Shown piece by piece: positions 1 to 64,000 of a stretch of DNA of 64,000 bases. Under the pieces are notes generated by a model that saw only the letters and a list, made by a program, of their open reading frames with translations, was not told the origin of the DNA and did no database searches. Source of the stretch: Pseudomonadota bacterium (GTDB lineage: Bacteria; Pseudomonadota; Gammaproteobacteria; Burkholderiales; JABEVD01); assembly GCA_021835845.1 (NCBI GenBank), contig JAKBJU010000013.1, positions 1 to 64,000 on the forward strand, written 5' to 3'. A program made the translations under genes and the position numbers. Position 1 is the first letter of the stretch. Every line of letters begins with the position of its first letter.

Positions 1-139
1 CCGGATCGAGCAGAACCGCAGCGTCATCGTGAACGACCAGGTACTGGTTGGAACGTATCCCGTCTTCCTCGCCGGGCTCGCTCTCGTTGAGCAGGATGAA
101 GCGGTGATTCTCCGATTTGAACAGCGTGATGTTACGCAT
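1..139 (-). CDS. N-terminus of oxygen-binding di-iron/FprA-like metallo-hydrolase (truncated by window edge)
   Basis: A gene on the minus strand runs off the left edge; 46 complete codons are visible. The start reads MRNITLFKSENH, followed by a stretch containing N-E-S-E-P-G-E-E-D-G-I-R-S-N-Q-Y-L and then LLDP. This is the characteristic N-terminus of the oxygen-binding di-iron proteins of the metallo-beta-lactamase superfamily (FprA/ODP group), which reduce O2 or NO or act as redox sensors. The metal ligands lie beyond the window, so activity cannot be judged. A purine-rich ribosome site (GAGGTGG) ends 5 bases before the ATG. It is transcribed divergently from ycgR. Confidence 0.75.
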   Translation of the reverse strand, partial: MRNITLFKSENHRFILLNESEPGEEDGIRSNQYLVVHDDAAVLLDP

Positions 140-289
140 ACTTGCCACCTCTCCCAACAAAACCATTCTTTTATAATGGGTACAAAATTACCATTTATTT
201 TTGACGATAGCAAAGCACTATAGCTAAAAATCATCGCAGGTTTGAATCGAAAGGTCGCAGCCTATGGCACCCCAAAGAGTTACATAAAA

Positions 290-307
290 ATAACACCATA
301 GTGTTAT
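290..307. promoter_or_regulatory. 18-bp dyad, possible operator between ODP gene and ycgR
   Basis: Two 7-base arms, ATAACAC and GTGTTAT, are perfect inverted repeats separated by CATA. The dyad lies about midway in the 237-base divergent intergenic region and is too AT-rich and short for a strong terminator. A regulator-binding site is a reasonable inference; no regulator can be named. Confidence 0.35.
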
Positions 308-358
308 AAGAAAAACGAGAGAAGTAGATTTTACATTTGCGCTACAATTCTGAACTGA

Positions 359-364
359 TATAAT
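359..364 (+). promoter_or_regulatory. -10 box for ycgR (TATAAT)
   Basis: A perfect TATAAT lies 12 bases before the ycgR start, with TTGCGC 16 bases upstream as a weak -35 element. If used, the leader would be only about 6 bases. A second candidate, TACAAT at 343-348, would leave a leader of about 22 bases that keeps the GGAAA ribosome-site sequence. Confidence 0.4.
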
Positions 365-376
365 CACGGAAACGCC

Positions 377-1150
377 ATGTCAGAAAACCACGCCATTTCG
401 CCAGCGCTGCAGCCGACATCAGTTCCGGAAGACAGCGAACACTACCTTCGCTCGAAAACCGAAATCGTCTCGATTCTCAAGGATATCCAGGAAAGCCGAG
501 TGCCTGCCGCCCTTTTCTATGATGGGGGCCAATCCATGATGACCGCTGTCCTGAAGGTAAGCGCTGTCAAGGATCTGATGTATCTTGACTGCAACATCAA
601 CGAAGAACTGAACGAGCAGGTCGAGGCCAGCAAAAAGCTCACCTTCGTTTCCAATCTGAGGAGCGTCAAAGTTCAGTTCAGCATCCCACGCATTGAAATA
701 GCTTTGTTGAACGACGAACCCGCTTTCGTGCTCAAACTGCCCAAGGCCATCGTGCGCCTGCAGAGAAGGGAATTCTACCGGATTCCCACCCCGACCCTGG
801 ATCCCGTAATCTGCACCATTCCGCTGCCTGATGGCAGCAGCATCAAGGCCACTGTCGCCGACATCAGCGCAGGCGGCATAGGCCTCCTCGGATCGCCGGA
901 AGAAATGTCCCTGGAACAGATGAAATCGTACGAAAATTGCCAACTCGCCCTGCCGGGCTCTGAAACAGTTCTGGTCAATCTGCAGGTCAGGGAGATCTTC
1001 AACATTACATTGAAGAACAATGTCGAGAAAAAGCGGGCCGGAATGCAGTTTCTCAAGATGACGAACCACACGCAGTCCACCATCCAGCGCTACATCATGA
1101 AGCTGGAAATGGAAAGAAGGATCAAGGAGAAAGGAAGCAAATGGGATTGA
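377..1150 (+). CDS. ycgR: YcgR-type PilZ c-di-GMP receptor (flagellar brake)
   Basis: The 257-residue protein has the two-domain layout of YcgR: an N-terminal beta-barrel domain (about residues 25-125) and a C-terminal PilZ domain (about 130-245). The c-di-GMP binding residues are visible as the R131-x3-R135 element in QRREFYR and the D-x-S-x-x-G element at residues 162-167. YcgR proteins bind c-di-GMP and slow or bias the flagellar motor. No flagellar genes are nearby, but several c-di-GMP hydrolase-type genes lie at the other end of the window. It converges on the pseudouridine synthase gene. Confidence 0.88.
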   Translation: MSENHAISPALQPTSVPEDSEHYLRSKTEIVSILKDIQESRVPAALFYDGGQSMMTAVLKVSAVKDLMYLDCNINEELNEQVEASKKLTFVSNLRSVKVQFSIPRIEIALLNDEPAFVLKLPKAIVRLQRREFYRIPTPTLDPVICTIPLPDGSSIKATVADISAGGIGLLGSPEEMSLEQMKSYENCQLALPGSETVLVNLQVREIFNITLKNNVEKKRAGMQFLKMTNHTQSTIQRYIMKLEMERRIKEKGSKWD

Positions 1151-1178
1151 GCGGGCAAGACCTGCCTGAACCCCGGAT

Positions 1179-1904
1179 CTAGAAGCGCTCGTTTTCCCCG
1201 AGATAGCGCCATTTTCCCGCAGGAAGATCGCCCAGCTTCACCCTGCCTATCCTGACCCTTTTGAGCCCGACCACCTTCAGCCCCACCAGTTCGCACATCC
1301 GCCTGATCTGCCGCTTCTTTCCTTCCTTCAGCACGAACCTCAGCTGATCCTCATTCTGCCAGGAAACTCTCGCAGGCTTCAATGCTGCGCCGTCCAGGGA
1401 AAGCCCGTGGTTGAGAAGCGCAAGCCCTCCGGCATCCAGCCTTCCTTCCACCCTCACCAGGTATTCTTTCTCGATGTCGGAATCTTCGCCGATCAGAAGC
1501 TTGGCTATCCTGCCGTCCTGGGTAAGCACGAGAAGCCCCGTCGAATCGATGTCCAGCCGTCCTGCAGGGGCAAGACCCTTCAGTTGTTCGGGAAGAAACT
1601 TCAGCGGCGAATCATCTCCGCGGAATCTCGAAGCCGCATTGATCAAGGATACAGCCGCCTGGTAACCCTTCTCGGGCTGAGCCGAAACATAACCTACTGG
1701 CTTGTTGAGCAGCATGGTCACGGGGGGGATTTTCCGCGCCTCCCTAGAAAGCTCTATTTTTTGCGAAGGGTCGATTCTCGTCCCGAGCTCCGTTATCCGC
1801 TCGCCGTCGACGAAAACCCAGCCTTTCGAAATGAAATGGTCCGCTTCGCGGCGGGAGCAAATCCCCCTCTCAGACATCAATTTCGAAAGCCTGATTTTCT
1901 CCAT
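1179..1904 (-). CDS. RsuA/RluF-family rRNA pseudouridine synthase
   Basis: The 241-residue protein has an N-terminal S4 RNA-binding domain (about residues 3-50) and a synthase domain with the catalytic-Asp motif [11 protein letters not shown], followed by the KEYLV and RQIRRM signatures of the RsuA/RluB/RluE/RluF branch. The overall pattern fits RluF (23S rRNA U2604) best, but the target base is not certain. The start is the ATG at 1904, which overlaps the cysG stop codon by one base (TGATG), so translation is probably coupled. In-frame sequence upstream belongs to cysG and is not part of this protein. Confidence 0.85.
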
Positions 1905-3271
1905 CAGTCGGGTTCGAACCAGGACAGTTTCTCTCTGAGGCTTACCACCCCGCCGACGATGATCAGGGTGGGCGGGGTGAGTTTCGCTGCCCTGGTGACT
2001 TCGGCAAGGTTGCCCAGGGTTCCCGTCAGCACCTTCTGATTTCTCGTCGTTCCCTGCTGCACCACGGCAGCCGGCGTTGAAGCAGGCAAGCCGTACTCGA
2101 CAAGTTTCGAGCACAGGAAGTCGATGCCGGTAAGGCCCATGTAAACCACCACGGTCTGCCTGGGCCTTGCCAGCATCTCCCAGTCAAGGTCCATGCTGTT
2201 GTCCTTCAGGTGGCCTGTCACGAAAACGCAGGATTGCGCATGATCCCTGTGGGTAAGCGGTATTCCCGCATAGCTCGAAACGCCGGACGCAGCCGTAATG
2301 CCAGGAACGACCTGAAAAGCAATGCCCCGGCTCGAAAGCCGCTCGATTTCCTCGCCTCCGCGCCCGAAGATAAAAGGATCCCCCCCTTTCAGGCGCAGAA
2401 CCCGCTTGCCTTCCAAGGCGAGCCTCACCAAAAGCTCGTTGATTTCCTCCTGCGGCATCGCATGATCGCTCTTCTTCTTGCCGACATAAATCCTTGCCGC
2501 ATCCCGCCGCGTCATCTCGAGAATAGGCTTGGATACCAGATTGTCGTAGAGCACAACGTCAGCCTTGTGCATGAGTCTCAGCGCCCTGAAGGTCAGAAGG
2601 TCAGGGTCTCCCGGACCTGCGCCCACCAGGTAAACCTCTCCTCGATGGGATTCGTTCTTTTCGATCCGCTCTTCGAGCAAAGCTTCAGCTTTCTTCTCGT
2701 TGCCAATGAACACTTCCTCGGCCACCCTGCCCTCGAAAACCTCCTCCCAGAACAGCCTTCTTTCCGAAGGTTTGGCAATTTTCGCCTTGACTTTGTCCCT
2801 AAAGCGCGATGCGAATGCGGCGAGCCTTCCATAGCCTTCAGGGATCAGGGATTCAAAACGCGCACGCAGGAGTCTTGCCAGAACCGGGGATGCTCCGCCT
2901 GTGGAAAAGGCGACGATGAGCGGCGAGCGGTCCAGGATGGAAGGCATGACGAAGCTGCAAAGATCGGGATTGTCGACGACATTCACCGGAATGTTGCGCT
3001 TCTTTGCAGCTTCAGATATCGCCACATTGACTGCCCTGTCGTCGGTTGCCGCGATTGCGAGAGTCATGCCATCGAGATGGGCATCGGAGAATCTTTCGGG
3101 CAAATGCTCGATTTCCAGCTTGCGCAATTCCATGCAGAGCTCGGGGGACACCACTTTCACTTTGGCGCCCGATTGAAGGAGGACAGAAGCCTTCCTGACC
3201 GCAACTTCCCCCCCGCCCACGACGAGGCAGTCCTTGTCTTTCAGATTGAGAAAAATGGGAAAGAAATCCAT
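1904..3271 (-). CDS. cysG: Siroheme synthase CysG (dehydrogenase/ferrochelatase plus uroporphyrinogen-III methyltransferase)
   Basis: The 455-residue protein is the fused CysG type. The N-terminal half carries the NAD-binding GGGEVAVRK motif (residues 19-27) of precorrin-2 dehydrogenase/sirohydrochlorin ferrochelatase. The C-terminal half carries the SUMT signature [12 protein letters not shown] (about residue 217), [17 protein letters not shown], and VVPGITAA. It turns uroporphyrinogen III into siroheme for sulfite and nitrite reductases. It overlaps both the upstream ybiB-like gene and the downstream pseudouridine synthase by one base, so the three form a coupled operon. Length is typical (E. 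coli 457). Confidence 0.95.
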
Positions 3272-4266
3272 CAGGCAACCTTCTCGACGTAGGACCTGTC
3301 CCGATTTTCCCAGAATTCCGTTGCTATTTTCTCTGCCTCTGCCATCGAATCCAACCGCCTGAGCGATTTGAGTGCGATCGCCGCAGTGCCGATCACGCTC
3401 ATCTTCCCGTATTCGTCATCCATCTCCCCATGCCAGAGTTTGGCGAGGCGAGAAACATCCATTTCCTCGTCCTTCACATGACGGGATGCGAAGAGCGCGG
3501 GCCACTCTTCCTCGCCCATTTCTCCGCCGAGCACAGTTTTCACCTTGCAGGCAAGATCTGGATTCCTTTCGGCCTCCCCTCCTTCCCCCTTGAAGACGAC
3601 GATATCTTCCTCGAGAAGTTGCCCTGCATGCTGATGGGAGTCGAGATAGCCGGGGTGAAAAATGCCCTGAATGGAAAGGGAGGCGCTTGCGGGATTCAGC
3701 ATCCTCGCAATCGTGTGCACCGGAGAGCGCAGCCCGAATAGCGGCCTCAGGTTCATGATCGCCTGAAGCCCGGGGCTGAGGATGTCGAACCCGAGGAAAG
3801 CGAAGCCCTTCCCATCGACCCGGCTCAACGCCTCACGCATCGAGACCGAAGCCGAAATGCCAAGCGCCTTCAGGGCATCCGCGGTTTGCACCCTGTCAGC
3901 GCTGGCCCTGCTGCCGTGCATCAGGGTGGAAATGCCGTGGCTTGCCAGCAGCAGCGCGGACAGGACAAACCAGGGAAGCTGCCTGCGCTTCCCGGCATAA
4001 CTCGACCAGTCCAAATCGACTTTCGGGATTTCCGCCGGCAAGGGAATCGATTTTCTCGCTGCAGCAACGAATCCGGCCAGCTCTTCTGCGGTTTCCTCCT
4101 TCACCCTGAGCAGCATGAGGAAAGCGCCAAGCTGGACAGGTTCGACCTCCCCGGCCAGTATCATGCTCATGGCGTCAAAAGCTTCGCCGCGGGTGAGGGC
4201 GCGGGATCCGTGCCGGCCCTTGCCGAGCGTTCTGATGTATTGCGCGAAAGCATGTTCTTCAGTCAT
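3271..4266 (-). CDS. ybiB: YbiB/TrpD2-type DNA-binding protein (glycosyltransferase-fold)
   Basis: The 331-residue protein belongs to the family related to anthranilate phosphoribosyltransferase: an N-terminal helical subdomain (about 1-75) and an alpha/beta domain with LLLASHGISTLMHGS in place of the usual PRPP site. YbiB (TrpD2) proteins bind nucleic acid rather than anthranilate. The ATG at 4266 is preferred because GGGTGA lies 6 bases upstream; a GTG three codons earlier is the alternative. First gene of the ybiB-cysG-pseudouridine synthase operon, an order common in proteobacteria. Confidence 0.82.
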   Translation of the reverse strand: MTEEHAFAQYIRTLGKGRHGSRALTRGEAFDAMSMILAGEVEPVQLGAFLMLLRVKEETAEELAGFVAAARKSIPLPAEIPKVDLDWSSYAGKRRQLPWFVLSALLLASHGISTLMHGSRASADRVQTADALKALGISASVSMREALSRVDGKGFAFLGFDILSPGLQAIMNLRPLFGLRSPVHTIARMLNPASASLSIQGIFHPGYLDSHQHAGQLLEEDIVVFKGEGGEAERNPDLACKVKTVLGGEMGEEEWPALFASRHVKDEEMDVSRLAKLWHGEMDDEYGKMSVIGTAAIALKSLRRLDSMAEAEKIATEFWENRDRSYVEKVA

Positions 4267-4292
4267 TTGGTTCACCCGAACTGGAATATTAG

Positions 4293-4304
4293 ATTATCAC
4301 TATA
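4293..4304 (-). promoter_or_regulatory. Overlapping -10 candidates for the ybiB-cysG operon
   Basis: On the minus strand, TATAGT (4304-4299) and GATAAT (4298-4293) follow each other directly, 27-38 bases before the ybiB start. No convincing -35 element is present. The AT-rich gap between the MFS gene and ybiB is otherwise only about 60 bases. Confidence 0.35.
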
Positions 4305-4333
4305 CTACACCGAAGACGCTGCAGGAATCCGCA

Positions 4334-5488
4334 TCACTTCACCCAGAATCTGAGCAACAGAGAAGCCAGCAGCGCGCAGCAGCCCGAGAAGGCGAAAGCC
4401 GCCTGATAACCGAACTGCTGCCACAAGCTGCCAAACAGGATGGACGCCGGAAGCAGCATGAAGCCCGTGACCAGGTTGAACCAGCCGTATGCCGTACCCA
4501 GCCTGTCTGACGGTGAGAAATCGGCGACATAAGCCCTTTCCGCGCCTTCCGTGGCAGCCATGAAAAGTCCGTAAAAAGCGAACAGCGGCCAGAGCAGCAG
4601 AGGAACTCCGTCGAACCCCATGATCAGATAGAAGATTCCGTAAACTCGCCATCCGGAGGCGATCAGCCTGACCCTTCCCAGCCTGTCTGAAAGCGCCGAA
4701 AGCGGAGTTGAGAAAAGCATCGCCGAGAAGGAAACCAGCGCCCAGAGGAGCGGCACCTGGTAATCAGGCAAGCCGAGATCCTTCGCTCTCAGCAGCAGGA
4801 ACATGTTGGACGCATTGCCGAGCGTGAACAGACCGAGAACAAGAAGATAGCGCCTGAACGCAACCGGAAACCCGTCGAGCTTCCAGCTGAATGCGGCATG
4901 CTGAGCGGGAATGCGCTGCGGCTCTTTCAGGCAAAGGACCAGCAGCACGACGATCGCCCCGGGAACTGCGGACCACAACAGAATGTGCCGGATCGGCAGG
5001 TGCATATCCAGAAGCAGGGCGGCGAGCAGCGGACCGAGAACCGCACCGGCATTGTCCATGCTCCGGTGAAAACCGAAGGCGAGCCCCCTCTTTTCCTTTT
5101 CCACGCTTCTTGCGAGCATCGCATCCCTGGGAGAAGTCCTGAGCCCCTTCCCCACCCTGTCGGCAAAACGCAAAACCAGCAGGGAAGGCCAGGAGGAAGC
5201 CAGTGCCATGAGAGGCCTTGCCAGTGCCGCGATACCGTAGCCGCCAAGCACCCAGCTCCTGCCCGACTTCATTCTGTCTGAAAGCACGCCGGAAGCGAGC
5301 TTGAACAGGCTGCCCGTCGCTTCAGCAACGCCTTCTATGACCCCCATCGCCCGGGGCCCTGCCATCAGGACTGACGCGATATAAAGGGGAAGGACAGCAT
5401 AGACGAGTTCGCTCGCGGAATCGTTGAAAAAACTCACCATCCCGAGCAACCATACCGCTCTGGGCAAACTGAAAATGGCATTCATCAT
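4334..5488 (-). CDS. MFS transporter, 12 predicted membrane segments
   Basis: The 384-residue protein is a major facilitator superfamily member. The segment after TM2 reads GVLSDRMKSGR, the canonical MFS loop 2-3 motif, and DRVGKGLRTSPRDAML follows TM4. The second half has the related loop PLSALSDRLGRVR. Substrate cannot be told from sequence. The ATG at 5488 (or the ATG directly after it) is chosen because residues upstream are polar and poorly conserved in character. It is divergent from the DNA glycosylase gene. Confidence 0.8.
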   Translation of the reverse strand: MMNAIFSLPRAVWLLGMVSFFNDSASELVYAVLPLYIASVLMAGPRAMGVIEGVAEATGSLFKLASGVLSDRMKSGRSWVLGGYGIAALARPLMALASSWPSLLVLRFADRVGKGLRTSPRDAMLARSVEKEKRGLAFGFHRSMDNAGAVLGPLLAALLLDMHLPIRHILLWSAVPGAIVVLLVLCLKEPQRIPAQHAAFSWKLDGFPVAFRRYLLVLGLFTLGNASNMFLLLRAKDLGLPDYQVPLLWALVSFSAMLFSTPLSALSDRLGRVRLIASGWRVYGIFYLIMGFDGVPLLLWPLFAFYGLFMAATEGAERAYVADFSPSDRLGTAYGWFNLVTGFMLLPASILFGSLWQQFGYQAAFAFSGCCALLASLLLRFWVK

Positions 5489-5495
5489 GGGCTCT

Positions 5496-5501
5496 ATTCT
5501 A
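5496..5501 (-). promoter_or_regulatory. -10 box for the MFS gene (TAGAAT), very close to the start codon
   Basis: TAGAAT on the minus strand ends 7 bases before the ATG at 5488. If this is the real -10 box, transcription would begin at or next to the start codon. Confidence 0.3.
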
Positions 5502-5540
5502 TCCTCATTTCGGATAAAATCCGGATTCAAGGAGGCGAAA

Positions 5541-6146
5541 ATGACCCCGATCTATTGGGATGCGGCAAAAATCGAGCTTTCCAGGCAAGATCCCACGCTC
5601 GCCGGCATCATCGCGCGCCACCCCGGCATCAGCCTGCAAAGGCGTGCCGATCCATTTTCCACGCTCGCGAGGTCCATCGTGGGGCAGCAGATCTCGGTCA
5701 GGGCGGCGGATGCCGTATGGGGAAAGCTGGTCGGGCAGCTTCAATCCATCACGCCCGGGCATGTCCTCGCAAGCGACACATTGAAAACCTGCGGCTTGTC
5801 CTCGAGGAAGGTCGAATATCTGCAGGATCTCGCCAGAGGCTTTTCTGTCGGGAAATTCGACGGATGGGATGCGCTGGAAGACGATGAGCTCGTCAAGAGG
5901 CTGACTGAAATCCGCGGCATAGGCAGATGGACCGCGGAAATGTTCCTGATTTTCCAGGCATTGCGCCCCGATGTGCTGCCGCTCGACGACCTGGGGCTGC
6001 GGCGCGCAATCGGACTCCATTACAAGGATGGCGCTCCCGTCGAAAAGCGCGAAATGCTGGAAATTTCGGAGCCCTGGCGACCGTGGCGCTCGGTTGCAAC
6101 CTGGTACCTGTGGCGCAGCCTAGACCCGATCCCGGTGGAATATTAG
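5541..6146 (+). CDS. DNA-3-methyladenine glycosylase II-like (AlkA-type HhH-GPD)
   Basis: The 201-residue protein is a helix-hairpin-helix-GPD base-excision repair glycosylase. The hairpin is EIRGIGRWTAEMFLIF (about residues 128-143) and the catalytic Asp lies in PLDDLGLRRAIG (about 150-161). It lacks the N-terminal domain of E. coli AlkA, like many short bacterial AlkA-type enzymes that excise 3-methyladenine. The start is fixed by a perfect AAGGAGG 6 bases before the ATG. The stop codon TAG is part of the TTAG sequence bordering the miniature element that follows directly. Confidence 0.88.
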   Translation: MTPIYWDAAKIELSRQDPTLAGIIARHPGISLQRRADPFSTLARSIVGQQISVRAADAVWGKLVGQLQSITPGHVLASDTLKTCGLSSRKVEYLQDLARGFSVGKFDGWDALEDDELVKRLTEIRGIGRWTAEMFLIFQALRPDVLPLDDLGLRRAIGLHYKDGAPVEKREMLEISEPWRPWRSVATWYLWRSLDPIPVEY

Positions 6147-6421
6147 GGAAGCCCTGAACAAGTCGCACATGGGCCGCGTTGCTGGGAAAATCGAGAAGAT
6201 CGCAAGAAGCGCAACGCAGGTCGTAGCCAGGTCTACGATGCCAAGGAGCGCGCCAAAGCGAGCGCTCGATTTTCACGCAACCCTTTCGGGACGGGGTTTT
6301 ACGGGCGCCCCTCCTTGTCGCTCGGCTTGCGAAGGGAATGACCATTCGCTGCGCCTTGCTTCGCAAGGTTCATCCCGCAAAACCGACCGTCGCGGCCACG
6401 CGGGACTTGTTCAGGGCTTCC
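6147..6421. mobile_element. 275-bp miniature inverted-repeat element with IS5-like termini
   Basis: The segment is bounded by 18-base perfect inverted repeats, GGAAGCCCTGAACAAGTC at 6147-6164 and its complement at 6404-6421. It encodes no credible protein. The termini resemble those I recall for IS5 (GGAAGGTGCGAACAAGTC), and the flanks TTAG and TTAA both fit the IS5 target rule YTAR, although they are not identical. It lies exactly between two convergent genes: the TAG stop of the glycosylase and the TAA stop of lolD sit in the two flanks. An internal 30-base block is shared with the other element family in this window. Confidence 0.8.
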
Positions 6422-7099
6422 TTAAGCGCCGACCAATGCGCCATCAACGAGCTTCAGCACCCTTTTCGTCCTGTTGGCGAGATTTTCGTCGTGCGTCACG
6501 ATGACAAGGCTGGTCTTCAGGTCTTCGTTGAGTCCGAGCATCAGGTCGAACATCGATTCCGCCGTATGCCGGTCCAGATTCCCGGTCGGCTCGTCGGCGA
6601 GCACTGCAGCAGGATTCGTCACCAGCGCGCGGGCCAGCGCGGCGCGGCTCCGCTCCCCGCCAGAGAGCTCGCCCGGCTTGTGTTGCAGGCGCTTGCCCAA
6701 CCCCACCCTTTCCAGCATTTGCGCAGCTTTCGCTTCTGCCTCGGCTTTCCCCATCCTTCTGATGTAGAGCGGCATGGAAACGTTCTCGATCGCAGTGAAT
6801 TCCGGCAGAAGATGATGGAACTGGTAGACGAACCCCAGGGACCGGTTCCTGATCTCGCCCCGCTCCGATTCCGAAACTTTTTCGATGTTTCGCCCCATGA
6901 TCCTGATTTCCCCTGAGGACGGTGAGTCGAGTCCGCCCAGAAGATGCAGGAGGGTGCTTTTTCCGGAGCCGGATGCGCCGATCACCGCGACACTCTCCCC
7001 GGGCATCACATCGAGATCGATCCCGAGCAGCACAGGCACTTCTATCTTCCCCTGCAGGTAGATTTTCTTCAGATTGCGACAGGAAAGCACTTCACTCAT
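6422..7099 (-). CDS. lolD: Lipoprotein-releasing ABC transporter ATPase LolD
   Basis: The 225-residue ATPase has Walker [10 protein letters not shown] (residues 41-49), the signature LSGGE (146-150), Walker B AVLADE (166-171) and the switch His in VIVTHD. The region between Q-loop and signature ([18 protein letters not shown]) is typical of LolD, which powers extraction of outer-membrane lipoproteins from the inner membrane for hand-over to LolA. It overlaps lolC by 8 bases. The stop codon falls within the TTAA at the edge of the miniature element. Confidence 0.95.
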
Positions 7100-8336
7100 A
7101 GCGCAATGCCTCCGCCGGATTCACGCGGGACGCCCGCCAGCTGGGATAGAGCGTGGCGAAAAAACTCAGGAACAGCGAAAGCACCGTGATCGAGATGACG
7201 TCGGCCCCCTCCAGGCTGGAAGGCACTTCCGAGATGTAGTAGACATCCTTCGCCAGGAAATGGGTGTGAAACACCTTCTCGATGAACGGGACGATGACGT
7301 CGATGTTGGATGCGATCACCACCCCGAAGAACACGCCGAGCACCGTTCCGATCACCCCGATCAGCGCCCCCTGGACGACGAATATCTTCATGATGCTGGC
7401 AGGAGAGGAACCGAGCGTGCGCAAAATGGCAATATCGGACTGCTTGTCAGTCACCATCATGACCAGGGTGGACACGATGTTGAAGGTGGCGACCGCCACA
7501 ATCAGGAACAGTATGATGAACATGACGTTCTTCTCGATCTTCACCGCCCTGAAGAAATTGGCATGCTGGCGCGTCCAGTCGGTGACGATATCCTCATTCG
7601 GCAGCTTCCCGGAAAGCTGCTCCGATACCTGAGGCGCGAGATCGAGATCGCGCAGCCTGAGTCTCACGCCGGTGACGGCATCCCCCATGCGGTAGAGCCT
7701 TTGCGCATCGTTGAGGTCGATGAGGGCCAGCCCGCTGTCAAACTCGAACATCCCGACTTCGAATATGCCCACCACGGTGAACTGCTTGAGGCGGGGCAGG
7801 ATGCCTGCAGGGGTCACCTGTCCCTGGGGCGCAATCAGGATCACCTTGTCGCCCATGGAAGCGCCTATGGAACGCGCGACCTCAGAGCCGAGCACGATGC
7901 CGAATTCTCCCGGGCGAAGATTGGCAAGGCTTCCCTTCTTCATGTGCCTGCCGATATCCGCCACCCTGCTTTCTTCATCCGGCAATATGCCCCTGATGAA
8001 CACCCCTTGCACAGACTGGTCGAGAGACAGCATGCCCTGAGCGAGCACATACGGAGCGGATGCCACGACTTGCGGATTCTTCGCTGCGACGCCTGCAACC
8101 TTCTGCCAGTTCATGAGCAGATTGTTGTCCGCGGAAATCTCGACATGGGCGGCAACGCCCAGGATCCTCGAACGCAACTCCTTCTGGAATCCGTTCATGA
8201 CCGAGAGTACGACGATCAGTGCAGCAACCCCGAGGGCAATGCCGACCATCGAAATCAACGAAATGAACGAAATGAAATGGTTCCGCCGCTTCGCGCGCGT
8301 ATAGCGCAATCCGACAAAAAGCTCGTAAGGCAGCAC
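7092..8336 (-). CDS. lolC: Lipoprotein-releasing ABC transporter membrane subunit LolC/LolE
   Basis: The 414-residue protein has one N-terminal membrane segment, a large periplasmic domain (about 45-260) and three C-terminal segments ending in [16 protein letters not shown], the FtsX-type architecture of LolC/LolE. Only one such subunit gene accompanies lolD, so the complex is probably a homodimer or pairs with a product encoded elsewhere. The family N-terminus ([17 protein letters not shown]) indicates a GTG start at 8336; the in-frame extension upstream has no family character. Confidence 0.93.
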
Positions 8337-8409
8337 GGTGATCGCTTCTGAAAAGGAGAAGTTTGACACAAGGATGAAGCGCCCACAAATTTCGATTACA
8401 CTGGACGGC

Positions 8410-9387
8410 ATGAAATGCCATCTCCTGATTCCCAGCCTGTTCTGGCCAACCCCCCGATTCAGTATAGAAGCACTGCCCCACCTCGAAACCCTGCTTGCCC
8501 GGGGGCGGCTTGCCCGAAATTCCCGGCAGGGAATCGACGAATGGCTATGCCGCGCCTTCCAGGTCGAAGCGCAGCAGAACTGGCCGGTCGCTCCATTGAC
8601 CCTGAAAAATGATGCCGCGGGCTACTGGCTCCGCGCCGACCCTGTCCACCTGCAGCTCAGGCGCGATCACCTCGGCTTGCTGGGATCGGAAAGCCTTGCG
8701 ATCTCCGAAAGCGAAGCCGACCGTCTGCTCGATGCGCTCAACCGGCACTTCGCACCGGACGACCTGCTTTTCGCCAGGGAGCGCCCGGACGTGTGGCTTC
8801 TGAGGCTGCCCGACTCACCCGACGCTTCGACATGTCCGCTTCCGGAAGTCCTCGGCAGGGATATCGATGCCTTCATGCCGAAAGGCGCGGATGCGATGCG
8901 TCTCAAGCAGATCATGAACGAAACACAGATGCTGCTGCATGGGCATCCCGTCAACGAAACCAGGGCGCTACCGATCAACAGCGTCTGGCTCTGGGGAGGC
9001 GGCACCTCCCCGAAGGTCGAGGCGCCCCGCTTCGAATCGATTTCGTCCGACAACCCGGTCGCATGGGGCCTTGCGCGAAAATCGGGAATTCCCTTCACGC
9101 CAGTTTCCGAGAATGCGGAAAGCTGGCTTGCATCTCTGGCAGAAGGCGAGCATCTTGTCATCCTCGAAAGCCTGGTGCCGCCATCGAGATATGGCGACGA
9201 AAACGAATGGGATGCCAGGCTGAGATCGCTCGAAGCCAACTGGTTCAAACCACTTCGTCTGGCCGTGCAGAACGGCCTGGAGCTCGGCCTTGTCGACAAC
9301 GAGGCGGGCCTGCATCTGGAAGCGGGCCCGCGCGACCTGTGGAAATTCTGGAAGAGGAACAGGCCGCTCCTGGATTACCTGAAATGA
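8410..9387 (+). CDS. RpfE-type protein (phosphoglycerate-mutase-like regulatory family)
   Basis: The 325-residue protein belongs to the family annotated as RpfE-type regulator or cofactor-independent phosphoglycerate mutase-like, usually found next to recJ, as here. Recognisable stretches are the N-terminal LLIPSLFWP, FMPKGADAMRLKQIMNETQMLLH and INSVWLWGGG. No alkaline-phosphatase-type metal cluster is evident, so enzymatic activity is doubtful. The start at 8410 fits the family N-terminus; an ATG at 8374 is the alternative. The stop overlaps the recJ start as ATGA. Confidence 0.75.
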   Translation: MKCHLLIPSLFWPTPRFSIEALPHLETLLARGRLARNSRQGIDEWLCRAFQVEAQQNWPVAPLTLKNDAAGYWLRADPVHLQLRRDHLGLLGSESLAISESEADRLLDALNRHFAPDDLLFARERPDVWLLRLPDSPDASTCPLPEVLGRDIDAFMPKGADAMRLKQIMNETQMLLHGHPVNETRALPINSVWLWGGGTSPKVEAPRFESISSDNPVAWGLARKSGIPFTPVSENAESWLASLAEGEHLVILESLVPPSRYGDENEWDARLRSLEANWFKPLRLAVQNGLELGLVDNEAGLHLEAGPRDLWKFWKRNRPLLDYLK

Positions 9388-11075
9388 GAAAGATCGTCAC
9401 CCGCGTCTATCCTGCAAAAATCCTTGAAGCGCTTGCCGCAAGCGGCATCGACCCCGTCCTTGCGAGGATTTATGCCGCGCGGGGCATCATTTCCGCGGAG
9501 GAAATCGATTGCGGCCTGAACGACCTGATTTCCTTCGACGAGCTCAAGAATGCCGCTCAAATGGGGGAAATCCTGGCCGATGCGATCCAGGACAAGAAGC
9601 GCCTCCTGATCGTTGCCGATTACGATAGCGACGGTGCAACGGCATGCGCCGTCGGCATGCTCGCGCTGTCAAGGATGGGCGCCATCGTCGATTATCTCGT
9701 TCCGAACCGCTTCGAATACGGCTACGGCCTCACGCCCGAGATCGTCCGCCTGGCAAAAACCCGCGATCCCGATTTGATCATCACTGTGGACAACGGCATC
9801 GCCAGCGTGGAAGGCGTTCTGGAGGCGAAAAGACTGGGCATTCCGGTGCTCGTGACCGATCATCATCTGCCTGGAGAAGCGCTTCCGGAAGCGCTTTGCA
9901 TCGTCAATCCGAACCAACCGGACTGCCCGTTTCCAAGCAAGAATCTCGCCGGGGTGGGCGTCATGTTCTATGTCATGCTGGCGCTCCGGGCCGAACTCAG
10001 AAAACGCGGGAATGCCGTTCCGAATCTTTCGGCCCTGCTCGATTTCGTGGCGCTGGGCACGGTAGCGGACGTCGTCAAGCTGGACAAAAACAACAGGATA
10101 CTGGTTTCCCAGGGGCTCAAGCGGATCCGCGAAGGTCGCGCGAACCCCGGCATTCTGGCGCTCCTTTCCGTCGCCAAGCGCGCACCCCAGAAAGCCTCCT
10201 CGTTCGATCTGGGTTTCATGCTGGGTCCAAGGCTCAATGCTGCAGGCCGTCTGGAAGACATGGCGCTCGGCATCAACTGCCTGATCAGCCGCGACCTCTC
10301 TCATGCACTCGAAATCGCGGAGCGGCTCGACGGACTCAACAGGGAAAGAAAATCCATCGAATCCCAGATGCAGGAAGAGGCGCTGCTCGCATTGAAATCG
10401 ATCCAGGATGATCCCGGATACAGCATCAGCCTGTTCGACCCCGCCTGGCATCAGGGCGTCATCGGCATACTTGCTTCGCGCATCAGGGAAAAGTTCCACC
10501 GCCCCGCTTTCGCCTTCGCAAAATCCGGCAACGGGGAAATCAAGGGGTCCGGCAGATCCATCCCCGGATTCCACCTGAGGGATGCACTCGACCTCGTCTC
10601 AAAACTTCATTCCGGGCTCATCCTGAAATTCGGCGGGCATGCGCAGGCGGCGGGGCTCACCTTGAGAGAGGGGGATTTCGAGGCTTTCGACCATGCATTC
10701 GAGGAAATCGCAAGAACCCTGCTTTCGGAATCGGATCTTGAACGCATCATCGAAACGGACGGCATTCTGGATGAAAACGAAATGACGCTCGAACTCGCAC
10801 GCCAAATCGAATCCCGAGTATGGGGACAGGGCTTCCCGGAACCTGAATTCGAGGGCCTGTTTTCAGTCGAGCAGCAAAGAGTCGTGGGTGAGAAGCACCT
10901 GAAGCTCAAGCTCAGCTTGGCAGGGAAGCTTTTCGACGCCATGCTTTTCTTCCATTCGGAACCATTGCCGGACAGAGTACGCGCGATCTATTCCTTATCC
11001 GTCAATGACTACAATGGCGCAGCGAGCCTTCAGCTCGTCATCAGGCAATGTATTCCTGAGCTTCCCTCAGCATGA
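9384..11075 (+). CDS. recJ: Single-stranded-DNA 5'-3' exonuclease RecJ
   Basis: The 563-residue protein has the DHH-family motifs DYDSDGATA (about residue 79), the aspartates of TVDNG, and VTDHH, followed by the DHHA1 half with HSGLILKFGGHAQAAGLTL. RecJ degrades ssDNA in recombination and mismatch or base-excision repair. The ATG at 9384 overlaps the rpfE-type stop; in-frame sequence upstream of it is a shadow of that gene. The last 35 bases overlap the 3' end of the convergent cNMP-binding gene. Confidence 0.95.
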   Translation: MRKIVTRVYPAKILEALAASGIDPVLARIYAARGIISAEEIDCGLNDLISFDELKNAAQMGEILADAIQDKKRLLIVADYDSDGATACAVGMLALSRMGAIVDYLVPNRFEYGYGLTPEIVRLAKTRDPDLIITVDNGIASVEGVLEAKRLGIPVLVTDHHLPGEALPEALCIVNPNQPDCPFPSKNLAGVGVMFYVMLALRAELRKRGNAVPNLSALLDFVALGTVADVVKLDKNNRILVSQGLKRIREGRANPGILALLSVAKRAPQKASSFDLGFMLGPRLNAAGRLEDMALGINCLISRDLSHALEIAERLDGLNRERKSIESQMQEEALLALKSIQDDPGYSISLFDPAWHQGVIGILASRIREKFHRPAFAFAKSGNGEIKGSGRSIPGFHLRDALDLVSKLHSGLILKFGGHAQAAGLTLREGDFEAFDHAFEEIARTLLSESDLERIIETDGILDENEMTLELARQIESRVWGQGFPEPEFEGLFSVEQQRVVGEKHLKLKLSLAGKLFDAMLFFHSEPLPDRVRAIYSLSVNDYNGAASLQLVIRQCIPELPSA

Positions 11076-11421
11076 CGTCCATATTGCGCAGCCGTTCTGC
11101 GATGACCTTCATCACGTGCAGGGCGAAATTGGGCGTTTCCTGGATGAGGAACAGGAATCGTCTGACGTCGATCGGCACGAGCGCGCAGTCGGTGACGGCC
11201 ATGACCGTCGCTGTCCTTTTCACATCATCGACGAGCGCAAGTTCCCCAAGCATCGCACCGGGCTTCGCTTTTTCCACAATAGCGCTCCCCACCACGATGT
11301 TCGCCTCCCCTTTCATCAGCACGTACATGATGTTCCCGGGATCTCCCTCCTTGAAAACGGACTCCCCTGCCGCAACCTGGACAAGGTCGGTCTCGTGAAG
11401 GAAAAGTTCTGTCAGATCCAT
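11041..11421 (-). CDS. Cyclic-nucleotide-binding-domain protein
   Basis: The 126-residue protein is essentially one cNMP-binding (Crp-type) beta-barrel: EGDPGNIMYVLMKGEANIV followed by GAMLGELALVDDVKRTATVMA, where G-E-L-A-L and the Arg-Thr-Ala cover the phosphate-binding cassette. There is no DNA-binding domain. The ligand and target are unknown. The ATG at 11421 begins the domain properly; 12 further upstream codons are in frame but unlikely. It overlaps recJ tail-to-tail by 35 bases. Confidence 0.82.
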   Translation of the reverse strand: MDLTELFLHETDLVQVAAGESVFKEGDPGNIMYVLMKGEANIVVGSAIVEKAKPGAMLGELALVDDVKRTATVMAVTDCALVPIDVRRFLFLIQETPNFALHVMKVIAERLRNMDVMLREAQEYIA

Positions 11422-11597
11422 GGCATCAGAGTAACACAGGAGAGAACCCGATTTCAACCTCCCTTCCCCCTGTGCATTCAGATTGCCTTAAGTTTTCCGT
11501 AACATACAGTTACACCGTTTTTTTCGATTCGATGTTAAACTAATTTTCAACTGCACCCTCTAATGGATAGCATTTGCTGCTCTTGAAAGGAGAAACC

Positions 11598-12074
11598 ATG
11601 AAAAACGTCGCCGTCATTTTCGGCCTGACATCGTTTGCCGCCGTTGCAGCCCATGCATCGGACTTCACCGACACGGCCAAGGTCGTTTCATCGCGCCCGA
11701 TATATCAAAACTACACGACGCAGGAATGCCACATGGTCACCACCACCGTTCAGCCTCAGCCGCAGGAGCGACAAATGGGAGGATCTATCCTGGGCGGCAT
11801 TGCTGGCGCTCTGCTCGGCTCGCAGGTCGGACAAGGCAGCGGCAGAGTGGCGGCAGGAGCCCTCGGCGCGATCGCCGGCGCGATCACGGGAGACCGCATC
11901 CAGAACAACCAGGCTCAGGCGGCGCCCCAGGCCCAGCAGGTTTGCCGCGACGTGCAAAGGCAGGAAATCAGTGGTTACGAGGTCCACTATATCTATGCCG
12001 GACACCAGGCTTCAACAGTGATGAACTCCCCTCCCGGCAACACCATCACTATCGAAATCACTGCAGTGCAATAA
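11598..12074 (+). CDS. Glycine-zipper 2TM-domain envelope protein
   Basis: The 158-residue protein starts with a signal peptide ending near AAHA-S (residue 17-18). The centre is a double glycine zipper (GGSILGGIAGALLGSQVGQG, then GRVAAGALGAIAGAITGDRI), typical of Rickettsia 17-kDa/SlyB-like outer-membrane proteins. Two Cys residues flank it (CHMV and VCRDV). GAAAGGAGA provides a good ribosome site. It is followed after 14 bases by the Gln/Met-rich gene, with which it probably forms an operon. Such proteins are often linked to envelope stability; no precise role can be given. Confidence 0.8.
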   Translation: MKNVAVIFGLTSFAAVAAHASDFTDTAKVVSSRPIYQNYTTQECHMVTTTVQPQPQERQMGGSILGGIAGALLGSQVGQGSGRVAAGALGAIAGAITGDRIQNNQAQAAPQAQQVCRDVQRQEISGYEVHYIYAGHQASTVMNSPPGNTITIEITAVQ

Positions 12075-12088
12075 GAGAGGAGGCGAAC

Positions 12089-12481
12089 ATGGATTACCAG
12101 CTGGCACAGCAGCAGGCAATGCAACTTCAACAGCAGTCCCAGAGCATCCAGCAGGGGATACAGGCCCTTGCGCAACGCCTGCGCACCGAATCGAAGGACG
12201 AGGCGACAGGAAGGGATCTTTCCATGGACCTGCGCTCGATCGCGCTTTCAGTCCAGAGCTACCAGCAATCGACCACGCAAATGCTGCAGCAGATGGGGCA
12301 GTACATTCAGATGCTGGAGCAGCAGATGCAATCCCACCCGCAGCCCATGATGCAGCCCCAGGGCTGGAATTCGGGATTCGGCAATGGCGGGTTCATGGGC
12401 AATCTGGTCAGCGGCCTGGGGTTGGGAGCAGGGATCGGCATCGCCGAAGACGTCGTCGGGGACATCTTCAATTCATTCTGA
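12089..12481 (+). CDS. Gln/Met-rich protein with C-terminal glycine-zipper-like segment, unknown function
   Basis: I do not recognise a family. The 130-residue protein has a Gln-rich, probably helical N-terminal half (residues 1-75, many QQQ and QSIQQ runs), a Pro/Met/Gln linker (SHPQPMMQPQGW), and a Gly-rich hydrophobic end (GNLVSGLGLGAGIGIAEDVV) that could insert in or associate with a membrane. There is no signal peptide. AGAGAGGAGG gives a strong ribosome site at the right distance from the ATG at 12089. It is the likely operon partner of the upstream glycine-zipper protein. Confidence 0.7.
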   Translation: MDYQLAQQQAMQLQQQSQSIQQGIQALAQRLRTESKDEATGRDLSMDLRSIALSVQSYQQSTTQMLQQMGQYIQMLEQQMQSHPQPMMQPQGWNSGFGNGGFMGNLVSGLGLGAGIGIAEDVVGDIFNSF

Positions 12482-12505
12482 ATGAAGTAGCCGCGATTCA
12501 TTCAG
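12478..12505. terminator. Stem-loop between convergent genes
   Basis: CTGAATGAA (12478-12486) and TTCATTCAG (12497-12505) form a 9-base-pair stem with a 10-base loop, starting at the stop codon of the Gln/Met-rich gene and facing the 3' end of the DUF2905 gene. There is no U-tract, so terminator function is inferred from position. Confidence 0.45.
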
Positions 12506-12512
12506 GAGGGAT

Positions 12513-12713
12513 TCATTTCCTGAGCAGCCAGAAAATCAGTGAAAGCACTGCCGAAATCAGCAGGCTGGTGGTAATCGGAAAATAAAATCCGAAACCCTTT
12601 CTTTCGATGCTGATGTCCCCCGGAAGATGTCCAAGACCCAGCTTAGAAATCCAGGGCCATGCGAGGCCGGCGAGGATCAGAACCGCACCTGAAATGATCA
12701 GCCATCTCGCCAT
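12513..12713 (-). CDS. DUF2905 family small membrane protein
   Basis: The 66-residue protein has two hydrophobic segments (about 2-20 and 43-62) around the conserved core LGLGHLPGDISIERKGFGFYFPI, which is diagnostic of DUF2905. Its function is not known. The ATG at 12713 matches the usual MARWLI start; a GTG four codons upstream is the alternative. A strong hairpin and a 32-codon gene lie just upstream on the same strand. Confidence 0.85.
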   Translation of the reverse strand: MARWLIISGAVLILAGLAWPWISKLGLGHLPGDISIERKGFGFYFPITTSLLISAVLSLIFWLLRK

Positions 12714-12729
12714 GCCGGCATGCACAAGG

Positions 12730-12757
12730 CGGCTCTCCGGCTTGGGCCGGAGAGCCG
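12730..12757. promoter_or_regulatory. Strong GC-rich hairpin between small ORF and DUF2905 gene
   Basis: Two 12-base arms (CGGCTCTCCGGC and its complement) enclose a TTGG loop. On the minus strand the hairpin lies between the stop of the 32-codon gene (12765) and the DUF2905 start (12713). It lacks a U-tract; it may be a partial terminator or an mRNA-stabilising structure. Confidence 0.5.
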
Positions 12758-12764
12758 GCTGGCC

Positions 12765-12863
12765 TTACCTGGAGCTGTTTCCGGAAAACAGTATCATCAA
12801 GGCAAGAACCACAAACGGGGTAAACAGGACATAAAAACCATAGCTATTCAGTGCGTCGTGCAT
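12765..12863 (-). CDS. Predicted 32-residue single-pass membrane peptide
   Basis: This short gene has an ATG at 12863 preceded by CGGAGAGA at good spacing and ends with TAA at 12767-12765. The product has a polar start (MHDALNSYGF), one hydrophobic segment of about 18 residues (YVLFTPFVVLALMILF) and a short basic tail ending SSR. A plausible promoter and a dyad lie 50-100 bases upstream, and a strong hairpin follows the stop. The layout argues for a real small gene, but I do not recognise a family and cannot assign a function. It is not similar enough to CydX or CcoQ to use those names. Confidence 0.55.
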   Translation of the reverse strand: MHDALNSYGFYVLFTPFVVLALMILFSGNSSR

Positions 12864-12911
12864 TGTAGTCTCTCCGAAAGAATTGTGGATTTTTATTCGC
12901 ACCGGGAACAC

Positions 12912-12932
12912 GAATGATAACCGGTGTCATTC
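12912..12932. promoter_or_regulatory. Dyad at the predicted start of transcription of the 32-codon gene
   Basis: GAATGA (12912-12917) and TCATTC (12927-12932) are inverted repeats separated by 9 bases containing ACCGGT. The dyad lies directly downstream of the -10 box on the minus strand, a typical operator position. The regulator is unknown. Confidence 0.35.
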
Positions 12933-12933
12933 C

Positions 12934-12962
12934 AGTATAACATCGTTTCAAATCCGTGTTGA
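12934..12962 (-). promoter_or_regulatory. Promoter for the 32-codon small gene
   Basis: On the minus strand TCAACA (12962-12957), a 17-base spacer and TATACT (12939-12934) make a good sigma-70-type promoter. It begins just after the stop of the exporter permease gene and would give a leader of about 64 bases. Confidence 0.45.
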
Positions 12963-12966
12963 AGGA

Positions 12967-14187
12967 CTACTGATACCTGAGCGCCTCGATGGGCTTCAGG
13001 CGGGCCGCCTTCCTCGCAGGATAAAAGCCGAAAAATATCCCCACGCAAGCGGCGACCATGAATGCCTGCAGTATCGAGCCGCCGGTGATCACCACCGTGA
13101 TGTCGGCGAAATGGTTGGCTGCCGCAGCGCCCCCCACTCCGAGCACGACGCCTGCCGTGCAGCCGACAATCGAAATAATGATGGCTTCCATCAGGAACTG
13201 CATCAGGATGTCGCGCTGCCGGGCGCCGATCGCAACCCGGATGCCGATTTCGCGCGTTCTTTCCGTAACCGAAACCAGCATGATGTTCATGATGCCTATT
13301 CCGCCCACCAGAAGCGAAATCGAGGCAATCGCCCCGAGCAGAATCGACATCACGCGCGTCGCCTGGGCCGCCGTATTGACGAGCGCAGTCAGGTTGCGGA
13401 CAGTGAAATCGCTGTCGGCTCCTTCCCGGATATGATGCCGCTGCCTCAGCAGGGCATCCATTTCCCGCTCCGCAGCAGGCATCATTTGCGCGGATACGGC
13501 CTGAGCCATGATGAAGCGCACCGTTCCCTGGAACTGGCTGCCGAAAAGTTTCCTCTGCGCAGTCGTCACGGGAATCAGGATGGTATCGTCCTGATCCCGT
13601 CCATCCAGGCTCTGTCCCTTCGCACTCAGCAGACCGACGACAAGATAGGGGCTTTGCTTGATCCGGATGGTCTTGTTGACGGGATCCTCGTTCCCGAAAA
13701 GATTCTGCGCAACGGTCTGCCCGATCAGGGCGACGCGCGTCGCGGACCTGACGTCGGAATCAGCGAAAGGATAACCTTGCGCAATGGTCCAGTTGCGCAC
13801 CGCGAGATAAGCAGGCGTCGTGCCGAAAACCTGAGTACTCCAGTTGCTCGACCCGTACACCACCTGGGCGACGCCGGGAACGACAGGCGCCACGGCTAAC
13901 ATTTCAGGCAACTCCGAAAGCGCCTGGGCATCGCCCACCGTGAGCGTCGGGGTCGCACCCAGCCCCATTCTCAGCCCACCGCTTGTCGATGAGCCGGAAA
14001 GAACGATGAAGAGGTTGCTTCCCATCGAAGAAATGGACTGGCTGACGGAATACTGCGCCCCCTGCCCGATGGCGAGCATCAGCACCACCGCCCCCACCCC
14101 GATCACCATGCCCAGCATGGTGAGAAAAGTGCGCAGCCGGTTGGCGCCCATCGCGCGCCATGCCTCAATCAGCATCTGTACCATCAT
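12967..14187 (-). CDS. MacB-like ABC exporter permease
   Basis: The 406-residue protein has an N-terminal membrane segment after RTFLTMLGMVIGVGAVV, a periplasmic domain (about 45-270), and three C-terminal segments with SVTERTREIGIRVAIGARQRDI and a PARKAARLKPIEALRYQ tail. This is the MacB/FtsX fold. Unlike E. coli MacB, permease and ATPase are separate genes here. It overlaps the ATPase gene as ATGA. Together with the adaptor and TolC-type genes it forms a four-gene tripartite exporter operon; substrates of such systems include macrolides, peptides and siderophores. Confidence 0.9.
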   Translation of the reverse strand: MMVQMLIEAWRAMGANRLRTFLTMLGMVIGVGAVVLMLAIGQGAQYSVSQSISSMGSNLFIVLSGSSTSGGLRMGLGATPTLTVGDAQALSELPEMLAVAPVVPGVAQVVYGSSNWSTQVFGTTPAYLAVRNWTIAQGYPFADSDVRSATRVALIGQTVAQNLFGNEDPVNKTIRIKQSPYLVVGLLSAKGQSLDGRDQDDTILIPVTTAQRKLFGSQFQGTVRFIMAQAVSAQMMPAAEREMDALLRQRHHIREGADSDFTVRNLTALVNTAAQATRVMSILLGAIASISLLVGGIGIMNIMLVSVTERTREIGIRVAIGARQRDILMQFLMEAIIISIVGCTAGVVLGVGGAAAANHFADITVVITGGSILQAFMVAACVGIFFGFYPARKAARLKPIEALRYQ

Positions 14188-14885
14188 GTGCGGGCCTCAG
14201 AAACTTCCCCGTCGTAAATCAGGCTCCCGTCGAGGAACTTCACGAGTCGCTTCGCATAGGTTGCGATATCCGGCTCGTGCGTGACGAGAACCACAGTGAT
14301 GCCGTCGGTTTCATTGAGCTGCCTGAAAAGGGACATGATCTCTCCGCTCGTCCTGGTATCCAGGTTTCCCGTCGGCTCGTCCGCCAGAATCAGCTTCGGT
14401 CTGTTGACGAGCGCCCTGGCGATCGCGACCCGCTGCTGCTGCCCGCCCGATATCTGGTTGGGCAGGGACTTGGAATATTGGGCAAGACCGACCTTCCCCA
14501 GCATGTCGTTCGCACGCGCAATCCGCTCTGATTTCTGCACGTCGCCATACACGAGCGGCAGCGAAACATTGTCTTCGAGATTGGCCCTGGGCAACAGGTT
14601 GAACCCCTGGAAGACGAAACCGATCACCTCGTTTCTCAGATGCGCCAGCTGGTCGGCATTCAAAGTCCCGACATCCCTGCCGTTGATAATGTATTTCCCG
14701 CGTGTCGGCACGTCGAGGCAACCCAGGATGTTCATGAAAGTGGACTTGCCCGACCCGGAAGGTCCCATGATCGCGACGAATTCGCCAGGATCGATGGAAA
14801 GGTCTATGCCTTTCAGGACAGGAACCGGCCCGGCATCTGTTTCATATTCCTTGTACAGGCCTTCTATCCTGATAATGGGATCCAT
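14184..14885 (-). CDS. MacB-like ABC exporter ATPase
   Basis: The 233-residue ATPase has Walker A GPSGSGKST (residues 41-49), the signature ISGGQQQR and Walker [31 protein letters not shown] is the usual Q-loop region of MacB/LolD-type ATPases. It drives conformational cycling of the permease encoded downstream to expel substrate through a TolC channel. It overlaps the upstream adaptor gene by one base (TGATG) and the permease by four. Confidence 0.93.
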   Translation of the reverse strand: MDPIIRIEGLYKEYETDAGPVPVLKGIDLSIDPGEFVAIMGPSGSGKSTFMNILGCLDVPTRGKYIINGRDVGTLNADQLAHLRNEVIGFVFQGFNLLPRANLEDNVSLPLVYGDVQKSERIARANDMLGKVGLAQYSKSLPNQISGGQQQRVAIARALVNRPKLILADEPTGNLDTRTSGEIMSLFRQLNETDGITVVLVTHEPDIATYAKRLVKFLDGSLIYDGEVSEART

Positions 14886-16009
14886 CAGAGCATTCTCATC
14901 CTGAACGAACTCTGCGACCCCTCATCCGGAGGCGTGGCGCCCCCGGTGACGACGCTGTCTCCAGGCCTGACATCCCCTTCGATTATCTCGGTCATCTTGT
15001 TGTCCGTGATCCCGGCGCTTATCCGAACGGCAGCAAGCTTCCCGTTCCTGATCAGGTAAATCGTCCCCGGCCCCGCCTTCTTCTCTCCCTGCGGCTTGAA
15101 GCGGAAGGCGGCATTGGGGACGAGCAGCACGTTCTTCCTCTGCGCAATGACGATGTTGACATAGGCAGTCATCCCGGGCTTCAGAATCTGCTCGGGATTG
15201 TCCACAGAGACGACCACGTCATAGGTCACGACATTCTGCTGTACCGTGGCGTTCAACCTGACCTGGGAAACCCTGCCTGCGAAGAAACGGCCGGGAAAGG
15301 CATCTACCGTGAAGCGGGCTTCCTGCCCTACCTGAATATGGCCGATATCCGCCTCGGCAAAACTCGAATCGATCTGCATGTTGCGCAGATCCTGCGCGAT
15401 CCTGAACAGGGTCGGCGTCTGGAAGCTCGCCGCCACGGTCTGCCCGACATCGATCTGCCTGTCGATGACGACTCCTGAAACCGGAGAGCGGATGATGGAG
15501 TAGTCCAGATTGGTGCGGTCTCGGGCAAGCTGCGCACGGGCGAGTCTGACCTGTGCCTGGGAAGCCCGCTTCGCCTGGATCGCGGCATCGAGGTCCTGTT
15601 TCGCCACATAGCCCTGATTGTACAAGGCCAGCGACCTCGCCTCGTTTGCGCTGGTCAGATCCAGACTCGCCCTGGCATTGGCGAGATTCGCTTCGCTCTG
15701 GCCGACCTGCGCATTGAAAAGGGCGGGATCGAGTTCGGCGAGAATCTGCCCTGCCTTCACATGATCGTTGAAATCTGCATAAAGCCGCTTCACGGTCCCC
15801 GAAACCTGGGTGCCCACGTTGACCAGGATGACGGGGTTCAATGTGCCGTTGGCCGAGACAATCTGGGTCACATCCCCCTTCTCCGCCTTGGCCGTCTTGT
15901 ATTGCTGCGCCAGCGGCAGGGTTCGATGCTTCTGCCAGGCGTAATACCCGCCGCCTGCAGCCAGAATCAGGATCGATAGCAGGATGATTTTCTTTCGCAT
16001 ATCGTTCAC
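14885..16009 (-). CDS. MacA-like periplasmic adaptor subunit
   Basis: The 374-residue protein has an N-terminal signal anchor (about 5-23), a split lipoyl domain (VGTQVSGTVKRLYADFNDHVKAG and the second half near VISGVVIDRQIDVGQTV-type sequence), a helical hairpin rich in Ala/Gln (about 110-165) and a beta-barrel. It bridges permease and TolC. The GTG at 16009 overlaps the tolC-like stop as GTGA; an ATG three codons later is the alternative start. Confidence 0.9.
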   Translation of the reverse strand: MNDMRKKIILLSILILAAGGGYYAWQKHRTLPLAQQYKTAKAEKGDVTQIVSANGTLNPVILVNVGTQVSGTVKRLYADFNDHVKAGQILAELDPALFNAQVGQSEANLANARASLDLTSANEARSLALYNQGYVAKQDLDAAIQAKRASQAQVRLARAQLARDRTNLDYSIIRSPVSGVVIDRQIDVGQTVAASFQTPTLFRIAQDLRNMQIDSSFAEADIGHIQVGQEARFTVDAFPGRFFAGRVSQVRLNATVQQNVVTYDVVVSVDNPEQILKPGMTAYVNIVIAQRKNVLLVPNAAFRFKPQGEKKAGPGTIYLIRNGKLAAVRISAGITDNKMTEIIEGDVRPGDSVVTGGATPPDEGSQSSFRMRML

Positions 16010-17373
16010 TCGACTTTCTTCGGAATTTCGTTCAGCCTGCCCATGGACTGCGCCAGGGTGGCCTTGTCTATCTGCCAGTTGTACATCGCCTGCACGCGCT
16101 GCTGCCTTGCGCTTGCGAGCGAAGACTCGGCAGTCAGGAGATCGACGATGGTTCCCACCCCGGCCTTGTAGCGTCCGAGGGCCATCCGCTCCGACTCCGT
16201 TGCGCTTTCCAGGAGGGCCTGGGTCGATCTCAGCGTCTCCGTCCCGGTGACCAGATTATGATAGGCGCGCCATACATCCAGGGAAACCTGCATGGCGATC
16301 TGATCGCGCTGGGCGCTGGAAGCCGCCACCCTGGCTTCGGCTGCGCGTATGCTGTAGGTGGTATTGAACCCGGTGAAGATCGGGACATTGAGGGTCAGGC
16401 CGACCGAGGTGCTGCGATAGGGGTCGTAAATGCTCGAGTGGGTGTAGTTCTGACTGGCCGAAAGCGCGATGTTCGGCATCCCGGAAGCCTTCGCCGCATC
16501 CACGCTGGCTTTCGCCGCATCGAGCTGCGCCTGCGCCGCCTTCAGATCCGGGCGCGAGTTTTTGGCCTCATCGATCAGACGGCTGACATTCTGCTCGAAT
16601 TTTTCGTCGGGACTCGAAAGGGGCGGCGCGATCCGCAAAACATGATCCGCTTCCAGCCCCATTGCATTCGCGAGCACACCTTCGGCCGTTTTTTCATTTC
16701 CCTGGGCAGTGATCCGGTTAAGCACAGCCTGGACATAGGCTGTATTGGCCTGCAATTGATCGGCGCGGGTGGCCGTGCCTATTTTGTAGCGGCTCGAAGC
16801 CGCATTCAGGCTTTCCAGGCTGGATCTTTCGGACTCCAGGGCGGCATCCACCGCCGCCCTGCTCGCAAAAAGCTGGTAATAGGCCTGCACCGCAGCCAGG
16901 AAAACAGTCTGTATCGTCGCATCCCGGGTCGCATTGAGCGCGATCAGCGTTTGCATCGCGTTGTCGAGCGCGGCGCGCCTTGCGCCGAAATCGTAAAGCA
17001 TATAGCTCAATGAGAGCGTCGTTCCGGTCTGGCTAAAATCCGAACTGCCGGCTCCCTGAAGCCGGCTCAGAATCGATGAATCCTTGTTTTCGCTGGAGGA
17101 TACGCTGCCGTTCAAGGTCGGCAAATAGGCGCTTTTGGCAATGCCGACCTGAGCGGCCTGCACCCTGGCATTGGCCCATGCTTCTCTGGTCTGGGGATTG
17201 TTGCAAAGCGCATGCTCGACCACGTCGGCGAGGGCAAGCGGGGAGTTTCCCTCGTCCTTGAAACTGCAGGGAGGCGCGGTCATGCCTTCGGTCGTGAAGG
17301 GATCGCTCAAATCGAATGCGTTTGCCTCCCCGAAAAACAAGAGCGCGCAGATTAACCCAATTCTGGCATTCAT
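16006..17373 (-). CDS. TolC family outer-membrane efflux protein
   Basis: The 455-residue protein has a signal peptide ending EANA-F (residue 19-20) and two outer-membrane efflux repeats, with long Ala/Gln-rich helices (EAWANARVQAAQVGIAKSAYLPTL and the second copy after RPDLKAAQAQLDAAKASVDAA). It forms the exit duct for the MacAB-like pump encoded downstream. It is the first gene of the operon and is divergent from prfB, with a good promoter 35-63 bases upstream. Confidence 0.93.
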   Translation of the reverse strand: MNARIGLICALLFFGEANAFDLSDPFTTEGMTAPPCSFKDEGNSPLALADVVEHALCNNPQTREAWANARVQAAQVGIAKSAYLPTLNGSVSSSENKDSSILSRLQGAGSSDFSQTGTTLSLSYMLYDFGARRAALDNAMQTLIALNATRDATIQTVFLAAVQAYYQLFASRAAVDAALESERSSLESLNAASSRYKIGTATRADQLQANTAYVQAVLNRITAQGNEKTAEGVLANAMGLEADHVLRIAPPLSSPDEKFEQNVSRLIDEAKNSRPDLKAAQAQLDAAKASVDAAKASGMPNIALSASQNYTHSSIYDPYRSTSVGLTLNVPIFTGFNTTYSIRAAEARVAASSAQRDQIAMQVSLDVWRAYHNLVTGTETLRSTQALLESATESERMALGRYKAGVGTIVDLLTAESSLASARQQRVQAMYNWQIDKATLAQSMGRLNEIPKKVE

Positions 17374-17407
17374 CCCTTCGTCCGACTGGTATGAGACCTA
17401 TGCAATC

Positions 17408-17436
17408 AGAATATGCCAAATTCCAATATTATGTAA
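17408..17436 (-). promoter_or_regulatory. Promoter of the exporter operon
   Basis: On the minus strand TTACAT (17436-17431), a 17-base spacer and TATTCT (17413-17408) resemble a sigma-70 promoter; the predicted leader is about 28 bases. Confidence 0.5.
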
Positions 17437-17473
17437 CCATCCGGCGCTCGCGGCCATGCAATTCCGAATAATG

Positions 17474-17479
17474 TATAAT
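17474..17479 (+). promoter_or_regulatory. -10 box for prfB (TATAAT)
   Basis: A perfect TATAAT lies 22 bases before the prfB start codon. The -35 region is weak. An AAAGGAAAG ribosome site lies between it and the ATG. Confidence 0.5.
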
Positions 17480-17501
17480 CGGATGTTTGAAAAAGGAAAG
17501 C

Positions 17502-18609
17502 ATGATGGAAGCAGAACAGATCAACGCCATTTCTAACCGGCTGCACGACCTGAAGGCGAGGGAATCCGAACTACGGAGGTATCTTTGACTTCACTGCCAA
17601 GGAAGAACGGCTGACTGAAGTCACGAGGCTTGCCGAAGATCCTGCAGTCTGGGAAGATCAGAAGAAAGCGCAGGAACTCGGAAAGGAGAAGAAAGCCCTT
17701 GAGGAAATCGTCCTCAACCTGAGAAAAATCGACCAGGCTCTGGCGGATGCGATGGCGCTTTTCGAAATGGCCCAGGAAGAAGGGGACGATGCCACGCTCG
17801 AAAGCATAGACCAGGATGCAAGGGAAGTCGCCAGATCGGTCGAGGCACTCGAATTCAGGCGCATGTTCGCCAACCCCATGGATCCCAACAACTGCTTCAT
17901 CGACATCCAGGCGGGCTCCGGCGGGACCGAAGCGCAGGACTGGGCCTCGATGCTGGAGCGCATGTACCTGAAATATTGCGAAAAAAAGGGCTTCAAGGTC
18001 GAGGTTCTGGAAGAATCGGAAGGCGAAGTCGCTGGAATCAAGAGCGCAACGCTCAAGGTCGAAGGCGACTATGCCTACGGCTATCTCAGGACGGAAACAG
18101 GCGTGCACCGCCTGGTGAGGAAGTCCCCTTTCGATTCCGGGAACAGGCGCCACACTTCCTTCGCCAGCGTGTTCGCCTATCCGGAAATAGACGATTCCAT
18201 CGAAATCACGATCAACCCCGCCGACCTGAGAATAGACACTTTCAGGGCGTCCGGCGCGGGCGGACAGCATATCAACAAAACCGATTCGGCGATCCGCATC
18301 ACCCACATCCCGACCAATATCGTGGTGCAATGCCAGAACGACCGGTCCCAGCACAAGAACCGGGCCGAAGCGATGAGCATGCTGAAAGCGCGCCTGTACG
18401 AAGCGGAACTCAGGAAAAAGAACGAGGAGAAGCAGGCTCTCGAAGACACCAAGAGCGACATCGGCTGGGGGCACCAGATCCGCTCCTATGTGCTGGATCA
18501 GTCGCGCATCAAGGACTTGCGCACCAATCACGAAGTCGGCAACACCCAGGCCATCCTGGACGGGGATCTCGACGATTTCATCGCGGCAAGCCTGAAGCAG
18601 GGCGTTTGA
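17502..18609 (+). CDS. prfB: Peptide chain release factor 2 (programmed +1 frameshift)
   Basis: The gene is read as 17502-17585 joined to 17587-18609, giving 368 residues. After 28 codons an in-frame TGA interrupts the reading frame; skipping the T at 17586 restores the RF2 frame. RF2 identity is shown by the stop-recognition tripeptide SPF (in [11 protein letters not shown]) and the GGQ loop ([16 protein letters not shown]), the catalytic element for peptidyl-tRNA hydrolysis. The interrupting TGA is itself read by RF2, so synthesis is autoregulated, as established for E. coli. A later ATG at 17752 is in frame but would remove the N-terminal domain. Confidence 0.96.
17574..17589 (+). promoter_or_regulatory. 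prfB +1 frameshift site
   Basis: CGGAGGTATCTTTGAC contains a Shine-Dalgarno-like CGGAGG, three bases (TAT), the slippery CTT, the TGA stop and the following C. The arrangement matches the classic RF2 frameshift signal; only the internal Shine-Dalgarno differs slightly from E. coli AGGGGG. Confidence 0.95.
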
Positions 18610-18636
18610 ATATGACATCAAGGGACCGTTGAAAAA

Positions 18637-19491
18637 ATGACTGCGCATTCCGAAGACCTGATCGGCAAGTTCGGAGCCGCTGCCGAGAAAATGCCGGCAT
18701 TTCCGAAGAGCGTGCAAAAGGTCCTGGAATTGTCGAGGAACATCGACTGCCAGGCCAAGGACATCGTATCCGTCATCGAGAAGGATCCGGTGATGGCTGC
18801 CAAGATTCTGAAGGTGCTCAACTCGCCCTACTACAGCCTGCCGAGCAAAATCACCTCCATCGATCGCTCCATCGTCTACCTCGGCTTCAACACCGTCAAG
18901 AATCTGGCTCTCGGGATCGCTGCCATAGGAGTTCTTCCCAAGCACAACAGAGCTGATTTCGACATCGACCAGTATCTGCGCCATTCCCTGTTCGTCGCCG
19001 GCATTGCCAAACTGCTGTGCGGCAGAATATCCCCAAATACCGATTCGACCGAATGTTTCATCGCGGGTCTTCTGCACGACTTCGGGAAAGTCGTATTCGC
19101 GCAGTTCATGCCCGAGGAATTCAAGCTGGCCCTGGATCGCGCAAAGAACGGGAACATCCCGCTGCACCTTGCGGAAAGGGAAATTCTGGGTGCGGACCAT
19201 TGCCTGATGGGGTCAATGCTGGCCGAAAAATGGCAGTTTCCTGTGCCGCTCGTCGAAGCCATCCGGCATCATCACGAAGATGCGAACCAGGGCTCGGACG
19301 TGCTGGCCTGCGTGATGGCGGCAAACCGCATCAGCAAGACTGCGGATTTCGGCTTCTCGGGCAGCCCCTGCGTGGAGGAACTCCCCCCTTTCGCGTCGAA
19401 TCGCTGCGGCAATCTGGAGGACCTCACCCCGGAGGATCTCGCCAGAATCAGGGAAGAGGCGGAAATGTTTTCGCGGATCGGAAGCTCATGA
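18637..19491 (+). CDS. HDOD-domain signalling protein
   Basis: The 284-residue protein is mostly one HDOD domain (about residues 18-215), recognised by LPAFPKSVQKVLEL-type start, VIEKDPVMAAKILKVLNSPYYSLPSKITSIDRSIVYLGF and a GLLHDFGKVVF segment. HDOD proteins are metal-independent relatives of HD phosphohydrolases and act in signal transduction. There is no attached output domain. It follows prfB by 27 bases and overlaps the MBL gene as ATGA, so it is likely co-transcribed with both. Confidence 0.85.
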   Translation: MTAHSEDLIGKFGAAAEKMPAFPKSVQKVLELSRNIDCQAKDIVSVIEKDPVMAAKILKVLNSPYYSLPSKITSIDRSIVYLGFNTVKNLALGIAAIGVLPKHNRADFDIDQYLRHSLFVAGIAKLLCGRISPNTDSTECFIAGLLHDFGKVVFAQFMPEEFKLALDRAKNGNIPLHLAEREILGADHCLMGSMLAEKWQFPVPLVEAIRHHHEDANQGSDVLACVMAANRISKTADFGFSGSPCVEELPPFASNRCGNLEDLTPEDLARIREEAEMFSRIGSS

Positions 19492-20372
19492 AAATCAAGT
19501 TCTGGGGCGTGCGCGGCTCGATACCTGTCCCGGGGCCGAAAACAGTCAAATACGGCGGCAACACTACCTGCATCGAAATCCGCACCGATTCGGGAGAACT
19601 CGTCATTCTCGACGGGGGAACCGGCATCTTTCAGCTGGCCCAATCGCTGCTGGGCGAAATGCCGGTTACCGCAAACGTATTCCTCTCGCACAGCCACTGG
19701 GATCATATCCACGGGCTGCCCTTCTTCATTCCGCTTTTCGTTCCGGGAAACCGCCTGCGGCTTCACGGCGCATACGATCTGGTTTCAAGCCGCGGCGTGG
19801 AACAGGTGATGGACGTGCAGTTGCAGTACAGCTTCTTCCCCATCAGGGAAGCGGAACTTCAGGCGTCCATAGAATATTTCACGCTCACCCCGGGAGTGCC
19901 TGTGGAAATAGGCAATGCCACCACGGTCACGCCGATACTGCTCAATCACCCCGTGGTGAATTTCGGCTACCGCATCGATTGCAATGGAAAATCGGTGTTT
20001 TTCACCGGAGACCACGAACCGCCCTACAATATCTACTCCCCTGAAGAAGCCGGCCACGACGAATACCGGCAGATCATCCAGGAAAGGGAAGCGGGCATTC
20101 TGGATGCGATCAGGGGCGTGGACGTGATCATCGCCGATTCGAGCTACTCCAATGAGGAATACGCCAAAAAGAGAGGCTGGGGGCACGGCACCTTCGACAC
20201 ATCCATCCGGCTCGCGCGGGATGCGGGTGCGAAAATTCTGTATTTCACCCATCACGAACCGACCCGCAGCGACGACGATCTGGAGCGAATTTTCGCCGAC
20301 ATCCTGAAAAAACATCCGCCCGAAGGACTGGAATACCGCCTGGCCAAGGAAGGCGATGGCATGGAATTCTAG
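19488..20372 (+). CDS. MBL-fold metallo-hydrolase
   Basis: The 294-residue protein starts MKIKFWGVRGSIPVPG and carries the metal motif HSHWDH (H68, H70, D72, H73), with further ligands in TGDHE and the HHEPTRSDDDLE end. The family is a stand-alone metallo-beta-lactamase-fold hydrolase, often found beside signalling genes; several relatives act on cyclic nucleotides or phosphodiesters, but the substrate here is unknown. The ATG at 19488 overlaps the HDOD stop. Its own TAG stop is formed by the first bases of the adjoining miniature element. Confidence 0.83.
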   Translation: MKIKFWGVRGSIPVPGPKTVKYGGNTTCIEIRTDSGELVILDGGTGIFQLAQSLLGEMPVTANVFLSHSHWDHIHGLPFFIPLFVPGNRLRLHGAYDLVSSRGVEQVMDVQLQYSFFPIREAELQASIEYFTLTPGVPVEIGNATTVTPILLNHPVVNFGYRIDCNGKSVFFTGDHEPPYNIYSPEEAGHDEYRQIIQEREAGILDAIRGVDVIIADSSYSNEEYAKKRGWGHGTFDTSIRLARDAGAKILYFTHHEPTRSDDDLERIFADILKKHPPEGLEYRLAKEGDGMEF

Positions 20373-20641
20373 GGCCTGTTAACACTTGTCCGGTGCGGTG
20401 CGTTGCGGCAAGATGCCGGCGGATACAAGGCGTGCGGCGCAGCGAATGGTTGCGCCCTTCGCAAGGCGCGCAACACAGTAGACGCGGCATATTGCCGCAA
20501 CCCGAAGGGAACGGTTGAATCAGGGACACTGCCGCGTTCCTCACGGCTTGTTTGGAATAACCAAACCGCGCCGCTCCGGCCTTGCCCTGTCACCTGATTC
20601 ATCACGTTCGCACGCATCGGGCAAGTGTTAACAGGCCCTAG
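20369..20641. mobile_element. 273-bp miniature inverted-repeat element, copy A
   Basis: The segment is bounded by 20-base perfect inverted repeats CTAGGGCCTGTTAACACTTG (20369-20388) and complement (20622-20641). It has no credible gene. An element of exactly the same length, roughly 90 percent identical by eye and in the opposite orientation, occurs at 40427-40699. The TAG stop of the MBL gene lies in the left CTAG; the convergent flavin reductase gene stops 11 bases beyond the right end. The CTAG ends could include a TA or CTAG target duplication, as in some IS5-family groups. Confidence 0.85.
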
Positions 20642-20652
20642 GGAAGTCCCGA

Positions 20653-21183
20653 TCACCGCATTTCGGAAGGCAGTCTTACCGTCTCGCCCGCGACCATGAA
20701 GGTGCCGTAGCCGCGGTGATGGAGGGTCCTGGGCTCTGTCACTGCCGGATCGACCCATGCCCGCGTCACCTCCATGATGAAGAGTTGGTATTGCTTCACC
20801 CTGTCGATCACCTTGCACTCGAGGCTCGCGTAGCATTCCCCGATCAGGGCAGCTTCGACATCGGAAGCCTTTTCCCGGGTAAAGGCGCATGTCTCGAACT
20901 TGTCGGCGTTTCTTCCGCTCGAATTGCCGCACAAGGCAACCTGCCGACCGATCTCGGCTGTCGGAATGCTGATCGCGCATTCGCCGCTTTTCTCGAGCAA
21001 TTCGAAGCTGTAATTGCTTTCGCTGATCACGCAGGCAAGGATGGGCGGATCGAATTCGATCATGGTATGCCATGACTGGGCCATGATGCTCTCCCTGCCC
21101 TTCCAGCGCGTCGAGATCAGCACCACCGGCCCTGTCTCGAGCAGCCCGTAAACCCCTGACAAGGGAAAATCCTGCTTTGCCAT
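20653..21183 (-). CDS. Flavin reductase-like domain protein (FMN-binding)
   Basis: The 176-residue protein has the flavin-reductase/split-barrel fold: [36 protein letters not shown] is the flavin-binding start and [15 protein letters not shown] the central motif. Such proteins supply reduced flavin or bind FMN as redox carriers; the partner is unknown. The ATG at 21183 (after CTCGGGGGC) is preferred over upstream in-frame starts at 21216 and 21234. It is divergent from lysS. Confidence 0.82.
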
Positions 21184-21256
21184 CTTCGCCCCCGAGTCGC
21201 TGAACGGATATTCCATTGTAGCCACTGTTCGCAACTGGCGGCCTCCGTGGGCGCAA

Positions 21257-21265
21257 TGCTATAAT
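21257..21265 (+). promoter_or_regulatory. Extended -10 promoter for lysS
   Basis: TGCTATAAT combines a perfect TATAAT with the upstream TGn extension, which can work without a good -35 box. The predicted leader before the lysS ATG is about 42 bases. Confidence 0.55.
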
Positions 21266-21313
21266 TGCAGCCATTTTCCGGGAAAAAGCCCTTCGGTTTG
21301 CGGGCATACAGAC

Positions 21314-22804
21314 ATGGCAGAACAACAGGACGAAAACCAGATCGTGGCCGAGCGCCGCGCCAAGCTCGCAGCCTTGAGGGAAAAAGGCGTCGCCTTCCCC
21401 AACGACTTCGAAAGAAAACACTTCGCAGCCGATCTTCACCAGGCTTACGATTCGCTGGAAAACGAAGCTCTCAGGGAAGAGTCCCTGGAAGTAGCCGTCG
21501 CCGGAAGGATGATGCTGAAGCGCGTGATGGGGAAAGCGAGCTTCGCCACCCTGCAGGACATGAGCGGAAAGATCCAGCTCTACATCGCCAACGACATCAC
21601 GGGAATCGAGGCGCACGAGGCTTTCAAGCACTACGACCTGGGCGACATCCTGGGCGCGAAGGGAAAACTTTTCAAGACCAGGACGGGCGAGCTTTCCGTC
21701 GAAGTCTCCGAAATCAGGCTGCTCTCCAAGGCCTTGCGCCCCCTGCCGGAAAAATTCCACGGCCTCACTGACCAGGAACAGAAATACCGCCTGCGCTACA
21801 TCGACCTCATCACCAACGAGGAAACGCGCAAGGTTTTCGTTGCGCGATCGAGAATCATCCAGGCGATGCGCGAATTTTTCGCTGCCCATGGCTACCTCGA
21901 AGTCGAGACGCCGATGATGCACCCGATTCCGGGAGGCGCTTCCGCAAGGCCCTTCGTCACTCACCACAACACGCTCGACATGCAGCTTTATCTCAGGATA
22001 GCGCCGGAGCTTTATCTGAAGCGCCTGGTGGTAGGAGGGATGGAGAAAGTCTTCGAGATCAACCGCAATTTCAGGAACGAAGGCATGTCGACCCGGCACA
22101 ATCCGGAATTCACCATGATCGAATTCTACGAGGCCTACCGGGATTACAAGTACCTGATGGATTTCACCGAGGCCCTTTTCCGGGAAATCGCGAAAAAGAC
22201 CCTGGGCGGCACCCGTTTCGAATACCAGGGCAAAGCGCTCGACTTCGGCAAGCCCTTCGACAGGCTGACGCTCTCCCAGGCGATCCGCAAATACCACCCG
22301 GACTACAATGCCTCCGACCTGGACAGCCGTCCGTTCCTGATTTCGAAGCTCGAGGAACTCGGCGCGCACCACAGGAAAACGGACGGAATAGGTGGATTGC
22401 AGCTCTCCCTTTTCGAGGAAACGACCGAGCACCTGCTTTTCGACCCCACCTTCATCGTCGATTATCCTGCGGAAGCCTCCCCTCTCGCGAGAAGGAACGA
22501 CGGGGATCCCTCGATCACCGACCGGTTCGAACTATTCATCGCCGGGCGCGAGATCGCCAATGGCTTTTCCGAGCTCAACGATCCGGAAGACCAGGCCGAG
22601 CGCTTCATGGATCAGGTCAGGCAGAAGGAATCGGGGGATATGGAGGCGATGCATTACGACGCCGATTATATCCGCGCGCTCGAACATGGCCTTCCTCCGA
22701 CTGCGGGGGAAGGCATAGGCATCGACAGGCTGGTCATGCTGCTCACGGACAGCCCATCCATCCGGGATGTGATCCTGTTTCCCCAGATGCGCCCCGCGGA
22801 CTGA
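21314..22804 (+). CDS. lysS: Lysyl-tRNA synthetase (class II)
   Basis: The 496-residue enzyme has an N-terminal OB-fold anticodon domain (about 55-145) and a class II core. Motif 2 is seen in [23 protein letters not shown] and motif 3 in [13 protein letters not shown]. It charges tRNA-Lys. Its position downstream of prfB is shared with many proteobacteria, but here HDOD, MBL and flavin reductase genes plus a miniature element separate the two. Confidence 0.97.
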
Positions 22805-22808
22805 GCGA

Positions 22809-23099
22809 TCACGAGAAGTTCTGCTTAATTTCGCGCATCAGATTCACGGCAAAATGGGGATTGAACCTGTCGAGCGCGCCCATCACCAGCCAGCCGACGA
22901 TGAAGGGCTGGACCAGGAAGAACAGGGAAATCAGCCCCGTTTCGGCATAGAACCTGAGCATCCTGCCCGAGCGGCGCATGCGTTGCAGGCGCGAATAAAG
23001 CCTCATCCCGACCTTGCGCAGCGCAACGAGCTCGCCGACCATCAGGAAGAAGGCCAGCACCATGCCCGCCATCACGGTGAAATAGAGCTCGATATCCAT
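22809..23099 (-). CDS. Small inner-membrane protein, unknown family
   Basis: The 96-residue protein has two hydrophobic segments (about 6-24 and 51-73) around a basic stretch (VGMRLYSRLQRMRRSGRMLRF), so the loop should be cytoplasmic. No known family is recognised. The ATG at 23099 follows GGAGGGGCG; the longer in-frame extension upstream crosses a promoter-like region and is not credible. It is convergent with lysS, with 4 bases between the stops. Confidence 0.6.
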   Translation of the reverse strand: MDIELYFTVMAGMVLAFFLMVGELVALRKVGMRLYSRLQRMRRSGRMLRFYAETGLISLFFLVQPFIVGWLVMGALDRFNPHFAVNLMREIKQNFS

Positions 23100-23270
23100 C
23101 GCCCCTCCGTTCATCGTCACCCATGGCCGGGCCACCCCGGCACCTGCAATTTCCCCTGACTTCGGATTATAATTCACCCACATTCTGGTGGCGATCGCTC
23201 TCGAAGAAGCCTTGGAGTATATCTCCCAACACAAGTAGCCTGGCGCCCCTCCGGGACCGGACTTGGAGCA

Positions 23271-23960
23271 ATGATGAAAACCGTATTGATCACAGGCGCA
23301 AACCGGGGCCTCGGCCTGGAATTTTCCAGGCAATATGCATTGGACGGCTGGCGCGTGCTGGCCTGCTGCCGCAGCCCTTCACCAGGACTCGAAGAGCTTT
23401 CCGCCCGGAATCCAGAGCGGGTGAGCGTGCAGCCGCTGGATGTCTCTGACCATGGAGAAATCGAGCGACTGGGGCGTCTTCTCTCGGAAAAATCGATCGA
23501 CCTTCTGATCAACAACGCCGGCATCTATCCGGATTCCGGGGACTTTGGCCATACCGATTACGATAAATGGATGCAGGCGTTCAGGGTCAACACGATGGCG
23601 CCGCTCAAGATGGCTGAAGCCTTCGTGCGGCAGGTCGCAGGCAGCAGCCTGAAAACCATCGCCACCCTCACCAGCAAAATGGGCAGCCTCGCGGACAATG
23701 ACAGCGGCGGCGAATACCTTTACCGCACCAGCAAGGCAGCCGCCAACATGGTCACGAAAAGCCTTTCCATAGACCTGAAGCCTTACGGAATCACCGCAGT
23801 GGCGCTGCATCCGGGCTGGGTCAAGACCGACATGGGGGGACCTTCCGCCCTGATTTCGGTTGAAACAAGCGTATCCGGCATGCGGCAGGTGCTCGCAGGG
23901 ATCACGCCAGCCGATTCCGGGAAATTCATCGCCTACGACGGCATGGAGATTCCCTGGTAA
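23271..23960 (+). CDS. Short-chain dehydrogenase/reductase (C-factor-like)
   Basis: The 229-residue protein is a classical SDR: TGANRGLG (residues 9-15) for cofactor binding, NNAG (81-84), and the catalytic Y151-x3-K155 in YRTSK. The short length, GRLLSEKSIDLLINNAG and LHPGWVKTDMGG resemble the CsgA/C-factor and sniffer-type subgroup. Substrate unknown. The preceding 170 bases hold a TATAAT (23168-23173) with weak CTGCAA upstream that could serve as promoter. Confidence 0.85.
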   Translation: MMKTVLITGANRGLGLEFSRQYALDGWRVLACCRSPSPGLEELSARNPERVSVQPLDVSDHGEIERLGRLLSEKSIDLLINNAGIYPDSGDFGHTDYDKWMQAFRVNTMAPLKMAEAFVRQVAGSSLKTIATLTSKMGSLADNDSGGEYLYRTSKAAANMVTKSLSIDLKPYGITAVALHPGWVKTDMGGPSALISVETSVSGMRQVLAGITPADSGKFIAYDGMEIPW

Positions 23961-23965
23961 CACGA

Positions 23966-23995
23966 TTGTCAATGTATCCGGAGCTGGGCTAAGAT
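23966..23995 (+). promoter_or_regulatory. copA promoter with almost no leader
   Basis: TTGTCA (23966-23971), an 18-base spacer and TAAGAT (23990-23995) precede the copA ATG at 24002 by only 6 bases, so transcription would start at about the ATG. I see no CueR-type dyad in the spacer. Confidence 0.45.
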
Positions 23996-24001
23996 CGGGG
24001 T

Positions 24002-26314
24002 ATGGAAAAGATCGAACTCCCGGTTGAAGGCATGCATTGCGTGAACTGCGCGGGAAGGGTCGAGAAGGCCCTGAACGAGGTGGAGGGAGCGAGCGCGAAC
24101 GTCAATTTCGCGAGCGAAAAGGCCTATATCGAATATGATCCGCAAAGCACTTCCCCGGACAAGCTCGTGGAAGTCGTGCAAAAGACGGGATTCAAGGTTC
24201 CCCAGGAGAAGGTGAATCTTCTCATTTCCGGGATGCACTGCGCCAACTGCGCGCTCACCATAGAAAAAGCCCTCAATGCCCTAAAGGGAGTGGAAGCGAA
24301 TGTCAATTTCGCCTCCGAAAAGGCGCTGGTCGCTTTCCCCCGCGGCTCGGTCAAGGTCGAAAAGCTGATCGAGGCGGTTAAAGACGCGGGCTATGCCGCA
24401 TCACTGGCCAAGGCCGAGGACAGCCGCAAAAAGGAGCGGGAAGAAGCCTATAGAAAGGATCTCGGAGTTTTCCTGGTTGCAGCGATCCTGACCGCACCGC
24501 TTCTGCTGCACATGGCAGGCCTGCACATTCCCCGGCTGCTCCAGTTCATGCTGGCCACCCCGGTGCAATTCTGGGCGGGGAGGCGCTTCTATGTCGGCGC
24601 CTGGCACTCCCTGAAAGGGGGAAGCGCCAACATGGACGTGCTGGTCGCTCTCGGCACCAGCGTCGCCTATTTCTTCAGCGCCATCGTGACCCTGTATTCC
24701 CTCGATCTGCATGTCTATTTCGAAGCGGGGGCCGCCGTCATCACGCTCGTGATGCTGGGCAAGATGCTGGAAGCAAGAGCCAAGGGCAAGACTTCCGGTG
24801 CGATAGAGGAGCTCTTGAAGCTCGCGCCCAAAACGGCCCATGTGGAAAGGAACGGCGAGATCCATGATGTCGAAGCGGGCAGCATCGAAGTCGGCGACAT
24901 CTTCCTTGTCAGGGCGGGTGAAACCGTTCCCGTCGACGGGATCGTGGTCGGCGGAAGCTCCTCGATAGACGAATCCATGCTGACGGGGGAAAGCATCCCG
25001 GTGGAAAAAACGGAAGGGGGCAAGGTCTATGCCGCCACGCTCAACCAGACGGGATCGGTCAAATGCCGCGCCACAGGGGTCGGGGAGCACACCCAGCTCT
25101 CCGCCATCATCCGCCTGGTCGAGGAAGCGCAAGGATCGAAAGCTCCGATCCAGCGCCTCGCCGACAGGATTTCCGGAATTTTCGTGCCGGCGGTAATATC
25201 CGTCGCTCTCCTCGCTTTCAGCTTCTGGTGGCTCACCGGACACCCGACCGAAGCCCTCGTGAATGCCGTCGCGGTCCTCGTCATCGCCTGCCCCTGCGCG
25301 CTGGGACTCGCCACTCCGACCGCGATCATGGTCGGAATCGGACAGGGCGCCAGGGCGGGCATCCTGGTGAGAGATGCCCAGGCGCTGGAGCAGGCCGAAA
25401 AAGTCGGAATCCTGGTCCTCGACAAGACAGGCACATTGACCGAAGGCAAGCCATCCGTGACCGACATCCATGGCATCAACATCGCCGAAAAGGAGCTGAT
25501 GTCGATAGCCATGGCGCTTGAATCCGGTTCGGAACATCCTCTTGCGAAAGCAATCCTGGAGAAGGGCAAAGAAATGGGGGCGGCGCCGCTCACCGCCTCG
25601 GAATTTGCTGCGATTCCGGGAGGGGGCGTCACGGCCAGGATCGACGGCTCGAAATGCTGGCTCGGCTCCCCTGCCCTGCTTTCCGAACAGGGAATTGCCT
25701 TCGATGTGCCATCAAACGGGAAAACCCTTGTCGGCATCGCGCGGGAAGCCACCCTGATCGGATGGATCGGCATTTCCGACAAACTGAGGCCGACTTCGAA
25801 GCAGGCGGTATCCCGTCTCCGGGCCATGGGAATCGAAGTCTGCATGATGACCGGGGACAACGAGGACACCGCGAAGGCCATCGCGGCCGAGGCGGGAATC
25901 GAAAAGTTTCTCGCGAACGTGCTGCCCCGGGACAAGGCAGGCGAGATTTCGAAGCTGAAGGAAAAAGGGAAAATCGTCGCCATGGCAGGCGACGGCATCA
26001 ACGACGCCCCGGCCCTTGCCGCATCCGATGTCAGCTTCGCCATCGGGTCGGGTTCGGACATCGCGATAGAGGCAGCCGACATCACGTTGATGAAGAGCGA
26101 TCTCGGGAGCTTGGCGGATGCCATCGAGTTGTCGAAAGCCACGCTGAAGAAGATCCGCCAGAACCTCTTCTTCGCCTTCGTCTACAACGTGCTGGGAATT
26201 CCGCTTGCAGCCATGGGCTTTCTCAATCCCGTGATCGCAGGCGCAGCGATGGCCATGAGTTCGGTTTCGGTGGTGAGCAATTCACTGCTCCTCAAGCGCT
26301 GGAGGAGATCCTGA
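24002..26314 (+). CDS. copA: Copper-exporting P1B-type ATPase CopA
   Basis: The 770-residue pump has two N-terminal HMA domains with metal sites C13-x2-C16 (MHCVNC) and C80-x2-C83 (MHCANC). The membrane metal site is C430-P-C432. The phosphorylated Asp is D474 in DKTGT; TGES, HP (in SEHPLA) and GDGIND complete the P-type set. It exports Cu(I) from the cytoplasm. The two HMA domains are near duplicates, with the same N-F-A-S-E-K-A element after each, which suggests internal duplication. No copper regulator or chaperone gene adjoins it. Confidence 0.96.
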
Positions 26315-27106
26315 CTATTCCCAGAATTGCCACCAGGGCAATTTCTGCTTGGTGGAAATGACCTTCTTGTCCCATTGCGGATAGGTCTTGTCGAGAACCC
26401 GCTTGGCATCGTCGCGCAGCTTGTCCATGCCGAGCCTGTCGTAGGACTTCACCATGTCGACCAGAGCATTTTCGGTAGCCGGGGTCTTGGGATATTCCTT
26501 CAGCACCGTCTGCGCCCGGTTGATGGAAGCGACATAATCGCCCCGCCTGTAATAATAATCGGCGACGCGAATTTCATGCATGGACAGCAAGTTGGCCAGA
26601 TACTGCATGCGCAGCCTCGAGTCGGGCGCATACTTGCTGTTCGGAAAGCGGGTCACCAGCGCCTTGAAAGCGTCGAACGACTCCACTTCGGATTTCGGAT
26701 CCCTCTGGCTCATGTCCTTGGGAACGATGGAAGAAATGACCCCGGTCTCGCCGATAAAATTGGCTATCCCCTTCATGTAATAGGCATAATCCACTGCCGG
26801 GCTGTTCGGGTGGAACTTGATGAAGCGGTCTGCAGCGGCTATCGCCGAGGCCTCGTCCTTGTTCTCGAAATACACGTAGATCAGTTCGATCTGGGCCTGC
26901 TGCGCATATTTGCCATAGGGGTAGCGGGACTGGAGCTTCTCCAGATAGGTCGTGGCCTTCTCGTAGTTTTGATCATCGATTTCAGCCTTGGCCGCCTTGT
27001 AGATTCGTTCAGCGGACCAGGATTCCGGTACTTCTTCCTTGTAATTCGGCAAAAGTCCGCAGCCTGCCAACATCAGGGCCAGAATTAACGCTAAACTATG
27101 TCTCAT
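26315..27106 (-). CDS. bamD: Outer-membrane assembly lipoprotein BamD
   Basis: The 263-residue lipoprotein has a signal peptide with lipobox LAGC (Cys16) and tetratricopeptide-like repeats (about 30-230), including YPYGKYAQQAQIELIYVYF and FPNSKYAPDSRLRM. BamD is the essential scaffold of the BAM complex that folds beta-barrel proteins into the outer membrane. Divergent from rluD, the usual arrangement in proteobacteria. Its stop codon directly abuts that of copA. Confidence 0.96.
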   Translation of the reverse strand: MRHSLALILALMLAGCGLLPNYKEEVPESWSAERIYKAAKAEIDDQNYEKATTYLEKLQSRYPYGKYAQQAQIELIYVYFENKDEASAIAAADRFIKFHPNSPAVDYAYYMKGIANFIGETGVISSIVPKDMSQRDPKSEVESFDAFKALVTRFPNSKYAPDSRLRMQYLANLLSMHEIRVADYYYRRGDYVASINRAQTVLKEYPKTPATENALVDMVKSYDRLGMDKLRDDAKRVLDKTYPQWDKKVISTKQKLPWWQFWE

Positions 27107-27132
27107 GAAAGATCCCGTCGGAAAACCTGGAG

Positions 27133-27138
27133 ATTATA
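27133..27138 (-). promoter_or_regulatory. -10 box for bamD (TATAAT)
   Basis: A perfect TATAAT on the minus strand lies 26 bases before the bamD start; TTAAGT 16 bases upstream is a moderate -35 element. It falls inside the region that a 27105 start would make part of rluD, which supports the later rluD start. Confidence 0.5.
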
Positions 27139-27173
27139 CCCCAAACTGGGCAGCACTTAAGGGAATCAATTTC

Positions 27174-28073
27174 GTGATTCCCATGCAATTTGCAGGGCTA
27201 CGCCTGGATCAGGCGCTCGCAAAACTGGCTCCTGACCATTCGAGAAGCCGCCTGCAGTCATGGATCAGGGATGAAAAAGTGAAGCTCGACGGCGGCCCCT
27301 GCCACATCAGGCAGAAAGTCTGGGGAGGAGAATCCGTGTTCATCGAAAGCTCCCCCGATCCTGCCGAAATGCCGCATGCCCCCGAAGATATCGAACTTTC
27401 CGTCCTTTTTGAAGACGATTTTCTGATCGTGATCGACAAGCCAGCCGGCCTCGTCGTGCATCCAGGAAGCGGAAACCGGGAAGGCACGCTGCTGAATGCC
27501 CTGCTTCACCATGAGCCATCGCTTTCGGCAATCCCGCGCGCGGGAATCGTCCATCGACTCGACAAGGAGACGAGCGGGCTGCTGGTCGTGGCCAAGACGC
27601 TCCCCTCGCAGACCAGCCTGGTGCGGCAGCTCCAGGGAAGAACCGTGAAGCGGCAGTATGTCGCACTGGTGCATGGGATCGTGAAGCACGATGGGACGGT
27701 TGATGCGCCGGTGGGCCGACATCCCACCCATCGCACCAGAATGGCAGTCGTGGGCAGCGGAAAATCCGCCAGGACGCATTACAGCGTGATCGAGACCTTT
27801 TCCGGATGCACTCTTCTCGAATGCTCGCTCGAAAGCGGCAGGACCCACCAGATCAGGGTCCACATGCAGCATATCGGTCACCCTCTCGTGGGCGACCCGG
27901 TCTACGGAAAGAAGCCGCTTCCTTCTGAAAATTCGACGCTCCTGTCGGGCTTTCCCAGGCAGGCGCTGCATGCAAGGCGATTGTCTTTTGCCCATCCTGA
28001 AAACGGCGAGCTGATGACATTCGAATCCGCCCTCCCCGAAGATATGTCCCGCCTGCTGGAAAGGCTGAAATGA
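27174..28073 (+). CDS. rluD: 23S rRNA pseudouridine synthase RluD
   Basis: The 299-residue protein has an N-terminal S4 domain (FAGLRLDQALAKLAPDHSRSRLQ) and the catalytic HRLDKETSGLL motif, with HQIRVHMQHIGHPLVGDPVYG near the end. RluD modifies helix 69 of 23S rRNA (U1911/1915/1917 in E. coli). The GTG at 27174 is chosen because AAGGGA lies 9 bases upstream and the family N-terminus starts here. An ATG at 27105 has no ribosome site and would overlap the bamD promoter. Overlaps pgeF as ATGA. Confidence 0.92.
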   Translation: MIPMQFAGLRLDQALAKLAPDHSRSRLQSWIRDEKVKLDGGPCHIRQKVWGGESVFIESSPDPAEMPHAPEDIELSVLFEDDFLIVIDKPAGLVVHPGSGNREGTLLNALLHHEPSLSAIPRAGIVHRLDKETSGLLVVAKTLPSQTSLVRQLQGRTVKRQYVALVHGIVKHDGTVDAPVGRHPTHRTRMAVVGSGKSARTHYSVIETFSGCTLLECSLESGRTHQIRVHMQHIGHPLVGDPVYGKKPLPSENSTLLSGFPRQALHARRLSFAHPENGELMTFESALPEDMSRLLERLK

Positions 28074-28768
28074 ATTTCATCGTCCCGCAATGGCCCGCTC
28101 CGGCAAATGTCAAAGCCCTGATCACGACAAGAGCGGGGGGCGCAAGCCTCCCCCCCTATGCCAGCCTCAATCTCGGCAGCCATGTCGGAGACGACCCGAA
28201 CCATGTTGCGGAAAACCGGAAAAGAATCCGCGAATTTCTGCCCGGCGAGCCGAAATGGCTCAATCAGGTGCACGGCAACACCGTCGTCGACCTGGACAAC
28301 CCGGACACGTTCGATGCGGACGGCGCGTTCACCCGACAACCCGATGTCGTCTGCGCCATCCTGACCGCAGATTGCCTCCCCGTCCTGATTGCCGGCCGGC
28401 ACTGCGTCGGGGCCCTTCATGCCGGCTGGCGGGGGCTCGCTTCCGGCATAGTCGAAAGAACCGTGCAGGCGATGCGGGACGCTTCCTGCGCCTACCTTGG
28501 CCCCGCAATAGGGCAGGATGCCTTCGAGATCGGGGAAGAAGTGCTGGACGCCTTCCCCGAAGAAAGCCCGGCTTTCAGGCGCGGGAGAAGCGGCAAATGG
28601 CATGCCGACATTTATGCCATCGCGAAAATGAAGCTTGGAAGGCTCGGCATCCATGACATCCACGGGGGAAATTTCTGCACCCGCAATGAATCTTCCCGCT
28701 TCTTTTCCTACCGGCGTGACGGGAATACCGGAAGGATGGGATCGTTCATCTGGCTCGAAGAAGCATGA
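28070..28768 (+). CDS. pgeF: Polyphenol oxidase/YfiH family protein (purine nucleoside phosphorylase-like, PgeF)
   Basis: The 232-residue protein has the YfiH family metal and catalytic motifs: NQVHGN, TADCLPV and HAGWRG, with the conserved Cys and two His residues. The family (laccase-domain, PgeF) has been linked to purine nucleoside phosphorolysis/deamination and to peptidoglycan editing. It is translationally coupled to rluD, its standard partner. Confidence 0.9.
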   Translation: MNFIVPQWPAPANVKALITTRAGGASLPPYASLNLGSHVGDDPNHVAENRKRIREFLPGEPKWLNQVHGNTVVDLDNPDTFDADGAFTRQPDVVCAILTADCLPVLIAGRHCVGALHAGWRGLASGIVERTVQAMRDASCAYLGPAIGQDAFEIGEEVLDAFPEESPAFRRGRSGKWHADIYAIAKMKLGRLGIHDIHGGNFCTRNESSRFFSYRRDGNTGRMGSFIWLEEA

Positions 28769-28783
28769 AGCATCGGTTATAAT
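28755..28783 (+). promoter_or_regulatory. Promoter for the ZIP transporter gene
   Basis: TCGAAG (28755-28760), a 17-base spacer and a perfect TATAAT (28778-28783) lie over the end of pgeF. The predicted leader is about 25 bases. Confidence 0.45.
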
Positions 28784-28814
28784 CGAAAGTTCCCCGTAAA
28801 ACAGGATGTTGTCC

Positions 28815-29570
28815 ATGTCAGTTCTTTCCTGGATCGTGACGACGAGCACCGTGGGCGGCCTTGCCAGCCTGGCGCTCGCCGGATCCTTCGCCCTCAGCCT
28901 GCGCGCATCCTGGGTGCCGATGCTCGTCAGCTATGCAGTTGGCGCGCTGCTGGGCGCGGCCTTCCTCGAAATCCTGCCGGAAGCCTTCAGGCTGACGAAA
29001 AATCCGGGAATGATGACGGCAACCATCCTGTTCGGGATACTGCTGTTCTTCATCCTGGAAAAGCTCGTGTTGTGGCGCCATTGCCATGCCGAGGACTGCG
29101 AAGCGCACGAATCGCACGATCACGGCAGAAGCGGCCTCATGATCATGATCGGAAACACTTTCCACAATTTCGTCGACGGCATTCTGATAGCCGCAGCCTT
29201 TCTGAGCGACATCCATCTCGGCATCGTCACCGCAATCGCCATCATCGCCCACGAAATTCCGCAGGAAGTCGGAGACTTCATGATCCTGCTGCATTCGGGC
29301 TATTCGAAACGACAGGCCATCCTGTTCAATCTGACTTCCAGCGGCGCGACCCTCGCGGGCGGCGTGCTCGCCTACGCCGTGCTGCAGTCCATGCAGGGCC
29401 TGATTCCTTCCCTGCTGGCGCTCGCCGCATCTTCCATGATCTATGTTTCAGTGGCCGACCTGATCCCGGGACTGCACAAGCGCACCGAAATCCGCGCCAC
29501 GGTGCAGCAGGTTCTGCTGATCTCGCTCGGCATAGGCTCGATCCTGGTTGCCGGACTGCTGGCCGAATAA
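28815..29570 (+). CDS. ZIP family divalent metal transporter
   Basis: The 251-residue protein has about eight hydrophobic segments. The ZIP signature is clear: HNFVDG in TM4 and HEIPQEVGDF in TM5 form the binuclear metal site. A His-rich loop (WRHCHAEDCEAHESHDHG) lies between TM3 and TM4. It probably imports Zn, Fe or Mn. The ATG at 28815 has AGGA at correct spacing; an ATG three codons earlier is too close to it. Confidence 0.88.
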   Translation: MSVLSWIVTTSTVGGLASLALAGSFALSLRASWVPMLVSYAVGALLGAAFLEILPEAFRLTKNPGMMTATILFGILLFFILEKLVLWRHCHAEDCEAHESHDHGRSGLMIMIGNTFHNFVDGILIAAAFLSDIHLGIVTAIAIIAHEIPQEVGDFMILLHSGYSKRQAILFNLTSSGATLAGGVLAYAVLQSMQGLIPSLLALAASSMIYVSVADLIPGLHKRTEIRATVQQVLLISLGIGSILVAGLLAE

Positions 29571-29611
29571 TGATGATATGATCTGCATCGTGTTGAATTG
29601 ATCCGACTCAC

Positions 29612-30922
29612 ATGTCCGCTCCCAAAATAGGCTTCGTTTCCCTCGGCTGCCCCAAGGCGCTTGTCGATTCCGAGCACATCCTTTCCCGGCTGAGGTCGGA
29701 AGGCTATGCCATTTCGCCCGACTATCAGGGCTCCGACATGGTCGTCGTCAATACCTGCGGCTTCATCGACAGCGCAGTGGAAGAATCGCTGGAAGCGATC
29801 GGAGAAGCCTTGAACGAGAACGGGAAGGTGATCGTCACCGGCTGCCTCGGCGCGAGAGGCGACATGGTGAAGGAAGCGCACCCGGCGGTGCTTGCCGTCA
29901 CCGGCCCCCACGCCCTCGAAGAAGTCATGCAGGCAGTCCACCAATACCTGCCCAAACCGCACGACCCCTTCGTCGATCTCGTCCCGCCACAGGGCATCAG
30001 ACTCACCCCGAGGCATTATGCCTATCTCAAGATTTCGGAAGGCTGCAACCACCGCTGCACCTTCTGCATCATCCCGAGCCTCAGGGGAGACCTTGTCAGC
30101 CGCACCATCGGGGAAGTGATGAAGGAGGCAGAAGCGCTGGTCAAGGCCGGCGTGAAGGAACTCCTCGTCATCTCCCAGGACACCAGCGCATACGGGGTCG
30201 ACATCAAGTACAGGACCGGCTTCTTCGAAGGCCGTCCGGTCAAAACCAGAATGACGGAACTTGCCAGGGCACTGGGCAGCCTCGGCGTCTGGGTCAGGCT
30301 GCATTACGTCTATCCCTACCCGCATGTCGACGAACTGATTCCGCTGATGGCGGAAGGCAAGATCCTGCCCTATCTCGACATGCCGCTGCAACATGCAAGC
30401 TCCAGGATACTGAAGCTCATGAAGCGCCCCGGGAACAGCGAAAGCAACCTCGAACGCATCCGGGCGTGGCGGAAAATATGCCCCGACATCGCCATCCGAA
30501 GTACCTTCATCGCGGGGTTCCCCGGGGAAACGGAAGCCGAGTTCGAGGCGCTTCTCGACTTCCTGGAAGAAGCCGAACTCGACCGCGTGGGATGCTTTCC
30601 CTACTCTTCCGCGGAAGGCGCCGCGGCGAATTCCCTGCCCGATCCTGTCCCGGAAGAAGTCAAGATCGAGCGCGTCGAGCGCCTGATGGCGACTCAGTCA
30701 GCCATCAGCGAAAGGAAACTGCGATCGAAAATCGGCAGAACCCTTCAGGTTCTGGTCGAATCGGTTGACGAAGAGGGCGCCGTGGGCAGGAGCATGCATG
30801 ATGCGCCCGAAATAGACGGCCTGGTTTATATACCGGATGCTTCAGATCTGAAAGCCGGCGAATTCGCAGCCGTCCGAATCGCCGATTCGGACGAGCACGA
30901 TCTTTGGGGAGAAATGGCATGA
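29612..30922 (+). CDS. rimO: Ribosomal protein S12 methylthiotransferase RimO
   Basis: The 436-residue radical-SAM enzyme has the N-terminal methylthiotransferase domain with auxiliary cluster cysteines C13, C49 and C78, the radical-SAM cluster C145-x3-C149-x2-C152 (CNHRCTFC), and a C-terminal TRAM domain (about 370-436). RimO adds a methylthio group to Asp89 of ribosomal protein S12. The start gives the normal [15 protein letters not shown] terminus. No clear ribosome site is visible. The stop overlaps the next gene as ATGA. Confidence 0.96.
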
Positions 30923-32385
30923 AGGCTTTCATCCTGTTGCTGCTTGCCTGCTTTGCTTCGATTGCATCGGCAAAGCATCTCCCGCCCCAGTCGAAGATTG
31001 CGCGTTATTTCGAATCTGCAGGCCCGCAAGAAAAACTCGCCTTCCTGCTCGCCATGCCCAAGGGAGGGGAACTCGATGCGGAAATGCAAGGATCGGCCTA
31101 TGCGGAGTCGATGATAGCCTGGGCGGCCAAGAAAGGACTGTGCGTGGCAGAAGACATGAGCCTCTCCATGCCGCCTTGCAACGCGGGAAAGCTTTCGGCC
31201 AAGGCAGTGCTTGCCGACCCCGCGCTCTACCGGAAAACGCTCGATGCCTGGTCGATGCGAGGCCTGGCAGGAAAAAACCGGGATCACTTCTTCTCAAGCT
31301 TCGGAAAATTCGAGCAGGCCACCCAAGGCATGACAGGAGCCATGCTCGCGCAAATGCTTTCGCGTGCGGCCAAAGAGCATGTGCTTTACCTGGAAGTCGC
31401 GCTCGCGCCTGATGGCGAAGCCGCCCTGGCGCTGGGCAAGAGACTGGGCTGGGACGGCAACTTGCACAATACCCTGGAGAACCTGAGAAACAACGGGCTC
31501 GCCACAATGGCAGCGGCATCGCTGAAGGAAATGAAACTTGCCGAAGCGGAAAAGAACCAGCGCCTCAAGTGCGGCACGATTGCAGCCGATCCGGGCTGCA
31601 AGATATCCGTCCGCTATCTCTACAGCGTATCCAGGAACACGATGCCCGGGGAAGTTTTCGCGCAGATGGCAGCCGGCCTCGAATTGGCCTCGCGCCCGGA
31701 CTCCGGGTTTTCAGGCATTTTGCTTTCGGGGGCCGAGGACGAGTCGATGCCGGACTTCAGCCTGCACATGCAGATGCTCGACTTCCTGAAATCCGTCTAT
31801 CCGAAAACGCATGTCGCCGTGAATGCGGGCGAGCTCAATCTCGATCTTGCGCCGCCCGAAAACTTGTCCTTCCATGTCAGCGAGGCCGTCATGCTGGGAC
31901 ATGCCGAACGCATCGGACAGGGTTCGGACATCCTGCGCGAGCCATCTGGGCTTCTGCAAAAGCTCGCCAAAATGAAGGTGCTGGTCGATATCTGCCCCGG
32001 GAGGACCGACACCGTCCTGGGAGAATATGCCAATCCCCTGCCGGTCTACCTGAAATACGGCGTGCCCGTTGCGATTTCAGGCTGCGATGCGGGCGTTCTG
32101 AGAAGCGACATCTCGATGGAATACCTGAAGGCTTCGCTGGATGCCCATCTCGGCTACCCCGAGCTCAGGAACATCGCGCGCGACAGCCTGGAATACGCGT
32201 TCATTCCGGGGAAAAGCCTTTGGGCGAATGCCGCGAAATTCGTTCCCGTCAGGCAATGCGAGCGGGATGTGCGGTATGGGCGAATGCTGTCGGCATTTTG
32301 TCAGGACTATCTGGACGCCAACCAGAAAGCCAGGCTGCAATGGCAACTCGAAGCGGAATTCAGGGCTTTCGAGAAGCGCTACTGA
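30919..32385 (+). CDS. Secreted adenosine-deaminase-like protein lacking catalytic metal ligands (predicted pseudoenzyme)
   Basis: The 488-residue protein has a signal peptide (cleavage near ASA-K, residue 18-19). It is homologous throughout to periplasmic bacterial adenosine deaminases of the ADGF type: MPKGG near residue 46, [24 protein letters not shown] and a DxGVxR segment. The active site is gone. The metal pair H-x-H is D53-x-E55; the HAGE histidine is N302 (E305 remains); the RIGHG histidine is Q334; the first Asp of the DD pair is C389 (D390 remains). The reading frame is intact over its length, so it is not a simple decay product. It overlaps rimO by four bases and the convergent periplasmic gene by 26. 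Confidence 0.85.
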
Positions 32386-32821
32386 ATCCGTCCAGGAGAA
32401 AGACCCATCTGCTTCCGGATTCCCCGAGCAGCCTGACATAGGCAGTGAAGGCTTCCCCCTTCCCGAGCTGCTTCTGCATGTCGGTGAGGACATCGAAGGA
32501 AACCGGCATCCAGTAATCCTTGCCGTCCTCGGTCACCTTGACTTCGTTTCCGTATTTCATGTCCTGGACGGGATAATCGCGATCCACTCCGAAAAACCCG
32601 CTCAGCACCTGACTTCCGGCAACCGAAGTGGGGCGGATCTCGCCCGTATAAACCACTTTCGCGCTGAAGGCATAGTCCTGCTTGAAGACCACGAATCCGC
32701 CGTGCCCTGCGTGAGACGCGATGCTCACGCCGTCTGCAAGTCTCGCCGGAACATAGGCTTCCCATTTCCCGAATGCCCCTTGAGAGACCAGCATGGCCAG
32801 CACGAGCAGCGCCTTTTTCAT
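32360..32821 (-). CDS. Putative periplasmic protein, unknown family
   Basis: The 153-residue protein has a clear signal peptide (MKKALLVLAMLVSQGAFG, cleavage before K19). The mature part is beta-rich with YAFSAKVVYTGEIRP and DYWMPVSFDVLTDM stretches and no cysteines. No family is recognised. The ATG at 32821 follows AGGAACAGGA; an ATG five codons upstream lacks a ribosome site. Its 3' end overlaps the adenosine-deaminase-like gene by 26 bases. Confidence 0.6.
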   Translation of the reverse strand: MKKALLVLAMLVSQGAFGKWEAYVPARLADGVSIASHAGHGGFVVFKQDYAFSAKVVYTGEIRPTSVAGSQVLSGFFGVDRDYPVQDMKYGNEVKVTEDGKDYWMPVSFDVLTDMQKQLGKGEAFTAYVRLLGESGSRWVFLLDGFSSASRKP

Positions 32822-32832
32822 TCCTGTTCCTT

Positions 32833-32919
32833 TCATGATACGAGTTCCGGACGATGGATATGATAGCCTTGCGCATAGTCTACCCCAACCCGGTGCAGCA
32901 GCAGGGCAAGAAGCCCCAT
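32833..32919 (-). pseudogene. Remnant of the C-terminus of an EAL-domain c-di-GMP phosphodiesterase
   Basis: A minus-strand reading frame of 28 codons ends with VGVDYAQGYHIHRPELVS and a TGA stop. D-Y-A-Q-G-Y-x-I-x-R-P is the typical closing motif of EAL domains. The frame stays open a few codons further upstream (to about 32946) but nothing recognisable as the rest of the domain precedes it. The TGA overlaps an ATG of the following gene. The simplest reading is the 3' scar of a deleted GGDEF/EAL gene. Confidence 0.5.
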
Positions 32920-33029
32920 TTCCAGAAAAAGAGATCGCTTCACCCGCCCCCCTTGGCGGCCTGACAATCCGTCAAATCAGGCTGTTCTTTATTGAACTAT
33001 TCTACCCAAAACAATTATGGGGACATTGC

Positions 33030-33062
33030 CGGCAAGATTGCAAGCATTTTTCAATCTTGCCG
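33030..33062. terminator. Stem-loop at the 3' end of the helicase gene
   Basis: CGGCAAGATTG (33030-33040) and its complement (33052-33062) form an 11-base-pair stem with an 11-base loop. It includes the stop codon of the minus-strand helicase gene. There is no U-tract on the minus strand after the hairpin. Confidence 0.45.
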
Positions 33063-35003
33063 CGATTCATGGCTCACGGCAAAAAACCCGGCTGCCTCGG
33101 CCTGCTTCCTGGTCCTTTTCATCGGGGGCAGGCTGCGCCAGATCCGCCTGCCATAGGACTTGGAGACGATCCTCGGATCGCAGATCATGAGCACCCCCCT
33201 GTCCTCCTCGCTGCGAATCAACCGGCCCGCCCCCTGCTTCAGGGTCAGAACCGCGTGGGGAAGCTGGAATTCCATGAAGGCATTGCCGCCTTCCTTATTG
33301 ATCTTCTGTATCCTGGCGGAAAGCACGGGATCGTCGGGAGGAGCGAAGGGAAGCTTGTCGATCACGACCAGCGACAATGCCTCCCCCCGCACGTCGACTC
33401 CCTCCCAGAAGGATTGGCTGCCGAGCAGGACGGCGTTGCCGAGTTGCCTGAATCGCTCAAGCATCGCATTTTTCGCCCCCTCCCCCTGAAGCAGGAGCGG
33501 GAAATCGAGCTTTTCCTTCGCGAATGCCTCCTTCAGCAATTCATGGGCAAGGCGCATCGCCTTCAGGCTGGTGAACAGCATAAATGCCCGCCCGCCGCTC
33601 GCAGCAATCAGGGGAAGCGCGGCATCGACCACAGCCCGGGTATGTTCGCGGCTGTTGGGTTCAGGCATCGCTTCCGGCACATAGAGCAGCGCCTGGTTGG
33701 GGTAATCGAAGGGACTGTCCAGGCAAAGCGTTTTCGCGTCAGCAAGACCCATCTGCTCCAGATAATGGGAAAAATTCCCGCCCACGGCAAGGGTCGCCGA
33801 GGTAAAAATCCACGACATCGGCCTTGCCTCGATCTGGCTGGAAAAGAGCTTCGCGATCGACATGGGCGTGGCATTGAGCTGCATCGCCTGGCTGTAAACC
33901 TCCACCCAGCGGACGAATTCACCGGAATCGTCATCTCGCCAGTTCTTCGCCCTGCGCAGCATTTCGACCGCCCTGTCCCTGCAGTTCTTCAGGCCTTCGC
34001 TGCGCTCCGCCTGGAGATCGAGCAGCTTCGAAAGCGCATCAAGGCTTCCCATCAGGGCACCCAGGCTGGAGAAAAAGTCCGCATCCAGCGCGGCAATCGG
34101 CAGCCTGGAATCGGCCTCCAGAACGGAAAGCCTGAGATCCTTGGCGCCTTTTTCGAGTTTCGCCGCAGCTTCGGGCAATGCCGCAAAATCCTTGGCCGAA
34201 ATTGCCGCTTCCAGCCTGGTGTCGCGCGCAAGCTCGATCATCTGGCCGGTTCCCACCGTTTCGCCGAGGAAAAGGCTGGCGACTTCTGGAAGCTGGTGGG
34301 CTTCGTCGAAAATCACGGTATTGCAGGCGGGAAGGAGTTCTGCCACGCCTTCGTCCTTCAGCATCACGTCGGCGAAGAAAAGATGGTGATTGACCACCAC
34401 GAGATCGGCCCGCATGGCGGCGCGCCTTGCCTCCATCACGAAGCATTCCTTGTGATTCGGGCATTCCGACCCCAGGCAGTTCTCGCGGGTGGAAGTCACC
34501 AGCGGCCAGATGGTTGCATCCTCGGGCACTTCGACGAGCCCGCTCTTGTCTCCGCTTCGGGTGGTTCTCGAATAGCGCTCTATGTGCTTGAGATAGGCGA
34601 CATCCTCTCTTGACGATAGCCTCCCTTCCTTTCCGGTGCGCTCCAGATGATAATGGCAGATATAGTTTGCGCGCCCCTTGAGCAGGGCCGTCTCGACCAA
34701 GATTCCGAGGGCGCTCACCATGGCGGAGATATCCCGGGTATAGAGTTGATCCTGAAGCGTCTTGGTTCCTGTGGAAACGATGATTTTCCCGCCTGAAAGG
34801 AGTGCCGGCACGAGGTAGGCGAATGTCTTTCCCGTGCCCGTCCCCGCCTCGATGACCAGCAGGCCGCTCTTCGCTATCGCCTCGAGAACCGCCTTTGCCA
34901 TTTCGGTCTGCTGAGGCCTGGGCCTGAAGCCTTCGATCGCGCGGGACAGGAAGCCCCCCCCGGAAAAGGCGGATTCGATGTCTGATGAGGTTGGGAGCGG
35001 CAT
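33051..35003 (-). CDS. DinG/YoaA-type ATP-dependent DNA helicase
   Basis: The 650-residue superfamily-2 helicase has Walker A GTGTGKT (about residue 54), DEAH box FDEAHQLPE, and the C-terminal motif QGAGRLIRSEEDRG. Four cysteines between motifs I and II (ICHYH, ENC, SECPNHKEC) match the Fe-S cluster site of the XPD/DinG group. It probably unwinds DNA 5'-3' in damage repair. The ATG at 35003 gives the family-like N-terminus; the in-frame extension upstream crosses a TATAAT. Confidence 0.88.
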   Translation of the reverse strand: MPLPTSSDIESAFSGGGFLSRAIEGFRPRPQQTEMAKAVLEAIAKSGLLVIEAGTGTGKTFAYLVPALLSGGKIIVSTGTKTLQDQLYTRDISAMVSALGILVETALLKGRANYICHYHLERTGKEGRLSSREDVAYLKHIERYSRTTRSGDKSGLVEVPEDATIWPLVTSTRENCLGSECPNHKECFVMEARRAAMRADLVVVNHHLFFADVMLKDEGVAELLPACNTVIFDEAHQLPEVASLFLGETVGTGQMIELARDTRLEAAISAKDFAALPEAAAKLEKGAKDLRLSVLEADSRLPIAALDADFFSSLGALMGSLDALSKLLDLQAERSEGLKNCRDRAVEMLRRAKNWRDDDSGEFVRWVEVYSQAMQLNATPMSIAKLFSSQIEARPMSWIFTSATLAVGGNFSHYLEQMGLADAKTLCLDSPFDYPNQALLYVPEAMPEPNSREHTRAVVDAALPLIAASGGRAFMLFTSLKAMRLAHELLKEAFAKEKLDFPLLLQGEGAKNAMLERFRQLGNAVLLGSQSFWEGVDVRGEALSLVVIDKLPFAPPDDPVLSARIQKINKEGGNAFMEFQLPHAVLTLKQGAGRLIRSEEDRGVLMICDPRIVSKSYGRRIWRSLPPMKRTRKQAEAAGFFAVSHESRQD

Positions 35004-35012
35004 AGCTTGCCA

Positions 35013-35018
35013 ATTATA
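35013..35018 (-). promoter_or_regulatory. -10 box (TATAAT) 9 bases before the helicase start
   Basis: A perfect TATAAT on the minus strand is separated from the ATG at 35003 by TGGCAAGCT, leaving room for at most a 1-3 base leader. The -35 region is weak. Confidence 0.4.
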
Positions 35019-35115
35019 ACCCAGGCCAGTCCAGAATCGACGCGCCTGCTCAGACTGAATTCCCTGGCAATCCTCCGAAGGTCGAGGTAAATTTTCCATT
35101 TTGCAAGGAGTCCCC

Positions 35116-35523
35116 ATGAGCGAAGAAGTTTTTTACAGGCCCGATGAGGCCTTCTCCCGGGAGGAGCGCACCCTGCCTGCAGAACTCTACAATCTCGCCA
35201 GGCTCATGGTCGCAAGAAATGCCGGTCCCGTTTTCGTTCCGATCAGAAGCATGCAGTTCCTTGCCGTTCTCGACTGCGAAGAATTCATTTTCGCCGACGG
35301 CACCGGGAGCCGGACCATAGAAATCTCATGGCACCGCTTCAGACCCGGAAGCAGGGCCGCGCTCAGCGACGCAGTGCCCTATGAAGCCGTTTACTATTCG
35401 CCGGAAGCTGTCCAGACCATGAAGCGACTGCAGGGTGATTTCGCGAAAGCGCTCGGCGCACTCGCATCGAAACAGGAGCCGCCGTCAGGCGATGCGAAGG
35501 TGATCCGGTTCGAACCCAAATGA
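35116..35523 (+). CDS. Conserved-looking hypothetical protein
   Basis: The 135-residue soluble protein has no recognised domain. The centre (GPVFVPIRSMQFLAVLDCEEFIFADG) looks beta-rich, followed by IEISWHRFRPGSRAALSDAVPYEAVYYS and a charged tail. A perfect AAGGAG stands before the ATG at 35116. The stop codon directly abuts that of the convergent kinase gene. Codon usage is like its neighbours. Confidence 0.65.
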   Translation: MSEEVFYRPDEAFSREERTLPAELYNLARLMVARNAGPVFVPIRSMQFLAVLDCEEFIFADGTGSRTIEISWHRFRPGSRAALSDAVPYEAVYYSPEAVQTMKRLQGDFAKALGALASKQEPPSGDAKVIRFEPK

Positions 35524-37848
35524 TCAGAGCTTCTGCTTGATGGCAAGAACCGCCTGATTGCGCACGGTTTTCAGAAGGGCAAGCTCCTTTTCCTCTATTT
35601 TCAGAAGATTGGCTTCCACCCTGTCGGCATAGAGCATGCCGATGAGCCGCTTGTCGACGATGAGGGGAAACAGGATGAACGATTTCGCATCGATGCTGGT
35701 CCGATACCAGGCCGGGATCCGCTCCCTGATGTTTTCGGCATCGATATCCGAAATGAAAATGTCGAGCCCCTGCTCCAGGGCCACGAGAAATACGTCTCTG
35801 GGGCCTGAAAGCGGAAACTTGAACCGCTTCACGATTCCCTCCACGCCCTGCCCCAAGCCAAACCTGCCCACCATGGCATTCTGCCTGGCGTCCTTGATCG
35901 CCAGCAATACTCTCGAGAAGTTCATGCTGCGGTATATCGTTTCAAGCACCATGCGCAAGAGGTCGTTGAGGTCGTACTCTTCAAGCAACACGTTGGTGAT
36001 ATCCTGAATGCCGGCTGTCAGCAAGCTCCCCGAATCCTGCCTTGCAGGGGCCGCACCGACTGCGTTCTCGACCTTGATCGTTTTCTGGAATTCGTCTTCG
36101 TTCGGCCTGGTCTCGGAGCTGGCGCCGGACCACTGGTTGACATTCTTCAGGAAAATACTGTCCTTGCTGTTGAGCCCGAGGATCTTGATCTCGATCATGA
36201 ATTTCTTCATCGATTCTTCTAGGGCCCTGCCGAGCGTCTTCTCCGAAACAGGCAGGGCCGCATGGTAGCGCGAAGCGAGCGCATGGAGTTCGCGCCCCTT
36301 GTCCTGGTGCTTACCGGACTGCGCAACGTGGCGCAATTCGTTGGCAAGATTGGTCAGCACCCTGAGCTTGCCGGAATCCGAATCCTGACTCCTGATCTTC
36401 TCGTCGCCGATTTTTCGCATGCTGGATACGATTCTTGAGGGAAAGTGCCAGTTCTGCGCGATTCCGATGCCGAGTTCTTCATAGGTAATGCCCAAGACCG
36501 AAGCCGAGGCGTCGTCTTCCCCCATCTTCTCGGCCATATTGCCGATCGCCAGCGCTTCCTCGGGGAAATAGAACGAGGCAAGCAATTTCCCGAGGTTGTA
36601 GAACATGCTGCAGATGGCGGCCTCCTCCGCATCCCTGATGCCGATTTTCGGCGCAAATTCCCTGGCCAGCACGCCGCTGAAAAATGTGGACATGATCTCG
36701 TCTTTGAGCCTGAGCGCTTGGGACTTGTTCTGCAGATGCTCGAAAAGCAGGAGGGTGATCGCAACATTCCTGACGGTATTGAAGCCGAGGATGACGACAG
36801 CGCGCGAAACCGTGCTGATCGTGCCGCCGAACTGGCCGTAGGTTGCCGCATTGACCAGCTTGATCAGCTTGTTCGTGAGCGAAAAGTCCCTCAGGATGAA
36901 GTTCGAAAGATTCGAAACGCTTTCCTTGTCGGACGCAGCGATCTTGTTGACAGCGCTGATCGCCTGAGAAAGCGCGGGAAAATCAGATTTGTGCCGCATC
37001 CTTCTGAGCAGAAATTCGAGGGTGCTCTGCTTCCCTTCCCCCTCCGCATGCGCGGGCTCGCCATAAGCTTTCAATCCGGAAATCAGGCTCTCGGCATCCG
37101 GGTAACGGTCTTCCGGTTTGATGGCAAGCGCCTTCAGAAGCAGGCTGTCCAGTTTCTCGTCCAGAGTCTGCATCAGCTGCGAGGGCGGCGGAACCGGAAT
37201 GGTTGCGATATTGCGCAGGATTTCTTCGACGCTACTTCCTTCAACGGGATGTCGTCCGGTCAGCATGACGTAAAGAACCATGCCGAGCGAGAAAATATCG
37301 GACTGCGGACTCGACTTCCTTTTCGAAACATATTCCGGCGCCATGTAAAGCGGAGAACCGAGAAGCTCCGTGGCAGCATCGGGAGAAGCCATGCTTTGTG
37401 CGATCCCGAAATCCATGATCCTGGGCACGCCGGCGGCATCGATCATGATATTGGCCGGCTTGATATCCCTGTGTATGATCTTCTGGCCATGCGCACAGGA
37501 CAGTCCATCCAGGATCTGGAGCGCAATGCCTATCGCTTCCATCGTCGGCAAGGCGCCGTTTTTCCTGATTCTCTGGGCCAGGGTCATGCCTTCCACGTAC
37601 TCGAACACCAGATAGGGTGCGCCCTCGTGCTCCCCTGCATCGTAAAGCGTGACGATGTTGGGATGCCTGAGCTTGGCCACGATCCTCGCCTCGTCGAGCA
37701 ATCCCTCGAAGCCCGCATCGATTGCGAGCAGCTTGATTGCAACCTGCCTTCCGAGTCGGGGATCCTGTGCAAGATAAACCTTGCCCTGCGCGCCCTCGCC
37801 CAGCAGCCCTTCGATCTGGAAACGACCGATGGATTTCAAATCCTTCAC
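35524..37848 (-). CDS. Ser/Thr protein kinase-HDOD-GAF fusion
   Basis: The 774-residue cytoplasmic protein joins three domains. A Hanks-type kinase (about 8-270) has the G-loop LGEGAQGKVYLA, Lys in VAIKLL, HRDIKPANIM, DFGIAQS and GSPLYMAPE, so all catalytic residues are present. An HDOD domain (about 295-500) contains FSLTNKLIKLVNAATYG and VVILGFNTVRNVAI. A GAF-like domain (about 605-774) ends the protein. There is no membrane segment. The start is a GTG at 37848 with AGAGGG 9 bases upstream; a TTG just before it is an alternative. Divergent from the DUF2784 gene. Confidence 0.85.
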   Translation of the reverse strand: MKDLKSIGRFQIEGLLGEGAQGKVYLAQDPRLGRQVAIKLLAIDAGFEGLLDEARIVAKLRHPNIVTLYDAGEHEGAPYLVFEYVEGMTLAQRIRKNGALPTMEAIGIALQILDGLSCAHGQKIIHRDIKPANIMIDAAGVPRIMDFGIAQSMASPDAATELLGSPLYMAPEYVSKRKSSPQSDIFSLGMVLYVMLTGRHPVEGSSVEEILRNIATIPVPPPSQLMQTLDEKLDSLLLKALAIKPEDRYPDAESLISGLKAYGEPAHAEGEGKQSTLEFLLRRMRHKSDFPALSQAISAVNKIAASDKESVSNLSNFILRDFSLTNKLIKLVNAATYGQFGGTISTVSRAVVILGFNTVRNVAITLLLFEHLQNKSQALRLKDEIMSTFFSGVLAREFAPKIGIRDAEEAAICSMFYNLGKLLASFYFPEEALAIGNMAEKMGEDDASASVLGITYEELGIGIAQNWHFPSRIVSSMRKIGDEKIRSQDSDSGKLRVLTNLANELRHVAQSGKHQDKGRELHALASRYHAALPVSEKTLGRALEESMKKFMIEIKILGLNSKDSIFLKNVNQWSGASSETRPNEDEFQKTIKVENAVGAAPARQDSGSLLTAGIQDITNVLLEEYDLNDLLRMVLETIYRSMNFSRVLLAIKDARQNAMVGRFGLGQGVEGIVKRFKFPLSGPRDVFLVALEQGLDIFISDIDAENIRERIPAWYRTSIDAKSFILFPLIVDKRLIGMLYADRVEANLLKIEEKELALLKTVRNQAVLAIKQKL

Positions 37849-37883
37849 CAATTGCAACCCTCTATCTGGACTAGAATCAAACC

Positions 37884-38258
37884 ATGAACTACAGGATTCT
37901 CGCCGATCTCGTTGTATTTCTCCACTTTTTATTCGTGGTCTTTGCGCTGTTCGGCGCAATCCTGGTGCTGAAATGGCAGAAAGCGATGTGGATACAAATC
38001 CCTGTAGCGCTTTGGGCGATGGCTGTCGAATATGCGAACCTCCCCTGCCCCGTCACTCCCATCGAAAAATGGCTCATCCGGAAGGAAGGGCTCGAAGCCT
38101 ACCAGGGAAGCTTCGTCGGGCATCACATTCTCTCCATCCTTTACCCCGGCCTGCTCGGAAACAGCACCAGAATAGTCCTCGGCACGATCGTCCTGCTTCT
38201 CAATGTCGGCATTTACCGGAATATCTTGAGACGCAGTCGAAAAAACGTTCTAGAATAG
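37884..38258 (+). CDS. DUF2784 family membrane protein
   Basis: The 124-residue protein has three or four hydrophobic segments and the DUF2784 hallmarks LADLVVFLHFLFVVFALFGA near the start and CPVTPIEKWLIRK plus a GHHILSILYP segment in the centre. Its function is unknown. The ATG at 37884 lies 35 bases from the divergent kinase start. Confidence 0.82.
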   Translation: MNYRILADLVVFLHFLFVVFALFGAILVLKWQKAMWIQIPVALWAMAVEYANLPCPVTPIEKWLIRKEGLEAYQGSFVGHHILSILYPGLLGNSTRIVLGTIVLLLNVGIYRNILRRSRKNVLE

Positions 38259-38266
38259 CGATATCG
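38226..38266 (+). promoter_or_regulatory. marR promoter with adjacent palindrome
   Basis: TTGAGA (38226-38231), a 19-base spacer and TAGAAT (38251-38256) form a plausible promoter. CGATATCG (38259-38266), an 8-base palindrome, follows directly and is a candidate MarR autoregulatory operator. Confidence 0.4.
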
Positions 38267-38284
38267 TTAACATAAGTGCCCATC

Positions 38285-38704
38285 ATGAAATCGAGCTTTC
38301 TCCCCGTCATACGTGAACTCGCCCGCTGTTATCAGGCCTTCACGCATTATTCCGCAGCGCATATCCGCGAGCTCGGGCTCACCCCGCCGCAGTTCGATGT
38401 CATCTGCACCCTGGGAAACACGCCAGGCATGCCGCTGTGCAAACTGGCCGAAAAAACGCTGATCACCAAAGGAACGCTCACCGGGGTGCTCGACAGGCTG
38501 GAAAACAAGGGCCTGCTGAAACGCATCGTTCCGCCCGAAAACAGGCGCAGCTTCATCGCCGTGCTGACGCCGGAGGGCGAGCAGGTGTTCAAGGAAGCTT
38601 TCCCCGCCCATGGCGCATACCTCGAAAGGCGTCTGGGAAAACTGAGTGCCGAAGAACTCGAAACCATCCGCTCGGCTCTGGAGAAACTGAGACAAACATT
38701 CTGA
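38285..38704 (+). CDS. MarR family transcriptional regulator
   Basis: The 139-residue protein has the MarR winged-helix core: TPPQFDVICTLGN, LCKLAEKTLITKGTLTGVLDRLENKGLLKR as recognition helix region and ENRRSFIAVLTPEGEQVF as wing. It likely controls itself and possibly the CDGSH/YceI genes downstream in response to a small ligand or oxidant. ATG at 38285 is chosen; a GTG three codons upstream is possible. Confidence 0.9.
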   Translation: MKSSFLPVIRELARCYQAFTHYSAAHIRELGLTPPQFDVICTLGNTPGMPLCKLAEKTLITKGTLTGVLDRLENKGLLKRIVPPENRRSFIAVLTPEGEQVFKEAFPAHGAYLERRLGKLSAEELETIRSALEKLRQTF

Positions 38705-38776
38705 AATAATGTTTGCATTTGAATTGTTTCTGTATTAACATTCAATCTCCTTATCATATTTCAAAAGGAGATCAAC

Positions 38777-38998
38777 ATGAAGCAGGAACCTTTCGTCCTC
38801 GACCTCGCAGCCGGAACCTATTATTTCTGCGCCTGCGGAAAATCCAAGAATCTTCCCTATTGCGACGGCTCCCACAAAGGCTCGGATTTCACGCCCTATC
38901 AAGTCGAATTGAAGGAAGCCAATAAGGTCGGAATCTGCCGCTGCGGAAAATCCGGCAACAGGCCGTTCTGCGACGGCACCCATTTGACCATCAAATAA
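38777..38998 (+). CDS. Tandem CDGSH iron-sulfur protein
   Basis: The 73-residue protein carries two CDGSH motifs, each with the C-x-C-x8-C-x3-H pattern of a 2Fe-2S cluster: C18, C20, C29, H33 and C54, C56, C65, H69. Two-cluster single-chain forms resemble the mitoNEET inner (MiNT) type. AAAAGGAGAT is a strong ribosome site. The yceI gene follows after 10 bases, implying co-transcription. A role in redox or Fe-S handling is likely, but the partner is unknown. Confidence 0.9.
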   Translation: MKQEPFVLDLAAGTYYFCACGKSKNLPYCDGSHKGSDFTPYQVELKEANKVGICRCGKSGNRPFCDGTHLTIK

Positions 38999-39008
38999 GG
39001 GAGAAAGC

Positions 39009-39608
39009 ATGAACAAGGCGATTGCAACGCTTGCCGCGGCACTGGCACTTCAGAGCGGCATTGTCCTGGCCGATGCCTACCAGGTGCAGAATTCCAGCCC
39101 TGCCGGCACCTACAAGATCGACCCGACGCACTCCATGGTCCAGTTCTGGGTGGGCCACATGGGCGTGAGCGAATTTCCTGGGCGATTCGACGCCGTATCC
39201 GGCTCCTTCACCGTGGACGCCGCGCATCACGAAGCCGACAAGGTTTCGGTGAAAGTGCCCATAGACAGCCTGGATACCAATTTCGACAAGCGCAACAAGG
39301 ATCTTCTGGGACCGGATTTTTTCAATGCCAAGCAGTTCCCGACCATGACCTTCACCTCGACCGGCGTGAAGATGAAAAACGCCAATGAGGGTACGCTGAC
39401 CGGCAACCTGACCCTGCACGGCGTGACCAGGCCCGTCACGTTCAGCCTGAGGCATGTCGGCGCAGGGCCCGACCCCTGGGGCGGATATCGCTCGGGCTAC
39501 GTGGCAAAAACCACTATTCGCCGCAGCGATTTTGGCATGAACTACATGCTGAACGGCATCTCGGACACGATTGAGGTGCAGCTCAACATCGAGGGAAAAC
39601 GGCAGTAA
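39009..39608 (+). CDS. YceI family periplasmic lipid-binding protein
   Basis: The 199-residue protein has a signal peptide ending near VLA-D (residue 21-22) and a YceI beta-barrel: YKIDPTHSMVQFWVGHMGVSEFPGRFD, then VSVKVPIDSLDTNFDKRNKDLLGPDFFNAKQFP and LTLHGVTRPVTF. YceI barrels bind polyisoprenoids such as ubiquinone precursors. It is probably co-transcribed with the CDGSH gene upstream. Confidence 0.92.
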   Translation: MNKAIATLAAALALQSGIVLADAYQVQNSSPAGTYKIDPTHSMVQFWVGHMGVSEFPGRFDAVSGSFTVDAAHHEADKVSVKVPIDSLDTNFDKRNKDLLGPDFFNAKQFPTMTFTSTGVKMKNANEGTLTGNLTLHGVTRPVTFSLRHVGAGPDPWGGYRSGYVAKTTIRRSDFGMNYMLNGISDTIEVQLNIEGKRQ

Positions 39609-39620
39609 GGAATGGGGCCG

Positions 39621-40430
39621 ATGCTCCTTTCGATGGCCAGGGAGACCATCCTCTGGCCATCGGCGGCCGCCCTTGCCGCAATGATGCTCGGCTTTTTGTT
39701 GCGCGATGCGCGCTTCAAACCGATCGTAAGCGCGCTCGCGACAGGGGCGGGATTTCTGGTCGGGTACACGCTGATCTACGGGAATTTTGCATTTCCCCCG
39801 ATCGAGGCGCAGGGTTGGCTTCCCGCTTTGCTGGCTGTGAATTTTCTGGTCTTTTCATTCGACGATCTGGCTGGCTTTTCCCGCAAGATCAGGATTGCCC
39901 TGCAGGGAGCCTTGTCGATCTCAGGAAGCGCACTGATTCTGCTCCCCCTCTTCAAGACGGGATTTCCTGCATTGCAGCTCGCGGCAGCCTCCCTGCTCTG
40001 GTTCGGGCTCTGGATCGTTTTGGACGGAAGAAACGGACCTGTCCTTTTCCTCGTCGCCGCAGGCAACGCAATCGTCAGCGCGACCACGGGCAGCACCATG
40101 CTCGGGCAGCTGGGCGGAGTTCTTGCAGCGGTTCTGGGCGGGCACCTCGCCTTCAATTTTCCGAAATCGCACATTCCCCTGGGGCATGCCGGAACAGCTG
40201 TCGCCGTGACGATCCTGGCAAGCCTGATGCTGATTGGCCATGCCTATGCGGAAACTGCCCTCATCCCCAGCCTGCTGCTGCTATGCGCCGTCCCCGCCGA
40301 TTTCCTGGGAAAGCACCTGGGCCGCAACAGGAAAAACCTGGAAATGCTCATCTGCGGAGCCCTCGCCCTGATTCCGGTGGCGATCGCGTCGGCAATCGCA
40401 ATCAGGTCCTATCTTGCCCAGGAATACTAG
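39621..40430 (+). CDS. Multipass membrane protein, unknown function
   Basis: The 269-residue protein has about eight hydrophobic segments and no recognised family motif. Polar residues are scattered (FSFDDLAGFSRK, LDGRNG, ATTGSTMLGQLGG), with a basic loop near the end (KHLGRNRKN). The ATG at 39621 suits the ribosome sequence AAGGAATGGGG better than the ATG at 39612. It follows yceI by 12 bases and may belong to that operon. The TAG stop is formed by the CTAG end of the miniature element. Confidence 0.6.
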   Translation: MLLSMARETILWPSAAALAAMMLGFLLRDARFKPIVSALATGAGFLVGYTLIYGNFAFPPIEAQGWLPALLAVNFLVFSFDDLAGFSRKIRIALQGALSISGSALILLPLFKTGFPALQLAAASLLWFGLWIVLDGRNGPVLFLVAAGNAIVSATTGSTMLGQLGGVLAAVLGGHLAFNFPKSHIPLGHAGTAVAVTILASLMLIGHAYAETALIPSLLLLCAVPADFLGKHLGRNRKNLEMLICGALALIPVAIASAIAIRSYLAQEY

Positions 40431-40699
40431 GGCCTGTTAACACTTGACCGATGCGTGCGAACGTGATGAGTCAGGCAACAGGGCACGGCTGGAGCGGCGC
40501 GGTTTGGTTATTCCAAACAAGCCGCGAGGAACGCGGCAATGCGCCTGATTCAACCGTTCCCTTCGGGTTGCGGCAATATGCTGCGTCAACTGCGTTGCGC
40601 GTCTTGCGAAGGGCGCAACCATTCGCTGCGCCGCGCGCCTTGTATCCATCGGCACCTTGCCGCAACGCATCCCACCCGACAAGTGTTAACAGGCCCTAG
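40427..40699. mobile_element. 273-bp miniature inverted-repeat element, copy B
   Basis: This is the second copy of the element at 20369-20641, in reverse orientation, with the same 20-base perfect terminal repeats (CTAGGGCCTGTTAACACTTG) and identical total length. It lies between two convergent genes. The stop of the upstream membrane-protein gene is in the left CTAG, and the cobalamin adenosyltransferase gene runs 14 bases into the right terminus to a TAA there. No transposase is encoded. Confidence 0.87.
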
Positions 40700-41228
40700 G
40701 CTGCCACAGCACGTCTCCGTTGCCGCTTTCCTTGTTGAGCAGGCGGGCGAGCACGAACAGGAAATCCGAAAGGCGATTGAGGTACCTGAGGCTTTCGGGC
40801 CCGACCTGCTCTATTCCGGAGAGCGCAACCAGGGAACGCTCCGCCCTTCTGCAAACCGTCCTCGCCAGATGGCAAAGCGCTGCCGACCTTGCCCCGCCGG
40901 GAAGAACGAATTCCCTTAGCGGGGAAAGACGGGCATTCGCCTTCTCGAGATTCTCGTCGATTCTCGAAACGTGATTTGCTCCGATTCTGGACTGCCCCGG
41001 CAGGCAAAGCTCGGCCCCGAGCTCGAAGAGGTCGTGCTGGATGGCAACAAGGGGCGCCTTCAGGCCATCGGGAAGATGTTCCGAAAGCACGAGACCGATC
41101 GAGCTGTTGAGTTCGTCCACATCCCCGATGGCGGCGATACGCAGGCTGTCCTTGCCCACCCTGGATCCGTCTCCCAGCCCGGTCTTACCCTCGTCCCCGG
41201 TCCTCGTGCTGATTTTCGTCAAACGCAT
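40686..41228 (-). CDS. Cob(I)yrinic acid a,c-diamide adenosyltransferase (PduO type)
   Basis: The 180-residue protein has the PduO ATP-binding N-terminus ISTRTGDEGKTGLGDG, the central FELGAELC, and RTVCRRAERSL plus LNRLSDFLFVLAR. It makes adenosylcobalamin from cob(I)alamin or its precursor and ATP. The ATG at 41228 fits the family; the frame further upstream is not conserved. The last four residues (P-R-A-C) and the TAA stop are encoded by the terminal repeat of the miniature element, so the native C-terminus was replaced. Confidence 0.92.
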   Translation of the reverse strand: MRLTKISTRTGDEGKTGLGDGSRVGKDSLRIAAIGDVDELNSSIGLVLSEHLPDGLKAPLVAIQHDLFELGAELCLPGQSRIGANHVSRIDENLEKANARLSPLREFVLPGGARSAALCHLARTVCRRAERSLVALSGIEQVGPESLRYLNRLSDFLFVLARLLNKESGNGDVLWQPRAC

Positions 41229-41256
41229 GCTCACTCCCTTTCCCGAACAATCGATT

Positions 41257-43896
41257 TCATCCGAACACCGCTTTCCAAAGCCGCAAGACAGCCCCAGTCT
41301 CCTTCCCGACCAGGCTTCTTTCGATGCGCGCATAGGCTTCCCCGGCAAGCCTCAGCCTGTGCTGGATCCGCCTGAATTCGCGATAGGCATCCTGCGCGCC
41401 CGAACCGACCTCCGCCGGGATCAGTCCGATTTCGCCCAGCATGCCGAGCAGGGCGATATTGCCGACATTGCCGGTGAGCTCAGGGTGGTCGTGAGCATGG
41501 GCGAGCACCAGAAACTGCACAGCGAACTCGACGTCGACGATGCCGCCCGGATCGTGCTTGATGTCGAAAAGATCGGTGCGATTCGGATGCCCTTCTAGCA
41601 TTTTCTGCCGCATGGACAGGATTTCGCTTCTCAAGCTCGGCACATCGCGCCCGAGCATCAGCACGCCGCCCCTGATCTCCTCGAACTCGTCTCCCACCTG
41701 CGCATTGCCGGCGACATGCCGCCCCCGGGTCAACGCCTGATGTTCCCATACCCATGCATCGTTCATCTGGTAGCGCCTGAAAGCGGCGACCGAACTCACC
41801 AGAAGGCCGCTCGCGCCGTTCGGCCTCAACCTCAGATCGGTTTCGTAAAGCACGCCCGACGGCGTGCTGCTGGTGAGCCAGGTATTGATGCGCTGCGCCA
41901 GCCTCGCATAGGTTTCCTGTGCATTCGGATGATCGTCATCGTAAAGGAAAACGATGTCCAGGTCGGATGCATAGCCGAGTTCTTTCCCGCCGAGCTTGCC
42001 GTAGCCGATAATGGCGAACCGGTGCTGCTCCCGATGGCGTCCCTTCAAGCCCTTCCAGCAGGACTCGAGCACATTCTCCAGGATCAGATCGGCCAGATGG
42101 CTCAGGTGGTCGCTCAGTATCTCGAGCCTCAGGAGCCCGCTGAGGTCCTTCACGAGCAGCTGGAAAAGCACGGAATGATGGACATCGCGCAATATCCCCA
42201 TCTGCGCTTCGGTATCCCCTTCGGCCTCCTCCAGCTTGGAATCGAGGGTTTTCGCCAACGCTTCCCAGTCCAGCGGGCTGTGAAGCGTTCGGATGTCGAG
42301 CAGTTCGTCGAGCAGAACCGGATGCTGACGCAGGTAATCGCTCGCCCAGGGGCTGGCGCTCGCCAGGCCGGCAATCTGCCCGAGCGTATGCGGGTATTCC
42401 TTGAGCAGTGCGAGGTAGGAAGATCGGCTGCTGATCGCTTCAAGCAGATCGAGCATCCTCCTCAGGGTCTGGTCAGGATCGGGCTGGGCGGCAGCGGCTT
42501 CAACCATCAGGGGAATCAGCTCGTCGACGCGCTTCTGGCTGGCTGAGGGAAGATGCCTGTAGCGGCTGCCCCCCCGGATTCCCTGCAGGAGCCCGAGCAT
42601 TTCTTCAGGTCTGACGTAGCCCAGCCCCGAAAGCTTCTCTCTTGCCTCCTGCCCGTCCGCACCCCATGTCTGACAAGGCTCCTGTCCCGGTTCTGAGAAA
42701 ACCTCCTCGAACTGGAACTGTACCCGCATCCTGTGCGCATCGAGCGCAGTCAGGAAAGTCGGGTAATCGGAAAACCCCATCGCCAGCGCAACCAAGGTCC
42801 GGTCATCCGGATTTTCCGGAATCGCCTGCGTCTGGGCATCGTCCAGGTATTGCAGCCTATGCTCCAGATCGCGCAGGAAAACATAGGCATTTTTCAGGTC
42901 GTTCGCAGCCTCCTCCGGAAGCATGCGCTTTCCTGCCAGCAGCTCGAGCACTTTCAGGGTGGAGCGAGCCTGGAGCTCGCTGTCGCGCCCGCCCCTGATC
43001 AGCTGGAAGACCTGCGCGATGAATTCGATTTCCCTGATCCCCCCCGGGCCCAGCTTGATGTTGTCGCTCATTTCGCGTTTTCTGACCTGCTGCCTGATCT
43101 GGTCGTGCAGTTCGCGCATGGAACCAATGGCGCCAAAATCGAGATATTTCCTGTACACGAAGGGACGGACGATTTTCATCAGGTCTTCGATGCGATCCCC
43201 CGTAACCGCCCTGGCCTTGATCCAGGCATAGCGCTCCCACTCCCTTCCCTGTGTCAGGAAATAATCCTCCAGCATGGAAAAGCTCGAGACCAGCGCGCCG
43301 CTTTCCCCATAAGGCCTCAGGCGCATGTCGACCCTGAACACGAAACCGTCCTGCGTCAGGTCGTTCAGGCTTGAAATCAGCTTCCGGCCGAGCCTCGTGA
43401 AATACTCGCGGCAGCTCAGGGAACGCGACGTTTGCCCGTCTTCCGGATAGACGAAAATCAGGTCGATGTCCGAGGAAACATTGAGTTCCCCCCCGCCGAG
43501 CTTGCCCATGGCAACGACGTGCAGAATCTGGGGCACACCGCTGATTTCACCGACAGGCACCCCGAACTGCTCCCGCATCATTTGGTCGTGCAGGGCAAGG
43601 GCATGCCCGATCGCGACCTCGGCAAGATCCGACATGGCAACGACGACTTCCCGCATGTCGGCAAGGCCCGAAAGATCGCGGCAGATGAGGCGCAGCATGA
43701 CCATTCTTCTCAATTCCCGCAGGCTGCTGTTGAGCTCGGCCTCGCCCCGAGCCTTCCGGGCTTCCAGGAAGGACTGCATTTCCTCCCTGCGAAAGGGCCT
43801 GTCGAGGATGCAGTCGAGCTTCCACTGCCGAGCGAGCCTGGCAACATAGCGGCTGTGCTTTTCGGCGTTCGCCAGGATTTCCGCTTTTCCAGGCAT
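41257..43896 (-). CDS. glnE: Glutamine synthetase adenylyltransferase/deadenylase GlnE
   Basis: The 879-residue protein has two nucleotidyltransferase domains, one per half: GKLGGGELNVSSDIDLIFVY (deadenylating half) and GYGKLGGKELGYASDLDIVFLY (adenylating half), separated by the PII-responsive linker. It adjusts glutamine synthetase activity to nitrogen status. The start is uncertain: the ATG at 43896 follows GGATGGA, and one at 43908 is possible. It is slightly shorter than E. coli GlnE (946), mainly at the N-terminus. The stop lies 28 bases before the adenosyltransferase gene, in the same direction. Confidence 0.93.
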   Translation of the reverse strand: MPGKAEILANAEKHSRYVARLARQWKLDCILDRPFRREEMQSFLEARKARGEAELNSSLRELRRMVMLRLICRDLSGLADMREVVVAMSDLAEVAIGHALALHDQMMREQFGVPVGEISGVPQILHVVAMGKLGGGELNVSSDIDLIFVYPEDGQTSRSLSCREYFTRLGRKLISSLNDLTQDGFVFRVDMRLRPYGESGALVSSFSMLEDYFLTQGREWERYAWIKARAVTGDRIEDLMKIVRPFVYRKYLDFGAIGSMRELHDQIRQQVRKREMSDNIKLGPGGIREIEFIAQVFQLIRGGRDSELQARSTLKVLELLAGKRMLPEEAANDLKNAYVFLRDLEHRLQYLDDAQTQAIPENPDDRTLVALAMGFSDYPTFLTALDAHRMRVQFQFEEVFSEPGQEPCQTWGADGQEAREKLSGLGYVRPEEMLGLLQGIRGGSRYRHLPSASQKRVDELIPLMVEAAAAQPDPDQTLRRMLDLLEAISSRSSYLALLKEYPHTLGQIAGLASASPWASDYLRQHPVLLDELLDIRTLHSPLDWEALAKTLDSKLEEAEGDTEAQMGILRDVHHSVLFQLLVKDLSGLLRLEILSDHLSHLADLILENVLESCWKGLKGRHREQHRFAIIGYGKLGGKELGYASDLDIVFLYDDDHPNAQETYARLAQRINTWLTSSTPSGVLYETDLRLRPNGASGLLVSSVAAFRRYQMNDAWVWEHQALTRGRHVAGNAQVGDEFEEIRGGVLMLGRDVPSLRSEILSMRQKMLEGHPNRTDLFDIKHDPGGIVDVEFAVQFLVLAHAHDHPELTGNVGNIALLGMLGEIGLIPAEVGSGAQDAYREFRRIQHRLRLAGEAYARIERSLVGKETGAVLRLWKAVFG

Positions 43897-44046
43897 ATAT
43901 CCATCCATCCAATAAAAGGCTAAAATCCAGTGTATCCGCTTCCCGGCACGGGGTTCAAGCCGGCGGGTTGAACTTATGTCACGATCACCCATCGAACAAA
44001 CTGTTATGAATCCATTTCGCGACTGCATCCATAGCAGGTTCTTCTT

Positions 44047-47000
44047 TTGCTGAAATTCCTGATTCTGACGCACCGCTGGACGGTACGCCTGATCGCCGCA
44101 TCCTCGATCGCAGCATTCTTCGTCATCGCAGCTGCGATCCTGGCATTGCGCTACTGGCTGCTTCCGGGAATCGAGGCCTACCGCAGCGACATCGAGCAAA
44201 CGGTCGGAGCCGCCATCGGCGAACGCATCGCCATCGGCAGCATCCAGGCGGACTGGGCTGGCATCCATCCCCATCTGACATTGCGCAATGTCAGGATATT
44301 CGACCAATCCGGCCAGGCCGCCCTGACCCTGGACAAGATAGCGAGCAACCTGTCATGGATGACCTTCCTCACCGGAGAAGTGCGGTTTGCCTCGATAGAA
44401 ATCGATCAGCCCAGGCTCGGCATCAGACGCGACAAGAATGGCACGATCTATGTCGCAAGCATCCCCATCAACCAGGGGCCGGCAAATTCCGGCGTTTCGG
44501 ACTGGCTGCTGCACCAGAGCCGGGTGCTTATCAAGAACGGCTTCATCCTTTGGGAAGACGAAAAAATGGGGGCACCTCCCCTGATGCTGAATCAGGTCGA
44601 TTTCGCGCTCGTCAATTCCCGGCAGCATCACCTGTTCGGCCTGCATGCCACGCCCTCCCCCGATCTTTCCTCCCCCATCGACATCAGGGGAAATCTTTTC
44701 GGCAAGTCACTGAGCGATCTCAATGCCTGGCGCGGCAGGCTTTATGCCAGGATAGATCATGCCGATACCTCAACACTCGGAAAATGGCTCCCTTCTCCCA
44801 AGGCGCTTCTCGGGGGGAGCGGCGGCATGCGCGTCTGGCTCGATTTCGCGCAGGAGAAGCCGGAGGCGTTTACCGCAGACGTGAGGCTTTCCGGAGTCAG
44901 GGCAAAACTGGGCAGCAGCCTGCCTGAGATCGGCATGAGAACATTGCGCGGACGCATCGCCTGGAAAGATATTGACGGCGGCTATGAAATCCGGACGCAG
45001 CAACTCGCCCTCGAAACCGATGCGGGAGAATCGATTCATCCCACCGACTTCCTGCTGCGTTCCGTCCCGGCACACGGCTTCAGCCCAGAAGAGGGAGAAA
45101 TCAGCGCCAACTCTCTCGAATTCGACACGCTTTCAAGGCTTTCGGAGTATTTCCCCATGCCTTCGAAGGTCCGCGAGACACTGGCATCGTTTGCTCCGCA
45201 TGGAGAACTGCGCGATCTCCAGGTCAAATGGAATGGTACAGCACGCGGCTCGCCCCTGTTGCCGTGGCAGTCCCCCGCAGGGGAAAATACCGGGCAATTG
45301 CCCGCGCATTACAGCATCAAGGGGCGATTCTCGAACCTCGGATTTGCCGCTTCCGGAAATGTGTTCAAGGGGATCAGCGGCCATGTCGACGGGGATGAAA
45401 ACGGCGGCAGCTTCAGTCTCGACTCGCGCCACCCCGAATTCGTCCTTCCCAGGCTCTTCGAAGCGCCCATCAGCCTTGATGTGCTGATCGCACAGGCAAA
45501 ATGGCAGAACGGCAAGCAAGGGCAAACCGTAACCTTCGACAACCTTTCCTTTTCCAATGGAAGCCTGGCCGGAAACGCATTCGGGTCCTATTCCAGCGCG
45601 AACAATTACGCAGACATCACGGGAAGATTGACCCGTGCCGATGCAAGCCAGGTCTGGCGCTATCTGCCACTTGTCGTCTCCGGCAGCGCGCGCGACTGGG
45701 TGAAAAGCGCGATCCTGGGAGGGGAAGCCAGCGAAGTTAAGATGAGGCTCAAGGGAAGCCTAGACAATTTCCCCTTTGCAAGTGGCAGAACCGGACTCTT
45801 CCAGACCGCCTTCAAGGTCAAGAATGCCACGCTGCGTTATGCGCCGGAATGGCCCGAAATGACTTCAGTCTCGGCTGGCATCCTGTTCCAGGGCTCGAGA
45901 ATGGAAATCACCTCGCATCAGGCCGCCATCCTCGGCGCAAACCTCACTTCCTGCCAGGCCATCATTCCAGACCTCGGCAATCCCGTTCTCCATGCCGAGG
46001 GCGAAGCCTCCGGCCCGACCGACGAATTCCTGAAAGTCATCGACCAGTCTCCGGTGAAGCAATACATCAGCGGCTTCACGGCAGGGATGCACTCGACCGG
46101 AAACGGCAACCTGAAGATCAGTCTCGACATCCCCCTCGAAAAGATCGAGAACACCAGGGTGTCCGGCAGCTACCAGTTCCAGGACGATACGGTTACCGGA
46201 CCGGGAATGCCCGACATGGCGCACCTCAACGGGCGCCTGGATTTTTCCGAATCCGCGCTGAGCGCGAAAAACGCCAGTGCGGTGATTCTCGGGGGCCCTG
46301 CCGTCATCAACGTCTCCACCGAACGGGACGGCAGCCTGAAAATCGCCGCTTCCGGAAGGATCAGCCCCGACGGCATCGCGAATCCCTTCGCCCGCCACTT
46401 CCGCGGCAGCGCAGCCTGGCACGGCACGATTTCGGCCAGCAAGAAAAAAACCGATCTCCTGATCGAGTCCAGCTTGCAGGGCCTCGCCTCTGATCTCCCC
46501 TATCCCTTTTCCAGGAAGGCATCCGACATCACCCCGACGCGCCTGGAAAAAAAATCGCTCGCACAAAATGGTAATCTCACGACCTTCTCCTACGGCAAAA
46601 TCATGGCCGCGCAGTTCGTCAGCGCAACGCAAAACGGCTTAAGCCGAATCGACCGCGGCACGATCTATTTCGACGAGGGTTTGCCCGCAGAACTTCCCGA
46701 AACGCCGGGAATATGGATCGTCGGCTCGCTGAAATCGCTCGATGCGGACAGGTGGCGCGACATCCTGGACGAAAGCGGAGGAGGAGAAGGCCCCGTTTCC
46801 CTCGCAGGAGTGGATCTCGACATCGATGCCCTCACCTTTCTCGGAAAGCATTTCGGAAAACTGGGCGTGTCGGCAAAGCAGAACGACGGCAACTGGCAGG
46901 CGACGATCTCCGGGGATGACATCGACGGGGCCGTCCAGTGGCTCCCCGAAGGAAAGGGGCAGCTGACAGCGAAACTCAAGAAACTCGTCATTCCTTACAC

Positions 47001-47868
47001 GCCGCCGGAAAAGGAGGCGGTCGAGTCGAAAGCCGCACTGGCAAAGGTCGCCAACCGGAATCTTCCCGCGCTCGACATCACGGCTGACAGCTTCGTGATG
47101 AAGAACAAGAACATGGGACATCTGGAACTCGTCGCCCTGCAGCAGGGCAGCGACTGGAAGATACAGAAGCTGCGCATCAGCAATCCGGACAGCACCCTGA
47201 CAGCAGACGGGTTGTGGCAGGGATGGGCGATCCACCCCAGGACGAACGTCAACGTCAAACTCGACGTTTCCAGAATCGGCAAATTCCTGACACGCTTCGG
47301 CTACCCTGAAAACATCATGCGCGGCAGGGGAAGCCTGGAGGGAACGCTATCCTGGGCAGGGAGTCCGCAGTCCATCGATTATGCGACCCTCGACGGAAAC
47401 ATCACCTTGAAGGCAAAGCACGGGCAATTCAACAAGATCGATCCCGGAATAGGCAAGCTGCTCGGCATATTGAGCCTTCAGGAAATCCCGCGCAGAATCA
47501 CGCTGGATTTCCGGGACATCTTCAGCCAGGGCTTCGCTTTCGAGACCATATCGAGCAGCCTGAAAATATCTGACGGAGTCGCCTACACCAGCGACCTCAG
47601 GATAGAAGGCCCCGCGGCAGAAGTCGGCATGAGCGGCAAAGTCGATCTCGACAAGGAAACCCAGGACCTCAAGATCATCGTAAGGCCGCAGCTCGGCGGC
47701 AGCTTCTCGGTCGCAAGCTCGCTCCTGGGAGGGCCTGTCGTCGGCGTCGCCACCTGGGTCGTGGGCAAGGTATTGCAGGACCCGCTCGACCGTCTGGCCG
47801 CCTACGAATACAATGTCACGGGAAGCTGGACCGACCCCATCGTGACGAAGGGCCCCGAGAAGAAATGA
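44047..47868 (+). CDS. yhdP: YhdP family AsmA-like envelope protein
   Basis: The 1273-residue protein has one N-terminal membrane anchor (about 13-37) followed by a very long beta-rich periplasmic region, the AsmA/YhdP build now linked to phospholipid transport between inner and outer membranes. Recognisable YhdP stretches are RIAIGSIQADWAGIHPHLTLRNV near the start and FNKIDPGIGKLLGILSLQ with RLTLDFRDIFSQGFAF-like sequence near the C-terminus. The start is TTG at 44047 with AGCAGG upstream; no ATG is available. The stop overlaps the next gene as ATGA. Confidence 0.87.
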   Translation: MLKFLILTHRWTVRLIAASSIAAFFVIAAAILALRYWLLPGIEAYRSDIEQTVGAAIGERIAIGSIQADWAGIHPHLTLRNVRIFDQSGQAALTLDKIASNLSWMTFLTGEVRFASIEIDQPRLGIRRDKNGTIYVASIPINQGPANSGVSDWLLHQSRVLIKNGFILWEDEKMGAPPLMLNQVDFALVNSRQHHLFGLHATPSPDLSSPIDIRGNLFGKSLSDLNAWRGRLYARIDHADTSTLGKWLPSPKALLGGSGGMRVWLDFAQEKPEAFTADVRLSGVRAKLGSSLPEIGMRTLRGRIAWKDIDGGYEIRTQQLALETDAGESIHPTDFLLRSVPAHGFSPEEGEISANSLEFDTLSRLSEYFPMPSKVRETLASFAPHGELRDLQVKWNGTARGSPLLPWQSPAGENTGQLPAHYSIKGRFSNLGFAASGNVFKGISGHVDGDENGGSFSLDSRHPEFVLPRLFEAPISLDVLIAQAKWQNGKQGQTVTFDNLSFSNGSLAGNAFGSYSSANNYADITGRLTRADASQVWRYLPLVVSGSARDWVKSAILGGEASEVKMRLKGSLDNFPFASGRTGLFQTAFKVKNATLRYAPEWPEMTSVSAGILFQGSRMEITSHQAAILGANLTSCQAIIPDLGNPVLHAEGEASGPTDEFLKVIDQSPVKQYISGFTAGMHSTGNGNLKISLDIPLEKIENTRVSGSYQFQDDTVTGPGMPDMAHLNGRLDFSESALSAKNASAVILGGPAVINVSTERDGSLKIAASGRISPDGIANPFARHFRGSAAWHGTISASKKKTDLLIESSLQGLASDLPYPFSRKASDITPTRLEKKSLAQNGNLTTFSYGKIMAAQFVSATQNGLSRIDRGTIYFDEGLPAELPETPGIWIVGSLKSLDADRWRDILDESGGGEGPVSLAGVDLDIDALTFLGKHFGKLGVSAKQNDGNWQATISGDDIDGAVQWLPEGKGQLTAKLKKLVIPYTPPEKEAVESKAALAKVANRNLPALDITADSFVMKNKNMGHLELVALQQGSDWKIQKLRISNPDSTLTADGLWQGWAIHPRTNVNVKLDVSRIGKFLTRFGYPENIMRGRGSLEGTLSWAGSPQSIDYATLDGNITLKAKHGQFNKIDPGIGKLLGILSLQEIPRRITLDFRDIFSQGFAFETISSSLKISDGVAYTSDLRIEGPAAEVGMSGKVDLDKETQDLKIIVRPQLGGSFSVASSLLGGPVVGVATWVVGKVLQDPLDRLAAYEYNVTGSWTDPIVTKGPEKK

Positions 47869-48185
47869 ACAGGCTAACTGCATTCCTGATTTTGATGATG
47901 ACAAGCTGCACGCTGCATGCGGCATGCAGCATTCCCCAGTCGTTCTGGGACTGGCCGCGATCGGGCGATGCCGTCCTTTCGCTGAAGGAGATTCGCCCCT
48001 GCATCGATGCCTACCTCTCCGATCCCAAATCAAAGCTGATCATCCATCACGGAGCAAACGACGAAGATTCGCTCCATTCCGGCGAATTGCGCGCATGGCT
48101 CATGTCGCTTGCAATCGACCCTTCCAGAATCACCGACGCATCTGACCTGCCCAAGGGGCTGTCGATCGAAACCCAGAACCACTGA
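47865..48185 (+). CDS. Small putative periplasmic protein
   Basis: The 106-residue protein has a signal peptide (MNRLTAFLILMMTSCTLHA, cleavage near A19). The mature part begins ACSIPQSFWDWPRSG and has a central SKLIIHHGANDEDSLHSGELRAWLMSLAIDP stretch, resembling the periplasmic end of OmpA-like or nucleotide-type loops but too short to assign. Translation is coupled to yhdP through the 4-base overlap. No function can be given. Confidence 0.65.
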   Translation: MNRLTAFLILMMTSCTLHAACSIPQSFWDWPRSGDAVLSLKEIRPCIDAYLSDPKSKLIIHHGANDEDSLHSGELRAWLMSLAIDPSRITDASDLPKGLSIETQNH

Positions 48186-48191
48186 GCCATC

Positions 48192-49313
48192 ATGATCCTC
48201 ATACTGACCCAGGACGCAAAACCGGAAAGCCCGGAATTCAGGCAACTCATCGGGCATCTCGCCAATCTTCCCGGCATCAGCACCCGCATCCACACCGAGC
48301 AGGGCGCGGAACAGGTTCTGACCGAAATCTATCTGATCGGCAACACCCAATCGCTCGACGCGGAAGACATGAAAAGCCTGCCCTGCGTGGAAAGCGTGGT
48401 CAGGGTTTCCGAGGAGTACCGGGTGCTGGGAAGACACAAGGAAGACAGCAGGCCCAGCCATTTCGACTACAACGGCGTGCGCTTCGGACAGGACAACCTC
48501 AACGTGTTCGCCGGTCTTTGCGCAGTGGACAATCCCGAGCATGTCGAAATGATGATGAAGGCGCTGCGCGACAACGGGCAGATCTGCACAAGAATGGGAG
48601 CATACAAGCCGAGAACCAGCCCCTATTCCTTCCAGGGCCACGGAAAAAGCTGCCTGCCCTATGTTTTCGATCTTGCGGGGAAATACGGCATCAGGGTGAT
48701 CGCCATGGAAATCACGCACGAATCCCACATGAACGAGATACAAGAAGCCCTGGAAATGACCGGAAGCCCTGTCGGCGTGATGCTCCAGATCGGCACGCGC
48801 AACACCCAGAATTTCGAGCTGCTGAAAATAGTCGGACGCCAGCAGCGGTTCCCCGTCCTGCTGAAGCGCGGCTTCGGCATCACCCTCGACGAATCGCTCA
48901 ATGCAGCGGAATACCTCGCCTCGGAAGGCAACCGCAAGGTGATATTCGGCCTGAGGGGAATGAAAACCAACATGGGCGACCCGCACAGAAACTTCGTCGA
49001 CTTCTCCCATGTACCGGTGGTGAAAAGGCTGACCCGGATGCCGGTTTGCATCGACCCTTCCCATTCCGTGGGCACCCGGGCAAGGGGACCGGAAGGCATA
49101 CTGGATGTCATGCATGTGACCGCGCAAGGAGTGGTGGCGGGCGCCAACATGATTCTGGTCGACTTTCATCCCGCCCCTCCCAAAGCGCTGGTCGATGGCC
49201 CGCAGGCGCTCACCCTGAACGAGTTGCCCTATTTCCTGGAAGATGTGCGGATAGCGCGGGAAGCCTTCGAAAAGCGCTGCGCGCTGAGCGACAGTTTCAG
49301 GAAAACCACCTGA
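48192..49313 (+). CDS. Divergent type I-beta DAHP synthase-like protein
   Basis: The 373-residue protein has an N-terminal ferredoxin-like domain (about 1-95) and a DAHP/KDO8P synthase barrel, as in the Thermotoga-type enzyme. KPRTSPYSFQG (139-149), QIGTRNTQNF, PVLLKRGF and IDPSH (H291) are intact. Two signature positions differ: the usual AGPC is AGLC (C110 kept) and the metal-binding Glu of EVH is D324 in VDFHP; D335 is kept. It may still be 3-deoxy-7-phosphoheptulonate synthase (first step of the shikimate pathway) or a paralogue with altered substrate. Confidence 0.78.
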   Translation: MILILTQDAKPESPEFRQLIGHLANLPGISTRIHTEQGAEQVLTEIYLIGNTQSLDAEDMKSLPCVESVVRVSEEYRVLGRHKEDSRPSHFDYNGVRFGQDNLNVFAGLCAVDNPEHVEMMMKALRDNGQICTRMGAYKPRTSPYSFQGHGKSCLPYVFDLAGKYGIRVIAMEITHESHMNEIQEALEMTGSPVGVMLQIGTRNTQNFELLKIVGRQQRFPVLLKRGFGITLDESLNAAEYLASEGNRKVIFGLRGMKTNMGDPHRNFVDFSHVPVVKRLTRMPVCIDPSHSVGTRARGPEGILDVMHVTAQGVVAGANMILVDFHPAPPKALVDGPQALTLNELPYFLEDVRIAREAFEKRCALSDSFRKTT

Positions 49314-49686
49314 GGAACGATGCCGCCGTAAGCGCAACCATGGCGAGCAAGGCTTCGATCCGCCAGAAATTCATGCTTCCCGTTCGGGCCTGCCGCAGAT
49401 AAAACGCTGCCAGGAAAAACCCGGAAACCGCACAGGCCATCTTGATCACCAGCGCATCGACCGCGATTCCGGCGATATCGGGAAGATGCCCGTAGAAAGC
49501 ATAGCTCAGGATGCCGAAAAGCGCCCCGGTCATTCCCTGCACGCCCCACCCAGAGAGCACCACCCAGGCGAGCTTTCGCCTCGCCGCACCAGACAGAAGC
49601 GCAAGGATCGCCCCTCCCGTCACCGATACTGCGCCGAGGTTGTGTATCGACTGATCGATGGCATAAGCCAGATTTTGCAGGTTCAC
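49297..49686 (-). CDS. Small four-helix membrane protein, unknown family
   Basis: The 129-residue protein has about four hydrophobic segments (19-35, 40-65, 75-98, 108-126) with basic loops (GAARRK, RQARTG), and no cysteines beyond one. It resembles CopD-like or DUF2269-type small membrane proteins in outline only. The 3' end overlaps the DAHP synthase gene by 17 bases, tail to tail. It follows the secretin-like gene after 13 bases on the same strand. Confidence 0.6.
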   Translation of the reverse strand: MNLQNLAYAIDQSIHNLGAVSVTGGAILALLSGAARRKLAWVVLSGWGVQGMTGALFGILSYAFYGHLPDIAGIAVDALVIKMACAVSGFFLAAFYLRQARTGSMNFWRIEALLAMVALTAASFLRWFS

Positions 49687-49699
49687 GCTCCCCCATTTC

Positions 49700-50359
49700 T
49701 CAGGGCAAATCGACCCTGATCCAGATTTTCCGCGCTTCCTCGGTATGGATGCTCCCGGGATCCAGATTCTGCTCGATGCCCCCCAGTTCCATCCATTTTC
49801 CGAGCTTGCCCGAAACTTTCGTCGAAAGCCTCCCGAGGTCTATGCCGCCATCTGCCGGCTTGTCGAGGACAGGGCTGACATCGACCACGGCCCGGTTGCC
49901 ATTCAAATGCGCCAGGGCATAGAAGCCCCTTGTCACCTCCCGGTACTGCGCGGACACACCGCTGCCGTAAGGACTGAAGAACACCGAATTTTCCTGGATT
50001 TCCTTTCCCGTCCTGATGAAAGCGGGACTGCCTTCCAGAACCTGGACGTAGGATGCGGGAGATTCCGTGCTGTAGGTCTCGGAAGACGCATCCGCGGGAT
50101 CGTCTCCCTGGTAAACCGTGATCCTGAGGGTTCTTTGCGCCGTGTCGATGCGCCCGATGACTTTCCTGAATTCGCGAGGATTCCTCACACGCAGAATCAG
50201 CTGATTGCCGGTTCCCGAGACGGCCTCTCCTTTCGAAAGGAGCGGCCGGATCACCGGGATCACGTCCTCCGCCTGCCTGTATTTGAGCGCGATGATCTCG
50301 ATTTGCTGGGCCATCGCCAGCGGGGACAAAAACAGCAACAGGATGAACATGCCTTTCAT
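49700..50359 (-). CDS. Periplasmic protein with secretin N-domain-like region
   Basis: The 219-residue protein has a signal peptide ending AMA-Q (residue 17-18). Residues 20-80 (IEIIALKYRQAEDVIPVIRPLL to VRNPREFRKVIGRID) match the ring-building N-domains of type II/III secretins, but the outer-membrane pore domain is absent. The rest is beta-rich and unassigned. CGGGAG at good spacing supports the ATG at 50359. It may dock to an envelope complex; no secretion genes are nearby. Confidence 0.7.
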   Translation of the reverse strand: MKGMFILLLFLSPLAMAQQIEIIALKYRQAEDVIPVIRPLLSKGEAVSGTGNQLILRVRNPREFRKVIGRIDTAQRTLRITVYQGDDPADASSETYSTESPASYVQVLEGSPAFIRTGKEIQENSVFFSPYGSGVSAQYREVTRGFYALAHLNGNRAVVDVSPVLDKPADGGIDLGRLSTKVSGKLGKWMELGGIEQNLDPGSIHTEEARKIWIRVDLP

Positions 50360-50437
50360 GCAAAGCTCCCGAGGTTGAAACTTTCCGCTGCTTTATGTAG
50401 TCTTAGTATCATGAACGATTTTTCACAAGGAGCAAAG

Positions 50438-51121
50438 ATGCAACCCCAGATGCAATATTCGGCCATGCCCTATGCCCTGGATCAGAACAGGGTGTTGCGC
50501 AACACCTACGGGCTTCTCGGTCTCACCATGATTCCCACCGTGATCGGCGCATTCGTCGGGATGGGCACCAATTTCGCCTTTCTCGTCCAGTCCCCTCTGG
50601 TCGGTTCCCTGGTGATGCTCGCAGTGATGTTCGGGCTGATGTTCGCCGTAGGCGCAACCCGCAACAGCAGCCTCGGCATCCTTTTCCTGCTGATTTTCAC
50701 CGGCGTTGCCGGCTGGTTCCTGGGCCCCATCCTTCAGGTCGCGCTGCACCTCAGAAACGGTCCCGCACTGATCGGCATTGCTGCCGGCGGCACCGGCGCC
50801 ATCTTCCTGAGCCTTGCTGCGTTTGCGACCGTCACCAGACGCGATTTCGGATTCATGGGAAATTTTCTTTTCGTCGGCCTGATTCTTTTGATCATCGCCT
50901 CCCTGGCCAACATTTTCCTGCATATCCCGGCGGCCTCGCTTGCGATTTCGGCAATCGCAGTGCTGATCTTCTCGGGCTACATCCTGTTCGACGTGAGCCG
51001 GATCGTGCACGGGGGAGAGACCAATTACATCATGGCGACGCTTGCGCTCTACCTCGACATCTACAACATCTTCGTCAACCTGCTGAGCCTCCTGATGGCG
51101 CTCTCCGGAGAACGGGACTGA
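50438..51121 (+). CDS. Bax inhibitor-1/YccA family membrane protein
   Basis: The 227-residue protein has seven hydrophobic segments and the BI-1 signature: VLRNTYGLLGLTM at TM1 and SGYILFDVSRIVHGGETNYIMATLALYLDIYNIFVNLL at the end, including the two conserved Asp residues of the family's pH-sensing site. In E. coli YccA interacts with the FtsH protease. The ATG at 50438 has AAGGAG 7 bases upstream; an ATG at 50411 does not. Confidence 0.92.
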   Translation: MQPQMQYSAMPYALDQNRVLRNTYGLLGLTMIPTVIGAFVGMGTNFAFLVQSPLVGSLVMLAVMFGLMFAVGATRNSSLGILFLLIFTGVAGWFLGPILQVALHLRNGPALIGIAAGGTGAIFLSLAAFATVTRRDFGFMGNFLFVGLILLIIASLANIFLHIPAASLAISAIAVLIFSGYILFDVSRIVHGGETNYIMATLALYLDIYNIFVNLLSLLMALSGERD

Positions 51122-51139
51122 GCGATATATCCATGGCCA

Positions 51140-51175
51140 CAGCGAGAACGCCGCCTCGAGGCGGCGTTCTCGCTG
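51140..51175. terminator. 36-base near-ideal hairpin after the Bax-inhibitor gene
   Basis: Two 16-base arms (51140-51155 and 51160-51175, CAGCGAGAACGCCGCC and its perfect complement) enclose TCGA, making the whole segment a perfect palindrome. It lies 19 bases after the Bax-inhibitor stop and 17 before the next start. There is no U-tract, so termination may be inefficient or the structure may protect the 3' end. Confidence 0.6.
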
Positions 51176-51192
51176 AAACCCGGAGAAAATCC

Positions 51193-51516
51193 ATGACAAG
51201 AATCTGGATCCCAGCCCTTCTCGCATCCCTATTCTGCTCGCAGGCCATGGCAGCGGATGTCACCACATTGCAGGCTGCGCTCGAAGCGGCAAGGCAAAAC
51301 ATGGAAAGCGCGAAATCCCGGTACGAGGATGCCAAATCCACGCAATCCTCTCAGGAAAACAACGTACAGCATCTCAAAGCGGATCTCGACAAGGCGCAGA
51401 AGCAACTGGAAGCCGACCGGAATCAGACCGGCATCGCCAAGAAGGACTACTTCGAAGCCAAGGCGAAGCACGACCGCGCCCAGGCGGTCCTCGACAAGGC
51501 CTGGAGCAACCGCTGA
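51193..51516 (+). CDS. Small periplasmic coiled-coil protein
   Basis: The 107-residue protein has a signal peptide (MTRIWIPALLASLFCSQAMA, cleavage before A21) and then one continuous charged helix with heptad-like spacing (LQAALEAARQNMESAKSRYEDAKS to KAKHDRAQAVLDKAW). No family is recognised; Lpp-like or adaptor-type coiled coils look similar. The ATG at 51193 follows CGGAGA. An upstream in-frame ATG at 51133 would translate the palindrome and is rejected. Confidence 0.65.
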   Translation: MTRIWIPALLASLFCSQAMAADVTTLQAALEAARQNMESAKSRYEDAKSTQSSQENNVQHLKADLDKAQKQLEADRNQTGIAKKDYFEAKAKHDRAQAVLDKAWSNR

Positions 51517-51520
51517 ACCT

Positions 51521-51697
51521 TCAGTAGCGGGTAAACCACAATCTTGAAAGCTTGATGCAGGTGCGGCAATGCGCTTCTCCGCAGGAGGCGTGTGGATTGA
51601 ATGCAGTCTTCCTTTTTCCGCCGGCAAGCTTCTCCTCGATCAATATTGCGATCAGCAGCAGGCAAAATCCCAGCATGAATTCGGCAACGACAGGCAT
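51521..51697 (-). CDS. Predicted 58-residue membrane-anchored Cys-rich peptide
   Basis: A minus-strand gene starts at the ATG at 51697, preceded by GAGGAGA at ideal spacing, and stops with TGA at 51523-51521. The product has one hydrophobic segment (EFMLGFCLLLIAILI, residues 6-20), a basic stretch (EEKLAGGKRK) and then C39-x4-C44-x2-C47 with a His beside C44, suggesting a small metal or redox site. Its stop lies 4 bases from that of the convergent coiled-coil gene. I do not recognise a family. Confidence 0.5.
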   Translation of the reverse strand: MPVVAEFMLGFCLLLIAILIEEKLAGGKRKTAFNPHASCGEAHCRTCIKLSRLWFTRY

Positions 51698-51765
51698 GAC
51701 ATTCTCCTCATCTCAAGAACCCGACGAATTCTGCACCGGGAACATTGCAGGCGTGTGATGGCAGG

Positions 51766-51794
51766 CTGAAAATCGGGGGGAAATAGGATAAAAT
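51766..51794 (+). promoter_or_regulatory. Promoter for the ilvE operon
   Basis: CTGAAA (51766-51771), a 17-base spacer and TAAAAT (51789-51794) resemble a sigma-70 promoter. The predicted leader is about 23 bases and includes TTGGAG. Confidence 0.5.
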
Positions 51795-51823
51795 CGGCTT
51801 TTGAACAATTATTGGAGAACTGC

Positions 51824-52744
51824 ATGTCGATGGCCGACCGTGATGGTCTGATCTGGTTTGACGGAAAAATGGTGGACTGGCGCAATGCGACCATCCATGT
51901 CCTGACCCACACGCTGCACTATGGAATGGGCGTATTCGAAGGCGTGCGCGCCTACCAGACCGACCGGGGAACCGCCATTTTCAGGCTGAGGGAGCACTCC
52001 GAGCGCTTTCTCAACTCCGCGCATATCCTGGGCATGAAAATCCCGCACGACATCGACACGCTGATCCAGGCGCAAATCGACGTCGTGTCCCAGAACAAGC
52101 TTTCCTCCGGTTACATCCGCCCCATCGCGTTCTACGGATCGGAAGCGCTCGGGATCGCCGCGAAAAACCTGAGCGTGCATGTGGCGATCGCGGCATGGTC
52201 TTGGGGGACCTATCTCGGCCAGGACGCCCTGGAAAAGGGGATAAGAGTCAAGACCTCCTCCTTCACGCGCCATCACGTCAACATCACCATGTGCAAGGCG
52301 AAAGCCACGAGCAGCTACGCCAACTCCATCCTCGCGCACAACGAGGCGGCGCAGGACGGCTATGACGAGGCGCTGCTGCTGGATGTCGACGGCTTCGTCA
52401 CGGAAGGCTCGGGAGAAAACATCTTCATCGTAAGAAAAGGCAAGCTCTACACCCCCGATCTCACCTCCGCCCTCGACGGCATCACGCGCGACACGCTCAT
52501 CCAGTTCGCGTCGGAAATCGGCATTCCGGTGATCGAAAAACGCATCACGCGCGACGAGATCTACACTGCGGACGAGGCATTCTTCACCGGAACTGCCGCT
52601 GAAGTCACGCCCATCAGGGAACTCGACAACCGGACGATAGGCAGCGGCAGCCGCGGCCCTGTCACCGCAAGGCTGCAGAAAATGTTCTTCGACACCGTCA
52701 CGGGCAAGAACGACGCCCATTCCGACTGGCTGACCTTCATTTGA
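51824..52744 (+). CDS. ilvE: Branched-chain amino acid aminotransferase
   Basis: The 306-residue PLP enzyme of fold type IV has the family start IWFDGKMVDWRNATIHVLTHTLHYGMGVFEGVRAY, the PLP-lysine region CKAKATSSYANSILA, and EGSGENIFIV. It performs the last step of Leu, Ile and Val synthesis and the first step of their breakdown. The ATG at 51824 has TTGGAGA upstream. First gene of a run of tightly packed plus-strand genes extending to 59961. Confidence 0.95.
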   Translation: MSMADRDGLIWFDGKMVDWRNATIHVLTHTLHYGMGVFEGVRAYQTDRGTAIFRLREHSERFLNSAHILGMKIPHDIDTLIQAQIDVVSQNKLSSGYIRPIAFYGSEALGIAAKNLSVHVAIAAWSWGTYLGQDALEKGIRVKTSSFTRHHVNITMCKAKATSSYANSILAHNEAAQDGYDEALLLDVDGFVTEGSGENIFIVRKGKLYTPDLTSALDGITRDTLIQFASEIGIPVIEKRITRDEIYTADEAFFTGTAAEVTPIRELDNRTIGSGSRGPVTARLQKMFFDTVTGKNDAHSDWLTFI

Positions 52745-52754
52745 GGGATACAAC

Positions 52755-52943
52755 ATGAGCGAATCGAAAAAACGCCTGATCGAAGTGACCGAAAAGGACC
52801 TTCCCTTGCATTGCCCCATGCCTTCGATGACCCTGTGGGATGCACATCCCAAGGTGTTCCTGCCGATCGAGGAAAAGGGAGAGGCGCTCTGCCCCTATTG
52901 CGGCACGCTCTACATTTACAAGGGAAGTGCCCGCCATCACTGA
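52755..52943 (+). CDS. Zinc-finger domain protein (CHCC/NDUFS6-like)
   Basis: The 62-residue protein has a single zinc site with C20, H31, C46 and C49 (HCP, AHP, CPYC), the pattern of the short bacterial zf-CHCC family related to NDUFS6 of complex I. In betaproteobacteria it commonly sits between ilvE and waaF, as here. Function unknown. Overlaps the waaF start by 17 bases. Confidence 0.88.
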   Translation: MSESKKRLIEVTEKDLPLHCPMPSMTLWDAHPKVFLPIEEKGEALCPYCGTLYIYKGSARHH

Positions 52944-53955
52944 GCTCCCGAAAAAAATCCTGATCGTGGCCCCCTCCTGGGTGGGGGATGCGGTCATGGC
53001 CCAAACCCTTTTCAAGCGCCTCAGGGAGCGCCATGCAGATTCCGTCCTGGACGTGCTCTCCCCCGCCTGGTGCGGGCCGCTCTTCTCCAGGATGCCCGAA
53101 GTCGACTCCATCATCCCCAACCCGCTCAAGCATGGCGAACTCGGGATAGGCCTGCGTTACAGGCTCGGCGTAGCCTTGCGGGAGAAGCGTTACGATCAGG
53201 CCATCGTCCTGCCCAACTCCCTGAAATCCGCCCTGATTCCCTTCTTCGCCGCCATCCCCCTCCGAACGGGCTATGTCGGCGAAATGCGCAGGGGACTCCT
53301 GAACGACGCCAGGATACTGCAGAAATCGCGTTACCCCCTGATGGTTGAGCGCTTCGCCCTGCTTGCCGAGGAAAGAAACGATCCCTTGCGCCTTCCGCTC
53401 AGGCATCCTTCCCTCTCATCGAGCCCGGCCCAGAAAGAAGCTGTCATGCAGAAGCTCGGACTCGCGCCTGAAAGACCCGTCGCCGTATTCTGCCCGGGAG
53501 CGGAATACGGCCCTGCCAAGCGCTGGCCGAGCGGATATTTCGCTGCGCTTGCCAAAATGCTCTCGGGACAATATGCCGTCTGGCTGATCGGATCCGCGAA
53601 GGATCGCGATATCGGGGAGGAAATCAGAACCTTGAGCGATGACGCCTGCCTCAACCTGTGCGGCATGACGGAACTCGATGACGCCATCGACCTCATTTCG
53701 CAGGCGGCCTTTGTGGTCAGCAACGATTCCGGACTGATGCATGTCGCCGCCGCCCTGGATAAGCCCATGGTGGCGATCTACGGCTCCTCCAGCCCCGGTT
53801 TCACCCCACCCCTTTCGGAAAAGGCGGCGATGGCGAAGATCGAACTGCCGTGCAGCCCCTGCTTCGAGCGAGTCTGCCCGCTGGGGCATTTCGACTGCAT
53901 GATGAAACTGTCCCCGGAAGCAGTCCATGCCAAGATCCGGGAGATCGTCCGGTGA
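52927..53955 (+). CDS. waaF: LPS heptosyltransferase II
   Basis: The 342-residue GT9 enzyme has the N-terminal ILIVAPSWVGDAVMAQTLFKRL and the C-terminal donor site NDSGLMHVAAALDKPMVAIYGSSSPGFTPP. It adds the second heptose of the LPS inner core. The start is not certain: the only in-frame start codon that keeps the family N-terminus is the GTG at 52927, inside the zinc-finger gene, and its AGGGA is too close for a good ribosome site, so translation may rely on coupling. Overlaps the hydrolase gene as GTGA. Confidence 0.92.
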   Translation: MPAITELPKKILIVAPSWVGDAVMAQTLFKRLRERHADSVLDVLSPAWCGPLFSRMPEVDSIIPNPLKHGELGIGLRYRLGVALREKRYDQAIVLPNSLKSALIPFFAAIPLRTGYVGEMRRGLLNDARILQKSRYPLMVERFALLAEERNDPLRLPLRHPSLSSSPAQKEAVMQKLGLAPERPVAVFCPGAEYGPAKRWPSGYFAALAKMLSGQYAVWLIGSAKDRDIGEEIRTLSDDACLNLCGMTELDDAIDLISQAAFVVSNDSGLMHVAAALDKPMVAIYGSSSPGFTPPLSEKAAMAKIELPCSPCFERVCPLGHFDCMMKLSPEAVHAKIREIVR

Positions 53956-54899
53956 GCTATTTGCCTCCGCCATGGCTCAAGGGCGGACACATGCAGACGA
54001 TCTATCCGGCGAAGATGATCAGGCAGCCGGAAATTGCCTACAGGCGGGTGCGATGGGATACGCCCGACGGGGATTTCATCGATCTCGACTGGGTGGACGG
54101 AAAAGGCCCTCTTCTCGTGCTTTTCCACGGGCTTGAAGGCAGTTCGAAAAGCCATTATTCGCTTTCCCTGATGCATGCCGTGAAAAACAGGGGCTGGTCC
54201 GGGGTGGTCGTGCATTTCAGGGGATGCGGCGGCGAGGCCAACCTGCTTCCGAGGGCCTATCATTCCGGGGACTTTGAGGAGATGGACTGGATATTGCGCA
54301 GATTGCGCTTCCTCGATGAAGGCAGGATCTATGCTGCGGGCATCTCCCTCGGGGGAAACGCCCTGCTGAAATGGCTGGGCGAATCAGGAAGCAGCGCAAG
54401 AACAGTGATCGACAAGGCTGCCGCGATCTCGGCCCCGATGGACCTGGCAGCCTCCGGGAATGCGCTCGGGCGCGGATTCAACCGCACCTATACCCGGGAA
54501 TTCCTGAGAACGCTCAAGGAAAAAGTTATCGAAAAGCTGGAAAGATATCCCGGCATCGTGGACAGGGAAGCGCTGCTTGCCGCGCAGGATTTTCGGCAAT
54601 TCGACGGCCTCTACACCGCGCCCATGCACGGTTTCGACAACACCGACGATTACTGGAGCAGGGCGAGCAGCAAGGGCGGTCTTCGGCATGTTTCCCTTCC
54701 CACCCTGATACTGAATGCCAGGAACGATCCCTTTCTCCCGGCAGAAGCATTGCCGGAGGAAAGCGATGTTTCAGCACATGTCGAACTGGATTATCCGGAA
54801 CAAGGCGGACATGCCGGCTTCGTCTCGGGCCCCTTCCCCGGCAACCTGGAATGGCTTCCCGCGAGGCTGTTCGATTTTTTTGAAAAGGATCAGGCATGA
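53952..54899 (+). CDS. YheT-type alpha/beta hydrolase
   Basis: The 315-residue protein has the YheT/EMB8 family features: PWLKGGHMQTIYP at the N-terminus, VLFHGLEGSSKSHYS oxyanion region, the nucleophile Ser in GISLGGNAL, Asp in LNARNDPFLP and His in GGHAGF. The substrate is not known. The GTG start overlaps the waaF stop, and the stop overlaps the phosphohexomutase start, so the three are translationally coupled. Confidence 0.9.
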   Translation: MSYLPPPWLKGGHMQTIYPAKMIRQPEIAYRRVRWDTPDGDFIDLDWVDGKGPLLVLFHGLEGSSKSHYSLSLMHAVKNRGWSGVVVHFRGCGGEANLLPRAYHSGDFEEMDWILRRLRFLDEGRIYAAGISLGGNALLKWLGESGSSARTVIDKAAAISAPMDLAASGNALGRGFNRTYTREFLRTLKEKVIEKLERYPGIVDREALLAAQDFRQFDGLYTAPMHGFDNTDDYWSRASSKGGLRHVSLPTLILNARNDPFLPAEALPEESDVSAHVELDYPEQGGHAGFVSGPFPGNLEWLPARLFDFFEKDQA

Positions 54900-56272
54900 C
54901 GCATTTTCCAAAGGAAATTTTCAAGGCTTACGATATCAGGGGAATCGTCGGAAAAACGCTCACCCCCGAAATCGTCGAAGGCATCGGGCAGGCACTGGGT
55001 TCCGAGGCTGCCGCGCGAGGCCAGAGCACCATGGTAGTCGGGCGCGACGGCAGGCTTTCCGGACCGGAACTCTCCAGTGCGCTCGCAAGAGGCATTGCCA
55101 GGAGCGGGGTGGACGTGATCGACATCGGGCTGGTCGCAACCCCCATGGTCTATTTCGCGATCCACCATCTGGGAACGGGTTCAGGAGTCATGGTGACGGG
55201 CTCCCACAACCCCCCTGAATACAACGGATTGAAGATGGTTATCGCCGGAGAGACGCTGTCCGGGGAAACCATACAGGCGCTATTGAAGCGCTGCGAAACG
55301 GGCGACTTTCTCGCCGGGAACGGAAGGTACCGCACACTGGACATCGCGGACGCCTACCTGAACCGCATCGCAAGCGACATCCATCTGGCAAGGCCACTGA
55401 AAATCGCAGTCGACTGCGGCAACGGTTCCCCCGGCGCCTATGCCCCGAAGCTCTACCGGATGCTCGGCTGCATCGTTGAGGAACGCTATTGCGACGTCGA
55501 CGGCACTTTCCCCAACCACCATCCCGATCCGTCACACCTTGAAAACCTGAACGACCTGATAGCCGAACTGAAGTCGGGAAACAGCGAAATCGGACTGGCA
55601 TTCGACGGCGATGGGGACAGGCTGGGCGTCGTCACCAAGGATGGCAGCGTCATCTTCCCCGACCGCCAGCTCATGCTCTTTGCAGCCGACGTGCTTTCCA
55701 GGAATCCCGGAGCGGAAATCATCTATGACGTCAAATGCACCCGGAACCTTGCCCCTTGGATAAGGGAGCATGGCGGGAAGCCCATCATGTGGAAAACCGG
55801 GCACTCGCTGATCAAGTCCAAGATGAAGGAAACCGGCGCGATGCTCGCCGGGGAAATGAGCGGACACATCTTTTTCAAGGAACGCTGGTACGGATTCGAC
55901 GATGGCCTTTACGCCGGAGCAAGGCTGCTGGAAATACTGAGCCGCCAGGAAGACATCGATGCCGCGCTGCACTCCCTTCCCGATGCGGTCAGCACCCCGG
56001 AACTCCAGATCAGGATGAACGAAGGGGAAAATTACGAACTGATCGCGAAACTGCAGTCTGACGCAGCATTCGACAATCCCAGGGAGGTCATCAAACTCGA
56101 CGGCCTGCGCGTCGAATACGAAGACGGTTTCGGCCTTGCGCGCTCGTCCAACACAACGCCCGTGATCGTGTTAAGATTCGAAGCTGACAGCAGTGAATCC
56201 CTGAAGCGCATTCAGGAAGATTTCCGACGGGTAATACTCCGAGCCAGGCCGGACGCTGTTCTGCCCTTCTAA
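54896..56272 (+). CDS. Phosphomannomutase/phosphoglucomutase (AlgC type)
   Basis: The 458-residue enzyme has the phosphoserine loop TGSHNP with S103, the Mg-binding DGDGDR loop (about residue 237), the sugar loop GEMSGHIFF, and a C-terminal phosphate-binding RSSNTTP. It interconverts hexose 1- and 6-phosphates for LPS and exopolysaccharide precursors, which fits its place after waaF. Length matches P. aeruginosa AlgC (463). Confidence 0.94.
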   Translation: MTHFPKEIFKAYDIRGIVGKTLTPEIVEGIGQALGSEAAARGQSTMVVGRDGRLSGPELSSALARGIARSGVDVIDIGLVATPMVYFAIHHLGTGSGVMVTGSHNPPEYNGLKMVIAGETLSGETIQALLKRCETGDFLAGNGRYRTLDIADAYLNRIASDIHLARPLKIAVDCGNGSPGAYAPKLYRMLGCIVEERYCDVDGTFPNHHPDPSHLENLNDLIAELKSGNSEIGLAFDGDGDRLGVVTKDGSVIFPDRQLMLFAADVLSRNPGAEIIYDVKCTRNLAPWIREHGGKPIMWKTGHSLIKSKMKETGAMLAGEMSGHIFFKERWYGFDDGLYAGARLLEILSRQEDIDAALHSLPDAVSTPELQIRMNEGENYELIAKLQSDAAFDNPREVIKLDGLRVEYEDGFGLARSSNTTPVIVLRFEADSSESLKRIQEDFRRVILRARPDAVLPF

Positions 56273-56277
56273 CGACA

Positions 56278-57522
56278 ATGACAACGCAAATGGAAGAGGA
56301 AAACGATTCCCACTATTTGGAAAGCGTGACTTCCCTCGGGGATACCCGGAACATCGTCACGAGCCAGGACATCTATTCGAAAAACGGGATCAAGCTTGCC
56401 GGGCGTGGATCGCGCATAGACAGTTCCTTCTATGACAGGCTTGTCAGGCACAAGCTGATGCTGTCTCTCGACCAGTGCATGACTGCAGAGAACGCCGTGA
56501 CCGGGGATGAACTTCTTGCCGGAACGAAGAAGCTGTTCGAAGAAGAGCCCAGATTCTTCATCATCACTCAGCTCGTCGACATCAAAAAGATCTGGTCGGC
56601 AGTTTCGAGAATCAAGCTGAACGACGCGCTCGCCTTCAAGCTGACCGTGGCGCGCGAGATGCGTCCGGAGATTCTTGAGCACAGCCTGCGCATCCTGCTC
56701 ATTTCGCTTTGCATCGGATCGAAATGCAGGCTGTCCGAGGCCGATCTCGCCAACCTTGCCGCCGCAGCGATTTTCCACGACCTGGGCGAACTCCACATCG
56801 ACCCTGAAATACTCAAAAAAGCCGACCTCACCATGGACGAGAGAAAACATATTTACGCCCACCCGATGACCGCCTTCCTGATCCTGAGGGAATTTCCGGA
56901 ATATCATCCCGTCGTCAGCACCGCAGTCCTTCAGCATCACGAACACCTCGACGGCAGCGGTTATCCCGCCGGCATCTCCGGCCAGAGGATCACCCCACTG
57001 GCACAAATCCTGGGAGTGGCCGAAGTGACGGGGGGAATCGCGGACCCGCACAGGCTCGAAATCGTGCTCAAGCTCAACATGCACAAGCTGAATACGGAAG
57101 TCATCGGCCATGCGCTCGAACTTCTGAAGCCGGATCAGGAAATATCCGGATCGGATCAGAGCATCGGCGAGATCGGGGACAGGCTCGCCCAGCTTGCCCG
57201 AGCCTTCGAAGCATGGAACGAAATCTGCCAGACCCGGGATGCTCCCATATTCAAGCTGGCCAACCAGCGGATTCTTGAACTGCGGCATGCTTTGTTCGAC
57301 GCCGGATTCAACCCCCTCGAACTCGACTGGCTCACTTCCGGAATAGAGAACGACCCCGGCGAAATCCAGGATGTCCAGACCCTGGTCAACGAATCCTTCT
57401 GGCAAATCAGGAATCTGGAAAGGGAGCTGAACCGGCTCTGGCCTGACTTCGAAAAAGCGGCGGATGCGGACAAACAGATCCTGAAGGACTGGATCTCTCG
57501 CCACACCGGGAGTCTCCATTGA
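56278..57522 (+). CDS. HD-GYP domain c-di-GMP phosphodiesterase
   Basis: The 414-residue cytoplasmic protein has an N-terminal region (1-120) without recognised domain and an HD-GYP domain (about 130-300). Metal and signature residues are present: H135, H167-D168, H195, HH (220-221) and DGSGYP (225-230). HD-GYP enzymes hydrolyse c-di-GMP to GMP. The C-terminal 110 residues look helical. It follows the phosphohexomutase stop by 5 bases and overlaps the next gene, so polysaccharide precursor synthesis and c-di-GMP turnover appear to share an mRNA. Confidence 0.9.
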   Translation: MTTQMEEENDSHYLESVTSLGDTRNIVTSQDIYSKNGIKLAGRGSRIDSSFYDRLVRHKLMLSLDQCMTAENAVTGDELLAGTKKLFEEEPRFFIITQLVDIKKIWSAVSRIKLNDALAFKLTVAREMRPEILEHSLRILLISLCIGSKCRLSEADLANLAAAAIFHDLGELHIDPEILKKADLTMDERKHIYAHPMTAFLILREFPEYHPVVSTAVLQHHEHLDGSGYPAGISGQRITPLAQILGVAEVTGGIADPHRLEIVLKLNMHKLNTEVIGHALELLKPDQEISGSDQSIGEIGDRLAQLARAFEAWNEICQTRDAPIFKLANQRILELRHALFDAGFNPLELDWLTSGIENDPGEIQDVQTLVNESFWQIRNLERELNRLWPDFEKAADADKQILKDWISRHTGSLH

Positions 57523-58751
57523 GCGAGCCCCTGTTTCTCGGACGCCAGCCCATTCTCGACCGGAATCAGGCCCTGGTTGCGTTCGAACTCCTTTTCAGGT
57601 CGGGCGAAGCGAACGCTGCGCAAATCAGCGACGACTTCACTGCGACAACGACAGTGATCAACCACGCATTCAACGAACTCGGCATCGAAACCGCGCTCGG
57701 CCCCTACCAGGGATTTCTCAACATGAGCGAAGCGCTGCTCATGAGCGATGTCATCGAGATCCTTCCGAAGGGAAAGATCATCATGGAAATCCTCGAGACG
57801 GTCAAGATCAACAGGGCGCTGGTCGAGCGATGCAAGTTTCTTAAAACCATGGGGTTCCAGCTCGCCCTGGACGATTTCACGGATTACGAGCCGGAGATGG
57901 ATCCTTTTCTCGAACTCGTCGACATCGTCAAGATCGACATCCTGCTGGTCGAACCCGGGAAGCTCGGAAAGCTGGTCGAAAGAATCAAGAAATGGCCTGT
58001 CAAGCTTCTCGCCGAAAAAGTGGACAGCGTCGAGCAGTTCGAGCACTGCAAGGCGCTCGGCTTCGACCTTTTCCAGGGCTATTATTTTGCGAAGCCGCAA
58101 ATCATCTCCGGAAAGCGGCTTTCCCATTCCGAACTCACGCTCATGAAGCTGCTCGGCCAGGTGACGTCCGATGCCGATGAACAGGAAATAGCGGACACGC
58201 TCAAGGAAAACCCGCATTTGAGCCTCAATCTGCTGCGGCTCACCAATTCCGTCGCCTGCGGCGTGAAGCAAAAACCCACTTCCATCAGGGCGGCCATCGC
58301 CATCCTGGGCAGGCGCCAATTGCAGCGCTGGGTGCAGATCCTGCTCTATTCGAGCGGATCCAACGAGCATGCCTTCCCCAACCCCATTCTTCAACTTGCC
58401 GCAACCCGCGGCAAACTGATGGAGCTGCTTTCGCCTAAAATAGGGAACAGGGAGTTCGAAGAGAGCGCCTTCATGACCGGAATCATGTCGCTCATGGATA
58501 CCCTGCTCGGCACGCCGATCGGCGAAATCCTCTCTTCCATTCCAGTGAGCCAGGAAGTGAAGGACGCGCTCACCGAAAGATCGGGAACGCTCGGCAAGCT
58601 CCTGGTCCTGGCAGAAGACCTGGAAAAGGGAAACGTGGAGGGCATCGAAGCCTGCCTGGCCGAATGTTCGAAAGTCTCGCTTCACGACGTGAGCGTGGCG
58701 CAAACGGAGGCATTGAAATGGTCGAACAGCATCGCACAACCCAATGAATGA
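57519..58751 (+). CDS. EAL-HDOD signalling protein (YuxH type), first of a tandem pair
   Basis: The 410-residue protein has an EAL-like domain (about 3-200) fused to HDOD (about 205-390). EAL-type positions retained include E23 in FELLFR, N in FLNMSEALL, E in EILETV, DD in ALDDF, K in VKIDI, E in LLAEKV and Q in FQGYYF, so c-di-GMP binding is plausible, but the short, altered motifs make catalysis uncertain. The start is a TTG overlapping the HD-GYP stop, with GGGAG 7-8 bases upstream. It is a clear paralogue of the next gene. Confidence 0.88.
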   Translation: MSEPLFLGRQPILDRNQALVAFELLFRSGEANAAQISDDFTATTTVINHAFNELGIETALGPYQGFLNMSEALLMSDVIEILPKGKIIMEILETVKINRALVERCKFLKTMGFQLALDDFTDYEPEMDPFLELVDIVKIDILLVEPGKLGKLVERIKKWPVKLLAEKVDSVEQFEHCKALGFDLFQGYYFAKPQIISGKRLSHSELTLMKLLGQVTSDADEQEIADTLKENPHLSLNLLRLTNSVACGVKQKPTSIRAAIAILGRRQLQRWVQILLYSSGSNEHAFPNPILQLAATRGKLMELLSPKIGNREFEESAFMTGIMSLMDTLLGTPIGEILSSIPVSQEVKDALTERSGTLGKLLVLAEDLEKGNVEGIEACLAECSKVSLHDVSVAQTEALKWSNSIAQPNE

Positions 58752-59961
58752 ACCGCTTTTCCTGGGCAGGCAGCCTGTCCTCGACCACAATCATACCCTG
58801 GTCGGCTACGAACTCCTGTTCAGGTCGGGACAGGGGAACAGCGCCCATTTCTCTGACGATCTCGCCGCCACCGCCACCGTCATCAACCATTCCTTCAGCG
58901 ACATCGGCTGCGAAGTTGCCCTCGGCCCCTACGATGGCTACATCAATCTGAGCGCACCGCTGCTCATGAGCGAAATCATCGAATCCCTGCCCAATGACAG
59001 GGTCATATTCGAAATACTGGAAACCGTGGCCATAGATGCGGGAATAGTCGAGCGCTGCAAGCTTCTGAAGTCAATGGGATACAGACTCGCGCTGGACGAT
59101 GTGGCGGACTTCACGGAAAGCATCGAATCCATCATCGACATGATAGACATCGTCAAGATCGATGCGAGCATGGTCGAAGAGGCGAGGCTTCCTGCACTTA
59201 TCGGAAAATTCAGAAAGCACCCCGTCAGGCTGCTCGCCGAGAAGGTCGAAACCCAGGAGCAGTTCGATCTCTACCAGAGGCTCGGATTCGATCTGTTCCA
59301 GGGCTACTATTTCGCCAGACCGCACATCATCCAGGGAAAGCGGCTTTCGCATTCCGAAGCCGTGATCATGAGGCTGTTTTCCCTCATCACCGAAGATGCG
59401 GACACGCCCGAAATCGAGCAGGCGGTCAAGGCTAGCCCCACCCTGAGCTACCACCTGCTCAAATTGGCCAATTCCGCCGCGCGCGGCGCAAATTCCGAGA
59501 TCACCTCGATCAGGTCGGCCATCACCCTGCTCGGCATGCAGAGCCTGAAGCGCTGGCTGCAGATCCTGATTTACTCGCAGACGGCGAAAGACAAAGCCTT
59601 TCCCAATCCGCTGCTCCAGCTCGCGGCAACCCGGGGGAAAACCATGGAGAACCTGGTTTCAGGAAAGCGGGATGCGAACCTGGCAGGGAAGGCGTTCATG
59701 GTCGGCATCATGTCGCTGATGGACGCGCTGCTTGCCATTCCCCTGCAGGAAATCGTCGCGTCCCTCGCCCTGAGCCAGGACATCAAGTCCGCGCTGATCG
59801 AGAACAAGGGGGAGCTGGGCGAGCTGCTATTGCTTGCCAAGACCCTGGAAAAGAAACAGGTCGGGGAATTCGACCTGTCCGTACTGCCCTATCTCACCCT
59901 GCACGACCTCTCCGTCGCCCATGCCGAAGCGCTTTCCTGGGCGAACGGCATAGGCGGCTAG
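58744..59961 (+). CDS. EAL-HDOD signalling protein, second of the tandem pair
   Basis: The 405-residue protein has the same EAL (3-200) plus HDOD (203-385) layout and aligns with its neighbour from the first residues ([28 protein letters not shown]) to the last. Retained EAL positions are E23, N in [32 protein letters not shown] and FQGYYF. It overlaps the first copy by 8 bases. Tandem duplication followed by divergence is the simplest origin. The stop TAG shares CTAG with the convergent alaS stop. Confidence 0.88.
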
Positions 59962-62573
59962 AGCTTTTCCCTAACCCAGCCTTCCACGGAAGCGAGCGCC
60001 GCCGGCAGCTTTTCGGGCTCGGTTCCGCCCGCCTGGGCCATGTCGGGGCGCCCGCCCCCCTTTCCGCCCACCTGGCTCGCCACGAAATTCACCAGTTCCC
60101 CCGCCTTGATTTTGCCGGTGAGATTCTGGGTGACGCCTGCGATCAGGACGACCTTGTCTTCTGCAACCGATCCCAGGACGATCACGGCGGATTCCGCCCT
60201 GTCCTTGATCCTGTCCATGGTCTCGCGCAGGGCGGCGGCATCCGCCCCGGGAATATTCATGGCAAAGAGCTTCGCGCCGTTCAAATCGACTGCTTCTCCG
60301 AGAATTTTTTCGAATCCTGCCGAAATAAGCTTCGATTTCAGGGCAGCTAATTCTTTTTCCTGTTCTTTTGCATGCGCAAGCAATCTCTCGATCCGGTTGG
60401 GAAGTTCCGAGGTCGGACAATTAAGCTTGTCTGCAACGCAGTAAAGTTCCTTCTGCCCCTGTTGAACCGACAGGATAGCTGCATCACCCGTGCGCGCTTC
60501 GATTCGCCTCACGCCTGCGGCGACTCCGGTCTCTTCCAATATCTGGAACAAACCTATATCGCCTGTCCGCGCCACATGTGTACCACCACACAGCTCGCAA
60601 GACGACCCCACATTCAGCACGCGAACCTCGTCGCCGTACTTCTCGCCGAACAGCATCATCGCCCCGGTTTTCTTGGCATCATCAATTGACATCAGCCGCG
60701 TCAGTGTCGGCATATTGTCCATGATTTCCCTGTTGACGATTTGCTCTACCCGAAACATTTGCTCACGAGTCATCGGCTCGTTGTGCACGAAGTCGAAGCG
60801 CGTCTTGTCGGGATCGACCAATGAACCCTTCTGCTGCACATGCGGGCCCAACACTTCGCGCAGCGCCTTGTGCATCAGGTGGGTGGCGGAATGGTTGCGG
60901 GCCGTGGCGGCTCGCGCGGCCATGTCCACCCTCGCCATGACGCTGTTGCCGACGCTGAGCTTTCCGGTCTTGACGAGCCCGTGATGGCCGAAAACGCTCG
61001 CCTGGATCTTCTGGGTGTCTTCCACTTCGAAGATCCCGTGGCTGCTGCGCAGCTCGCCCCTATCCCCGACCTGCCCGCCGGATTCGGCATAGAAGGGGGT
61101 GTCGTCGAGAACGACCACGCCCTGCTCGCCTTCAAAGAGCTCGTTCACCGAGGCGCCGTCCCTGTACAAGGCGAGGATGTTGCCCTGGCGCTCCAGCATT
61201 TCGTAGCCGTGAAAATGGGTTTCAGGCCCTTCGTATTCCAGGGTCAAAGCCATCCTGAACTTGCCGGAAGCCCGCGCCTGGGCTTTCTGCCTCGCCATCG
61301 CAGCATCGAACCCTGCCACATCCACGGTGACATCATGCTCGCGGCACACGTCCTGGGTGAGGTCCAGCGGAAAGCCGAAGGTGTCGTGCAATTTGAAGGC
61401 GGTTTCGCCGTCGAAATGCTTTCCTTTCTCCATGGCTGCGAGATCGGATTCGAGGATCGCCATGCCGTGCTCGATGGTCTGGAAGAAGCGCTCCTCCTCC
61501 TGCCTCAGCACTTCCGTCACCCTGACCTGGGCTTCGGCGAGTTCGGGATAGGCCGATCCCATCTCGACCACCAGGTCGGCGACCATTCTGTGGAAGAAGG
61601 GAGAACGCACCCCGAGCTTGTAGCCGTGGCGGATGGCGCGCCGGATGATTCGTCTCAGCACGTAACCGCGCCCCTCGTTGCCCGGGATCACCCCGTCCGA
61701 AATCAGGAAGGAGCAGGCGCGGATGTGGTCCGCCAATACTTTCAGCGAAGGGGAATCCAGGTCCCTGCAATCCGTTTCCCTCGCGGCGGCCCGGATCAGT
61801 GCCTGGAAGAGATCGATTTCGTAGTTGGAGTGCACGTTCTGCAATACCGCCGAGATGCGCTCGAGCCCCATTCCGGTGTCCACGGAAGGCTTGGGGAGCG
61901 GATGCATGACCCCGGCTTCGTCGCGGTTGTACTGCATGAACACGTTGTTCCAGATCTCGATGTAGCGGTCGCCGTCTTCCTCGGGCGAACCGGGGGGGCC
62001 GCCATAGATCCCTTCCCCGTGGTCGTAGAAGATTTCGGTGCACGGGCCGCAGGGGCCGGTGTCGCCCATCATCCAGAAATTGTCGGATGCGTAGCGTTGA
62101 CCCTTGTTGTCCCCGATCCTGATCACCCGTCCCGGAGGGATCCCGATTTCGCGCGTCCAGATGTCGTAGGCCTCGTCGTCCTCGGCATACACCGTGATCC
62201 ACAGCTTTTCGGAAGGAAGCCCGTACACTTCGGTCAGGAGCTCCCATGCGTAGCGGATGGCATCCCTCTTGAAATAGTCGCCGAAGCTGAAGTTGCCCAG
62301 CATCTCGAAGAAGGTATGGTGCCTCGCCGTGTAGCCCACGTTCTCGAGGTCGTTGTGCTTGCCGCCCGCGCGCACGCATTTCTGGGAAGTGGCAGCCCGG
62401 GTATAGGGACGCTTGTCGAAGCCGAGGAAAACGTCCTTGAACTGGTTCATTCCGGCATTGGTGAACAGCAATGTCGGGTCTCCGGCGGGAACCAGCGAAC
62501 TGGATGGCACGACGGCGTGCCCCTTGGAGGCGAAAAAATCGAGGAATTTCTGGCGGATTTCGCTGCTTTTCAT
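59958..62573 (-). CDS. alaS: Alanyl-tRNA synthetase
   Basis: The 871-residue enzyme has the class II core with [15 protein letters not shown] and [22 protein letters not shown], the editing domain metal motifs [11 protein letters not shown] and [13 protein letters not shown], and a C-terminal C-Ala domain ending with [15 protein letters not shown]. It charges tRNA-Ala and clears Ser and Gly mischarging. The ATG at 62573 gives the family start [14 protein letters not shown]. It lies 10 bases after recX in the conserved recA-recX-alaS order. Confidence 0.97.
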
Positions 62574-62583
62574 GTCGTCTTCT

Positions 62584-62998
62584 TCATGTCTCAAGGCTCC
62601 CGATCAGGCGGAGTATTTCGTCGAGCGAAAATCCCCTTCCCTGAAGGAAGCGCACCTGTTTCCCGAGTTCCTTGCGGTCCCCCGGCATTTTTCCGAATTT
62701 CTTTTCCCATACCGACTTCAGGGCATCCTGCTCCGCATCCATGATCCTCGGCAGCGCACCCTGAATCAGGTCTTCGGAGACGCCCTTCTCGCGCAGTTCG
62801 TGCACCACATGGGACCGCCCGTAGCGGCCCAGCCGCGCATTGACCATCTGATCGACATAGCGCGCATCCGAGAGCCACCCCTCGGCCTCGAGTTCGGCGA
62901 GAACGTCGTCGATCTCCTCTTCTTCCCTCAGCCTGGATTTGAGTTCGAACCTGGAATATTCGCGCCGGGCGAGCAGCCTGAGCGCCTTTTCCTTCAGC

Positions 62999-63012
<14 letters not shown>
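62584..63012 (-). CDS. recX: RecA regulatory protein RecX
   Basis: The 142-residue helical protein has the RecX repeats: [48 protein letters not shown] and [29 protein letters not shown]. RecX caps and limits RecA filaments. The ATG at 63012 overlaps the end of recA by 14 bases; upstream in-frame codons lie inside recA. Confidence 0.93.

Positions 63013-64000
<988 letters not shown>

Follow-up and report, generated by a model that had tools for sequence, protein, structure and literature searches.

Dead relatives of enzymes are common. Some insect ADGFs are reported to be without activity; these ADGF relatives, which are eukaryotic, apparently lost the deaminase function. A role of animal ADGFs other than deamination is, to our knowledge, also an open question. 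A 2018 study by Skaldin reportedly deals with a secreted bacterial deaminase; among open-licence PMC papers, we found no title or abstract start on a dead bacterial ADGF.

Human ADA2 and the animal ADGFs (structures 3lgd, 9nte and 9nti) have the same fold as the protein described here (Z ~31-32) and are likewise secreted. Human ADA2 contains four zinc-coordinating residues that are common to it and Helix AMP deaminase (PMC10358891); by alignment, our protein has none of the four. A loss of metal ligands has been described for CRMP-4, a barrel of the amidohydrolase superfamily that keeps two of six metal ligands and a cavity and for which DHPase activity was not observed (PMC4051505). CRMPs thus resemble our protein as barrels with lost metal ligands, but they are cytosolic, dihydropyrimidinase-like and involved in neuronal development, and the parallel does not imply a common origin of the loss.

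Bacterial secreted ADGF-type deaminases (PF00962) share with our protein length-wide homology, a signal peptide, paired cysteines, a C-terminal extension and, judging by the structural model, the adenosine deaminase barrel. In contrast to it, these relatives typically have intact site residues (103 of the 112 distinct proteins considered below) and a highly conserved active face. Two functional relatives, L024 (from Pyrinomonadaceae) and L025, are 47% and 45% identical to our protein; by inspection, the gene for L024 lies near xanthine-dehydrogenase-like genes, whereas ours lies behind rimO.

The window, that is, the whole stretch of 64,000 nucleotides that was analyzed, contains at positions 30919..32385 of the + strand a gene (P0001) encoding a 488-residue exported homolog of ADGF-type adenosine deaminases that is dead with respect to the known active site. 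A ribosome-binding-like stretch, GGGGAGAA, is located just 5' of the ATG, the frame is open over all 488 codons, and orthologs are present in five further genomes of the same genus; an assembly error is ruled out by the presence of the dead gene in six genomes. The Pfam A_deaminase profile (PF00962) matches residues 150-432 with 55.6 bits (E 5.8e-15), above the curated cut-off of 27, which makes the protein a family member by descent. It does not reach the cut-offs of the NCBIfam adenosine deaminase equivalog TIGR01430 (56.9 bits vs 216.55) and of the ADGF subfamily model TIGR01431 (18.7 vs 315). The intact frame, the kept signal peptide and the homology to bacterial secreted ADGF-type proteins over the whole length, all of which an earlier note on this DNA had claimed, hold in the alignments and, for the signal peptide, by inspection of the sequence. 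The predicted Sec-type signal peptide comprises 18 residues (30919..30972, + strand), with cleavage likely after ASA18, and ASA or QSA followed by KH is found at the signal end in all six bearers. A lipoprotein reading was considered and rejected, the signal-region Cys being missing in L023 (the same as L006). The dead homologs of the genus retain the export signal together with eight mature cysteines, and the six of these other than C359 and C389 are conserved across most of the C-terminally extended subfamily. The AlphaFold2 model, built from 42 aligned sequences, has a mean pLDDT of 92.4 and a pTM of 0.89, and the top structural matches in VIA-align are adenosine deaminases, namely, human ADAL (8qch; Z 36.1, 331 residues, rmsd 2.5), a mouse ADA variant (34.9) and ADA2 (31.7). 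The adenosine deaminase barrel is thus intact in the model, a result of the structure prediction that the earlier note had called for.

The residues quoted in that note fall, in alignments with relatives, in the columns it had assigned to them: 53 and 55 (the HxH pair), 302 and 305 (His and Glu of HAGE), 334 (His of RIGHG), and 389 and 390 (DD). Codons 53-55 (31075..31083, this and all following site codons on the + strand) encode D-A-E instead of the zinc-binding H-x-H; D53 is present in all five distinct proteins of the window's genus (f1), and E55 in four, with A in L023. At codons 302-305 (31822..31833), N-A-G-E stands for H-A-G-E, with both N302 and E305 found in 5/5 distinct f1 proteins. 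The catalytic His at codon 334 (31918..31920) is replaced by Q in four of the five and by S in L022, and the zinc Asp is changed to Cys at codons 389-390 (32083..32088; C-D instead of D-D). Codons 359-362 (31993..32004) encode C-P-G-R, and C359 is shared with the nearest functional relatives. Two further changes beyond those noted earlier, S362R and E357D, occur in all five distinct proteins of the genus, in columns where the 106 aligned rows that belong to neither dead lineage invariably have Ser and Glu, respectively. None of the zinc ligands of functional deaminases (His, His, His, Asp) is left in the window protein, which has D53, E55, N302 and C389, and the catalytic His of RIGHG is lacking as well; the HAGE Glu (E305) and the second Asp of DD (D390), in columns that we take to correspond to E217 and D296, the adenosine contacts in the mouse enzyme, are retained in the five distinct f1 proteins. 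Because these site residues are lost, the protein would not be expected to deaminate adenosine by known chemistry. The claim that every metal ligand had been replaced holds for the five proteins of the genus but does not extend to the second dead lineage (g9), which keeps H53.

The seven site columns read H,H,H,E,H,D,D in 103 of 112 distinct aligned proteins, so that the dead residue combination cannot be regarded as chance variation. Seven proteins are dead forms (DENEQCD three times, DENESCD, DANEQCD, HDTDQCD and HSTDQCD), and the remaining two are L077, with column 53 unread, and L029. The latter (L029:2070-3440), an ADGF relative from Terriglobales, carries only H334Q and has all zinc ligands intact, which might possibly represent a first step toward the dead forms or an independent variant. 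Partial, masked or misread loci (L045, L095, L110, L130 and L135) and duplicates (L007, L008, L009, L010, L011, L012 and L020) were left out of the 112, and L152-L158 are also outside the count. Seven further loci from the phylum search comprise three that read as functional and four that look functional by motif, L154 incompletely.

The family of the window consists of one genus, and the dead form was found in six of the nine genomes examined, without internal stops in all six bearers. The other three (G002, G005 and G007) lack the gene, which is therefore dispensable, and have the 1.5 kb behind rimO occupied by other genes. G002 (C3) and G005 (C215) encode a functional-type ADGF of another subfamily in place of the dead one, and G007 has no ADGF of either type above the cut-off. 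Matches were found in 28/399 genomes of an order sample, eight of these being dead forms, in 18/369 genomes of a class sample (both at E <= 1e-20) and in 13/398 genomes of a phylum sample (E <= 1e-60), all drawn evenly and with the window's own genome included; from the scan of named genome contigs, the best 80 of 103 relatives were used. Among the proteins read, the only other dead forms are those of g9, from the two genomes examined of another family of the same order (L007, the same as L037, and L008, the same as L064), with the site sets HDTDQCD and HSTDQCD. The g9 proteins (L037:5815-7440 and L064:5812-7440) have a longer N-terminal region (541-542 aa in total) and combine the kept H53 with T302, D305, E333, Q334 and C389; at the seven sites, only Q334 and C389 are common to the two dead lineages. 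One scan of viral contigs yielded no relatives, and four relatives, 34-37% identical, are on plasmids. Five of the bearer genomes were binned from samples coded SKS1, SKS3 and SKS4; SKS denotes one acid mine drainage site in the available part of PMC9948709 and does not appear in that of PMC9061769, and we infer that the samples are the acid mine drainage samples of the former study.

The loss of the site is combined with purifying selection on the gene. For close pairs of the dead gene (dS 0.20-0.35), omega is 0.20-0.23 by NG86 and 0.21-0.26 by YN00, compared with 0.09-0.11 and 0.07-0.09, respectively, for rimO of the same genomes; these ranges exclude the near-identical pairs L020/L021 (dead gene) and L143/L144 (rimO). 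In wider pairs, dS is high or saturated, and NG86 gives no usable dS for the g9 pair. Thus, the dead gene is constrained, although more loosely than rimO. The earlier note had proposed a selected rather than decaying gene and had named, as the opposite outcome, an absence of relatives with like substitutions together with dN/dS near 1. Such relatives exist, the gene is intact in six genomes with dN/dS ~0.2, and the signal peptide and cysteines are kept, so that the proposal is borne out and the gene survives this test. With catalytic residues lost under purifying selection, the window branch is a real, conserved pseudoenzyme.

We then compared the location of conserved residues, using an active face of 89 residues hand-picked from the eight predicted strand ends and the loops that follow. 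For functional proteins, taken as four sets of four sequences each, 56-72% of the active face is invariant vs 28-44% of the rest, whereas in four sequences of the window's genus the values are 49% and 44% (44/89 vs 167/376, Fisher p 0.41). In the f1 trio, 0.511 of the face and 0.465 of the rest are invariant, against a mean of 0.714 for the face of canonical trios, and of the canonical trios in which the rest is similarly conserved, 0/1188 are as low in the face, a result that is unchanged when the seven site residues are excluded. For the three f1 pairs, the matched canonical pairs that are as low number 0/199, 0/306 and 0/408. A scan of 45 overlapping 20-residue windows, with gaps counted as variable, indicates where conservation has been gained: segments 164-183 and 174-193 are 0.60 and 0.70 invariant in the genus, against canonical means of 0.21 and 0.28, and 0/2436 matched canonical trios are as high. 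Codons 164-193 (31408..31497, + strand), with helices 168-176 and 182-191 in the model, therefore encode a candidate new functional surface. Segments 114-133 and 354-373, conversely, are less conserved than in nearly all matched canonical trios. Because the sampled trios overlap in membership, the counts do not represent independent trials, and the tests rest on three or four lineages of one genus. The regional dN/dS split is less clear-cut: by NG86, the active face has a lower omega than the rest in four of six pairs and a higher one in two; hence the pocket is not neutral and is relaxed only relative to functional relatives.

The loss of face conservation together with its gain at 164-193 argues against a new metal chemistry and for a non-catalytic protein acting elsewhere on its surface: with the fold selected and the pocket devoid of extra conservation, a surface outside the pocket is the likeliest place of action. 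The reading that we favor, at a probability of roughly 0.55, is that of a secreted pseudoenzyme serving as a periplasmic scaffold or binding partner that acts outside the old pocket. An ancestor whose zinc site still functioned, closest to the present L024 and L025, would have lost both His of HxH, the third zinc His, the zinc Asp and the catalytic His, along with the S-N loop; the protein would now be translated behind rimO through the stop-start overlap and exported by Sec, with the intact barrel probably held by three ancestral disulfides. The lost activity, the localization, the disulfides, the translational coupling and the partner-binding role are all parts of this scheme that we infer. 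The six bearers (82-99% complete) contain no second PF00962 match above the cut-off, hence no sign of a dead subunit that partners an active adenosine deaminase of the same cell, and a heterodimer or dominant-negative action within the cell is disfavored for the same reason, with the scanned genomes being 82-100% complete; weak matches below the cut-off occur in G002, G003, G007 and G008, two of which are bearers. Of the selected new role suggested earlier, the selection and the fold stand, whereas roles that use the pocket, for a ligand or a metal, fit the window's genus poorly. If the favored reading is true, this branch is wrongly annotated as 'adenosine deaminase', and the protein would offer a way to find roles of secreted ADGFs apart from deamination; a bacterial case in which site loss, kept selection, a relaxed pocket and relocated conservation can be read together would be a useful test case.

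Compatible with the scaffold or partner role is a tentative addition, namely, that a C359-C389 disulfide may close the former zinc site and turn the protein into a metal-free stapled barrel, possibly having evolved twice. C389 occurs only in the dead lineages among the proteins read and always alongside C359, both being present in each of the two lineages, and the conservation of the other six mature cysteines in most of the extended subfamily suggests an oxidizing compartment. However, C359 is also found in the functional relatives L024/L025 and L104-L107 and was probably inherited in both lineages, so that its co-occurrence with C389 is weak evidence.

A non-catalytic ligand binder, in which E305 and D390 would capture a nucleoside or nucleobase in the periplasm and leave it unconverted, appears rather unlikely for the window's genus. 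Six residues (D53, N302, E305, R362, C389 and D390) show no variation among the five distinct proteins of f1, which leaves room for some function of the pocket, and the invariance of E305 and D390 is what such a binder would predict. The g9 pair offers further support, with an active face as conserved as in functional relatives (0.809 vs a canonical mean of 0.835; 63/208 matched pairs as low or lower), a result from one pair of genomes, in which, moreover, the Glu is now Asp. In the genus of the window, the active face has lost its extra conservation, and the variation at 114-133 and 354-373 exceeds that of nearly all matched canonical trios, which speaks against ligand binding in the pocket.

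The trees are compatible with one as well as two origins of the dead forms, which may thus have arisen either way. With the site columns included, the two dead lineages are joined (SH-aLRT 88). With these columns removed, f1 groups with L024 and L025 in two trees (support 99/98 and 94/98), and g9 groups with functional relatives from its own order (88/87 and, weakly, 55/87), but a single clade of both dead lineages is not rejected (AU p 0.244 and 0.344). Because functional relatives close to either lineage have C359 as well, the shared gains at these sites would be only C389 and Q334. Within the window's genus, the three non-bearers form a clade in the rimO tree (98/96), and, the basal order of the genus being open, a gain followed by loss and a late gain both fit. 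In a scenario that we consider improbable, two lineages would independently have made a metal-free protein out of a secreted adenosine deaminase by the same step, replacing the zinc Asp with a Cys next to one already in place and sealing the site with a disulfide; the pocket would have been retained as a nucleoside receptor in one lineage, and in the other the function would have shifted to a new surface. Such a history, if true, would allow successive stages of pseudoenzyme evolution to be compared in nature.

That D53, E55, N302, Q334 and C389 form a new metal site or support a new hydrolytic chemistry seems quite implausible, even though the replacements are all polar in the window protein and three of them, D53, N302 and C389, do not vary within the genus. 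The D-x-E/N/Q/C set that had been expected to be conserved is broken within the genus by E55A in L023 and Q334S in L022, five of the seven site residues are invariant, which is not clearly above the 45% base rate (binomial p 0.15), and the active face is relaxed, without extra conservation; the different metal or chemistry proposed earlier is accordingly not supported. Decay, with catalysis lost and the gene being discarded, is highly improbable: the three of nine genomes that have other genes behind rimO would agree with it, but the intact frame in six bearers, dN/dS ~0.2 and the preserved fold, signal peptide and cysteines do not. That the protein still functions as an adenosine deaminase through an unusual site is scarcely credible, the intact fold notwithstanding, given that four zinc ligands and the catalytic His are all replaced and the equivalog model gives 56.9 bits against a cut-off of 216.55.

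The stop codon of rimO (29612..30922, + strand; Radical SAM, UPF0004 and TRAM_2 matches) and the start codon of the dead gene overlap in each of the six bearers (ATGA; TTGA in L023), and translation of the dead gene is probably coupled to that of rimO. A shared function does not follow from the overlap, and the operon context points to no partner. Upstream on the same strand lie an rluD-like gene (27105-28073, named by inspection), a pgeF/YfiH-like gene (28070-28768) and a ZIP zinc transporter gene (28806-29570), all separated from one another, from rimO and from the dead gene by overlaps or ~40-base gaps. A consensus scan of the + strand detected no sigma-70-like promoter or terminator-like site between these three genes and rimO, with which they likely form one transcription unit, and no structured RNA in Rfam matched at the gathering score within 27000-36000. 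No neighborhood shared by the two dead lineages was seen; in g9, the gene sits between a parC-like gene and a LysR regulator together with a metE-like gene (names by inspection).

Several other features of the window deserve mention. Two long reading frames on the - strand that may be genes, 17533-19200 (555 aa) and 20369-22432 (687 aa), have no Pfam match at E 1e-4. A small protein with a signal-like start, encoded at 32360-32836 (-) and without Pfam or NCBIfam match, converges on the dead gene in a tail-to-tail overlap of 26 bases, and look-alikes of it are found downstream of rimO in L021, L022, G002 and G005. Finally, the gene at 35524-37959 (-) encodes a Ser/Thr protein kinase, HDOD and GAF in one protein, an unusual signaling combination.
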